A program made the translations under genes and the position numbers. A DNA stretch of 40,150 nucleotides from NCBI GenBank assembly GCA_035550055.1, contig DASZRO010000071.1, forward strand, positions 1 to 40,150, given 5' to 3'. Positions 1 to 40,150 of this stretch are shown one piece after another. Under the pieces are notes generated by a model, which did no database searches, was not told the origin of the DNA, and saw nothing but the letters and a program-made list of their open reading frames with translations. Each line of letters opens with the position of its first letter. Position 1 is the stretch's first letter. This DNA comes from Mycobacteriales bacterium. GTDB taxonomy: Bacteria; Actinomycetota; Actinomycetes; JAFAQI01.

Positions 1-123
1 GTCGCGAGCGGCGATCCGGGCGGCGGCTGGCAAGGCGGAGGAGGAGCGCGGTAGCAGCGCTACCGCCGACGACGACAACGCGGTCCAGCCGTCGATCCGG
101 GCGACGCGCAGCAGGACATGCAT
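1..123 (-). CDS. Probable 5' end of an unidentified gene (partial)
   Basis: On the minus strand an ATG at 121-123 opens a frame of 41 codons that runs off the left edge without a stop. About nine tenths of its codons end in G or C, as in the genuine genes here. The peptide begins MHVLLRVARIDGWTALSSSA and is rich in Ala, Ser and Leu. It would be divergent from the glycosyltransferase at 181. I do not recognise a family from so few residues. It could still be a chance open frame in GC-rich DNA. Confidence 0.4.
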   Translation of the reverse strand, partial: MHVLLRVARIDGWTALSSSAVALLPRSSSALPAAARIAARD

Positions 124-180
124 TGATCAGTGATTCCCTAGTAGGCGGTCACCGGCTGACTCGTGCGCGACGCATAGCAT

Positions 181-1017
181 TTGGTCGGCTGGCGCCCGGA
201 CGCCGGAATCACACCACTACTCGTCGAATGCGGGGCAACGTTGCCGAACGCCAAGCGAAGCGAGTCAGATGCTCCGCTGCGACGGCTGACGATCGTCCTT
301 CCCGCGCTCAACGAGGAAGCCAACATCGAAGCCGCCGTGCAGCGCGCGACCGAGGTCGCGTCACGGCACTGTGACGACCACGAGGTGATCGTGGTCGACG
401 ACGGGTCGACCGACAGCACCGCTGCGCTCGTCGAGCGCATGGCGGCCACCGACCCCCGGATCCGGCTCATCAAGCACGAGGTAAACCAGGGCTACGGCGG
501 GGCGCTCAAGAGCGGCTTTCTCGCCGCCAGCATGGACCTCGTCTTCTTCACCGACTCCGACAACCAGTTCGATCTCGACGAGCTGGCCGTGTTCATCGAC
601 CTGATTCAAAGCGTCGACGTCGTGGCCGGCTACCGCATCAAGCGCCGGGATCCGTTCTTCCGCCGGCTCAACGCCCGGGCCTGGAACTACCTGGTGCGCG
701 CCCTGTTCTACGTACCGGTGCGGGACATCGACTGCGCGTTCAAGCTCTTCCGCCGGGAGGTGTTCACCGGCCTCGAGCTCAACAGCGTCGGCGCGATGGT
801 CAACACCGAGCTGATGGTCAAGCTCGGCCGCTCCGGCTATCGAGTGGTCGAAGTGGGGGTCCAGCACTTCCCGCGCACCGCGGGAAAGCCGCAGGGAGCC
901 GACATCAAGGTGATCTTCCGGGCGTTCAGCGAGCTTCGGCGGATGCACAACTACCTGTCGACGATGGAGCTGTCGCACCTTCCGGCTGCCGGCCGGGTCG
1001 GCCAGACGTCCAGGTGA
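181..1017 (+). CDS. Family 2 glycosyltransferase, dolichol-phosphate-mannose synthase-like
   Basis: A 278-residue GT-A fold protein expected to move a sugar from a nucleotide donor to a polyprenyl-phosphate or glycan acceptor at the inner face of the membrane. The domain begins at residue 36 (LTIVLPALNEE). The nucleotide-binding VVDDGSTDST is at 71-80 and the metal-binding DSDNQF at 125-130. RDIDCAFKLFRR at 181-192 is typical of DPM1/GtrB-like enzymes. No C-terminal membrane helices are seen, so it resembles the soluble DPM1 type. The start is uncertain: TTG at 181 follows an in-frame stop directly, while TTG at 241, with a GGGG five bases upstream, keeps the whole domain. It overlaps the next gene by 4 bases, so translation is probably coupled. 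Confidence 0.85.
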   Translation: MVGWRPDAGITPLLVECGATLPNAKRSESDAPLRRLTIVLPALNEEANIEAAVQRATEVASRHCDDHEVIVVDDGSTDSTAALVERMAATDPRIRLIKHEVNQGYGGALKSGFLAASMDLVFFTDSDNQFDLDELAVFIDLIQSVDVVAGYRIKRRDPFFRRLNARAWNYLVRALFYVPVRDIDCAFKLFRREVFTGLELNSVGAMVNTELMVKLGRSGYRVVEVGVQHFPRTAGKPQGADIKVIFRAFSELRRMHNYLSTMELSHLPAAGRVGQTSR

Positions 1018-2318
1018 CGCCCGTCGTCATCGTCGGCGGCGGCATCGCCGGCGCCGCCGCAGCACTTCGGCTTTCCGACGCCGGCCGCGAGGTCGTGCTG
1101 TTCGAGGCGGGCGAACGACTCGGCGGGCTCGTCGTCTCCTTCGAGATCGGCGGCACTCCGCTGGAGTGCTTCTACCACCACATCTTCCCGCACGAGTCCC
1201 ACATCCGTGCGCTGATCGACGAGCTCGGCCTCGGCGCGAAGCTCGAGTGGCTGCCCAGCTCCATGGGCGTGCTGACCGGAGGCAAGCTCTGGCCGTTCAC
1301 CACCCCTCTCGACATCCTCCGGTTCGGGCCGATGACCTTCCCGGAACGACTGCGGATGGGCATCGGTGGCCTGCGGCTGCAGCGCTGGAAGGACTGGCAG
1401 AGCCTCGACACGGTTCCGGCGCGGCAGTGGCTCACCCGGGCCACCGGCCCGGCCGCGGTGCGCGAGCTCTGGGACCCCCTGCTGCGCGCGAAGTTCGGCG
1501 CCGCCGCGCCGGAGGTGCCGGCCGCCTGGATGTGGGGTCGCTTCGAGCAGCGACGCGGCGCCCGCAAAGGCAGCGGCGAGAAGCTCGGCTACCTGCGCGG
1601 CGGGTTCCGCCAGCTCTTCGACGCGCTCGCGGTGCGCCTCGAGGCGCAGGGCGTGCAGATCCGTACGGCGAGCCGGGTCGCCTCGATCGAGACCGCCGGC
1701 GGGCGGGTGAGTGGCGTCGTCGGTGACGGCGGTGACGTGGAGACCGACACCGTCCTCTACACCGGTGCGCTTCCGGGGATCTCCCGGCTGGTGCCGGCCG
1801 AACACGCCGACCCGAAATGGGCCGAGGCCGAAGGCATGGGGGTCGTGTGCTCCGTCATCGAGACCGCCCGGCCGATCAGCGACACCTACTGGACCAACGT
1901 CTGCGACCCGGCGCTGGGCATCGGCGCGATCATCGAGCACACCAACCTGGTGCCCGCCTCGGACTACGGCGGCCGCCACGTCACCTACTTGGGCCGCTAC
2001 TTCACCGCCACGGAACGAGACATCGCCGCCACTGACGCCGCGGCGCTGACCGACCAGTGGCTGGACAACCTCGAAGCGGCGCACCCCGGGTTCGACCGCT
2101 CGATCGTCACCGCCGTCCACCCGTTCAAGACGCCGTACGCCGCACCCCTGGTCACCCTGGGCTACAGCCGGCGGATCCCGGCGCTGCGAGCTCCGCTCGC
2201 CGGGCTCTACGTCGCCACCACCGCGCAGATCTACCCCGCCGACCGCGGCATGAGCGAGGGCATCCGGCTCGGTGGTGACGCCGCCACGGCGATCCTCGGC
2301 GACACGGGCAGGCCATGA
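1014..2318 (+). CDS. FAD-dependent oxidoreductase (amine oxidase / protoporphyrinogen oxidase-like)
   Basis: A 434-residue flavoprotein. The N-terminal dinucleotide-binding motif VIVGGGIAGAAA is at 5-16, followed by the ribose-binding acidic segment FEAGERLGG at 30-38. The C-terminal FAD-closing segment reads GLYVATTAQIYPADRGMSEG around 390-410. Proteins of this type are common in actinobacterial polysaccharide and cell-wall loci beside a GT2 and a methyltransferase, but their substrate is mostly unknown. The GTG start at 1014 overlaps the upstream stop (GTGA) and the gene overlaps the following methyltransferase by 4 bases, so the three genes form one operon. A sugar-ring or polyprenol redox step is possible, but that is inference. 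Confidence 0.8.
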   Translation: MTPVVIVGGGIAGAAAALRLSDAGREVVLFEAGERLGGLVVSFEIGGTPLECFYHHIFPHESHIRALIDELGLGAKLEWLPSSMGVLTGGKLWPFTTPLDILRFGPMTFPERLRMGIGGLRLQRWKDWQSLDTVPARQWLTRATGPAAVRELWDPLLRAKFGAAAPEVPAAWMWGRFEQRRGARKGSGEKLGYLRGGFRQLFDALAVRLEAQGVQIRTASRVASIETAGGRVSGVVGDGGDVETDTVLYTGALPGISRLVPAEHADPKWAEAEGMGVVCSVIETARPISDTYWTNVCDPALGIGAIIEHTNLVPASDYGGRHVTYLGRYFTATERDIAATDAAALTDQWLDNLEAAHPGFDRSIVTAVHPFKTPYAAPLVTLGYSRRIPALRAPLAGLYVATTAQIYPADRGMSEGIRLGGDAATAILGDTGRP

Positions 2319-3220
2319 CCGGCTGGGTGTGCCCGGTCTGCGGCAGCCGCCGCTCCCGGACGCTCTGGCGCGTCGGCGGCGACGCAACCGAGAACGGCGT
2401 CGACCCGCACCTGTTCCGGCCGAGTGCGGATCGCTACGGCGAGACGGTCGGCACGGTCCTTCGCTGTCTGGACTGCGGGCACGCCTCGCTCGCCGAGACG
2501 CCGAGCGATGAGGTCCTCGCCGCTGCCTACGGTGACGCCGCCGACCCGGTCTCCCTCGACGAGGAAGCCGGCCAGCTCGAGACCGCCAGGCGTTCGCTGA
2601 CCCGCATCGAGGCGGTGGTCGCCGCGGGACCCCTCGTCGACATCGGCTGCTGGACCGGCTCGTTCGTCGCGGCGGCCGGGCAGCGGGGCTGGCAGGCCAG
2701 CGGCATCGAGCCGTCCACCTGGGCGGTCGCCCGGGCGCAGGAGCGCGGACTCGACGTCCGGCTCGGCGATCTGGACAGCTCCGGCGTCGAGCCCGGGTCG
2801 ATGCGCTGCGTCGTGATGTGCGACGTCATCGAGCACCTTCTCGACGTGTCGCACGCCGTCGCAGTCGTCGCCGAGATGCTCGAGCCCGGCGGAGCTCTCT
2901 ACCTGACGACCCCCGACGCCGGCGGCGGCTGCGCCCGGCTGATGCGCAGCCGGTGGTGGTCGATCCTGCCCATGCACGTGCAGTACTTCACCGCCGGCTC
3001 GATGCGTCGGCTGCTCGAACGCCACGGACTGACCGTCGTGGACCAAGCCAGCCACCCCAAAGTGTTCACCGCGGCGTACTACGCCGAGCGGCTCGGTGGC
3101 TACTCGCCGTCACTTGCGCGTGCTGGCGTCGGACTGACCCGCCGGCTCGGCGTGGCCGACCGCCTGGTTGCGCCCGACTTCCGCGATCGCATGCAGGTCG
3201 TCGCGGTCAAGAGCCGATAG
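2315..3220 (+). CDS. Class I SAM-dependent methyltransferase with N-terminal zinc ribbon
   Basis: A 301-residue protein. Two cysteine pairs (C6/C9 in CPVCG and C51/C54 in CLDCG) form a probable zinc ribbon, as found in many sugar methyltransferases of polysaccharide clusters. The SAM-binding motif I VDIGCWTGSF is at about 108-117, and CDVIEHLLDV around 168-177 is the post-motif of the Methyltransf_23 type. The C-terminal part, with MHVQYFTAGSMRRLLE, matches the usual end of this class. It overlaps the flavoprotein gene by 4 bases and ends the first operon. It probably O- or C-methylates a sugar of the polymer; the acceptor cannot be read from sequence. Confidence 0.85.
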   Translation: MTGWVCPVCGSRRSRTLWRVGGDATENGVDPHLFRPSADRYGETVGTVLRCLDCGHASLAETPSDEVLAAAYGDAADPVSLDEEAGQLETARRSLTRIEAVVAAGPLVDIGCWTGSFVAAAGQRGWQASGIEPSTWAVARAQERGLDVRLGDLDSSGVEPGSMRCVVMCDVIEHLLDVSHAVAVVAEMLEPGGALYLTTPDAGGGCARLMRSRWWSILPMHVQYFTAGSMRRLLERHGLTVVDQASHPKVFTAAYYAERLGGYSPSLARAGVGLTRRLGVADRLVAPDFRDRMQVVAVKSR

Positions 3221-3280
3221 CCGGTAGCCCCCCGTCTATCGTGGGTGGTCAAGGGGGTCGTCTGCGAGGTGCGTATCAAA

Positions 3281-3285
3281 GGGAG
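3281..3285 (+). promoter_or_regulatory. Ribosome binding site deciding the start at 3290
   Basis: GGGAG lies four bases ahead of GTG at 3290. The more upstream in-frame GTG at 3245 has no purine-rich sequence in front of it, so 3290 is preferred. Confidence 0.55.
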
Positions 3286-3289
3286 ACGC

Positions 3290-3805
3290 GTGGCGAAGCA
3301 CCGAAACGCCGACTGGCAAATCGACCTTCGGCCAGTCACCCTTGCCCCGAAGTCCGAATCGCCGCGACGTGCCGGCGAGAACGGCCAGGCGCCGCACGCT
3401 GACCACGCCACGTCAACCGACGCCGCGCTGCTCAACACCCTCACCGCGGTCACCGCGGCCGTGACCGAGCTCAGCCGCGCCGTCGAGGTCATGGGCAAGC
3501 GCCTCGACGGCCTGGAAAGCGCAACGGCTGCGCAAGCGGCGACCACCCAGGCACTGGCCGGCCAGCTGCTCACCCAAGCGGCGGCGGCCGCGAGCAGTGC
3601 CGCGGCGCCGGCCACCGCGCCACCATCCGCCGCGCCGACCGCGGCGCCACCGGCCGACAAACCCGCCCGCCCGGTACGCCCGACCACTCGCGCGCTGCGC
3701 GGGTCGACCACCGCGCCGCTGGAACGCCGCACCCGTCGGGCCGCACCGCCAGCAGAGGCCACGCCGGCCTCGGACGAGACGCCGGAACCCAGCCCCGGCG
3801 CGTGA
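3290..3805 (+). CDS. Ala/Pro-rich coiled-coil protein of unknown function
   Basis: A 171-residue protein with no family I recognise. It has three zones. Residues 1-43 are basic and polar (MAKHRNADWQIDLRPVTLAP). Residues about 44-100 form an Ala/Leu heptad-like helix with TELSRAVEVMGKRLDGLESA, likely a coiled coil. Residues 101-171 are a low-complexity Ala, Pro, Thr and Arg tail, probably disordered. There is no signal peptide or membrane segment. It overlaps the downstream GT4 gene by 4 bases (GTGA), so the two are co-translated. A scaffold or oligomerisation partner for the glycosyltransferase is possible but speculative. The start was set by the GGGAG at 3281; GTG at 3245 would add 15 residues. 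Confidence 0.65.
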   Translation: MAKHRNADWQIDLRPVTLAPKSESPRRAGENGQAPHADHATSTDAALLNTLTAVTAAVTELSRAVEVMGKRLDGLESATAAQAATTQALAGQLLTQAAAAASSAAAPATAPPSAAPTAAPPADKPARPVRPTTRALRGSTTAPLERRTRRAAPPAEATPASDETPEPSPGA

Positions 3806-4992
3806 CCAACCGCCGGCCGCAAGTTCTCTGGATCACCCCGCAGCCGCCCGACCTGATCTCCGGGGGCGGATCGATCCGCCAGGCGCACTTCCTGACCGCG
3901 CTGACCCGCCACGCCGACGTCGACCTGCTGGTCGGCGGTTCGCAGCCGCTGACCGACGACACGCTGCGTGACGCCTGCCGGTCGGTGACCGAGCACATCG
4001 TCCCGCCCGACTTCGGCGGCGGCCCGATCGGCTCCCGGATCGGGCATCTTCGCTCCGCCCTCGGCCCGGAGGGGCCTCGCGAGGTCTTCGTCGACCGCAA
4101 GGCCGCCCAGCGCCTCGCCGCCGACCTCGCCGAACGCGACGCGGCCCAGACCTACGACGCCGTGGTCGTGCAGCACGCCGCGTTCTGCCGGCTCCTGCCG
4201 GCGCGCCGGCGCGGCCGATGGATCTGCGAGCTCGACCGGCTCGCGTCGATCGACATGCGCCAGCTCCGCGAGATCACGACGACACCGCACACCCGGTGGC
4301 TGCACGCGCGGGAGGAGCAGGCGGCCCGCCGCCTCGAGCGCTGGATCGTCGCCAGCTACGACGCCGTGATCGGGGTGTCGGAGGAGGACCTCGCTGAGCT
4401 GCCCGGTCACCAGATCGTCATCCCGAACGGAGTGGACACCACCGCCTTCGCACCGTCTCCGCTTCCGGGCGCGCCTCGCGTCGTCATGACCGGCTACCTC
4501 GGCACCCTCCCCAACATCACCGGCGCGGTCTGGCTGTGCCGCGAGATCCTGCCGGCGATCCGGCGGGAGGTTCCTGACGTCTGCGTCGACCTGGTCGGCG
4601 GGGCTCCGTCCGCCGAGGTCCGCGCGCTGGGAGACCTGCCGGGCGTCACCGTCCACGCCGACGTCCCGGAGATCGCGCCGTACCTTCGGGCGGCTCGGGT
4701 CGCGGTCGTCCCACTGGTCATGGGCAGCGGGACCCGGCTGAAGGCGCTCGAGGCGTTCGCGGCCGGCCGACCGGTGGTGGGGACGAGCATCGGCCTGATC
4801 GGGCTGGGCGTCGTCAACGGCGTGAGCGCGATCGTCGCCGACGAGCCCGCCGACTTCGCCTCCGGTGTCGTGGCGTTGCTGCGTGACGCGCAACGCAGCG
4901 AAACGCTCGTCGCCAATGCGGCACAGATCGCCGCGGCCCACGACTGGAACGCCTTGGCCGACCGCTACGTCGACGCCGTGCTCGGCGGCTGA
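3802..4992 (+). CDS. Family 4 glycosyltransferase (GT-B fold)
   Basis: A 396-residue retaining-type GT. The N-terminal domain starts VLWITPQPPD and carries the glycine-rich loop SGGGSIRQAHFL. The C-terminal donor-binding domain begins near residue 230 (TGYLGTLPNITGAVWL). It includes VPLVMGSGTRLKALEAFAAG around 300-320, where the Glu of ALEAFAAG is the conserved nucleotide-sugar contact of this family. It uses a GTG start within the stop of the coiled-coil gene. Its 3' end overlaps the 3' end of the opposite-strand GT2 by 28 bases (4965-4992). The sugar and linkage are unknown. Confidence 0.85.
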   Translation: MTNRRPQVLWITPQPPDLISGGGSIRQAHFLTALTRHADVDLLVGGSQPLTDDTLRDACRSVTEHIVPPDFGGGPIGSRIGHLRSALGPEGPREVFVDRKAAQRLAADLAERDAAQTYDAVVVQHAAFCRLLPARRRGRWICELDRLASIDMRQLREITTTPHTRWLHAREEQAARRLERWIVASYDAVIGVSEEDLAELPGHQIVIPNGVDTTAFAPSPLPGAPRVVMTGYLGTLPNITGAVWLCREILPAIRREVPDVCVDLVGGAPSAEVRALGDLPGVTVHADVPEIAPYLRAARVAVVPLVMGSGTRLKALEAFAAGRPVVGTSIGLIGLGVVNGVSAIVADEPADFASGVVALLRDAQRSETLVANAAQIAAAHDWNALADRYVDAVLGG

Positions 4993-5882
4993 GCCACGTC
5001 GGTCCCGGTGCGTCGCCATTCGTGCCACGCCCGGTAGTAGGACCGGTGGTAGGCCGCCAGCCGGGCCACCTCGAGCACCCGAACCCGCCGGCTCCCGCGC
5101 GGCCGGAACACCACTGCTGCCGCCCCACGACCGATCGCCCCGACCTGCGCCTTGGGCGACGCCGGCGGCTCGGGGGCCCCGCGCTGCGGGTGGCGCAGCG
5201 CCAGCTCCAGGTGCCCGAACGCGAAGCGGTGCCACTGCCGCACGACGTCGCGCCACGCGTCGCGCGGCGTCATCTGCATCGTGGCGCCGTACGCCGGCGC
5301 GAGGCGGCCGATGCCCTGCTCCTGGATCCGCCAGCACAGATCGATGTCACCGCCGCTGCGGATCGGGGCGAAGCCGTCGACCGCCTCGAGCGCGCTGCGG
5401 CGCACCGCCATCGCCGCCGTCGTAGCGGCCGGCAGGTAGTACGGATCCTCGAAGTGCACCGCCAGCCGCATCGCCTGTTGGCCGGCCGCCCACTTCATCG
5501 CGGTGGTCGGCCCGGTGACCGTCACGACGTCCCCGCCGACGATCGCCACCTCGGGGTCTGCGAACGGCTCGACCATCGCGGCGAGCCAGCCGGCGTCCGG
5601 TCGGCAGCGCATGTCGGTGAACACCAAGAGCTCGGCGTCGACGGCACGCCATCCGGTGTTGCGCGCGACGTAAGGACCAGCCGGCGTCGTCAGCGAGATC
5701 ACCGTTGCGCCGGCCGAGCGCGCCACCTCCGCGGTGGCATCCGTCGACGCGTCGTCGACGACGACGACCTCAGCACCGAGCGGCTCGGCTTGCTCGACGA
5801 CGCCGGCGAGGCACTCGGCGAGCAGACCGGCGCCGTCGCGCACCGGGATCACGATCGCAACGCTCACCGGGCATCCCGGCAC
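4965..5882 (-). CDS. Family 2 glycosyltransferase
   Basis: A 305-residue GT-A protein. VAIVIPVRDGAG at about 8-19 opens the domain and VVVVDDASTDAT at 39-50 binds the nucleotide. The usual acidic metal motif is FTDMRCRPD at 88-96, with Met where a second acidic or small residue is normal. GGDIDLCWRIQEQG near 180 is the acceptor/catalytic-base region, normally GEDxDL. The C-terminal region is basic (FRPRGSRRVRVLE). The GTG start at 5882 is supported by GGAGG seven bases upstream. It is a single-gene unit, divergent from the GT4 at 5929 and convergent with the GT4 ending at 4992. The acceptor is unknown. Confidence 0.83.
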   Translation of the reverse strand: MPGCPVSVAIVIPVRDGAGLLAECLAGVVEQAEPLGAEVVVVDDASTDATAEVARSAGATVISLTTPAGPYVARNTGWRAVDAELLVFTDMRCRPDAGWLAAMVEPFADPEVAIVGGDVVTVTGPTTAMKWAAGQQAMRLAVHFEDPYYLPAATTAAMAVRRSALEAVDGFAPIRSGGDIDLCWRIQEQGIGRLAPAYGATMQMTPRDAWRDVVRQWHRFAFGHLELALRHPQRGAPEPPASPKAQVGAIGRGAAAVVFRPRGSRRVRVLEVARLAAYHRSYYRAWHEWRRTGTDVAQPPSTAST

Positions 5883-5889
5883 GTGCCGA

Positions 5890-5894
5890 CCTCC
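5890..5894 (-). promoter_or_regulatory. Strong ribosome binding site for the GT2 starting at 5882
   Basis: On the minus strand GGAGG stands seven bases before GTG at 5882. This is one of the few clear Shine-Dalgarno sequences in the window and fixes this start over the internal GTG six codons later. It also shows this unit has a leadered message, unlike most heads here. Confidence 0.65.
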
Positions 5895-5916
5895 GGGCGC
5901 AGCGAAGACCCCGTGA

Positions 5917-5922
5917 CACGAT
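5917..5922 (+). promoter_or_regulatory. Candidate -10 box of the GT4 at 5929 (leaderless)
   Basis: CACGAT stands six bases before GTG at 5929, the same spacing as the clear TANNNT boxes elsewhere in the window. The sequence GATGACGCC ahead of the start resembles GGTGACGCC ahead of the start at 32897. The first T is replaced by C, so this is weaker than the others. Confidence 0.3.
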
Positions 5923-5928
5923 GACGCC

Positions 5929-7005
5929 GTGGTAGCTCTCGGAATCGACGGCTACTCATTGAGCGAGGGGTCCGAGGTGCGCGGGATCGGCACCTTCCTG
6001 CGACATCTGATCGCGGGGCTGGCCGGCCACCAGGACTTCGACGTCAGCGTGTTCGCGACGAAAGACGTGGAGCTTCCCGCCGGCGCGAAACGCGTGGTCA
6101 TGGGGCCGCCTGGACATCATCGGATCCGCAGCCTCCGACACGACGCACGATTGCCCACGCTCATCCGGCGCAGCCGCTGCGAAGTGTTCCACAGTCCGGC
6201 GCTCTCCCCGCCGCCGCGAAGCCCGGTTCCCTGGGCGCAGACGCTGCACGACCTGACCCCGCTGGTGTTCGACGACCCCCGCCTGGCCGGGGAGCGCAAG
6301 CGGTGGCTGCGACTGGCCTCCCGGGTGAGAGCCGCCGACGCGGTGATCTGCGTCTCGCACTCCTCCGCCCGGCAGGGAATCGAGCTGCTCGGCCTCGATC
6401 CCCGGCGGGTGCGCGTCATCCCGCACGGCGTCAGCACGGCGTTCTCACCGGGCCGGCCGGCCAGGCCACCCGAGACGCCGTACCTGCTGATGGTCGCGAC
6501 GTGGGGACCACACAAGGGGTTCCGCGAAGCGATCGCGGCGCTCGACGCCGTCGCCGCCGACGGCCTGCCGCACCGCCTGCTGATCGCCGGAGCGCAGACC
6601 GACCAGACCCGGCAGCGCATCGCCGAGAACGTCCGCTCCTCGCGGTTTCCGGAGCGGGTAGTGGTGCTGGACCACCTGCCGGACCTCGTCGACGTCTATC
6701 GCGGCGCGGACCTGGTCCTGGTCCCGAGCCACGCGGAGGGATTCGGCCTGCCGGCCTTGGAGGCGATGGCGTGCGGTGTGCCCGTGCTCGCCGCCGACGC
6801 CACCTCCCTGCCCGAGGTGGTCGGCGATGCCGGGGTCCTCGTGCCGGTCGGTGACGCGGCAATGTGGGGTGACGCCGCCGTGCGGCTGCTCGGCGACGCG
6901 CCGCGCCGCGCCGAGCTCGGCCGGCGCGGGGCGGCACGTGCGGCCGACTTCACATGGGAACGCGCGGTTGCGGCGTACGCCGAGGTGCTCGCCGCGCTGC
7001 GTTGA
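5929..7005 (+). CDS. Family 4 glycosyltransferase, mannosyltransferase-like
   Basis: A 358-residue GT-B protein. LGIDGYSLSEGSEVRGIGTF near the N-terminus matches the GT4 subgroup in which a glycine-rich loop follows a GIDG/ALDA start. HDLTPLVF lies near 107. The donor-binding signature EGFGLPALEAMACG begins at residue 270, with the two conserved Glu residues spaced as in EX7E enzymes. The GTG start at 5929 follows a possible -10 box by six bases. It is a single-gene unit divergent from the GT2 at 4965-5882. A hairpin just beyond its stop may end transcription. Mannose or rhamnose donors are typical of the subgroup; the actual sugar is unknown. Confidence 0.85.
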   Translation: MVALGIDGYSLSEGSEVRGIGTFLRHLIAGLAGHQDFDVSVFATKDVELPAGAKRVVMGPPGHHRIRSLRHDARLPTLIRRSRCEVFHSPALSPPPRSPVPWAQTLHDLTPLVFDDPRLAGERKRWLRLASRVRAADAVICVSHSSARQGIELLGLDPRRVRVIPHGVSTAFSPGRPARPPETPYLLMVATWGPHKGFREAIAALDAVAADGLPHRLLIAGAQTDQTRQRIAENVRSSRFPERVVVLDHLPDLVDVYRGADLVLVPSHAEGFGLPALEAMACGVPVLAADATSLPEVVGDAGVLVPVGDAAMWGDAAVRLLGDAPRRAELGRRGAARAADFTWERAVAAYAEVLAALR

Positions 7006-7015
7006 TTCACCGAGT

Positions 7016-7036
7016 CGCTGACTCACCAAGTCAGCG
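7016..7036. terminator. Hairpin between convergent genes, candidate bidirectional terminator
   Basis: CGCTGACT at 7016-7023 and AGTCAGCG at 7029-7036 form a perfect 8-bp stem with a 5-base loop (CACCA). It sits 10 bases after the stop of the GT4 and covers the stop codon of the minus-strand polymerase gene. No T-tract follows on either strand. Being symmetric it could serve both genes. A folding-energy calculation and 3'-end mapping would decide. Confidence 0.45.
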
Positions 7037-8639
7037 CGGCCAGCTCAGCACTGGGATCGGACGCCTCGGCGTCATCCTCGGCGGCCCCGACACTGTCGGC
7101 CAACGGATCAGGCCGGCTCAGCGCGACGCCCGCAAGCGTCCAGAACATCATCGAGGTGGGCAGCTCGAACCACACCTGCAGGAAGAAGCCGCCGAGCAGC
7201 AGGGCGACCCCGGCCAGGAACAGCCCGCCGGCCAGCTCGGCGTGGGCGTCGCTCAACCTGGACCGCGCCAGCAGCTGGAGCAGCAGCACGACCAGCAGCA
7301 GGAGCGACAAGACGCCGCCGGCGAGGCCGAGCTCCTCCGCGGTCTCCAGGTAGGAGTCCTCGGCGGTGGTCGAGATGGCGGTGTTGTACCGGGCGCCGGT
7401 GGATGAGTTTGCGCCCAGCCCTCTGCCGATCGGATGCAGGAGCACGTCGTGGAGGGCACCGCGCGAGGCGGTGACGTGGTCCTGCGACTCGGCGTCGCGC
7501 GTGGATCCGCTGAAGATGCCGGTGAATCGGTCCCGAAGCGAAGAGTGCAGCGCCGGCGGCACCATCAGCGCAGCGGCGATGCCGACAACGAGGACGAGCC
7601 GGAACCTGCCCGGCGAGTACCTGCTGCCCAGCGCCACTGCCGCGGCGATCGCCAGGCCGGCACCGAGGGTGGCGGAGCGGGTCTCGGACAGGATCACGGC
7701 CGCGCCGCTGGCGCCCGCGGCGACCAGCGGGATGTAGCCGAGCCGCTCAGCGCTGAGCCGCTCCAGGGCGAGGCCGAGCCCGACCAGGCTGAAGAAGCCG
7801 AGCGTCAGCGGGTCATTGAAGAGGCTGCCACTGCGTACGACGGTGGCCGTGCCGACCGTCGTCGACGCGAGGACGTTGGTGGTCGATGCCGCAACACCGG
7901 TGATCGCCGTGGTGTAGGCGGGCAGATCGATGGTGTTCGCCAGGAAGTTGTTGAAGCCGTGGTGGTCGGAGGCCTCCCAGATCGCGAAGCCGCCGATGAC
8001 GATGCCGACGACCATCGCGACGTTGCGGAGGTTGCGAAGGAACTTCGCGTCGAAGGTCAGCTGCCGCAGCGCGAGGAAGACGACGATGTAGATGGCTTCC
8101 AGCCGCCAGGCGTTCAGTCGGGTGCTGAAGTTCAGCCCGCCGAGCACGCCCGAGAAGATCGACGGCAAGATGAAGTAGAACAACGACAGCCCGATGAAGG
8201 CGATCGCGATCCGATCCACCCACTCGAGCTTTCTGGGACCTCGCCACCACTCGCGGACCGCGACGATGACCAGCGATATCTCCCAGAACTCCTTCATGTA
8301 CCCGAAGCCGCGGACCACGGGCAGTGGGGCGCCCAGGTGGAACAGGTAAGCGAGCACCACCTTCTGGATCGGCACCCAGATCACGATGCCGATCACCGAG
8401 ATCCTGGGCTGGCGAACCGACAGCCAGATGAAGCCGAACAGCACCAGGCTCGCAATCGCGCTGACCCCGGCAGCCTTGCCGCGGATCATCGTCTGGTACA
8501 GGCCGACGGCGAAGCTGATCGAGATCAGCTTGGACCAGAAGGCCGGGCGGCCCCCTCGCAGTCTCGGCGTGTCCCTGCGCCAGTCGCGCTGGCGACGGCC
8601 GAACCCACGGCGCCCGGCTGGTCGCGCCAGCACTGTCAC
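7023..8639 (-). CDS. O-antigen ligase / Wzy-like polysaccharide polymerase
   Basis: A 538-residue integral membrane protein with about ten to twelve hydrophobic helices, for example around LISISFAVGLYQTMI, ASLVLFGFIWLSV and LVIVAVREWW. The large extracytoplasmic loop and the pair SETRSATLGAGLAIA and LLHPIGRGLGANS followed by AEDSYLETAEELGLAG are typical of the Wzy_C / O-antigen ligase family, which joins repeat units or ligates glycan to an acceptor outside the membrane. The N-terminus is basic and Arg-rich, consistent with a cytoplasmic side. GTG at 8639 is preferred because a TACGCT box lies seven bases upstream; ATG at 8645 and GTG at 8675 are in-frame alternatives. It is divergent from the tyrosine autokinase gene. 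A second polymerase-like gene is at 38693. Confidence 0.85.
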   Translation of the reverse strand: MTVLARPAGRRGFGRRQRDWRRDTPRLRGGRPAFWSKLISISFAVGLYQTMIRGKAAGVSAIASLVLFGFIWLSVRQPRISVIGIVIWVPIQKVVLAYLFHLGAPLPVVRGFGYMKEFWEISLVIVAVREWWRGPRKLEWVDRIAIAFIGLSLFYFILPSIFSGVLGGLNFSTRLNAWRLEAIYIVVFLALRQLTFDAKFLRNLRNVAMVVGIVIGGFAIWEASDHHGFNNFLANTIDLPAYTTAITGVAASTTNVLASTTVGTATVVRSGSLFNDPLTLGFFSLVGLGLALERLSAERLGYIPLVAAGASGAAVILSETRSATLGAGLAIAAAVALGSRYSPGRFRLVLVVGIAAALMVPPALHSSLRDRFTGIFSGSTRDAESQDHVTASRGALHDVLLHPIGRGLGANSSTGARYNTAISTTAEDSYLETAEELGLAGGVLSLLLLVVLLLQLLARSRLSDAHAELAGGLFLAGVALLLGGFFLQVWFELPTSMMFWTLAGVALSRPDPLADSVGAAEDDAEASDPSAELAALTW

Positions 8640-8646
8640 GCACATG

Positions 8647-8652
8647 AGCGTA
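8647..8652 (-). promoter_or_regulatory. Candidate -10 box of the polymerase gene (leaderless)
   Basis: On the minus strand TACGCT is followed by seven bases and then GTG at 8639, so a transcript starting six to eight bases after the box would begin at the start codon. If it is real, the upstream in-frame ATG (8645) and GTG (8675) cannot be the start. Confidence 0.45.
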
Positions 8653-8766
8653 GAGCGCTTCGCCACAGACGCCACTGCGGTGCCGATCTCGGCTCGTCGA
8701 TCGGGCGAGCCGTCGCGAGGCGGCAGCCCATGAGCGGCGATGAGGCGAACCCGATGGCCTGGGCGT

Positions 8767-8772
8767 TAGCCT
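8767..8772 (+). promoter_or_regulatory. Candidate -10 box of the tyrosine autokinase gene (leaderless)
   Basis: TAGCCT is followed by six bases and GTG at 8779; no ribosome binding site is present. It lies in the 139-base divergent gap 8640-8778, which otherwise holds only the opposite promoter and a GGCTCG/CGAGCC inverted repeat around 8692-8712. No -35 box is convincing. Confidence 0.5.
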
Positions 8773-8778
8773 CGTCCC

Positions 8779-10173
8779 GTGGACCTCGTTCAGTTCTTCG
8801 CCATGGTGCGCCGACGCCGGTTCTCGATCGTGGTCTGCCTGCTCGGTGGCCTCGCCGGCGGGTACTGGTTCGGCTACCACGGGGACCCGGTCTACCGCGC
8901 GACCTCGCGCGCCATCGTCGGCGTCTCGGAGGCCCGCGGGCTCGGCGAGCAGATCGCGAGCGCCGAGCTCACCAACAACCAGATTGCGACGTACGCGAGC
9001 GTTGCGTCCTCCCGCTCCGTCGCGCAGCGGGTCATCGACGACCTGTCGCTGACGATCCCGGTCGACGCGCTGCAGAAGGACATCAGCGCGGTGGTGGAGA
9101 CGAACACCCAGATCGTCGACATCACCGCGATCGCAAGCACCGCGGCCAGCGCCCAGCAGATCGCCGACGCGGCGGTTCCGGCGCTCGCGGCCGAGCTGGT
9201 CGTCCTGCAGCCGGATCAACCGCTGCGGATCAACGCCGTCCTGCTCGACGACGCGCCGCTGCCGAAACACCCGTCGTCCCCGAACCCGCCGCTCGACATC
9301 ACCATCGGCGTCATCCTCGGCCTGCTCGGCGGCCTGGGACTCGCCGGCACCATCGAAGCTCTCGACCGCACCGTGAAGAACAGCGCGCACGGCGACGTGC
9401 TCTTCCGAGCGCCGCTGCTGGCCGCCGTCCCGCAGCGCCGCGGTCCGATGGTCGTGGTCAGTCCGGGCGCGGACCGTCCGGAGAGCGAGCCGTACCGGAC
9501 GCTGCGCACCGCGATCCGGTTCCTGCGTCCGGACCGGCCGATCAAGACGTTGCTGGTGACCAGCGCCGGGCCGGGGGACGGCAAGACGACGACCGCCGCC
9601 AACCTCGCGACCGCGATCGCACTGTCGGGCGAGCGGGTGGTCGTGCTCGATGCCGACCTGCGCCGCGCTGGCTTGGCGCGAGCGTTCGGGCTCGAGCCTT
9701 CGGTGGGCCTGACCTCACTGGTGCTCGGGACCAGCTCGCTGACCGACGCGTTGCAGCATCGCGACCGCAACCTCGACGTGCTGGCCAGCGGCCCGCTGCC
9801 GCCGAACCCGTCCGAGATCGTCAGCTCCCAGTTGTTCAACCAGGTGCTGCAGTCGCTCGCGGAGATCGCCGACATCGTGATCATCGACGCGCCGCCGCTA
9901 CTGCCCGTCACGGACGCGCTGGCGATGGCCGCGCAGGTCGACGGTGTCCTCCTCGTCGCCCGCCACGGTTCGACGCTGCGCTCTGCCGCGGGTGAGGCGC
10001 GAAGCAAGCTCGACGGCATCGGCGCCAACGTCGTCGGTTACGTCCTCAACGCGGTTCCGGCGCGCGAGGCACAGACCTACTACACCGAGTACTACTACCG
10101 GCCGCAGGGCCGCGCCGGCGTCGGTCTGCGTGCCAATCCGGACACGAACCCGGCGGGCGTCGGTCGCCGGTAG
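8779..10173 (+). CDS. Polysaccharide chain-length regulator fused to bacterial tyrosine autokinase (Wzz/Wzc-like)
   Basis: A 464-residue membrane protein. The N-terminal Wzz part has one helix at about 15-33 (FSIVVCLLGGLAGGYWFGY), a periplasm-side region to about 170, and a second helix near 173-193 (LDITIGVILGLLGGLGLAG). The cytoplasmic BY-kinase follows: Walker A GPGDGKTT at about 264-271, Walker A' VVVLDADLRR at 288-297, and Walker B VIIDAPP at about 367-373. The tail carries a tyrosine cluster, YYTEYYY near 434-440, the expected autophosphorylation site. Such proteins control polymer length and export by cycling phosphorylation. No cognate tyrosine phosphatase (Wzb) is seen in the window. 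The gene heads a long plus-strand run. Confidence 0.9.
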   Translation: MDLVQFFAMVRRRRFSIVVCLLGGLAGGYWFGYHGDPVYRATSRAIVGVSEARGLGEQIASAELTNNQIATYASVASSRSVAQRVIDDLSLTIPVDALQKDISAVVETNTQIVDITAIASTAASAQQIADAAVPALAAELVVLQPDQPLRINAVLLDDAPLPKHPSSPNPPLDITIGVILGLLGGLGLAGTIEALDRTVKNSAHGDVLFRAPLLAAVPQRRGPMVVVSPGADRPESEPYRTLRTAIRFLRPDRPIKTLLVTSAGPGDGKTTTAANLATAIALSGERVVVLDADLRRAGLARAFGLEPSVGLTSLVLGTSSLTDALQHRDRNLDVLASGPLPPNPSEIVSSQLFNQVLQSLAEIADIVIIDAPPLLPVTDALAMAAQVDGVLLVARHGSTLRSAAGEARSKLDGIGANVVGYVLNAVPAREAQTYYTEYYYRPQGRAGVGLRANPDTNPAGVGRR

Positions 10174-10175
10174 GT

Positions 10176-10193
10176 CGCCGGCCGATTCCGGCG
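10176..10193 (+). terminator. Weak hairpin after the autokinase gene
   Basis: CGCCGG and CCGGCG form a perfect 6-bp stem with a 6-base loop, starting three bases after the autokinase stop. There is no T-tract. It may be a partial terminator or processing site within the 30-base gap before the GT4 at 10204, or chance in GC-rich DNA. Confidence 0.25.
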
Positions 10194-10203
10194 CGGGCAC
10201 ACG

Positions 10204-11301
10204 ATGCGAATCGCGCTGACCCACGTCTACTGCTGGCCGGAGGTACGCCGAGGCGCCGAGCGCTACACGCATGAGCTCGCCGCAGGGTTGCGGCGGGCCG
10301 GCCACGACGTGCAGATCCTCAGCACCGCCACCTCGCCGGGGCGCGACGAGGTGCTCGGTGTGCCGGTGCGCCGTTGCCGGCAACGCCGTCAGCTGCGCCG
10401 GTGGTACGGCGCGAGCGCGGAGATGGTCGCCTTCGGCGCCGACGCGTTCGCCCGGCTCGCGGCTCGCCGCCTCGACGTGTGGCACGCGATGTCCGTGGGA
10501 GACGGCGCCGCCGCGGCCTTCGCCGGCAAGCTGCGCCCGGGGCTGCGATCGATCTACACCGAAGTCGGCTTCCCCGCGAAGCAGTCGATCGACCACCGCC
10601 CGGAACGGCGCCTCTACGAATACGTCGTTGCCAACATCGACGAGTTCGTGAGCCTCTCCCCGCCGGCCGGTGAGTTGCTCGAGCAGGGGTACGGCCGGCG
10701 CGGTGAAGTGGTGCCCGGCGGTGTCGACCTCCAGACGTTCGGCCGGGTCGCCGAGCGGCACCCGACCCCGGTGCTGTTGTTCCCCGCGTCGCTGTCGGAG
10801 CCTCGGAAGAACGTCGGCCTCGTCCTGGAGGCAGCGGCCGAGCTCGTCCAGCGAGGTCACCGACTCGAAGTGTGGCTCGTGGGGCCGGGTGAGCTCCCCG
10901 ACGACCTCTCCGAACAAGCCCGCGCCGGGCTGGAGCTCGTGACCACGAGATACACCGCGCGTCCGGACGAGCTTCCTTCGCTCTACTCACAGGCGTGGGT
11001 CACGGTGCTGCCCTCCACCGCGGAGGTGTTCGGCCTCGTGGTTCTGGAGTCACTCGCCTGCGGCACCCCTGCCGTCGTCCTCGACGACGGCCTGGGACCG
11101 GCCGGCATCGTCACCGACGGCGTCGGCGCGAAGTGCCAGCCGGACGCTGCCGACGTAGCCCGAGGTTGTGAGCGCGCTCTCGACATCGCAGCCGCGCCGG
11201 ACGGTGCGCAGCGCTGCCGTGATCGGGCGAGCGACTTCGACTGGGACGGCGTCGTCGTGCCGCGTCTCGTCGCCCTGTATGAAGCGGCTGCGCGTCGATG
11301 A
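10204..11301 (+). CDS. Family 4 glycosyltransferase
   Basis: A 365-residue GT-B protein. The N-terminus MRIALTHVYCWPEVRRGAER contains the glycine/arginine loop that contacts the donor phosphate, followed by HELAAGLRRAGHDV. The C-terminal domain starts near LLFPASLSEPRKNVG, and AEVFGLVVLESLACGTPAVV at about 274-293 is the family signature. The N-terminal 40 residues closely resemble those of the GT4 at 24902 (ILFTHPFFWPHVVRGAER), so the two look like paralogues. ATG at 10204 is 30 bases after the autokinase stop. It overlaps the next GT2 by 4 bases. The sugar is unknown. Confidence 0.87.
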   Translation: MRIALTHVYCWPEVRRGAERYTHELAAGLRRAGHDVQILSTATSPGRDEVLGVPVRRCRQRRQLRRWYGASAEMVAFGADAFARLAARRLDVWHAMSVGDGAAAAFAGKLRPGLRSIYTEVGFPAKQSIDHRPERRLYEYVVANIDEFVSLSPPAGELLEQGYGRRGEVVPGGVDLQTFGRVAERHPTPVLLFPASLSEPRKNVGLVLEAAAELVQRGHRLEVWLVGPGELPDDLSEQARAGLELVTTRYTARPDELPSLYSQAWVTVLPSTAEVFGLVVLESLACGTPAVVLDDGLGPAGIVTDGVGAKCQPDAADVARGCERALDIAAAPDGAQRCRDRASDFDWDGVVVPRLVALYEAAARR

Positions 11302-12236
11302 CCCAGCCGCCGCAGCCGTACTCGCTCACCGTGGCCGTCGTCGTGAAGGACCGCAAGGACTGGATGTCCCGTTGCCTCGACGCCATCGACGAGCAGACCG
11401 GAGCGTCCTTCGACATCGTCGTGGTCGACAACGGTTCGGTGGACGGGACCTACGAGATGCTGCTCGACCGCAGGTCTCGCTGCCGGCACAACCTCACGGT
11501 CCTGCGCGACGACGGCACGCTGGGGCAGATCCGCAACACCGCGCTCGCCGCGGCGACCGGCGAGGTCGTCGCCTTCACCGATTCCGACTGCGTCCCGCGA
11601 CCCGGCTGGCTGGCCGCCGGGCTCGCCGGGTTCGCAACCGGCGTCGCCGCGGTCCAGGGTCGCACCGTCCCGATGCGTGAGGCGCATCCGTGGGAAGCGA
11701 CGATCCAGATCGAGTCCTTCGACCACCGCTACGAGACGTGCAACCTCTTCTACGACCGCAGCGCTTTGCTCGAGCTCGGCGGGTTCGGCGAGACGATGCC
11801 GCAGTTCGGCGAGGACATGGTCGCCGGCTGGCGGCTGCGCCAGGCCGGTTGGTCGGCGGTCTGGGCGGGCGACGCAGTGGTCGAGCACGAGGTGACCTTC
11901 CCGGGGCTGCGCTGGTGGCTGCGACGCGGCCTCCAGTACCACTGCTGGCCCCGGCTGATCCGCGAGTTCCCGGACGCGCGCCACCATCTCTACGGCCGCT
12001 ACTTCCTCAACGGACGGCAGGTCCTCGTCGTAGCCGCGGCGGCGGGCGTGGTCTGCTCGGCGGTGTTGCCGAGCCCGTATCCGCTCCTCGGCGTACTGCC
12101 GCTGTTGTGGCGATGGCGGCCGGTCGCGTTCAGCCGGCGCGGGCTGCGCAACAGCTGCTACGGGATCCTGTTCGACCTCGCGGCGTTCGCCGGCCTGCTG
12201 CGCGGGTCGGTCGCGACCGGCCGCCTGGTCCTCTGA
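11298..12236 (+). CDS. Family 2 glycosyltransferase with C-terminal membrane segment
   Basis: A 312-residue GT-A protein. [13 protein letters not shown] opens the fold, [14 protein letters not shown] is near 42-55, and the metal motif [12 protein letters not shown] is near 93-104. [15 protein letters not shown] near 170 is the catalytic-base region. The last 70 residues hold two hydrophobic stretches ([16 protein letters not shown] and [11 protein letters not shown]), which anchor it to the membrane. ATG at 11298 overlaps the upstream stop (ATGA). The next gene, rmlA, has its own promoter-like box. The acceptor is unknown; the form matches enzymes that extend lipid-linked glycans. Confidence 0.85.
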
Positions 12237-12255
12237 GTCGCGCGTGTCGGTTCGG

Positions 12256-12261
12256 TAGCGT
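12256..12261 (+). promoter_or_regulatory. Candidate -10 box of rmlA
   Basis: TAGCGT is followed by ten bases and ATG at 12272. CTGAGT stands 17 bases upstream of it and could be a weak -35 box. The leader would be zero to a few bases long. This implies rmlA can be transcribed apart from the preceding glycosyltransferase genes. Confidence 0.45.
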
Positions 12262-12271
12262 CACACCCGAG

Positions 12272-13138
12272 ATGAAGGGAATCCTGCTCGCGGGTGGCAC
12301 GGGCTCGCGCCTGTGGCCCATCACGCGGGCAGTGTCCAAGCAGCTCGTGCCGGTCTACGACAAGCCGCTCATCTACTACCCGCTGTGCACGCTGATGCTG
12401 GCCGGGATCAGGGACATCCTCGTGATCACGACGCCGCAGGACGCCGACCAGTTCCGGCGCCTGCTCGGCGACGGCAGCGACCTCGGGCTGCGACTGGAGT
12501 TCGCGGTGCAGCCGAAGCCCGAAGGTCTGGCGCAGGCGTTCCTGATCGGCGCGGACTTCGTCGGCGGCGAACCGGTCGCGCTCGTGCTCGGCGACAACAT
12601 CTTCCACGGCGCCGGCCTCGGCACCGAGCTGTCGCAGCTCGACGTCGACGGCGGCCACATCTTCGCCTACCAGGTCGCGCGGCCGAGCGACTACGGCGTC
12701 GTCGAGCTGGACGCCGACGGCCGACCGGTGAGCATCGAGGAGAAGCCGGTGGCGCCGCGCGGCAGCCACGCGGTGCCGGGCCTGTACTTCTACTCGCCGG
12801 ACGTGGTGGACATCGCCCGCACGCTGCGGCCGAGCGAGCGCGGTGAACTGGAGATCACCGCGATCAACGACGAGTACCTGCGCCAGGGCCGCCTCACGGT
12901 CACCGTGCTCGCCCGCGGCACCGCCTGGCTCGACACCGGAACGTTCGCGAGCCTGGTGCAGGCGTCCGAGTTCGTGCGGGTGATCGAGGAGCGCCAGGGC
13001 CTGAAGGTCGGCTGCCCCGAAGAGGCGGCGTGGCGCAACGGCTGGATCACCGATGACGACCTGCGCGCCCACGCGGAGCAGCTGCGCAAGAGCGGGTACG
13101 GCGAGTACCTGCTGACCCTGCTCGACCGGGCCGGCTGA
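12272..13138 (+). CDS. rmlA: Glucose-1-phosphate thymidylyltransferase
   Basis: A 288-residue enzyme, the usual length of the short RmlA class. It joins dTTP and glucose-1-phosphate to give dTDP-glucose, the first step to dTDP-L-rhamnose. The nucleotide-binding signature [13 protein letters not shown] is at about 6-18, with [17 protein letters not shown] following. The sugar-phosphate and metal site GDNIFHG is near 106-112, and SIEEKP and GLYFYSP follow in the expected order. ATG at 12272 gives the canonical MKGILLAGG start; the frame is open further upstream, but that extension lies inside the GT2 gene and is not used. rmlC follows after six bases. Confidence in family and reaction is high. 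Confidence 0.96.
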
Positions 13139-13144
13139 GGGATC

Positions 13145-13747
13145 GTGGACGTCGAGGCGCTCGACGTGCCGGACGCGTGGGTCTGCCGCCCAACGGTCCA
13201 CGCCGACTCGCGCGGGGACTTCCTGGAATGGTTTCGCGCCGACCTGCTGCGCGCCGCGACCGGGCGTCGCTTCGAGGTGATGCAGGCGAACCATTCGCGT
13301 TCCCGCGCCGGCGTGCTGCGAGGCGTCCACTTCGCCGACGTCGATCCCGGCCAAGCCAAGCTGGTCTACTGCCCGCAGGGCGCCGTCCTCGACGTCGTCG
13401 TCGACGTCCGCGTGGGCTCGCCGACGTTCGGCCGGCACGCGGCGGTGCTGCTCGACGAGACCGAGCGTCGCGCGGTGTTCATCTCCGAAGGCCTCGGACA
13501 CGCCTTCTACGCGCTCCAGGACAACTCGTCGGTCTGCTACCTGATGACGTCGGTCTATGACCCCACCGCCGAGCACGCCGTCTCGCCGGTCGACCCGGCG
13601 CTCGCGCTGCCGCTGCCGACCGAGCACCCGCTCGTCGTCTCGGACCGCGACGCACAAGCGCCGACCCTCGCCGAGGCCGAGGCGGCCGGGACGCTCCCGA
13701 CCTACGAGGCCTGCCGGGCGCGCTACGCCGAGCTCAGCGATGGCTGA
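13145..13747 (+). CDS. rmlC: dTDP-4-dehydrorhamnose 3,5-epimerase
   Basis: A 200-residue cupin that epimerises dTDP-4-keto-6-deoxyglucose at C3 and C5, the third step to dTDP-L-rhamnose. RGVHF places the catalytic His at 62; K72 in QAKLV, H119 in GLGHAFYAL, Y138 in SVYDPTAEH and the SDRD Asp near 169 line up with the known active-site residues of RmlC. The RGVHFADVDPGQAK form is the actinobacterial variant rather than RGLHYQ. GTG at 13145 has GAGGG overlapping the rmlA stop. It overlaps the next GT4 by 8 bases. rmlB and rmlD are 12 and 16 kb away. Confidence 0.94.
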   Translation: MDVEALDVPDAWVCRPTVHADSRGDFLEWFRADLLRAATGRRFEVMQANHSRSRAGVLRGVHFADVDPGQAKLVYCPQGAVLDVVVDVRVGSPTFGRHAAVLLDETERRAVFISEGLGHAFYALQDNSSVCYLMTSVYDPTAEHAVSPVDPALALPLPTEHPLVVSDRDAQAPTLAEAEAAGTLPTYEACRARYAELSDG

Positions 13748-14831
13748 GCCGAGCCGGCTTGCGATCGTTCACGAGTGGGTCGACGATCGCGCCGGCTCGG
13801 TGAAGGTCTTCAAGGAGCTGGCCGAGACGTTCCCCAGCGCCGACCTGTATGCGCTGAGCCGGGATCCGCAGACCACCGTGTCGTTCGGCAAGCGTGAGCT
13901 CCACACCAGCCCACTCGACCGCCCGTTGCTGCGCGAGCTCAGAGGCCCGACCCTGCCGCTCATGCCGCTCGCCTGGCGAGCCTTGGGGCGCGGCACGCAC
14001 GACAGCGTCATCACCTCGCATCACGCGTTCGCCCACACCAACCGGCTGGCTCGCCGCGCGCACCTGGTCTACGTCCACGCCCCCGCCCGCTACCTCTGGA
14101 CCCCCGAGATCGACGGGCGCGGCGCGAACCCGGCGCTGGCGCCGGTGCGCGACGCCCTCAAGCGGATCGACCGCCGGGCGGCCAAGCGGGTCACGTCGTA
14201 CGCCGCGAACAGCTCGGAGGTCGCCTCGCGGATCGAACGGTTCTGGGGGCGCGAGGCGCGGGTGATCCATCCGCCGGTGCAGGTCGAGTTCTTCGCCGAA
14301 CCGGCCGCCACCCAGCCGACGCGGGACTACCTGCTCGGGGTCGGTCGGTGGGTGCCCTACAAGAACCTGCCGCTGGTCATCGAGACCGCCGATCGGGCCA
14401 GGCTCCCCGTCAAGATCGCCGGTGACGGCCCCGACCGGGAGCGGATCGTCGCAGCCGCCCAGCGCGCCTCGGTTCCCGTCGAGCTGGTCGACGCGCCGAG
14501 CGACGAAGCGCTGCGCGAGCTGTATCGCAATGCGGCGGCGCTGGTGTTCCCCACGATCGAGGACTTCGGCATCGTCCCGGTCGAGGCGCAGGCCGCCGGG
14601 ACCCCGGTCGTGACGATCGGGACCGCCGGCGTCCTCGACACCGTCGTCGCCGGCCGCACCGGCGTGTTCGCGGACTCACTCGCCCCCGGTGCGCTTGCCG
14701 AGGCGGTCGCCGCGGCGGCCCGGCTGAGCCCGTCGGACTGTCGCGCCAACGCCGAACGGTTCTCGGCGTCGTCGTTCCGGGCCCAGATCCGGGCGTGGGC
14801 GGCCGAGTTCGGGATCGGCGAGGCTTCCTAG
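13740..14831 (+). CDS. Family 4 glycosyltransferase, WbaZ-like
   Basis: A 363-residue GT-B protein. The start LAIVHEWVDDRAGSVKVFKE followed by FPSADLYAL is characteristic of the WbaZ/RfbZ mannosyltransferase-like group, as are VYVHAPARYLWTP and VIHPPVQVEFF. The donor domain begins near YLLGVGRWVPYKN, with EDFGIVPVEAQAAGTPVV near 275. ATG at 13740 overlaps the end of rmlC by 8 bases; the frame is open upstream but inside rmlC. Its TAG stop shares the tetranucleotide CTAG (14828-14831) with the stop of the opposite gene. By group it probably transfers mannose or a similar sugar. Confidence 0.88.
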   Translation: MAEPSRLAIVHEWVDDRAGSVKVFKELAETFPSADLYALSRDPQTTVSFGKRELHTSPLDRPLLRELRGPTLPLMPLAWRALGRGTHDSVITSHHAFAHTNRLARRAHLVYVHAPARYLWTPEIDGRGANPALAPVRDALKRIDRRAAKRVTSYAANSSEVASRIERFWGREARVIHPPVQVEFFAEPAATQPTRDYLLGVGRWVPYKNLPLVIETADRARLPVKIAGDGPDRERIVAAAQRASVPVELVDAPSDEALRELYRNAAALVFPTIEDFGIVPVEAQAAGTPVVTIGTAGVLDTVVAGRTGVFADSLAPGALAEAVAAAARLSPSDCRANAERFSASSFRAQIRAWAAEFGIGEAS

Positions 14832-15808
14832 CGCCGATCCTGGTTGCGCCCGGTCAGCGCCTCGAGCACCATCGCGAAGAAGTAGCGCGGCCTGATGCCC
14901 ATCGCCCACAGCCTGCGCAGCAGCCGCAGGTTCACCTTCAGCGCCTGCGGCGAGCGCACCAGCATCGCGCGCATCGCGTCGTGCACGCAGTGAACGGCCG
15001 CCGCCGCGACGCAGCGAGCCCGTTCGTCGGCCGACAGGCCGCCGGAGTCGGCGTGGTCCTCGATGAGCCGCACCCGTTCGATCGACGTCGTACCGGACCG
15101 GATGTTGCGGTGCGTCTGTGACGTCTCGTGCCGGCGGAAGCGCGCCAGCGGGCGGGCCAGGTAGCTGAGATCGCCTTCGGCACTCAGCCGCAGCGCGAAG
15201 TCCACGTCGACGGCGTGCTCGTAGCGCGAGCTGAACCCGCCGATCGCCTCGTAGGCGGACCGCCGGAACATCACCGTCGACGGCTCGCCGAACACGTTGC
15301 CGTTGCGCAACGACAGCAGCGTCAGGGTGTGCCGGTCGAGCCGGTAGCGCTCGCTCGTCCGGTAGATCCGGGTCCGGTCGTTGACCCGGACCCCGCGGTC
15401 GGTCGGCCGCCCGGCCGCATCGACGAAGCTTCGCTCCGAACCGGTCGCGACGAGTGCAGGGTCGGCCGCGAGCTCCGTCAGATGCACCTCCAACGCCTCG
15501 TCGGCGAGCTCGTCGTCCTGACCGGTGAGCACGACGTAGGGCGCACTCCCCAGACCGACCGCGCAGTTCCAGTTGTGGACCATGCCCTGACCGGGCGGCT
15601 CGCGGTGGACCCGCAGGCTCAGCTGCGTCTTGTACGCCGCCACGATCGGGTCGAGCGCCGGCCGCTCACTGTCGTCGGAGATGAGGACGTCGAAGTCGCG
15701 GTGGGTCTGCCGGCACAGCGAGTCGAGCAGCGCCTTCAGGTAAGCCGGATCTGGGTCGTGAACGGGAATGCAGACGTCGACGCGGCCTAGAGCGTCTCGA
15801 GCGTCCAT
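14828..15808 (-). CDS. Family 2 glycosyltransferase
   Basis: A 326-residue GT-A protein and the last gene of the five-gene minus-strand run. VDVCIPVHDPDPAYL opens the domain near 10, DVLISDDSERPA is near 40-51 and VVLTGQDDEL near 92-101 takes the place of the DXD motif. GNVFGEPSTVMFRRSAYEAI and the base region VDVDFALRLSAEGD are typical of the group. The C-terminus is basic with LRRLWAMGIRPRYFF. Its start overlaps the end of the sugar-phosphate transferase gene by 22 bases. The stop overlaps that of the convergent GT4 in a CTAG. The substrate is unknown. Confidence 0.84.
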   Translation of the reverse strand: MDARDALGRVDVCIPVHDPDPAYLKALLDSLCRQTHRDFDVLISDDSERPALDPIVAAYKTQLSLRVHREPPGQGMVHNWNCAVGLGSAPYVVLTGQDDELADEALEVHLTELAADPALVATGSERSFVDAAGRPTDRGVRVNDRTRIYRTSERYRLDRHTLTLLSLRNGNVFGEPSTVMFRRSAYEAIGGFSSRYEHAVDVDFALRLSAEGDLSYLARPLARFRRHETSQTHRNIRSGTTSIERVRLIEDHADSGGLSADERARCVAAAAVHCVHDAMRAMLVRSPQALKVNLRLLRRLWAMGIRPRYFFAMVLEALTGRNQDRR

Positions 15809-16692
15809 CTGCCGTCTGAGGCCAGCAGCGCGTCCGCCGACGTGACGTTGGGCCGCGGCTGCGTCGTCCGCGTCTCGTGCCGGGGCTCAGGCGCCCAGTC
15901 TTCGGTGGTCCAGCTCAGGCGGCTCTCCGCCGCGAGGACGAGGTCGCTGTCCTCGGCGACCGCGCGCAGCTCCTCGGTGCTCATCAGACCCGGGCCGAGC
16001 AGCCACTGCGGGACGTCGACGATCTCGATCGGGGTTGCCCGGCCGAGCATCCACCCGACGGTCCGGACGATGATCCAGATGTCCAGCCGGGTCGAGGCGT
16101 GCTGGAGGTAGAACAGGTCGAAGCGCGGTGAGCTGGTCGCGGTGTCGGTCGAGGCCACGCTCAGCTGCCACATGCCCGAGCAGCCGGGGCGCACGCTGCG
16201 CCGGGCCCGCTCGTAGTCGGCCGCCATCGGCTCGACCTCGGTCGACATCGCCGGCCGGGGACCGACCAGGCTCATCGAACCCGTCACGACGGAGAAGATC
16301 TGCGGCAGCTCGTCCAGATGGGTGTTGCGGAGCACCCGGCACAGCCAGGGCAGCCGCATCGTCGCGATGTTGAGGGTGTGCTTGTCCATGTACCGCGGCG
16401 TGGAGGGCGCCAACGTCCGCAGCTTCACCACGGTGACCTCGCCATCGCGCCAGCCCGACCGGGTCTGCACGAAGAACGGCCAGGCGCGCAGCGAGACGGC
16501 CACCCCGATCGCCAGCAGCACGATCACGGGCAGCGCGAACAGGCTCAGCACCGTGCCGACGACCAGGTCCAGCGCGCGCTTGCGGAACGCGACCCGCCGG
16601 TAGGCACGCGAGGTCGACGCCTGCTCGGCAGCCACCCTCACGAAGAGATCACCAACCAGTTCTGATCTGGGACCGTCCGGGCAGTCTCGCAC
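15787..16692 (-). CDS. Initiating sugar-phosphate transferase (polyprenyl-phosphate phosphoglycosyl transferase, short form)
   Basis: A 301-residue member of the bacterial sugar transferase family (PF02397), which moves a sugar-1-phosphate to undecaprenyl phosphate and so starts a repeat unit. Residues 39-70 form a single hydrophobic segment (LDLVVGTVLSLFALPVIVLL), probably a re-entrant helix. The catalytic pair is in NTHLDELPQIF near 122-132, followed by GSMSLVGPRPAMS, and RPGCSGMWQLS near 168. The large N-terminal membrane domain of WbaP-type enzymes is absent, unlike in the paralogue at 35322. A C-terminal extension of about 80 residues after IIVRTVGWML has no motif I know. GTG at 16692 is the chosen start. 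The 137-base gap upstream holds an inverted repeat. Confidence 0.88.
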   Translation of the reverse strand: MRDCPDGPRSELVGDLFVRVAAEQASTSRAYRRVAFRKRALDLVVGTVLSLFALPVIVLLAIGVAVSLRAWPFFVQTRSGWRDGEVTVVKLRTLAPSTPRYMDKHTLNIATMRLPWLCRVLRNTHLDELPQIFSVVTGSMSLVGPRPAMSTEVEPMAADYERARRSVRPGCSGMWQLSVASTDTATSSPRFDLFYLQHASTRLDIWIIVRTVGWMLGRATPIEIVDVPQWLLGPGLMSTEELRAVAEDSDLVLAAESRLSWTTEDWAPEPRHETRTTQPRPNVTSADALLASDGRWTLETL

Positions 16693-16702
16693 GCTCTGTC
16701 CG

Positions 16703-16742
16703 ATATGTCATAGGCCCATCAGGGGGATTGCTGTTGACATAT
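16703..16742. repeat. Inverted repeat in the AT-richer gap upstream of the sugar-phosphate transferase
   Basis: ATATGTCA at 16703-16710 and TGACATAT at 16735-16742 are perfect inverted copies 24 bases apart. A second, competing pair, GCCCAT (16714-16719) and ATGGGC (16741-16746), overlaps it. The gap 16693-16829 is visibly richer in A and T than its surroundings and is the only such patch between two same-strand genes. It could be an operator or a promoter region for the gene starting at 16692. TATGAC inside the proximal arm could be a -10 box on the minus strand, but no good -35 box accompanies it. Confidence 0.4.
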
Positions 16743-16829
16743 GGGCAACGAGGTGGCATCGCCCTGGTGACGTATAACAAGATCATCAGGCCGGTTGGCG
16801 CTCGCTGACGGCCGGTTCCGGGCCGCTTC

Positions 16830-17879
16830 TCAGCTCGACGCCAGCCGGTAGGCCTCGTAGTAGGCGTCGGCGCAGTCCGCCCAGGAGGGGTGCTCGGCGG
16901 CCCGCCGCAACCCGGCGGCGCGGACCTCCTCGGCGTAGCCGGGCGAGTCCAGCAGCCGGAGCAGGCCGGCGGTGATCGCGGGAACCGCGGGCGACTCGCA
17001 CCACACGGCGGCCTCGCCGAGCACCTCCGGCAGCGAACCGACCGGCGCGCACACCACCGGCGTACCGCTGGCGGCGGCTTCGAGGGCCGGAAGCCCGAAC
17101 CCTTCGTAGAGCGTCGGGTAGACCAGCGCCCGGGCGTTGGCCAGAATCGCCGCCCAGCCCTCGTCGTCGGGCCGGCCGCCGAAGACCCCCGGCTCGTCGG
17201 GCACGTCGTCGGTGCCGACCACGACCAGGTCGATCGGATGCTCGGCACGGGCGGCACGCCAGGCCGCCATCGCCACCGGCAGGTTGCGGCGTGCCGCGCC
17301 GGCGATCGCGACGACGTAGTCGTTGCTCACCCCGAGGCTGCGCAGCGCGGCGCTCGCGTCACGCTCGGGACCGAACGTCGGGTCCGCCGCGTTGGGTGCG
17401 ACGACGATGCGGGCCGCCGGCACGCCGTAGGTGCGCATGATGTCGTCGGCGACGACGTTCGACACGGTGACGACGACGCGGGCCGTTCGCGCCGCCCATC
17501 GCGCCTGGATCCGGTAGGGCCAGCGATGCCGCGGCCCGAACCACTGCGGGAAGTGCTCGAAGGTCAGGTCGTGCAGCGTCACGACCATCGGGACGTGCTG
17601 GCGCAACGGCAACGCGTACCACGGGCAGTGGAAGATCCCGTCGAAGCCACGAAGCCAGCGGGCCGCCGGTCCCTGCAGCCATCCGCTCGCCACGCCGGGC
17701 CAGGGGGTGGCCATGGCGTGCTGCGGCAGCTCCCAGTCGAGCTTCGGGCGTTCGGCGGCGGTGAGGAGCTCGATCTCCACCCGGTCCAGCAGCTGGGGCA
17801 CGACCCGCGCGGTCACCCGTCCGACGCCGCCCATCGGCCGCTCCTGGACCGAGCGTGCGTCGAGGGCGAGGTGGATCAT
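16830..17879 (-). CDS. Family 4 glycosyltransferase
   Basis: A 349-residue GT-B protein. The start IHLALDARSVQERPMGGVGR places the donor-phosphate loop, and VVTLHDLTFEHFPQWFGP is the common GT4 segment near 100. VSNVVADDIMRTYGVPAARI leads into the C-terminal domain. EGFGLPALEAAASGTPVV is near 257-274, followed by GSLPEVLGEAA. Its ATG lies in the stop of the preceding GT4 gene (ATGA overlap at 17876-17879). These two enzymes share layout and probably arose by tandem duplication. The following gap to the sugar-phosphate transferase is 137 bases. The sugar and acceptor are unknown. Confidence 0.87.
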   Translation of the reverse strand: MIHLALDARSVQERPMGGVGRVTARVVPQLLDRVEIELLTAAERPKLDWELPQHAMATPWPGVASGWLQGPAARWLRGFDGIFHCPWYALPLRQHVPMVVTLHDLTFEHFPQWFGPRHRWPYRIQARWAARTARVVVTVSNVVADDIMRTYGVPAARIVVAPNAADPTFGPERDASAALRSLGVSNDYVVAIAGAARRNLPVAMAAWRAARAEHPIDLVVVGTDDVPDEPGVFGGRPDDEGWAAILANARALVYPTLYEGFGLPALEAAASGTPVVCAPVGSLPEVLGEAAVWCESPAVPAITAGLLRLLDSPGYAEEVRAAGLRRAAEHPSWADCADAYYEAYRLASS

Positions 17880-18928
17880 GCGACGGCCCGGTACGCCGCG
17901 GCGGTGAGCGCCGCCGTCCGCTGCCAGGTGAGCTCCGCGCTGCGCGCCCGGCCGACGCTGCCCAGGTCGGCGCGCAGCTGAGGATCGCCGGCAACGTCGG
18001 CCAGCGCCTGGGCGAACGCGTGGTCGTCGCCCACCGGGAAGTAGCGCGCCGCGTCGCCGGCGACCTCACGGGAGACGTCGATGTCGCTCGCGACGATCGG
18101 AAGGCCCTCTGCCATCGCCTCGACGAGCGGCAGGCCGTAGCCCTCGATGATGCTGGGAAAGCACAGCGCGGTCGCGCAGCGATACAGCCCCGCGAGGCGG
18201 GCGTCACTGACCCGGCCGAGCAGCTGGACCCGACCGGTGAGTCCGAGCTGCTCGATGAGCCGAGACACCTCCTCGCCGCGGAATCCCATCGGTCCGGCCA
18301 TCACCAGCTGGAGGTCGGCGGCCTCCGGTCGCGCCAGCGCCCGGATCAGCGTCGGGTAGTCCTTGCGGGCGGTGATCTCGCCGACCGCGAGCAGAAAGGG
18401 GCCGGACACGTCCGGAGCGACCACCTCGTCGTAGGACAGCGTCGGCGCCTGCGGGGTGACGCTCACCCGGTCGGCCGGCACGCCGTAGCGTTTCAGCGCC
18501 GCAGCCGTCGCGTGCGACACCGCGAGCACCGCCGCCGCCGACGCCAGCGAGTCGAGCCGGCGCCGGAGCTGGTCGGCGGCGCCGGCCGGGTGAAGGTCGG
18601 GCCGATCCAGGGCGGCGAGGTCGTGGATGGTGGCGACGAGCGGCCGCCGCGTCGGCGGCAGCGCGAGGTCGAGGGAGTGGACGACGTCCGCACCCCCGGC
18701 CAGCGTTTCGGCGCGTGGCCGGCCGACCGAGCGCCACATCGGCTGGACGATCCGCAGCGGCACCCGCAGCCGCCGGGTGCCGGGCGGTGCGGCACCGGGC
18801 CCGCGACCGACCGCGAACCCGCCCACCTCGACGCCTTGCCCTGGCAGCGCCTCAGCCAGCCGGGCGGCGTACCTCGCCACCCCGGTGACGCCGCTGAGAG
18901 TCGGAGTCAGGTCGAGCGCGACCTTCAC
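17876..18928 (-). CDS. Family 4 glycosyltransferase
   Basis: A 350-residue GT-B protein. VKVALDLTPTLSGVTGVARY opens the protein, with the donor loop SGVTGVARYAA. VATIHDLAALDRPDLHPAG is the central segment, and FLLAVGEITARKDYPTLIRA starts the C-terminal domain near 200. EGYGLPLVEAMAEGLPIVAS is the signature near 274-293. GTG at 18928 overlaps the stop of the upstream acetyltransferase gene (GTGA, 18925-18928). The frame stays open further upstream, but only as an antisense-like extension inside that gene. It is the second gene of the five-gene minus-strand operon. Confidence 0.87.
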   Translation of the reverse strand: MKVALDLTPTLSGVTGVARYAARLAEALPGQGVEVGGFAVGRGPGAAPPGTRRLRVPLRIVQPMWRSVGRPRAETLAGGADVVHSLDLALPPTRRPLVATIHDLAALDRPDLHPAGAADQLRRRLDSLASAAAVLAVSHATAAALKRYGVPADRVSVTPQAPTLSYDEVVAPDVSGPFLLAVGEITARKDYPTLIRALARPEAADLQLVMAGPMGFRGEEVSRLIEQLGLTGRVQLLGRVSDARLAGLYRCATALCFPSIIEGYGLPLVEAMAEGLPIVASDIDVSREVAGDAARYFPVGDDHAFAQALADVAGDPQLRADLGSVGRARSAELTWQRTAALTAAAYRAVA

Positions 18929-19611
18929 CGCGCGCCGGTCTCGACCGCGAGAGCCCGGATGGGTTTGGCCGGAACGCCGGCAACCAGCCAGCCCGCATCG
19001 ACGTCGGTGGTCACGACGGCGCCGGCGCCGACGAACGCCCCGTCTCCGATCGTCGTGCCGCTCGCGACCACGACGTGTGCACCCATCCAGATGTTGCGCC
19101 CGATCGACACGGGCGCCGTGGTCACCGCGTCGTGGATGGGTTCGTCGGCGGCGGTCCGCAGGTGCCGGGAGTCGGCGATGGTCGTGTACTCGCCGATGAT
19201 CGTCATGTCGCCGACCTCGACCCGCTCCGCGCAGTGCACCTGCATCCCGGTCGACATCACGCACCCGGCGCCGATCCGCAGCACCCCGTCGACCTGATAG
19301 GTCCCGAACCGGCGAAGGTCGCTTCGCTCACCGATCTCGAGCTCGCCGCCGCGCAGCGACAGCCGTACGGCGTCGCCGATCTGCGCGCCTTTGCCGATGG
19401 TCAGCCGGCTGGTCGTCGAGGGCCAGACGTCGATGACGACCGACCGCGAGATCGAGACGTCTCGATGGACGTCGAGCACCACGGTGCTGCCCTGCCACGA
19501 CGCGGCGAGGCGCACCCGCCGGCGGAACCTGCGGACTCTGCGTCGGGCCACCACGACGTCGATCGCACGCGAAAGCTTGACCCGACGCGCTCGCAGACCC
19601 TCGGGCAGCAC
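18925..19611 (-). CDS. Hexapeptide-repeat (left-handed beta-helix) acetyltransferase
   Basis: A 228-residue protein with a basic N-terminal 40 residues and then a long run of hexapeptide turns. These include LTIGKGAQIGDAV, LRIGAGCVMSTGMQV and VEVGDMTIIGEYTTI. The catalytic region comes later, with the His of SRHLRT and the coil VSIGRNIWMGAHVVVASG to VTTDVDAGWLVAGVPAKPI. This end is typical of the WcaF/NodL/maltose O-acetyltransferase group, which use acetyl-CoA. It probably acetylates a sugar of the polymer before export. GTG at 19611 lies eight bases from a TAGATT box and begins MLPEGLRARRVK. The frame continues upstream but crosses the divergent sulfotransferase gene, so it is not used. It heads the five-gene operon. 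Confidence 0.82.
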   Translation of the reverse strand: MLPEGLRARRVKLSRAIDVVVARRRVRRFRRRVRLAASWQGSTVVLDVHRDVSISRSVVIDVWPSTTSRLTIGKGAQIGDAVRLSLRGGELEIGERSDLRRFGTYQVDGVLRIGAGCVMSTGMQVHCAERVEVGDMTIIGEYTTIADSRHLRTAADEPIHDAVTTAPVSIGRNIWMGAHVVVASGTTIGDGAFVGAGAVVTTDVDAGWLVAGVPAKPIRALAVETGAR

Positions 19612-19619
19612 AGCAAAGT

Positions 19620-19625
19620 AATCTA
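19620..19625 (-). promoter_or_regulatory. Candidate -10 box of the five-gene minus-strand operon
   Basis: On the minus strand TAGATT is followed by eight bases and GTG at 19611, giving a leaderless or near-leaderless message. It lies in the 69-base divergent gap 19612-19680, which is locally richer in A and T. Confidence 0.4.
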
Positions 19626-19680
19626 CTGACCTGCCGCAATCTCGCGTCAGTGTTCCGTCTCGAGCGAGGTCGGGTCGTCC

Positions 19681-21000
19681 GTGGGTGAGGAACGCGCGTC
19701 GCTGTCCGTCGTGCGGCGCACTGTCAGCCAGCTCGCCGCGGCGGCGCACACCCGGCACAGCGCACCGTTCGATCCCGCCGGCAGCCCGTGGTTCGAACGC
19801 GCCATCTTCGTCACCGGCGCACCGCGAAGCGGCACCAGCTGGCTCCATCAGATGCTGACGACGCACCCCGACGTCGCGACCGCGGGCGAGATGCACGCGT
19901 TCTGCGAAGGACTCGGCGGCATCTTCGCCAACTTCGACTCCGCCGACCCGTACATGAACCTCTCCACGTGGGTCACCCGGGCCGAGCTGCTGACCCTCGC
20001 TCGCGAGTTCGTCGACGGCGTGCTCACCGCGGCGACCAGGAACGGCCAGGAGAACGCCACCCGGGTCCTGGACAAGACGCCCAACCACGCGCAGAGCGCC
20101 GCCCTGCTCGCCGAGGTCTATCCCGACGCGACGTTCGTGCAGATCATCCGCAACCCGCGCGACGCCATCAGCTCGGCACGGGACCTGTGGAGCGGGTGGA
20201 ACGCGCGGCTTCGCGACTGGTCGGCGAGCGCGGCGGACTGGTGCGCGACGGTGGCTGACTGTCGTACGCACCTCGGGCCGCTGCGCTATCACGAGGTGCG
20301 CTACGAGGATCTGCTCGCCGAACCCGTCCCGACGCTGACCGCGATCATGGCGGCCGTCGGGCTGCGTCACGACGAAGCGTTCGTCGCCGACGTGGTGGAG
20401 TTCAGCAAGGCGCCGGTCAACGTCCGGCCGTCGGATCCGCGGATCTCCGCCGACAAGTGGTCGGACATCGAAGCGGACGCCGAGCAGCAGATCGTGGACG
20501 TCGCGGGCGATCTGATGGTGGAGCTCGGCTACCTCGACGAGGCGTCGCGAGCGGCGATCCTCGCCCGCCGATCCGCGCGGCGCACCGCGGTCACGCTCGG
20601 CCGGCGCGGCGTGCGCGCCGCCCAGTCGGCCGGGCGGCGTACCAGCACTGCCGGCCTCGCGGCGGCCCAGCGGTTGCGCAACCGGCAGACGTCCGGCGCG
20701 GTCATGACGGTGACGCGCGAGGTGATCGCCGCAGCGACCGCGGGCGACGAGCCCGGCGTACGCCGGTTGCTCGCACCCTCCGCCGAGCTGCGCACCGCCG
20801 ACGGCGTCACCCACGGCTCCCTCGCCGTCGCCGCCGGACTGTGCGCGGCACTCAAGGACGCCCAGGTCATCCCGTTCGTCGCCGACGAGACGGCCGCCGC
20901 CGTCGAGGTGGTGCGGCCCGACTCGCCGCGCATCCACCAACGGTTCTATGTCTCCGATGGCCGCGTCGAGAAGGTCATCGTCGAAGGCTCCGCCTCGTGA
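19681..21000 (+). CDS. PAPS-dependent sulfotransferase with C-terminal NTF2/SnoaL-like domain
   Basis: A 439-residue protein that probably moves sulfate from PAPS to a glycan hydroxyl. The 5'-phosphosulfate loop GAPRSGTSWLHQML is at 46-59 and the 3'-phosphate motif IIRNPRDAISSARDLW near 156-171; LDKTPNHAQ and VRYEDLLAEP lie between and after, as in bacterial sulfotransferases. This catalytic part ends near 300. A basic linker follows (RRSARRTAVTLGRRGVRAAQ). The region from about 341 (VMTVTREVIAAATAGDEPGV) to the end looks like an NTF2/SnoaL fold, an unusual attachment. GTG at 19681 is chosen; the divergent acetyltransferase starts 70 bases away. It overlaps the SGNH gene by 4 bases. Confidence 0.83.
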   Translation: MGEERASLSVVRRTVSQLAAAAHTRHSAPFDPAGSPWFERAIFVTGAPRSGTSWLHQMLTTHPDVATAGEMHAFCEGLGGIFANFDSADPYMNLSTWVTRAELLTLAREFVDGVLTAATRNGQENATRVLDKTPNHAQSAALLAEVYPDATFVQIIRNPRDAISSARDLWSGWNARLRDWSASAADWCATVADCRTHLGPLRYHEVRYEDLLAEPVPTLTAIMAAVGLRHDEAFVADVVEFSKAPVNVRPSDPRISADKWSDIEADAEQQIVDVAGDLMVELGYLDEASRAAILARRSARRTAVTLGRRGVRAAQSAGRRTSTAGLAAAQRLRNRQTSGAVMTVTREVIAAATAGDEPGVRRLLAPSAELRTADGVTHGSLAVAAGLCAALKDAQVIPFVADETAAAVEVVRPDSPRIHQRFYVSDGRVEKVIVEGSAS

Positions 21001-21800
21001 CGAACGCGCCGAAGAAGATCGCGGAGGGGATCGTCGACCAGCCGATGCGGATCGTCGTGGGCGGCTCGAGCTGCTCGGTCCTGGTCTCGCCGCCGCGCAC
21101 CCGGCGCGACGAGGGGACCTACGGCGAGCTGTTGCCGCGGCTGTTGCGCCGGCACGGCGTCGTGGCGACGACGATCCACGAGGGTCACTGGTTCGGGATG
21201 GTCAACGAGTTCCGGCCGCGCTACGAGAACCATCTGCGCAACCACTTCCCGGACGTCCTCATCATCAACTACGGCTTCGCCGAGTGCGAGCCGAACTTCC
21301 TGCCGTACTGGCTCGCCCGGCACTTCTCGACCTGGGACCTGTCGTCCGCGGCGATCCCGACCGGCTACCGGCGCTACCTCGCCCCGAGGTTGTGGCGGAT
21401 CGCGCGCTTCTATCAGCGTCAGGCCTCCCGGCTGACGAGCAACCATTCGTTCCGCGTGTCCCCCCGGCGGTTCGTCGCCGACATGCGACGCATCATCGAG
21501 ATGGCGCGGACGGAGACCGGGTGCCTGGTCCTCGTGCTCGACATCGATCCGCCCGGCGAGCGGCTGCAGTACTGGATGCCGGGCATGTGGCAGCGCTGGG
21601 AGCGTTACCAACTCCTGCTGGAGAAGCTGGTCGCCGACTTCGACGACCCGGAGGTCCGGCTGATCCCGAACTCGCGCAGCATCTTGGACGAGCTGGGCTT
21701 CGAAGTCGGCGAGCCTGACGGCATCCACCGCAGCGCGATCGGGCATGCGCGGACCGCCGAGGTGCTCACCGCCGAGATCATGAGCTGGCTCGACAGTTGA
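20997..21800 (+). CDS. SGNH/GDSL-like hydrolase
   Basis: A 267-residue protein. MRIVVGGSSCSVLV near 17-30 resembles block I of SGNH hydrolases, with Ser24 the likely nucleophile in a changed GDS motif. IINYGFAECEPN near 89-100 sits where block III Gly/Asn residues occur. DGIHRSAIGHARTAEVL from 241 is a clear block V with Asp241 and His244. Members remove or transfer acetyl groups on polysaccharides, or hydrolyse esters. No signal peptide is seen, so it is probably cytoplasmic and may act as a transferase during assembly. GTG at 20997 lies in the stop of the sulfotransferase gene, and its own end overlaps the next GT2. Family placement is moderately sure; the reaction is not. Confidence 0.72.
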   Translation: MTNAPKKIAEGIVDQPMRIVVGGSSCSVLVSPPRTRRDEGTYGELLPRLLRRHGVVATTIHEGHWFGMVNEFRPRYENHLRNHFPDVLIINYGFAECEPNFLPYWLARHFSTWDLSSAAIPTGYRRYLAPRLWRIARFYQRQASRLTSNHSFRVSPRRFVADMRRIIEMARTETGCLVLVLDIDPPGERLQYWMPGMWQRWERYQLLLEKLVADFDDPEVRLIPNSRSILDELGFEVGEPDGIHRSAIGHARTAEVLTAEIMSWLDS

Positions 21801-22759
21801 GCTACCGAGTGAGCGTCGCGGTGTCGACGTACAACCGGCCCGACCGGGTCGCGCGGCTGCTGTCGGCGCTGGCGGCTCAGACGCTGCCGGCCGGGGAGTT
21901 CGAGGTCGTGCTCTACGACGACGGCTCGCCTGCCGAGGCGCTGGCCACCGTGCGTGAGCTCGTCGCGGGCGTGGCGTATCCGTTGCGGCTCATCGAGGGC
22001 GGGGTCAACCGCGGGCCGGCGACCGGCCGCAACGAGGCGTGGCGCGCGACGACAGCGCCGATCGTCGCGTTCACCGATGACGACTGCGTGCCCACCCCGG
22101 ACTGGCTTCGCAACGGACTGACCGCGTTCGAGGATCCGGCGGTGCACGTCGCCGTCGGCCGGATCGACCCGGCACCTGACCAGCTGCACCTGCTCGGCCC
22201 GTTCTCCCGGACGATGTACGCCAGCGACGCGCGGTTCTTCGCCACCGCCAACTGCATCTACCGGCGGGCGGCACTCGACACGGCGGACGGCTTCGACGAG
22301 CGCTTCCGGCGCGCCGCCGGCGAGGACACCGACCTCGGGCTGCGGGTGCTCGCCGCGGGCGGACAGGTGAGGTACGTCGACGAGGCCGTCGTCCACCACG
22401 ACGTGCGGCCGAGCAGCCTGCGAGCGGCGGCGCGCGACGCCGGCGGGAAGTGGATCGACCTCGCGCTCGTCATCCGCAAGCATCCGCGAGTACGTCGCGA
22501 GCTGATGTACCGGCGGATCTTCTGGAAGAAGCCGCATGCCCTGCTGTTGCTGGCGCTCGCCGGAGTGATCGCCGCACCGTGGGAGCCGCTCACGCTCGTC
22601 GCGCTCATCCCGTACCTGTGGCACCGGCTGCGTACCGCGCCCGTCACCCGCGGCCGGATGCGCCGGTTCGCGACCTTTCCCGGGGCGCTGCTGATCGACG
22701 CGATCGAGATCGTGACGATGATCCGCAGCGGGCTTCGCTACCGGACCTTCGTCCTCTGA
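21797..22759 (+). CDS. Family 2 glycosyltransferase with C-terminal membrane segment
   Basis: A 320-residue GT-A protein. VSVAVSTYNRPDRVARLL opens the domain, VVLYDDGSPAEAL is near 37-49 and the metal motif FTDDDCVPTPDWL near 93-105. GEDTDLGLRVLAAGG near 175 is the catalytic-base region. A hydrophobic stretch near 247-276 (ALLLLALAGVIAA) anchors the C-terminus. The start is either TTG at 21797, overlapping the SGNH stop as TTGA, or GTG at 21809; the first is chosen for the coupling. Its stop codon forms the base of a hairpin shared with the convergent ABC transporter gene. The acceptor is unknown, but co-translation with the sulfotransferase suggests the same glycan. Confidence 0.85.
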   Translation: MSYRVSVAVSTYNRPDRVARLLSALAAQTLPAGEFEVVLYDDGSPAEALATVRELVAGVAYPLRLIEGGVNRGPATGRNEAWRATTAPIVAFTDDDCVPTPDWLRNGLTAFEDPAVHVAVGRIDPAPDQLHLLGPFSRTMYASDARFFATANCIYRRAALDTADGFDERFRRAAGEDTDLGLRVLAAGGQVRYVDEAVVHHDVRPSSLRAAARDAGGKWIDLALVIRKHPRVRRELMYRRIFWKKPHALLLLALAGVIAAPWEPLTLVALIPYLWHRLRTAPVTRGRMRRFATFPGALLIDAIEIVTMIRSGLRYRTFVL

Positions 22760-22778
22760 CCGGGACGACGCCCGGTCA
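22757..22778. terminator. Bidirectional terminator hairpin made from two stop codons
   Basis: TGACCGGG (22757-22764) and CCCGGTCA (22771-22778) form a perfect 8-bp stem around a 6-base loop, ACGACG. The first TGA is the stop of the plus-strand GT2 and the final TCA is the stop, on the other strand, of the Wzt gene. The hairpin therefore fills the entire 16-base gap plus both stops. No T-tract follows on either strand, so a factor-independent role is uncertain. Confidence 0.55.
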
Positions 22779-23990
22779 CTGCTCGACGAGCTGGCTCGAC
22801 ATGACCGAGCCGTTGATCGTGATCCGCGCGCCGAGGTCCGTCGTACCGAACGCCTTGCTCGTCGACTTGACGTAGAACGACTCGAACGTGCTGCGACCGA
22901 GCAGCGTCCGGTCGACGTCGAAGACCTCTGCGTGCACCGTGTAGCTGCGGGTGAGCAGGCGGTTGTCCATCTCGATGGTGGCGACCAGCGGTCGGCCCGG
23001 GCCGTGCTCGCCTCGGTAGTCGCCGGGAAGGGTGAACACCGACATGGCGAGGTCGTGGCCGTCGGCCGGCCGGATCGCCAGGCCGATGCACGGGTCGCGG
23101 GTCACTTCGGAGAACTCGATCGTGACGACGACGGAGAACGGCTGACCCGACACCAGGCTGCGGGTGGATTCGCCGTCGGAGTCGCGCAGGTCGATCCCGA
23201 CATCAGCTCGCCCGAGCGCCACCTGCCCGTCGTCGGACGGGGCGGGGTCGTCCTCCACGTCGCGGATCGCGGACAGGATCTTGTGGTACTCGCCGACCGC
23301 CTCCACCGAGTCGCCGTCGAAGACCAGCGACCCGCGGGAGAGCACCATCGCGCGCTTGGCCATCTTCGCGGCCAGGTTGAGGTTGTGGGTCACGAGTACG
23401 ACGGTCGTGCCGCCCTCGCGCATCGCCCGGATCCGCTCGTTGCACTTGGCCTGGAAGGCGGCGTCGCCGACCGCGAGGATCTCGTCCAGCACCAGCAGCT
23501 CGGGGCTCGTGTGGACGGCAACCGAGAAGCCGAGCCGCAGGAACATCCCCGACGAGTAGAACTTCACCGGCGTATCGAGATAGGCCTCGAGCTCGCTGAA
23601 CGCGACGATGGAGTCGAAGGCCCGGTTGACCTGGTCGGCGCTGAGGCCGAGCAACCGAGCGTTGACGAAGACGTTCTCGCGGCCGGTCAGCTCCGGGTTG
23701 AAGCCGACCCCGATGCCGATGAGCGGCGCCACACTGCCTTCGACCCGCAAGTGACCGGACGTGGGCGCCGACACGCCCGCCAGCAGCCGCAACGTGGTCG
23801 TCTTGCCCGACCCGTTCGCTCCGATGATCGCGACGGTCTCACCGCGCTCGACCTCGAACGACACGTCGCGCAACGCCCACACCTCGGTGAGCCCCTGCCG
23901 CCGACGCGGCACCAACCGGGACAGCAGCGTCGCCTCGTGGCCCAGCACGTAGCGCTTGCTGACGTTCTCGAACCGAATCGCCTTGCTCAT
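22776..23990 (-). CDS. wzt: ABC exporter ATPase with C-terminal glycan-binding domain (Wzt-like)
   Basis: A 404-residue protein that powers export of lipid-linked polysaccharide with the Wzm permease. Walker A GANGSGKTT is at 57-65. The signature is the Wzt/TagH variant YSSGM at 145-149 rather than LSGGQ. Walker B LLVLDEILAVGD is at 165-176 and the switch His is in VTHNL near 202. After about residue 245 comes a beta-rich Wzt_C-like domain, which in known systems reads a chain-end modification (ADVGIDLRDSDGES and AEVFDVDRTLLGRSTFESFY). ATG at 23990 (MSKAIRFENVSKRY) is preferred; GTG at 24017 would overlap the permease by 14 bases. Confidence 0.92.
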   Translation of the reverse strand: MSKAIRFENVSKRYVLGHEATLLSRLVPRRRQGLTEVWALRDVSFEVERGETVAIIGANGSGKTTTLRLLAGVSAPTSGHLRVEGSVAPLIGIGVGFNPELTGRENVFVNARLLGLSADQVNRAFDSIVAFSELEAYLDTPVKFYSSGMFLRLGFSVAVHTSPELLVLDEILAVGDAAFQAKCNERIRAMREGGTTVVLVTHNLNLAAKMAKRAMVLSRGSLVFDGDSVEAVGEYHKILSAIRDVEDDPAPSDDGQVALGRADVGIDLRDSDGESTRSLVSGQPFSVVVTIEFSEVTRDPCIGLAIRPADGHDLAMSVFTLPGDYRGEHGPGRPLVATIEMDNRLLTRSYTVHAEVFDVDRTLLGRSTFESFYVKSTSKAFGTTDLGARITINGSVMSSQLVEQ

Positions 23991-24003
23991 CCGTGCCGGC
24001 CGC

Positions 24004-24852
24004 TCATAGCCGGTCACACGCCAGCCGTTCGAACTTGGAGTAGGCGAAGATCGCGCCGATCGAAAGCACGACCGACCAGGCGACCGCGCTCAGCACGGGC
24101 AGCGCCAGCGGGTCGGTGCCGTTGGCGGCGAACGACCATCGCGCCAACTCGATCACGCCGGCGCCGGGGTTGATCTCCGCGATCGTCCGCAGCCGGTGCG
24201 AGGGAATGAGAGTGAGCGGGTAGATGATCGGCGACGCGTAGAGCAACGCCTGCAGGGCCGCCACCACGAAGTACTTGATGTCGCGGAAGTAGACGTTGAG
24301 CAGCGCGAGCAGCGATCCGACGGCGTAGGCCGTCGCGGCCGCGAGCACCGCGACCAGGGGGTAGGCGACGAGATGCCACGTCGGGTCGACGCCCAGGATC
24401 GCGCCGATCGGCACGATCACGAGCAACCCGGCCATCAGACCGGGGACGCCGGCGAGGATCGGTACGCCGGGCAGGAACAGGCGGGGGAAGTAGACCCGCC
24501 CGGCCACGTCCGCCTGGTCGACGATCGACGTGGTCGCGTTGTTCACCGCAGTCGTGATGTAGGTCCAGGTCGTCATGCCGACGAGCACGAAGACCGGATA
24601 GTCCGCACTCGTCTGCACCCGCACCAGATGGGTGAACACGATGGCGAGGATCGAGCCCTGGATCAGCGGGAGCAGGACCGCCCACACCAGCCCGAGCCGG
24701 GTGCTGCGGTAGCGCGAGCGGAAGTCACGTGCCGCGAGCATCTGGAGCAACGAGATGCGGCGTACGTAGTCGGCGAGCAGGTCGCGGATGGGGGTGCGCT
24801 CGCCGGTGAGCTCGAGGACGGCTGTCGACGGTTCCACCGCATCCACCGCCAC
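24004..24852 (-). CDS. wzm: ABC exporter permease of polysaccharide (Wzm-like)
   Basis: A 282-residue ABC-2 type membrane protein with six predicted helices, such as LGLVWAVLLPLIQGSILAIV, VFVLVGMTTWTYITT, LMAGLLVIVPIGAIL and VLSIGAIFAYSKF. The segment LLQMLAARDFRSRYRSTRLG before the first helix is the cytoplasmic coupling region typical of Wzm/TagG. YFRDIKYFVVAALQALLYAS and SPIIYPLTLIP near the end are also family hallmarks. GTG at 24852 stands six bases from a TACGCT box, which supports this start; an open frame continues upstream into the divergent GT4 gene and is not used. The ATPase gene follows after 13 bases. Confidence 0.92.
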   Translation of the reverse strand: MAVDAVEPSTAVLELTGERTPIRDLLADYVRRISLLQMLAARDFRSRYRSTRLGLVWAVLLPLIQGSILAIVFTHLVRVQTSADYPVFVLVGMTTWTYITTAVNNATTSIVDQADVAGRVYFPRLFLPGVPILAGVPGLMAGLLVIVPIGAILGVDPTWHLVAYPLVAVLAAATAYAVGSLLALLNVYFRDIKYFVVAALQALLYASPIIYPLTLIPSHRLRTIAEINPGAGVIELARWSFAANGTDPLALPVLSAVAWSVVLSIGAIFAYSKFERLACDRL

Positions 24853-24858
24853 GTCACT

Positions 24859-24864
24859 AGCGTA
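24859..24864 (-). promoter_or_regulatory. Candidate -10 box of wzm-wzt (leaderless)
   Basis: On the minus strand TACGCT is followed by six bases and GTG at 24852. No ribosome binding site is seen. The box lies in the 49-base divergent gap before the GT4 at 24902. Confidence 0.5.
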
Positions 24865-24901
24865 ATGAACGCCCGCCCCACGAGCCTCACGTCTCACCCG
24901 G

Positions 24902-26011
24902 ATGGAGGATGACATCCGCATCCTCTTCACCCACCCGTTCTTCTGGCCGCACGTGGTGCGCGGCGCCGAGCGAGAGATCCACGATCTCGGTGCTCGGCTC
25001 GTCTCACGCGGCCATGAAGTCAGTCTGCTGACGACCCAGCCGTCCGGACTCACGGCGCGGGCGGAGCGCTCGGGCATCCGGGTCCGCTATGTCCGTGTGC
25101 CGCACCGCCGGGGCCGGGCTCCGGGAGACGGGCTCGACCAGACCGCAACGTTCGCGGCGCTCGCTGCCGCGGGCAGCGCGCTCTCGCGCGCGGAGGTCAT
25201 CCACTGCTGGCATTACGCCGACGCGGCTGCAGTCGTGCGACGTGGCCGGCCGGCGGTCACCAAGATCACCGGCAGCGTCACGCCGGAGCTGATGAGCCGC
25301 AGCCCGCTGCACGAGCGGCTGATGCTGCGCGCACTCGCCCGGATGGACGAGGTGTGGTGCAACAGCGAGTGGGCCCGGGCGCAGATGGTCGGGTTCGGGC
25401 GTGACATGGGGATCGTTCCCGCCGGCGTCGACCGCGGCCGCTTCACTGCGCAAGCGGATCGCGCCAGCCGCCCGACGGTGCTGTCGACCTGCGCTCCCGA
25501 AGACCCCCGCAAGCGGCTGGTGGACCTGCTCGACGCGTGGCCGCGAGTCCTCGCGCAGGTACCTGAGGCACAGCTGCGGCTGGCCGGCGCAGCGTCAGAG
25601 CAAACCCGGGCGGCGCTGCTCGACCGGGTGCCGGAAGCCGCCCGGGAGTCGATCGCGTTCCTCGGGCCACTCGACGACGACCATCTGGTGGCGGAGTACT
25701 CCAGCGCCTGGACCTCGGTCATGCCCGCGGTGTTGGAGGCCTTGGGGTTGTCGACCATCGAGTCGCTCGCCTGCGGCACTCCGGTCGTCGGGGCGGACTC
25801 GGGCAACACCCCCGCCCTGCTGAGCCACCCGCACACCGGACGGACCTTCGAAGCCGCCCACCCGGAGTCGTTGGGCGCCGCGATCGTCGACCAGCTGGCC
25901 GCGACCGACCAAGTCGACCGGGCCGCCTGTCGCGCCGCGACCGACGCCTTCGACTGGGAGCACATCACCGACCTGGTCGAAGCCGGGTATTCGCGAATCG
26001 CCGCCCACTGA
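24902..26011 (+). CDS. Family 4 glycosyltransferase
   Basis: A 369-residue GT-B protein. Its start DIRILFTHPFFWPHVVRGAE is very close to that of the GT4 at 10204, which makes them probable paralogues. VIHCWHYADAAAVVRRG and ITGSVTPELMSRSPLHERL lie in the N-terminal domain, and VLSTCAPEDPRKRLVDLLDA opens the C-terminal domain near 195. VLEALGLSTIESLACGTPVV near 280-299 is the donor signature, with an extra Leu where EVFGL is usual. ATG at 24902 is chosen. It is a single gene between wzm (divergent) and rmlB (same strand, own promoter). The sugar is unknown. Confidence 0.86.
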   Translation: MEDDIRILFTHPFFWPHVVRGAEREIHDLGARLVSRGHEVSLLTTQPSGLTARAERSGIRVRYVRVPHRRGRAPGDGLDQTATFAALAAAGSALSRAEVIHCWHYADAAAVVRRGRPAVTKITGSVTPELMSRSPLHERLMLRALARMDEVWCNSEWARAQMVGFGRDMGIVPAGVDRGRFTAQADRASRPTVLSTCAPEDPRKRLVDLLDAWPRVLAQVPEAQLRLAGAASEQTRAALLDRVPEAARESIAFLGPLDDDHLVAEYSSAWTSVMPAVLEALGLSTIESLACGTPVVGADSGNTPALLSHPHTGRTFEAAHPESLGAAIVDQLAATDQVDRAACRAATDAFDWEHITDLVEAGYSRIAAH

Positions 26012-26027
26012 GGCCCACCCGCTCCAA

Positions 26028-26033
26028 TAGCCT
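26028..26033 (+). promoter_or_regulatory. Candidate -10 box of rmlB (leaderless)
   Basis: TAGCCT is followed by six bases and GTG at 26040. An in-frame GTG also stands directly after the box at 26034, but a transcript starting the usual distance after the box would not include it. Confidence 0.5.
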
Positions 26034-26039
26034 GTGACG

Positions 26040-27023
26040 GTGCGGCTTCTCGTGACTGGCGGCGCAGGCTTCATCGGGTCGCACTTCGTCCGGACGCTGC
26101 TCGCGGACGGCTACCCGGCGTACGCCGGCGCGAACGTCACCGTGCTCGACAAGCTCACCTACGCCGGCACCCTCACCAACCTGACCGAGGCCGAGCGCAA
26201 CCCCCGGTACCGGTTCGTGCACGGCGACATCCTCGACGGCGACCTGCTGCGCGAGCTGGTGCCCGGTCACGACGCCGTGGTGAACTTCGCCGCCGAGTCC
26301 CACGTCGACCGATCCATCGTCGGCGCCGCCGACTTCATGACGACCAACGCGGTCGGCGTGCAGACGCTGCTCGACGCGTGCCGGCACGCGAAGGTCGAGC
26401 GAGTGCTCCAGGTGTCCACCGACGAGGTCTACGGCTCGATCGCGGAAGGCGCGTTCCGCGAGACCGACCTGCTCGAGCCGAGCTCGCCGTACTCCGCCTC
26501 GAAGGCGGCCGGGGACCTGATCGCCCGCGCCTACGTGACCACCCACGGCATGGACGTCGTGGTGACGCGCTGCACGAACAACTACGGGCCGCACCAGTTC
26601 CCGGAGAAGATCATCCCGCTGTTCGTGACCAACCTGATCGACGGGCTGCGCGTGCCGCTGTACGGCGACGGGGGCAACGTGCGGGACTGGCTCCACGTCG
26701 ACGACCACTGCCGCGCCGTCACGGCGGTGCTCGACCGCGGCCGGACCGGCGAGATCTACAACATCGGCGGCGGCACGGCGTTGGACAACCGCGAGCTGAC
26801 CGAACGACTACTCGCGGCATGCGGCCGCGACTGGTCGTCGGTGGAGATGGTCGAGGACCGCAAAGGCCATGACCGGCGCTACGCCATCGACGACTCGAAG
26901 ATCCGCGACGAGCTCGGCTACTGCCCGCAGGTCGGCTTCGACGACGGCCTCGCCGCAACCATCGCGTGGTACCACGCCAACGAGGACTGGTGGCGGCCGT
27001 TGAAGTCGAGGGACGCACGGTGA
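26040..27023 (+). CDS. rmlB: dTDP-glucose 4,6-dehydratase
   Basis: A 327-residue extended short-chain dehydrogenase that turns dTDP-glucose into dTDP-4-keto-6-deoxyglucose, the second rhamnose step. MRLLVTGGAGFIGSHFV carries the NAD loop. NFAAESHVDRSI is near 85, VSTDEVYGS near 125 has the catalytic Thr-Asp-Glu, and YSASKAAGD near 150 has the Tyr and Lys. NNYGPHQFPEKIIP is the sugar-binding signature of RmlB. GTG at 26040 is preferred to GTG at 26034 because of the promoter spacing and because family members begin MRLLVTGG. It overlaps the next methyltransferase by 4 bases and lies far from rmlA and rmlC. Confidence 0.96.
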   Translation: MRLLVTGGAGFIGSHFVRTLLADGYPAYAGANVTVLDKLTYAGTLTNLTEAERNPRYRFVHGDILDGDLLRELVPGHDAVVNFAAESHVDRSIVGAADFMTTNAVGVQTLLDACRHAKVERVLQVSTDEVYGSIAEGAFRETDLLEPSSPYSASKAAGDLIARAYVTTHGMDVVVTRCTNNYGPHQFPEKIIPLFVTNLIDGLRVPLYGDGGNVRDWLHVDDHCRAVTAVLDRGRTGEIYNIGGGTALDNRELTERLLAACGRDWSSVEMVEDRKGHDRRYAIDDSKIRDELGYCPQVGFDDGLAATIAWYHANEDWWRPLKSRDAR

Positions 27024-27712
27024 GCCGGCGCGAGCCCGCCTGGGAGTCCTTCGCACAGGACCAGCCCGAGCACTACATCTGGACCAGCGGCGACCCGGCC
27101 GACCCCGACTTCCAGGAGCAGTTCGCCGCTTCGGGCCGCCAGCAGATCGACATCGTCCTGCGCGCCACCGCGACGTACCGGACCGGAGGGGCGCGGGTCG
27201 TGGAGTACGGGTGCGGACTGGGCCGGATGCTGCTGCCGATGAGCGAGCACTTCGACCGCGCGCTCGGCGTCGACATCGCGCCGACGATGCTGGACGGCCT
27301 GCGTCGCCGCGCGGCCGATGCGGGAATCACCACGATCGACACTGCGCTCAGCTCCGAACCGTGGGCGGCCGGCGTCGACGCCGACCTCCTCTACTGCTGG
27401 GCCGTGCTCCAGCACATCCCGTCGTGGCGCGCGATCAGCGAGGCGGTCGAGACGATGGCGAGCGCGCTGCGTCCGGAGACGGGAGTCGGCTACCTGCATT
27501 TCGACACCCGCCCGCGCACGCCGCTCTATCTCGCCCGCTTCGCCGTCCCCGATCCGCTGCTGCCCCACCGGTGGCGCAAGTCGATTCGGCGTATCCGGCG
27601 ACGACCCGCCGCGGTGCGCGCGCTGCTGCACAGTTGCGGGCTGACCGTGGTCGCCGAGCAGCACGAGGCGGCCGACCACCACGCGTTCATCGTGAAAGCC
27701 CCTCGGCGATGA
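27020..27712 (+). CDS. Class I SAM-dependent methyltransferase
   Basis: A 230-residue protein. Motif I is VVEYGCGLGRMLLPM near 59-73, then ALGVDIAPTMLDGLR. LLYCWAVLQHIPSW near 124-137 is the post-motif of the Methyltransf_11/25 type. The N-terminal SRREPAWESFAQDQPEHYIW is common in small-molecule or sugar methyltransferases of these loci. GTG at 27020 lies within the rmlB stop (GTGA). It overlaps the next methyltransferase by 4 bases, so rmlB and two methyltransferases form one unit. A role in O-methylating rhamnose or another deoxysugar is suggested only by that linkage. Confidence 0.84.
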   Translation: MSRREPAWESFAQDQPEHYIWTSGDPADPDFQEQFAASGRQQIDIVLRATATYRTGGARVVEYGCGLGRMLLPMSEHFDRALGVDIAPTMLDGLRRRAADAGITTIDTALSSEPWAAGVDADLLYCWAVLQHIPSWRAISEAVETMASALRPETGVGYLHFDTRPRTPLYLARFAVPDPLLPHRWRKSIRRIRRRPAAVRALLHSCGLTVVAEQHEAADHHAFIVKAPRR

Positions 27713-28557
27713 GCACCGTCGACCCGGCGACGCTGTCCGACGACGAGCTCCGTCGCTACGTCGCCGAGCGCGAGTGGTACCACACGGTGGAGCTGCGTCC
27801 GGGGATCGAGACGCCGGGCTGGTTCGACACCCGGCCGACGGCGGCGGCCCTGCCGTGGCCGGATCTCACAGGCCGGCGCTGTCTGGACGTCGGCACGTTC
27901 GAGGGCTTCTGGGCGCGCGAGATGCACCGCCGCGGCGCGGCCGAGGTGGTCGCGATCGACATCCTCGATCCGCGCCAATGGGACTGGCCGGCCGACAGCA
28001 CCGACGCGCTCCGCAAGATCCTCGGCGAACGCAAGCAGCACGGCGAAGGGTTCCACTTCGTCAATGCCGCGCTTGGTACGCCGATCGACCACCGTGAGCT
28101 GTCGGTCTATGACCTCGACCCGCAGCAGGTCGGCACCTTCGACCTGGTCTACGTCGGCAGCCTGCTGCTGCACCTGCGCGACCCGATCCGGGCGTTGGAA
28201 CGGGTGCGGAGCACGCTGCGTCCCGGCGGGCACCTGCTGCTGGTCGACGCGATCGACCTCGAGCTGACGCTGCGCCATCCCCGCCGTCCGCTGGCAGAGC
28301 TGGACGCGATCGGCCGCCCGTGGTGGTGGAAGCCGAACATCGCGGGCCTGGCCCAGATGGTCCGCTCGGCCGGCTTCGAGGTGGTGTCCCGGTCCGGGCC
28401 GATCTATCTCAAGCCCGGCCGCGGCCAGCCGCTGCCGCGCTGGCGGCCTTCGATGCTGCGCAGCGTCGCGAGCCGCGAGACGATGGTCACCAAGTGGCGC
28501 GGCAACCCGCACGCCGTGGTGCTCGCGACGACCGGCACGATCGCCGACCGGTCCTAG
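27709..28557 (+). CDS. SAM-dependent methyltransferase, CmoB-like subgroup
   Basis: A 282-residue protein. WYHTVELRPGIETPGWFDTR near 23-42 is the marker of the CmoB/DUF1698-related group, and CLDVGTFEGFWAREMHRRGA near 58 is the SAM motif. LVYVGSLLLHLRDPIRALER and GGHLLLVDAIDLELTLRH follow. Despite the likeness to a tRNA-modifying enzyme, relatives are common in polysaccharide and antibiotic clusters as sugar or metabolite methyltransferases, which fits this context better. ATG at 27709 overlaps the previous stop. Its TAG stop shares CTAG (28554-28557) with that of the convergent acyltransferase. The acceptor is unknown. Confidence 0.82.
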   Translation: MSTVDPATLSDDELRRYVAEREWYHTVELRPGIETPGWFDTRPTAAALPWPDLTGRRCLDVGTFEGFWAREMHRRGAAEVVAIDILDPRQWDWPADSTDALRKILGERKQHGEGFHFVNAALGTPIDHRELSVYDLDPQQVGTFDLVYVGSLLLHLRDPIRALERVRSTLRPGGHLLLVDAIDLELTLRHPRRPLAELDAIGRPWWWKPNIAGLAQMVRSAGFEVVSRSGPIYLKPGRGQPLPRWRPSMLRSVASRETMVTKWRGNPHAVVLATTGTIADRS

Positions 28558-29618
28558 CTGCCGCCGACCGGGTGCGGGTCGGGGAAGCGACGCGCGATCC
28601 AGCTGCGGCCGACCCGTCGAAGCGGCGACTCGTAGAGGCGGTAGCTGACCTCAGCGACGAGATAGGTGATGACGGCGCACAACACCACCAGCTTCCAGTG
28701 GTCCTGCGGGTGCCACCGGTTGCTGACCACGGCGTACACGATCGGGTGGTAGAGGTAGAGCCCGTAGGAAATCGCGCCGATCCGGGCGATCGGCGGCAGG
28801 CCGAGCAACCCGCTCGTGATCCTCGGCGAGTGCTCGAGCCCGAGGATCAACACCGCGGTCAGCACGCCGGTCGCCGGGATGGTCAGCCGCAGGAACGACA
28901 ACGCCGGGACGGTCGAGGGGAACTGACCGAGCGCGACGAGGCCGAGCAGCGCCGGCAGCGCCAGGTGGCGGAACCAGCGCGGCACCTCGACGGTTGCGGC
29001 CGCGCAGCCGATCAGCAGCGCGAACGCGTGCGCCTGCGGCTCGTAGTAGTCCTTCGGCTGGTTGCCGCCGACGCCGTTGTGGGCGAAGACCTCGGCGAGC
29101 ACCAGCGCGACCACGGCGGCGCCGATCGCCAGCATCCGCACGTTTCGCCGCGAGCCGCTGGCCCGGCGCAGCAACGTCGGCCAGACCAAATAGAACTGCT
29201 CCTCCAGCGACAGCGACCAGGTCCAGACGAAGACCTCCCAGTAGACCGAGTGGGTGTAGGCGACGATGTCGGTCAGGTAGAGGACCGCGATGACGCCGCC
29301 GAGGACGAGCCCGTGGTCGCGATGGCCGGGCAGCTCGACCGCGATCGCCACCGCCCCGACCGTGAGCAGCGCCAGCAACGCCGGGAACAGCCGGAAGATG
29401 CGGCGAAGGTAGAAGTCGCGCAGGTTCACCGAGCCGGTCTTGGCGCGTTCCGCGAGCAGCAGGCCGGTGATCAGATAGCCGCTGAGCACGAAGAAGATGT
29501 CGACGCCGATCGCGCCGCAGCCGAGCACACCGGACTCGAAGTGGAAGCAGATCACCTCGACGATCGCGAGAGCCCGCACCCCGTCGAGGTCGGCCCGATA
29601 CCCGCGAACGACCGCCAC
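28554..29618 (-). CDS. Membrane acyltransferase, family 3 (OafA-like)
   Basis: A 354-residue integral membrane protein with about ten helices that moves acetyl or similar acyl groups onto exported glycans. YRADLDGVRALAIVEVICFH near 7-26 contains the conserved Arg and His of the family, followed by GVDIFFVLSGYLITGLLL. FYLRRIFRLFPALLALL and the segment WTWSLSLEEQFYLVWPTLL near 134-152 are both hallmark motifs. It lacks the C-terminal SGNH domain that many OafA proteins carry; a separate SGNH protein is encoded at 20997. GTG at 29618 is chosen. Its stop overlaps that of the convergent methyltransferase, and it is divergent from rmlD. Confidence 0.92.
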   Translation of the reverse strand: MAVVRGYRADLDGVRALAIVEVICFHFESGVLGCGAIGVDIFFVLSGYLITGLLLAERAKTGSVNLRDFYLRRIFRLFPALLALLTVGAVAIAVELPGHRDHGLVLGGVIAVLYLTDIVAYTHSVYWEVFVWTWSLSLEEQFYLVWPTLLRRASGSRRNVRMLAIGAAVVALVLAEVFAHNGVGGNQPKDYYEPQAHAFALLIGCAAATVEVPRWFRHLALPALLGLVALGQFPSTVPALSFLRLTIPATGVLTAVLILGLEHSPRITSGLLGLPPIARIGAISYGLYLYHPIVYAVVSNRWHPQDHWKLVVLCAVITYLVAEVSYRLYESPLRRVGRSWIARRFPDPHPVGGS

Positions 29619-29626
29619 GGAGCCGA

Positions 29627-29632
29627 ATCATG
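29627..29632 (-). promoter_or_regulatory. Candidate -10 box of the acyltransferase gene
   Basis: On the minus strand CATGAT is followed by eight bases and GTG at 29618. The first T of the TANNNT form is C, so the match is weaker than for rmlD on the other side of this 62-base gap. Confidence 0.28.
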
Positions 29633-29668
29633 CCAAAGCCGGGCGGCTGCTCACCGCAACCCGCCTCC

Positions 29669-29674
29669 TACGCT
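29669..29674 (+). promoter_or_regulatory. Candidate -10 box of rmlD (leaderless)
   Basis: TACGCT is followed by six bases (GACCTC) and GTG at 29681. No ribosome binding site is visible. Confidence 0.5.
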
Positions 29675-29680
29675 GACCTC

Positions 29681-30574
29681 GTGACGACCTGGCTGGTGAC
29701 GGGCGCCGGCGGGGCACTGGGTCGCGATCTGATGGCCGTGCTGACGGCAGCCGGGTCCGACTCGGCGACCGGTCTCGACCGTCACGCGCTGGACATCACC
29801 GATCGCAGTGCCGTCGAGGAAGCGCTGACGGCGCATCGACCCGACGTGGTGATCAACGCTGCGGCCTACACCCGGGTCGATGACGCCGAGACCGACGAGC
29901 GCACCGCCGCCGCCGTCAACGGCGCCGGGCCGGGCCATCTCGCGCGATGGTGCGCGGCCAACCGGGCCCGCCTCGTGCACGTGTCGACCGACTACGTGTT
30001 CACCGGCGAGGCGAGCTCGCCGTACGAGACGGACAGCCCCACCGGTCCGGCCAGCGCCTACGGGCGCACCAAGCTCGCCGGTGAGCAAGCCGTGCTCGAC
30101 GCCGGTGGCGACGGCCACGTGGTGCGGACCGGTTGGCTCTACGGCGAGCACGGGCCGAGCTTCGTCAGGAGCGTCGGTGGCCGGCTGATCGCGGGGGACC
30201 CGGTCGACGTCGTCGACGACCAGCGAGGCGCTCCCACCTGGACCAGGCACCTTGCCGAGCGTCTGGTGTCGCTGGGAGGCGCGCCGGTGCCGCCCGGTGT
30301 ACGGCACTGCTCGTCGGCCGGCGAGGCGAGCTGGTACGACGTCGCCGTGCAGCTGGCGGTCCTGCTCGGCCGAGACCCGGCTCAGGTTCGCCCGACGACG
30401 TCGGCGGCGATGGCCCGCCCGGCGCCGCGGCCGGCGTACTCCGTGCTGTCCAGCGCCAGCTGGACCTCAGCCGGGCTGCCGGCGATGCCGGACTGGCGGG
30501 ACTCGCTCAGCGAGGCGGTGTCCGCGCTCGGCGAGCGTCTGGTGGGTCCGCTGCCGGGCGCGGCGCGGCGCTAG
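29681..30574 (+). CDS. rmlD: dTDP-4-dehydrorhamnose reductase
   Basis: A 297-residue short-chain dehydrogenase that reduces dTDP-4-keto-L-rhamnose to dTDP-L-rhamnose, the last step. WLVTGAGGALGRDLMAVL near 4-21 is the NAD(P)H loop. VVINAAAYTRVDDAETD near 53-69, VHVSTDYVFTGE near 97-108 and SAYGRTKLAGEQ with Tyr and Lys near 125-137 follow in the RmlD order. VVRTGWLYGEHGPSFVRSV and the DQRGAPTWTRHLAE segment are specific to RmlD. GTG at 29681 gives the normal length; the frame is open to 29630 but without a better start. Its TAG stop shares CTAG (30571-30574) with that of the convergent hydrolase gene. Confidence 0.95.
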   Translation: MTTWLVTGAGGALGRDLMAVLTAAGSDSATGLDRHALDITDRSAVEEALTAHRPDVVINAAAYTRVDDAETDERTAAAVNGAGPGHLARWCAANRARLVHVSTDYVFTGEASSPYETDSPTGPASAYGRTKLAGEQAVLDAGGDGHVVRTGWLYGEHGPSFVRSVGGRLIAGDPVDVVDDQRGAPTWTRHLAERLVSLGGAPVPPGVRHCSSAGEASWYDVAVQLAVLLGRDPAQVRPTTSAAMARPAPRPAYSVLSSASWTSAGLPAMPDWRDSLSEAVSALGERLVGPLPGAARR

Positions 30575-32727
30575 GTCGAGGCGGTGTAGTAGCAGACCGG
30601 ATCGGTCTGGCCCAGCCCGACTCCGGGCAGGTAGGCCACCGCCGTCCACTCGCTGTGGGTCAGGCCGGCGGCGAGCGGCGGCGAGGTGGCGATCCCGTTG
30701 CTGTCGGTGGTCGCCGTGGCAGTGGTCGCGGTGCCGCCGCTGAAGTGGGCGCCGCTCGACGACGGAATCAGGAAGGTGACCGGCGTGTCGACGAGCGGGT
30801 TGCCGTACTGATCGGTCGCCAGCGCTGCCAGCGGCGAACCCGCTGGGACCACGCGGCTGCTGCCGGGCTGGGGCAGCAGCCGCGTCGGCGTGGGCGAGCC
30901 GCTCGGCGCGGGCGCCTCTGTCAGGGACAGGTCGCCGCTCGCCGGCCAAGCCCCCGACGTCTGGTTCGGGCGCACCGTGAGGAAGTACGCCTCACCGTCG
31001 CCGAAGGCCGGGATCGCGACGCTGGCGATCCCGTTCGTCACGGGAACCGTCGACGTCGTGGTCGCCGGCGCGGTCTTCTCGTCGCTGATCGAGTCCGGGA
31101 TCTCCTGGACCGAGACGCTCGCCGAGGTGGCGTCGCCGGGAAGCGCGACCTGCACGGTGGTCGGCACCGGCGCCGGTGCGGACGCCGGCCCGGCGCAGTA
31201 GGAGGCTCCGGTGGTCGCCCGGGAGCACGTCTGGTGGCGACCCAGCAGCACCCGCGTCGTACCGGTGTCGCTGGTGACGGCGAGCGAGCTCAGGTCGGTG
31301 TCGTTGCTCTCCGACTCGACCCGGTCACCCGTCATCGTCGCGTAGTCGACCATCGTCCAGTAGCTCGGGTTGGGGACACCGTCGGCGTTGAGCAGCTCGT
31401 CGAGGTTCGGGGCGTTGCACACGTTCGCGACCCCGCCGCCCGGGTACTGCCAGCACGAGCGGTTCGCCTCGTCGATCCCGGCGCGGTCCTCGGCGGCCAC
31501 GTATCCCGCCGCGAAGCCCGGGATGAACTGCCCCGCCGCCGAGCTGTTCTCGTCGGCGAACAGCAGCGGCGTGCCGATCCCCGGGTTCTCCGCGATCAGC
31601 TCGCGGACCGTCTCGGCCTGGTCGCGAAGCGTCTCGGGCATCTCGTCGTAGGAGACCGGGTTCTGGTCGAGGGTGTCGTAGTTGTCGTGCCACGCGATCG
31701 CGTAGAGCTGCATCCCGTTGGCCGCGGCGAACGGGATGAACGACTTCAGGTCGATGTACCAAGGCGACGTCGAGCTCTCGTACTGCCAGTCGATCGACGG
31801 GCCGATCACCCGGGCGTCGGGGTCGACGCCCTTGATCGCCTTGTAGGCCTTGAGGTACTCCTGCTCGACGAGCGCCCGGGTCGGCGGCTGCGACGTGCTG
31901 TAGGGGTAGTTCTCCGGCTCGTTCTGGATCTCCCAGATCGGGTCACGGCCGGCGTCCACCGCGTTCTTGACGACGCGGGCGATGAAGTTCTTGTACTTCT
32001 GCCAGTCGCTCCACGGGTCCACGGCGGCGGTCCCGACGTGGTTGCTCGCCAGCCAGGCGTCGGACAGCGACTCGATGATGTCGGTGTCGCCGACGACTGC
32101 GGCGGCCTGCTTGTACTGGGTCGGATTGCCACCCTGGATCCGCCAGTGCTGAAGGTCGAGCGCCCCCACCCACTTGTTGTTGATCGGGACCGTCCCGGAC
32201 AGCAGCCCCGCGCCCGGGTGCTGCTCGGCGCCGAGCTGGTCGGCCGAGTCGACCACGACGCAGTCCCCGACCAGGCTCAGCGAACAGTGCGAGCTCGTGG
32301 CGGTGACCGTCCCGGTCGCGTTGTACGGGCCAGCTGGTCCTGAGGTGTCGCCGCTGCCGTCGGGGCCGATCGGGGTGACCGTGAAGTAGACGGGATGGTT
32401 GAGCGGGAGGTCGTCCCACGTGAGCGAGGTTGCGGACGCCGCAGCCAGTCGAGTACCGAAGTCCGGCCAGGCCATGTTGAAGTAGTCGCCGCGATGCGCC
32501 TCCACCTGGTAGCGGGCGACCGTGCCGCTCACCGGCGGCTGCCAGGAGATCGTCGCGACGTCGCCGGTCACCGAGGCGACCAGGTCCCGCACCGGCGAAA
32601 GCGCCGGATCGGCCGAGGCAGCGCTCGCACCCGCCCCTCCCACGCACAGCACCGCGAGGACCACGAACAGCCGTGAGAGCCGGCGGACGAACGATTGCGA
32701 AGGGGCCCTGCTGGGAGCGCTGCGCAC
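30571..32727 (-). CDS. Secreted multidomain glycoside hydrolase (clan A-like) with Fn3 and Ig-like domains
   Basis: A 718-residue protein. Residues 1-38 form a signal peptide (basic SFVRRLSRLF, then LFVVLAVLCVGGAGASAASA). A fibronectin-III-like domain covers about 43-135. The catalytic region covers about 150-500 and looks like a TIM barrel of the GH5/GH39 kind: EIQNEPENYPY places the acid/base Glu at 270, and LLFADENSSAAG places the likely nucleophile at 393. A second beta domain follows, and residues about 620-705 (VVPAGSPLAALATDQYGNPL) resemble a bacterial Ig-like (Big_1) fold. It may trim or release the polymer outside the cell, as PslG does in the Psl system. GTG at 32727 has AGAGAGGA five bases upstream. 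The stop overlaps that of rmlD. Confidence 0.8.
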   Translation of the reverse strand: MRSAPSRAPSQSFVRRLSRLFVVLAVLCVGGAGASAASADPALSPVRDLVASVTGDVATISWQPPVSGTVARYQVEAHRGDYFNMAWPDFGTRLAAASATSLTWDDLPLNHPVYFTVTPIGPDGSGDTSGPAGPYNATGTVTATSSHCSLSLVGDCVVVDSADQLGAEQHPGAGLLSGTVPINNKWVGALDLQHWRIQGGNPTQYKQAAAVVGDTDIIESLSDAWLASNHVGTAAVDPWSDWQKYKNFIARVVKNAVDAGRDPIWEIQNEPENYPYSTSQPPTRALVEQEYLKAYKAIKGVDPDARVIGPSIDWQYESSTSPWYIDLKSFIPFAAANGMQLYAIAWHDNYDTLDQNPVSYDEMPETLRDQAETVRELIAENPGIGTPLLFADENSSAAGQFIPGFAAGYVAAEDRAGIDEANRSCWQYPGGGVANVCNAPNLDELLNADGVPNPSYWTMVDYATMTGDRVESESNDTDLSSLAVTSDTGTTRVLLGRHQTCSRATTGASYCAGPASAPAPVPTTVQVALPGDATSASVSVQEIPDSISDEKTAPATTTSTVPVTNGIASVAIPAFGDGEAYFLTVRPNQTSGAWPASGDLSLTEAPAPSGSPTPTRLLPQPGSSRVVPAGSPLAALATDQYGNPLVDTPVTFLIPSSSGAHFSGGTATTATATTDSNGIATSPPLAAGLTHSEWTAVAYLPGVGLGQTDPVCYYTAST

Positions 32728-32732
32728 GTGTG

Positions 32733-32740
32733 TCCTCTCT
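32733..32740 (-). promoter_or_regulatory. Ribosome binding site of the secreted hydrolase
   Basis: On the minus strand AGAGAGGA is followed by five bases and GTG at 32727. It selects this start over two ATGs further upstream in the same frame and leaves a normal signal peptide. The gap 32728-32896 also holds GATAACCGTT near 32767-32776 on this strand, which may belong to its promoter, but no convincing -35/-10 pair is visible. Confidence 0.55.
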
Positions 32741-32851
32741 GCTGAAGACCGACCGCCCATCCGAACGGTTATCGCCGGATGTCCACCCACTCAAACGCCC
32801 CCGCTGCGGCGGATGCAAGACGACGCCAGGATCTGCGTACGGCGGTGTCGC

Positions 32852-32857
32852 TAGCGT
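32852..32857 (+). promoter_or_regulatory. Upstream candidate -10 box ahead of gmd
   Basis: TAGCGT is followed by seven bases and a GTG at 32865, the same layout as the leaderless starts, but that GTG is not in frame with gmd. A transcript from here would carry a 32-base leader before the gmd ATG. Confidence 0.35.
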
Positions 32858-32864
32858 GAACCGC

Positions 32865-32912
32865 GTGAGACCCGCGGCCACACGTAGGGTGACGCCATGC
32901 CGCGCGCGCTGA
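32865..32912 (+). other. Possible 15-codon upstream ORF overlapping the gmd start
   Basis: GTG at 32865 opens a frame of 15 codons ([15 protein letters not shown]) that stops at 32910-32912, 16 bases inside gmd and in another frame. It stands seven bases after the TAGCGT box, so a leaderless transcript would start on it. Translation through the gmd start could lower or couple gmd translation. It may equally be chance. Confidence 0.2.
32885..32890 (+). promoter_or_regulatory. Candidate -10 box of gmd (leaderless)
   Basis: TAGGGT is followed by six bases (GACGCC) and ATG at 32897. No ribosome binding site is present. Confidence 0.5.
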
Positions 32913-33892
32913 TCACCGGCATCACCGGTCAGGACGGGCTCTACCTCGGCGAGCTGCTGGTCGCGAAGGGCTACGACGTGTACGGCGTGGTGCGCGGCCA
33001 GAACAACCCGAAGGTGCGCACCGTCGAGCGGCTCATTCCCAGCGTCGAGCTCCTCGAGGGCGACCTGACCGACCTGCCGTCGCTGATCAGCGCGATCGAG
33101 ATCGCCCAACCCGATGAGATCTACAACCTCGGCGCGTTGTCGTTCGTGGGCCTGTCGTGGCGACAGGCGGAGCTCACTGCCGACGTGACCGGCATGGGCG
33201 TGCTGCGCATGCTCGAGGCGATCCGGATCGCGACGCAGAACCACATGGAGCGGATCCGCTTCTACCAGGCGTCGAGCAGCGAGATGTTCGGCAAGGTGCG
33301 CGAGTCGCCGCAGGTCGAGACGACGCCGTTCCACCCGCGGTCGCCGTACGGTGCGGCGAAGACCTTCGGGCACTACATCACCGTGAACTATCGCGAGTCC
33401 TACAACGCCTTCGCCTGCTCCGGGATCCTGTTCAACCACGAGTCACCGCGAAGGGGTCACGAGTTCGTGACCCGGAAGGTGACCCGCAGCGTGGCGCGGA
33501 TCGCGCTCGGCCTGCAGGAGTCGGTCTCGCTCGGCAACCTCGACAGCAAGCGCGACTGGGGGTTCGCCGGCGACTACGTCGAGGCGATGTGGGCGATGCT
33601 GCAGGCCGACGAGCCGGAGGACTTCGTCGTGGCGACCGGCGAGACCCACTCGATCTCGGAGCTGTTGGACATCGCGTTCGGTCGCATCGGCGTGACCGAC
33701 TGGTCGAAGCACGTCGAGGTCGACCAGCGATTCGTGCGGCCCGCTGAGGTCGACTACCTGTGCGGTGACGCCACGAAGGCGAGGGAGCGGCTCGGCTGGG
33801 CGCCGAAAGTCTCCTTCGACGAGCTGATCGAGATGATGGTCGACGCCGATCTGGCTCGCGAGAAGCGGCTGAGCGCGGAGCCCGAGGACTGA
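32897..33892 (+). CDS. gmd: GDP-mannose 4,6-dehydratase
   Basis: A 331-residue extended short-chain dehydrogenase that converts GDP-mannose to GDP-4-keto-6-deoxymannose. [19 protein letters not shown] near 3-21 is the cofactor loop typical of [16 protein letters not shown] near 76-88, the catalytic [10 protein letters not shown] near 122-131 and [11 protein letters not shown] with Tyr and Lys near 151-161 follow. [18 protein letters not shown] and [20 protein letters not shown] are the GMD-specific signatures. No reductase or fucose synthase gene that would use the product is evident in the window. ATG at 32897 is preceded by a TAGGGT box. The following methyltransferase starts eight bases after the stop. 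Confidence 0.95.
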
Positions 33893-33900
33893 GCCGAGCG

Positions 33901-34695
33901 ATGTCAGAGCTCGAGCCGCCGCAGGTCTCCCCGGACGAGTACGACGAGGACTACTACCGCACCGCCTGCGCCGGTCACGACGAGTGGGTCGAGTCCGCCG
34001 GCGCCGGTGAAGCCGCGCTCTACAAGGGCGTGCTGGCCCGGGCGGGCATCCGCGAGCAGATGACGGTGTGCGACATCGGCGCGGGCCGCGGCGAGCTGGT
34101 CGCCCTCGCCGTCCAGCACGGTGCGAGGTGGGCAGTCGGCGTCGAGTACTCGGCAGCGGCCGCACGCCTTGCGGCGCAGTCGATCGCTGCTCGCGACGTC
34201 GCGGACCGGGCCGCCGTCGTCCTGGCCGACGCCCGCCGGCTACCGCTGCCGGACTCGTGCGCCGACCTGGTGTTCATGATCGATGTGATCGAGCACCTCG
34301 CGCCTGCCGAGCTCGCAGCCACCTTCGCCGAGGCACATCGGGTGCTCACGCCAGGCGGTCGGCTGTTCGCCCACACCTTCCCGACGCGGACGATTTACGA
34401 CGTCACCTACCGAGGCATGCGGGCAATGGCGCGGCTCGGCGGTCGGCACTGGCCCGCCGATCCGCGCAACGACTACGAGCATCGGATGCACGTGAACGAG
34501 CAGACCCGGGCCGGGTTGCGGCGGTCGTTGCGCAGCGCGGGCTTCCCAGCCCCCGACGTGCAGTTCGGCAAGTGGGTGCACGTCGACTTCGTGCCGAGCC
34601 GGCGCGGACAGGCGGCGCTTCGGAGGCTCGCTCGACACCGGGCGACAGCGCCGCTCGCGGTGGCCGACCTCTGGGTCGACGCGCGGAGAAGCTAG
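33901..34695 (+). CDS. Class I SAM-dependent methyltransferase
   Basis: A 264-residue protein. VCDIGAGRGELVALAVQHG near 57-75 is motif I, WAVGVEYSAAAARLAA the second strand, and LVFMIDVIEHLAPAELAATF near 122-141 the post-motif of the Methyltransf_11/25 type. GGRLFAHTFPTRTIYDVTYR and the acidic-to-basic C-terminus follow. It starts with ATG eight bases after gmd, in the same transcript, which suggests that a deoxymannose-derived sugar may be its acceptor; this is inference. The TAG stop shares CTAG (34692-34695) with that of the convergent acetyltransferase. Confidence 0.85.
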   Translation: MSELEPPQVSPDEYDEDYYRTACAGHDEWVESAGAGEAALYKGVLARAGIREQMTVCDIGAGRGELVALAVQHGARWAVGVEYSAAAARLAAQSIAARDVADRAAVVLADARRLPLPDSCADLVFMIDVIEHLAPAELAATFAEAHRVLTPGGRLFAHTFPTRTIYDVTYRGMRAMARLGGRHWPADPRNDYEHRMHVNEQTRAGLRRSLRSAGFPAPDVQFGKWVHVDFVPSRRGQAALRRLARHRATAPLAVADLWVDARRS

Positions 34696-35291
34696 ACGCC
34701 GACGGGTCGCAGCTCCTCGGGACCGAAGTACTCGACGACCCGCGCCGGTGCGCCGTAGGCGAGACAGTAGGCCGGTATCGGCCTGGTGACGACGCTTCCC
34801 GCACCGATGATCGCGCCCTCGCCGATCGAGTTCAGGATCGTGCACTTCGACGTGACGATGGCGTTGTCGCCGATCTCGATCGGTCGGAAGTCGTAGCCCT
34901 GGTCGAGCAGGTGCTTGGTGTGGTCGCGGAACTTGTGATTGCCGTCGGCGATCATCACCGACTGCCCGAACACCGCCCGGCGGCCGATGGTCAGCGATGT
35001 CGATATCTGGATCAGCGCGGCCGAGGTGAAGATCACCCCTTCGGCCATCTCGATGCGGCCGCCCGGCGCGATCTCACAGAAGAAGTCGCGCCGGAACTCG
35101 CAGCCCGCGGCAATGTGCAGCGTCGCCTCGCCGGGCATCCACAGGTCACACCGAGGGCCGAACGCGACGCCTTTCGCGATTTCGAGGTCGAGATGGTTGT
35201 GCGTGAGCAGCAGCGACGCCCGGCGCCACGCCGAGGCGATCCGGCGCCCGTGGCCATACCGCAGCAGCCACGGCAATCGACGCACAGACAT
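34692..35291 (-). CDS. Hexapeptide-repeat acyltransferase
   Basis: A 199-residue left-handed beta-helix protein. After a basic start (SVRRLPWLLRYGHGRRIAS), hexapeptide turns run from about 45: LEIAKGVAFGPRCDLW, LHIAAGCEFRRDFFCEIAP, GGRIEMAEGVIFTSAALIQI and LTIGRRAVFGQSVMIADGNH. The His of ADGNHKFRDH is the probable catalytic base. IGDNAIVTSKCTILNSIGEG to VVTRPIPAYCLAYGAPARVV closes the domain as in acetyl-CoA-dependent enzymes. ATG at 35291 lies ten bases from a TAGCGT box. It is a single-gene unit, convergent with the methyltransferase. It probably O-acetylates a sugar residue. Confidence 0.85.
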   Translation of the reverse strand: MSVRRLPWLLRYGHGRRIASAWRRASLLLTHNHLDLEIAKGVAFGPRCDLWMPGEATLHIAAGCEFRRDFFCEIAPGGRIEMAEGVIFTSAALIQISTSLTIGRRAVFGQSVMIADGNHKFRDHTKHLLDQGYDFRPIEIGDNAIVTSKCTILNSIGEGAIIGAGSVVTRPIPAYCLAYGAPARVVEYFGPEELRPVGV

Positions 35292-35301
35292 GGTGGACGC
35301 G

Positions 35302-35307
35302 ACGCTA
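35302..35307 (-). promoter_or_regulatory. Candidate -10 box of the acyltransferase at 34692-35291
   Basis: On the minus strand TAGCGT is followed by ten bases and ATG at 35291. It fills most of the 30-base gap after the upstream sugar transferase gene, so this gene may be expressed separately. Confidence 0.42.
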
Positions 35308-35321
35308 GCGCGGCGAGCCGA

Positions 35322-36806
35322 TCAGTACGCGCCCTTGCGCTCGGCAACCGCGAACAGCGTCTTCCAGATGATCAAGGCGTCGAGAGCGAGGGACCACCGC
35401 TCGACGTAGTACAAGTCGAGGCGGACGCTTTCTTCCCAGCTGAGGTCGGATCGGCCGGACACCTGCCACAACCCGGTGATGCCGGGCCGCACCAGCAGTC
35501 GGCGGGCGATCTCGCGGTCGTACTGGGAGACCTCGCTCGGCAACGGTGGCCGCGGCCCGACCAGTGCCATGTCGCCGCGCACCACGTTCCACAGCTGCGG
35601 CACCTCGTCGAGCGACCACCGGCGCAGGTAGCGACCGACTCGCGTGACTCTCGGATCGTCGCGCATCTTGAACAGCAGGCCGTCGGCGTTCTCGTTCTGA
35701 TGGCGCAGGGACTCCAGCCGCGACTCCGCATCGGCGTACATCGTCCGGAGCTTGAACACTTTGAACTCGTTGCCACCGCGACCGACCCGGGTCTGGCGGA
35801 AGATCACCGGACCGGAGCTGTCCAGCCGGATCGCCAGCAGGATGAACGCGATGAACGGCGCCGCCAGCAACAGCGCAACGGCTGCGATCAGCCACTCGAC
35901 CGAGGCCTTGAGCATCTGGCGCGGCCCCGACAGCTCGGGTTCTTCGATGTGGACGAACGGGAGGTCGATGGCCGGACGCGCGCCGGTGCGAAGACCCGCG
36001 ACATCGAGCAGCGCGGGCGCGACGACCAGATCGACCCCAGTGCCCTCGAGCTCCCAGGAGAGAGCGCGCAACACGTCTGCGGACATCCCCGGGCCCGCGG
36101 TCACTCCGACCGTGTCGGCGCCGCATTCGGCGATCGCTGACACGACGTGGGTGAGCGAGCCGAGCACCGGAGCCCCCGCGACGGCGTCGGTGTCGCCCGG
36201 CATCGGCAGGCAGACGCCGGCCAGCCGAAGGCCGAGATACGGCTTGGCACGGAGGCTCTTCGCAAAGCTCTCGACCGCCGCCAGCCCACCGACCGCGACG
36301 ACGACATGCTGGCAGCGACCCCGACGGCGCTGCCGGTGCAGCCATTTCCGCTGCGCGTAACGACCGGCAAGCAACATCACGGTGCCGATCGGCAGCGCGG
36401 AGGCGACGTAGCCCCGCGCGAACTCGACCTTGAAGCTGTAGGCGACCACCGCGATCACGGCCATCAGCCACCACGAGGCGGACACGATCCGCTTGTACTC
36501 GTCCTCGCCCACGCCAAGGAAGCGCATCTCGTACGCCCGGGCGCAGACCAGCACCGTGAGCCACACCGGGACCAGCAGCAGGCTCAACACCGTGTAGTCC
36601 ACGCCATGGATGGAGTTCGGGTTCGCCCCGAAGCGGATCTCGTTGGCGATGAGCGCGCTCACCAGGATCAGCAACAGGTCACCGGCGAACAGCGCCGCAC
36701 GCTGCCGGTACTCCCACGCCTTCGTCGACACGAGCTTTCGCGCATCGGCACCCGGTTGAGCGACGGAGATGCCACGACGACGGGCTGATTCCACCGTCGC
36801 CGTCAT
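35322..36806 (-). CDS. Initiating polyprenyl glycosylphosphotransferase (WbaP/CpsE-like, full length)
   Basis: A 494-residue enzyme that loads the first sugar-1-phosphate onto undecaprenyl phosphate. Four helices fill the first 150 residues (LFAGDLLLILVSALIANEI, VLSLLLVPVWLTVLVCA). A soluble CoA-binding-like region follows (VVAVGGLAAVESFAKSL). Near 280 comes the fifth hydrophobic segment (WLIAAVALLLAAPFIAFILL) and the catalytic domain. There RQTRVGRGGNEFKVFKLRTM, RRWSLDEVPQLWNVVRGDM with the Asp-Glu pair, LVGPRPPLP and RPGITGLWQVSGRSDLSWE are all canonical. ATG at 36806 has GGGAG six bases upstream; the adjacent GTG at 36809 is too close to it. It is a single gene, divergent from the sulfotransferase at 36928. 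Confidence 0.93.
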   Translation of the reverse strand: MTATVESARRRGISVAQPGADARKLVSTKAWEYRQRAALFAGDLLLILVSALIANEIRFGANPNSIHGVDYTVLSLLLVPVWLTVLVCARAYEMRFLGVGEDEYKRIVSASWWLMAVIAVVAYSFKVEFARGYVASALPIGTVMLLAGRYAQRKWLHRQRRRGRCQHVVVAVGGLAAVESFAKSLRAKPYLGLRLAGVCLPMPGDTDAVAGAPVLGSLTHVVSAIAECGADTVGVTAGPGMSADVLRALSWELEGTGVDLVVAPALLDVAGLRTGARPAIDLPFVHIEEPELSGPRQMLKASVEWLIAAVALLLAAPFIAFILLAIRLDSSGPVIFRQTRVGRGGNEFKVFKLRTMYADAESRLESLRHQNENADGLLFKMRDDPRVTRVGRYLRRWSLDEVPQLWNVVRGDMALVGPRPPLPSEVSQYDREIARRLLVRPGITGLWQVSGRSDLSWEESVRLDLYYVERWSLALDALIIWKTLFAVAERKGAY

Positions 36807-36844
36807 CACGTGCTCCCTCGTCGCCGCCGAAATCCCGCCGCACT

Positions 36845-36874
36845 ACGGTACGCATCCCTCGGCCCGGTTGTCAG
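36845..36874 (-). promoter_or_regulatory. Candidate -35/-10 promoter of the full-length sugar transferase
   Basis: On the minus strand CTGACA (36869-36874) and TACCGT (36845-36850) stand 18 bases apart, followed by a leader of about 33 bases with GGGAG before ATG at 36806. It is the best two-box promoter in the window and its -35 overlaps that of the opposite gene. Confidence 0.5.
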
Positions 36875-36894
36875 TGAAGCGACGACGGTAGTCT
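36868..36894 (+). promoter_or_regulatory. Candidate promoter of the sulfotransferase at 36928
   Basis: TTGTCA (36868-36873) and TAGTCT (36889-36894) stand 15 bases apart, a short spacing. The leader of about 27 bases carries GGGGAGAG at 36912-36919, eight bases before ATG at 36928. The -35 box overlaps that of the divergent gene, so the two promoters may compete. Confidence 0.4.
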
Positions 36895-36927
36895 CGGCGT
36901 GGCTTACTACCGGGGAGAGAAATCCGC

Positions 36928-37818
36928 ATGCGCGGCACAGAGGCAGACGCTGAGGCGCTCCGGGGAGGCCCTCCGCGGCGGCGCGCTCGCCGCCTCCGCC
37001 ACGAGTTGCTCATTCGTGCCCGCGTCGCGAGCGGCACCTACCGGGTTTTGCCCGACTTCGTCGTAGTTGGCGCCATGAAGGCCGGTTCGACCACGCTGTT
37101 CGATCTCATCGGACAGCACCCACGGGTGCGGACCGCGACCAAGGAAGTTCGCTACTTCGACCTCTACCACCGACGTTCGCTGCGGTGGTACAGCGCGCAC
37201 CTGCCGCCGGGTGGCAGAGCAGCACGCGACTGGCTGACCGGGGAGGCGACGCCGTCCTACCTGTACGACGAGCGGGTGCCGGAAAGGGTCGCTGCAGCCC
37301 TTCCCGGGGTCAAAGCGATCGCGTTGGTGCGGCACCCGATCGATCGGACGTATTCGCACTACCAGCACAACCGCGCCAACGGCTTCGAAACCCTCTCGTT
37401 CGACGAGGCCTTGGCGGCCGAGCCGGCTCGTCTCGCGCACTACCGGGACGGCTACGAACGAGGTGAGCGACAGGCCACCGCGCGCTTCAACCTCTTCTCG
37501 TACGTGCGGCGCAGCATGTACGCCGACCAGATCGCGCGATGGCAGGAGGCTCTCGGCGCGCAGCAACTGCTGGTCGTCCGGTCGGAGGACCTCTTCGCGG
37601 ACCCGTATCCGACAATCGCGAACGTGTTCGGTTTCCTCGGGCTTGACGACGCCCGTATCAACGCGACCGCGAAGAACACCAGGGACTATGCGCCGCTCGG
37701 CGGCACGCAGCGAGCACTGCTCGCCCAGACGTTCGGCCCTGATGTCGCGCGGCTCGAGAGCATGCTCGGCCGGACGCTCGGCTGGGACCTGCCGACCGAC
37801 CTGCGCTCGGGCGCGTAG
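36928..37818 (+). CDS. PAPS-dependent sulfotransferase (heparan-sulfate sulfotransferase-like)
   Basis: A 296-residue protein. VVGAMKAGSTTLFDLIGQHP near 46-65 is the 5'-phosphosulfate loop with the catalytic Lys of MKAGST. TKEVRYFDLYHRR follows, then LTGEATPSYLYDE and the 3'-phosphate motif LVRHPIDRTYSHYQHNR near 132-148. RSEDLFADPYPTIANVFGFL near the end is the usual closing motif. This order is that of the Sulfotransfer_1/3 group acting on polysaccharides. The N-terminal 40 residues are Arg-rich. It is one of three sulfotransferases in the window and has a leadered message with a clear ribosome binding site. The glycan acceptor is unknown. Confidence 0.88.
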   Translation: MRGTEADAEALRGGPPRRRARRLRHELLIRARVASGTYRVLPDFVVVGAMKAGSTTLFDLIGQHPRVRTATKEVRYFDLYHRRSLRWYSAHLPPGGRAARDWLTGEATPSYLYDERVPERVAAALPGVKAIALVRHPIDRTYSHYQHNRANGFETLSFDEALAAEPARLAHYRDGYERGERQATARFNLFSYVRRSMYADQIARWQEALGAQQLLVVRSEDLFADPYPTIANVFGFLGLDDARINATAKNTRDYAPLGGTQRALLAQTFGPDVARLESMLGRTLGWDLPTDLRSGA

Positions 37819-37833
37819 TGCGAAGTGTCGGGG

Positions 37834-37839
37834 TAGCGT
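37834..37839 (+). promoter_or_regulatory. Candidate -10 box of the sulfotransferase at 37848
   Basis: TAGCGT is followed by eight bases and GTG at 37848. The box lies within the 29-base gap after the previous sulfotransferase, so the two genes may have separate promoters. Confidence 0.45.
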
Positions 37840-37847
37840 GAAAGGCC

Positions 37848-38696
37848 GTGTCTAACACCGCCGAGGACGCCGTTCTCCCCATCTTCGTCGTCGGCTTCCC
37901 GCGCTCCGGCACGACGCTCGTGCAGAGCTTGTTCGCGGCCCACGGGCAGGTGCTCGCCCTGCCGGAAACCCACCTGCTGACCGCGGCCACAGCAAAACTC
38001 GGACCGATCAAGCGGCTCGGAATAGCACGCATGCCGATCGAGCCCGGACATAGTGGCATTCACGGCCGGCGGCGGCCGAGCCGTCGCCCGGGCCGCCAGA
38101 CCGCACTGCTGCGAGAGTTCACCGACGCCGCGAACGCTGCCGCAGTGCAGGCCGGGTGTCTCGCCTGGGCGGAGAAGACGCCCGCACACCTGCACTTCAT
38201 CGGAGTCATCGAACGCACGGTCCCGCAGGCGAGATTCGTCCACGTGGTACGCGGACCGGTGCGCGCGATCGCGTCCCTTCATCGCGCCACCACCGAATAC
38301 CCGAACGAGTGGGGTGGTCAGCGGAGCGTGGAGACCTGCCTGCGCCGATGGATCGGCGACGTCGCGATATCCGCACGCTACGCGAGCGAACCGCGTCACT
38401 TCATCGTGCCCTACGAGGCGCTCATCGCGGACCCACGCTCGGTGGCAGAGCGACTGTTCGCCCGCGTGGGCTTGCCCCTCGACGAGCCCGCGCTCTCAGC
38501 GAGCCTGGCTCGTCGGGCGGAGGCAAGCCGCTCGGTGATCGAGGAAGGCGAGGAGTGGAAGCTCCGGACCCTCGCGCCGATCAATGCTGAAACGCCGGAT
38601 GACGACAGCGACCTGCTTCCCCCGGCGACAGTTGACCGGATCCTGGCTGCCAGCGCACCGTGGCGGAGCTGGCTCGACAACCTTCCGCCGCTGTGA
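37848..38696 (+). CDS. PAPS-dependent sulfotransferase
   Basis: A 282-residue protein. FVVGFPRSGTTLVQSLFAAH near 13-32 is the 5'-phosphosulfate loop, LAWAEKTPAHLHFIGVIE near 103-120 the middle motif, and VHVVRGPVRAIASLHRAT near 131-148 the 3'-phosphate motif, with RGP in place of the common RDP. VPYEALIADPRSVAERLFAR is the closing motif. A Arg/Gly-rich insert (HGRRRPSRRPGRQ) lies near 72-84. GTG at 37848 follows a TAGCGT box. It overlaps the polymerase gene by 4 bases. It differs clearly from the other two sulfotransferases, so they probably modify different positions. The acceptor is unknown. Confidence 0.86.
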   Translation: MSNTAEDAVLPIFVVGFPRSGTTLVQSLFAAHGQVLALPETHLLTAATAKLGPIKRLGIARMPIEPGHSGIHGRRRPSRRPGRQTALLREFTDAANAAAVQAGCLAWAEKTPAHLHFIGVIERTVPQARFVHVVRGPVRAIASLHRATTEYPNEWGGQRSVETCLRRWIGDVAISARYASEPRHFIVPYEALIADPRSVAERLFARVGLPLDEPALSASLARRAEASRSVIEEGEEWKLRTLAPINAETPDDDSDLLPPATVDRILAASAPWRSWLDNLPPL

Positions 38697-40102
38697 GCCA
38701 GTCCGTCATCGGCCTACCGTCGTCGCGATGGAAGCAGCCGATTCCATCACTTACCCGCCGCACGTCGGGACGCGTCCCGCCGGCACCGGGCAGCGGCGGG
38801 TGGCTTCCGGTAGTTGCCCTGGTCGTGGCGGCATCGATCCCAATCCTCGCGCTGACCGATGCGCGCTCCTACGGAGCGCTGGCAATCGCCGGGCTGTCGA
38901 TCGCCGCCGCCGCATTGTTCTTCGCCGCCGGCGACCTGCGGGCGCTCGCAGCACTGCTCGTCGGTTTCGGACTCGCTGAGCCGCTGCTCGCGAGCGCGAC
39001 GGGTTCCTCGGCGGTGCTCTATCCCGACAGCATCGTGCTCGTTCTGGTCCTGTTGAGCGGGGTAGCCCGCGTGCGACCGGCACGCGGCAACGCGGCGAGA
39101 GTGACGGCGGCTTTCGCCGTGCTGCTGGCCGTGGCGATTCTGCGAGCGCCCTCACTCGGCCAGGGCGTCTACCAGGCGCGAGAGGTGATCGTGCCCGCGG
39201 GTCTGGTCGCCGTCGGCTATCTCGCGAAGGACAGGATCGACCGGCGCCTGCTGGTCCGGGTGACACTGGTCGCCGGCGCGATCAGCGCGGTCTACATGAT
39301 CTTCGAGTACGTCCTCGGTCCTGTCATCAGCCCGTGGGCGTTCGAAGGCCTCAACGGCTTCACTCGCCTCAACGTCAACAGCGCGCTGCCCGGCAACTAC
39401 TACTTCTACTACTCGACGGGCCACGCTCCGTTGCTCCGGCTCGGCGGCTTGCTTCTCAACCCGCCAGCCTCCGGTCTGTTCATGGCGACCGTGACGATCA
39501 TCGCCGCACAGGCACGCTGGCCCGTCGTCTACAAGGCCCCTGTGGTGGCTCTCTTTGCGGCCGCGACCGTCGGGACATACTCCCGTGCCGGGATCCTGCT
39601 CGCCGGGATGGCCATCGTGCTGCCGAAGCTCGGCCGGATGGGTCGCCTCGCCCCGGCGCTGGCCTGCGCGGTTGCCGCGTGGCTCGCCCTTCCGGTGCTG
39701 CTCCACGAAGGCCGATCGGCCTCGCATCTTCAGGGGCTGATATCCGGAATCTCGACCTCGCTGACTCATCCCCTCGGCGTGGGCTTCGGGCATTTCGGCA
39801 ACGTAGCGAAAGCCTTCCACGGCAACGGGCCAGGAGAAAGCCTCGTCGGACTGTTCATCGCCGCCCTCGGGCTTCCAGCGTTGGTGCTCGTCGTCGGCCT
39901 CATCTACTGGTTGATCGCGCGCCTGCCCGACTCACCGGAGCAGGCCTCGCTCGCGCTCGCCGGCCTCGCCGCGGCGAGCCTGTCCGAGAGCACCGCGAGC
40001 CTGACCGCGACCGCCGCCCTGTGGTTGCTCGTCGGGATCGCCGTGGGGGACGCGAAAGATCAGCACCATCACGTCATGGGAGCTGTCGAGGATGTTCGTT
40101 AG
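38693..40102 (+). CDS. O-antigen polymerase/ligase-like membrane protein
   Basis: A 469-residue integral membrane protein with about ten to twelve helices, beginning with LPVVALVVAASIPILAL near 37 after a polar N-terminus. LSIAAAALFFAAG and DSIVLVLVLLSGVARV follow, and later ATVGTYSRAGILLAGMAIVL, the family signature with a conserved Ser-Arg. ISTSLTHPLGVGFGHFGNVA and SLVGLFIAALGLPALVLVVG form the loop and helix typical of Wzy_C proteins. It probably polymerises or ligates a glycan outside the membrane. GTG at 38693 lies in the stop of the sulfotransferase gene; GTG at 38660 would extend into it. A second protein of this class is at 7023. Confidence 0.84.
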   Translation: MSQSVIGLPSSRWKQPIPSLTRRTSGRVPPAPGSGGWLPVVALVVAASIPILALTDARSYGALAIAGLSIAAAALFFAAGDLRALAALLVGFGLAEPLLASATGSSAVLYPDSIVLVLVLLSGVARVRPARGNAARVTAAFAVLLAVAILRAPSLGQGVYQAREVIVPAGLVAVGYLAKDRIDRRLLVRVTLVAGAISAVYMIFEYVLGPVISPWAFEGLNGFTRLNVNSALPGNYYFYYSTGHAPLLRLGGLLLNPPASGLFMATVTIIAAQARWPVVYKAPVVALFAAATVGTYSRAGILLAGMAIVLPKLGRMGRLAPALACAVAAWLALPVLLHEGRSASHLQGLISGISTSLTHPLGVGFGHFGNVAKAFHGNGPGESLVGLFIAALGLPALVLVVGLIYWLIARLPDSPEQASLALAGLAAASLSESTASLTATAALWLLVGIAVGDAKDQHHHVMGAVEDVR

Positions 40103-40150
40103 CTGGACCACCTGGCACGCCCGATCCGCATCACTCGCTCGTCGACTCGG
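40092..40150 (+). CDS. Start of a probable glycosyltransferase gene (partial, runs off the right edge)
   Basis: ATG at 40092, with GGGAG about ten bases and GAGG immediately upstream, opens a frame of 19 complete codons with no stop. It overlaps the end of the polymerase gene by 11 bases, the same close packing as elsewhere. The peptide MFVSWTTWHARSASLARRLG resembles the first strand and phosphate loop of GT-B glycosyltransferases that begin with a VSWxxxHxRSxxLA pattern. The family call rests on that short piece only. Confidence 0.55.
   Translation, partial: MFVSWTTWHARSASLARRL

Follow-up and report, generated by a model that had tools for sequence, protein, structure and literature searches.

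In this study, a 40,150-nt stretch of DNA from a Mycobacteriales bacterium (contig DASZRO010000071.1; hereafter the window) was analyzed. The question raised by this locus is whether three consecutive genes, encoding a sulfotransferase (ST), a protein with an SGNH fold, and a GT2 glycosyltransferase, act together in decorating one glycan, as a preliminary description of the DNA had proposed. We consider it fairly probable that they do, the trio being the decoration end of a cytoplasmic module that would place sulfate and acyl groups on an ABC-exported and probably rhamnose-containing glycan.

The gene trio

The three open reading frames were all found in the window, on the forward strand, and were called coding by codon and GC3 statistics (Table 1). 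As had been described, the genes overlap by 4 bp each, with GTGA at 20997-21000 between the ST and SGNH genes and TTGA at 21797-21800 between the SGNH and GT2 genes. The TTG start of GT2 is uncertain, and if the alternative in-frame GTG at 21809 (MSVAVSTYNRP) is the true start, the second overlap is gone. The preliminary description had read fixed co-production into these overlaps, which went too far, since exactly 4-bp overlaps were present in 9 of the 22 codirectional gene pairs of the window. Because such spacing is ordinary here, the overlaps point to an operon and not to anything particular, and they were rejected as a special trait of the trio.

The GT2 protein matched PF00535 (E = 7e-25), and hydropathy analysis gave two hydrophobic stretches (residues 248-271 and 291-309) near its C terminus, agreeing with the membrane anchor attributed to it earlier. 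By the same analysis, no hydrophobic N-terminal stretch was seen in the ST or in the SGNH protein, the latter having been described as without a signal peptide.

Table 1. Features of the window discussed in the text
Feature	Position	Strand	Remarks
GT4 glycosyltransferase	10204..11301	+	Counterpart of first module gene in L022, L023, L025, and L026
GT2 glycosyltransferase	11298..12236	+	Counterpart of second gene in conserved module
RmlA, glucose-1-phosphate thymidylyltransferase	12272..13138	+	TIGR01207 over cut-off
RmlC-type epimerase	13145..13747	+	PF00908, E = 6e-55; TIGR01221 just under cut-off
LbH (hexapeptide) O-acetyltransferase	18925..19611	-	Divergent neighbor of trio
Sulfotransferase (ST), PF13469, 439 aa	19681..21000	+	GTG start; PAPS-binding loop GAPRSGTSWLHQ at 46-57, KTP at 132-134, 3'-phosphate motif IIRNPRD at 155-161; C-terminal NTF2/SnoaL-like domain, about 331-439
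SGNH-fold protein, type A, 267 aa, cytoplasmic	20997..21800	+	GTG start; S25, G54, D241-x-x-H244; G93-F-A95-E96 in block III
GT2 glycosyltransferase, 320 aa	21797..22759	+	TTG start; DDD and GED motifs; two hydrophobic C-terminal stretches
Wzt-type ABC ATPase with Wzt_C (carbohydrate-binding type) domain	22776..24017	-	Convergent to trio; L026 homologue lies in the trio's operon
Wzm-type ABC-2 permease	24004..24852	-	Adjoins Wzt
GT4 glycosyltransferase	24902..26011	+	Homologue (46-50% identical) between SGNH pair and Wzm in L022, L023, and L024
RmlB, dTDP-glucose 4,6-dehydratase	26034..27023	+	TIGR01181 over cut-off
RmlD, dTDP-4-dehydrorhamnose reductase	29681..30574	+	TIGR01214 over cut-off

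The sulfotransferase and its sulfate supply

The ST matched the Pfam profile PF13469 at 131.5 bits (E = 7e-38; cut-off, 27), and its PAPS loop GAPRSGTSWLHQ (GAPRSGT), KTP, and IIRNPRD (IIR..RD) are shared with its relatives; by its profile score, PAPS loop, and 3'-phosphate motif, it is a PAPS-dependent sulfotransferase. Solved relatives were tyrosylprotein sulfotransferases, which were aligned with the window protein, and CurM-type sulfotransferases. The full-length model was poor (pLDDT 54, from an alignment of 2 sequences), so the assignment of the core rests on sequence. Within this otherwise poor model, residues from about 331 to 439 had good local confidence and matched NTF2/ketosteroid-isomerase (KSI)/SnoaL folds, with a best Z of 13.7 (rmsd 2.6 over 106 residues), thereby giving a fold to the added C-terminal domain noted earlier. 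The domain is poorly conserved in sequence (27%), and in the 394 genomes of the class searched, the window and G010, a genome from another genus of the same family, were the sole cases in which an ST homologue carried it. Its identity as a known catalytic domain was rejected, and we assign it no role in catalysis. A related ST on contig C29 of the window's own genome is without this domain.

Contig C29 also carries CysD (over cut-off), CysN, an inositol-monophosphatase-family (CysQ-like) gene, and APS kinase, close to a second glycan cluster arranged Wzm-Wzt-ST-GT2 with 4-bp overlaps. The PAPS supply on which the earlier proposal depended is therefore present in the same genome. APS kinase was detected in 10 of the 12 genomes of the family; G001 and G010, the latter 86% complete, gave no match.

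The SGNH-fold protein

The match of the SGNH protein to PF13472 was weak (E = 0.006, below the Pfam cut-off). An AlphaFold (AF2) model, built from 14 relatives, had a pLDDT of 85 and displayed the flavodoxin-like SGNH fold. It matched SGNH/GDSL esterases, thioesterases, carbohydrate acetylesterases, and an acyltransferase with Z up to 22.8, the value obtained for 1yzf (rmsd 2.4 over 187 residues). Most of the nearest solved folds belonged to carbohydrate acetylesterases and further GDSL esterases (Axe2, Est24, CE2/CE3), and no solved structure closely related in sequence was found (best E = 7e-4).

In the 14 sequences, S25 (block I) and D241-x-x-H244 (block V) are invariant and G54 is nearly so. 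The block III Asn (GxND) that belongs to the oxyanion hole is absent from the window protein, which has G93-F-A95-E96 at this position. Because this residue is missing, the protein was filed as a member of an atypical SGNH-fold subfamily and not as a canonical SGNH hydrolase, and catalysis by its type is uncertain. A tree of the close relatives separated type A, including the window protein (fork 90/88), from type B (fork 100/99); in type B, block III still has its Asn (G-x-N-E), and all type A proteins have Ala or Gly there. The discrete SGNH-fold subfamily identified here is rare, being present in 11 of 394 genomes of the class spread over three families, and no relatives were found in plasmids and viral contigs, so that nothing points to a mobile element or a phage. 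The literature searched gave neither a described function for the subfamily nor biochemical data for any of its members.

Conservation of the gene set in relatives

A seven-gene operon, GT4-GT2-GT2-SGNH(B)-ST-Wzm-Wzt, with overlaps of 4 or 1 bp, was found in G010 (locus L026). Each of the seven genes has a homologue in the window, where the set is divided between 10204-12236 and 19681-24852, and the order of the trio is reversed between the two loci. The L026 ST is a clear counterpart of the window ST, with 44% identity over 414 aa and a match of 2.5e-100, versus 7.7e-37 in the next genome of the family. The proposed ST, SGNH, and GT2 decoration module thereby gains support, the set recurring in another genus and near a glycan exporter.

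Four other loci are arranged differently. In L022, L023, and L025, GT4-GT2-GT2 is followed by SGNH(A)-SGNH(B); L024 starts inside the SGNH pair, its GT part being lost at the contig end. After the pair, GT4 and then Wzm-Wzt follow in L022, L023, and L024, and the contig of L025 is too short to reach this region. Thus, 4 of the 6 loci with close GT2/SGNH relatives carry a pair of SGNH genes and lack a local ST. Both ST loci have a single SGNH type, A without B in the window and B without A in L026, together with the same kind of ST.

Judged from these gene orders, the conserved core is GT2-SGNH plus the ABC exporter, with the ST standing in for one SGNH; this looks like the swap of an acyl-type SGNH enzyme for an ST in one operon slot. 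The expectation that the trio would be conserved was therefore borne out in part: the set is kept in L026, but the ST lies outside the conserved core, and the L026 SGNH is a type B paralogue, not the type A orthologue. Since the set recurs in G010 and PAPS genes exist, neither of the observations that would have told against the proposal, an unconserved trio or a lack of PAPS genes, was made. Literature searches for the combination of ST, SGNH, and GT2, for which subscription papers were mostly out of reach, yielded no description; the conserved gene set and the interchange between sulfate and acyl enzymes at a single slot appear to be undescribed.

Acyl transfer or hydrolysis

Distant relatives of the SGNH protein from the f27 genomes, which are closed, single-contig assemblies (loci L014, L052, and L053), are encoded beside an operon for an LbH acetyltransferase, a methyltransferase, a small protein, an AMP-binding acyl ligase, and a FabG-like reductase. 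In L014 and L053, the SGNH and reductase genes share a 4-bp overlap, and an opposite-strand gene intervenes in L052. The small protein (83-85 aa) is likely an acyl carrier, with a phosphopantetheine-binding (PP-binding) match over the cut-off in L053 only and not in L014. The SGNH members linked to these operons share only about 25-30% identity with the window protein, a point against the reading preferred here.

A precedent for transfer is OctT, the mycobacterial octanoyltransferase Rv2418c of the SGNH superfamily, which moves an acyl group from acyl-CoA to a glycan precursor and has no detectable esterase activity (PMC4555173). OctT keeps Ser, Gly, Asn, and His, whereas the window protein is without the block III Asn, and the two are likened here by analogy. 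Because of the acyl-ligase/ketoreductase operons with distant relatives, the OctT precedent, and the apparent swap of SGNH with a group-adding ST, acyl transfer is favored over hydrolysis. The preliminary description had allowed for either; transfer now gains support, and removal is less likely.

Within the same module, the SGNH protein might instead be a cytoplasmic O-acyl/O-acetyl esterase trimming the esters set by the neighboring LbH acetyltransferase, in the way that the NeuA esterase domain and NanS trim O-acetyl esters of sialic acids. We regard this as rather unlikely, but it stays a live alternative, the top fold matches being esterases and the LbH gene at 18925-19611 lying next door; homologues of that gene also lie near the SGNH module in L023, L025, and, with weak similarity, L028. 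The fold matches, however, extend to thioesterases and an acyltransferase, the ST loci have a sulfate-adding enzyme in place of one SGNH, and the distant relatives adjoin acyl-activating genes. Furthermore, acyltransferase activity in a cytoplasmic SGNH protein of actinobacteria has a precedent in OctT (PMC4555173).

Probable linkage of the sulfotransferase to the pathway

It is also conceivable, but unlikely in our judgment, that the three genes are merely neighbors in a hypervariable polysaccharide locus, with the ST serving another glycan and its linkage being incidental. Glycosyltransferase genes of the window are scattered over both strands, the trio is inverted relative to L026, the two ST loci carry SGNH genes of different types, and most relatives' loci are without an ST, all of which would fit incidental linkage; the last of these also counts against the module as preferred here. 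Plain adjacency is weak evidence because the locus is ST-rich, with 3 ST genes among approximately 37 genes in the window, and the same holds for glycan loci elsewhere in these genomes. The glycan could also be served by another of the genome's STs.

Against incidental linkage, the counterpart ST and GT2, with an SGNH gene between them, have stayed together despite identities of 36-44% and the change in order. In a third locus (L027), from a sister species in the window's genus, the SGNH gene overlaps by 4 bp an ST of another family (PF17784, E = 3e-60), and this pair adjoins Wzt/Wzm. The numbers of PF13469 genes, after merging split hits, were 1, 1, 0, and 0 in the tandem-SGNH genomes versus, in the ST-linked genomes, about 6 in G000, 7 in G398 (L026), and 6 in G399 (L027). 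The recurrent pairing of SGNH with STs of two families is the best evidence that the SGNH protein and sulfation belong to one pathway.

Export, sugar precursors, and proposed pathway

Wzm and Wzt are linked to the GT module in the window, L022, L023, L024, and L026, as expected for ABC export. The Wzt_C domain was matched in the window Wzt (E = 4e-8) and was over the Pfam cut-off in the window, L022, and L026; the L027 Wzt gave no Wzt_C match. Genes for a Wzy-like ligase/polymerase, a BY-kinase, PGTs, and Wzz lie in the window as well. With the Wzy-like protein, BY-kinase, and PGTs present, a Wzx/Wzy route is possible, which is a further point against the reading preferred here. As the window contains gmd and the complete Rml set, 6-deoxyhexoses probably serve as building blocks and a rhamnose-like acceptor is plausible; the trio may act on sugars of this kind.

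In the pathway that we propose, GT4 and GT2 enzymes, including the GT2 of the trio, would build the glycan at the inner face of the membrane. The ST would move sulfate from PAPS onto one sugar, the SGNH-fold protein would put an acyl group on another hydroxyl (or, less likely, take one off), and the decorated glycan would leave via the adjoining Wzm/Wzt transporter. That all three proteins act on the same glycan, and likewise the substrate, the direction of the SGNH reaction, and the export route, is what we infer from the gene content. A bolder extension, which we hold to be quite doubtful, is that the ST and SGNH proteins can substitute for each other as group-adding enzymes in a single slot of a conserved, ABC-exported glycan module of actinobacteria and that the added sulfate or acyl group is a chain-end mark read by Wzt_C. 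This would be compatible with the adjoining Wzt_C domain by analogy, and if it is true, a one-gene swap would alter the export cap.

Comparison with known systems

Decoration of Nod factors involves NodH/NoeE, NodL, NodC, NodIJ, and NodPQ, with no SGNH protein. Both that system and the window have a GT2, a sulfotransferase, an LbH acetyltransferase, an ABC-2 exporter, and PAPS supply, the SGNH protein being the feature of the window. The Nod models of NCBIfam scored far below their cut-offs (NoeE, 41 versus 500 bits; NodC, 37 versus 550; NodI, 95-99 versus 424-549), and membership in Nod factor biosynthesis was rejected. A small sulfated, acylated oligosaccharide or glycolipid (a Nod-factor- or sulfolipid-like signal) in place of a polymer is thus a very improbable product: despite the likeness of parts and although NoeE was the only NCBIfam match of the ST and Wzt matched NodI, no NodA/NodB-type genes were among the Pfam results of the window, and the many GTs, PGTs, and Wzz/BY-kinase genes suggest a polymer.

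Among structure-verified cases, the nearest is the capsule of Vibrio sp. KMM 8419, which contains a sulfated, acetylated rhamnose (Rha3S4Ac) and whose cluster has dTDP-Rha genes, GTs, STs, an ABC transporter, and PAPS genes (PMC11641403). The likeness to the window is one of gene content; that capsule is Gram-negative, and an SGNH protein is not named in that paper. The nearest actinobacterial case is wps-1 of Actinoplanes missouriensis. Two STs, each from its own family, are predicted there alongside a methyltransferase and a glycoside hydrolase; normal sporangium formation requires both ST genes, and a sulfated EPS is predicted (PMC13390465). Its predicted route is Wzx/Wzy, and neither SGNH nor an ABC transporter is named there. 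For the exporter, the window Wzt shares Wzt_C with those of O antigens, in which terminally modified chains are exported by Wzm/Wzt and a Wzt_C-type domain reads the modified end (PMC9445017); the window host is Gram-positive, and a cap role would be by analogy only.

Sulfated polysaccharides are thinly documented in actinobacteria, the one in A. missouriensis having been predicted without chemical proof in a 2026 study (PMC13390465). Compared with these systems, the parts of the present module are of known kinds, and the atypical SGNH subfamily and the apparent exchange of SGNH and ST in one slot look to be its new elements. The module offers a compact, testable gene set for a sulfated, acylated glycan in uncultured soil relatives of Frankiales.

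SGNH proteins and sulfotransferases

The oxyanion Asn of block III was lost in type A SGNH proteins and kept in type B, and the PDG of PDGxH varied in some type B proteins (PDSMH, LDAMH). From these sequences, the motif differences may mark divided functions.

Residues 331–439 of the window sulfotransferase formed a fused NTF2/SnoaL-like domain; among 394 genomes of the class searched, this fusion was confined to the window and G010, from another genus of the family. Two additional sulfotransferase genes (PF00685/PF13469) lay in tandem in the window, followed by a gene for an 8-TM protein with no Pfam match, possibly Wzx or Wzy. In the window's own genus, a PF17784 sulfotransferase gene and an SGNH gene overlapped by 4 bp, with Wzt-Wzm adjoining.

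Related gene clusters

A second glycan cluster of the window's genome, on contig C29, was ordered Wzm-Wzt-ST-GT2/methyltransferase with 4-bp overlaps; CysD-CysN-CysQ-like genes were located downstream. The acyltransferase-3 gene of the window had two homologues on this contig, and an APS kinase gene lay between them. An operon of f27 genomes, encoding an LbH acetyltransferase, a small (carrier-like) protein, an acyl ligase, a FabG-like reductase and SGNH, with a methyltransferase gene in L014 and L052, looks like a sugar-acylation cassette.

Positions of features in the window and related loci (L)
Feature	Locus	Positions
Sulfotransferase with fused domain	window	19681-21000
SGNH block III	window	21273-21284
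Tandem sulfotransferases	window	37006-38696
8-TM protein	window	38825-40102
Sulfotransferase + SGNH	L027	9971-11511
Second glycan cluster with Cys and APS kinase genes	L018	7095-11870
	L019	2951-10066
f27 SGNH operon	L052	1716-7758
	L053	3025-7665
	L014	9609-14373
Glycoside hydrolase adjoining or near module	L022	7531-8832
	L026	12295-13638
	window	30571-32592

Of the glycoside hydrolase genes adjoining or near the module, those of L022 and L026 were GH5-type and that of the window was weakly GH39-type. A glycoside hydrolase (GH26) is also present in wps-1 of A. missouriensis (PMC13390465).
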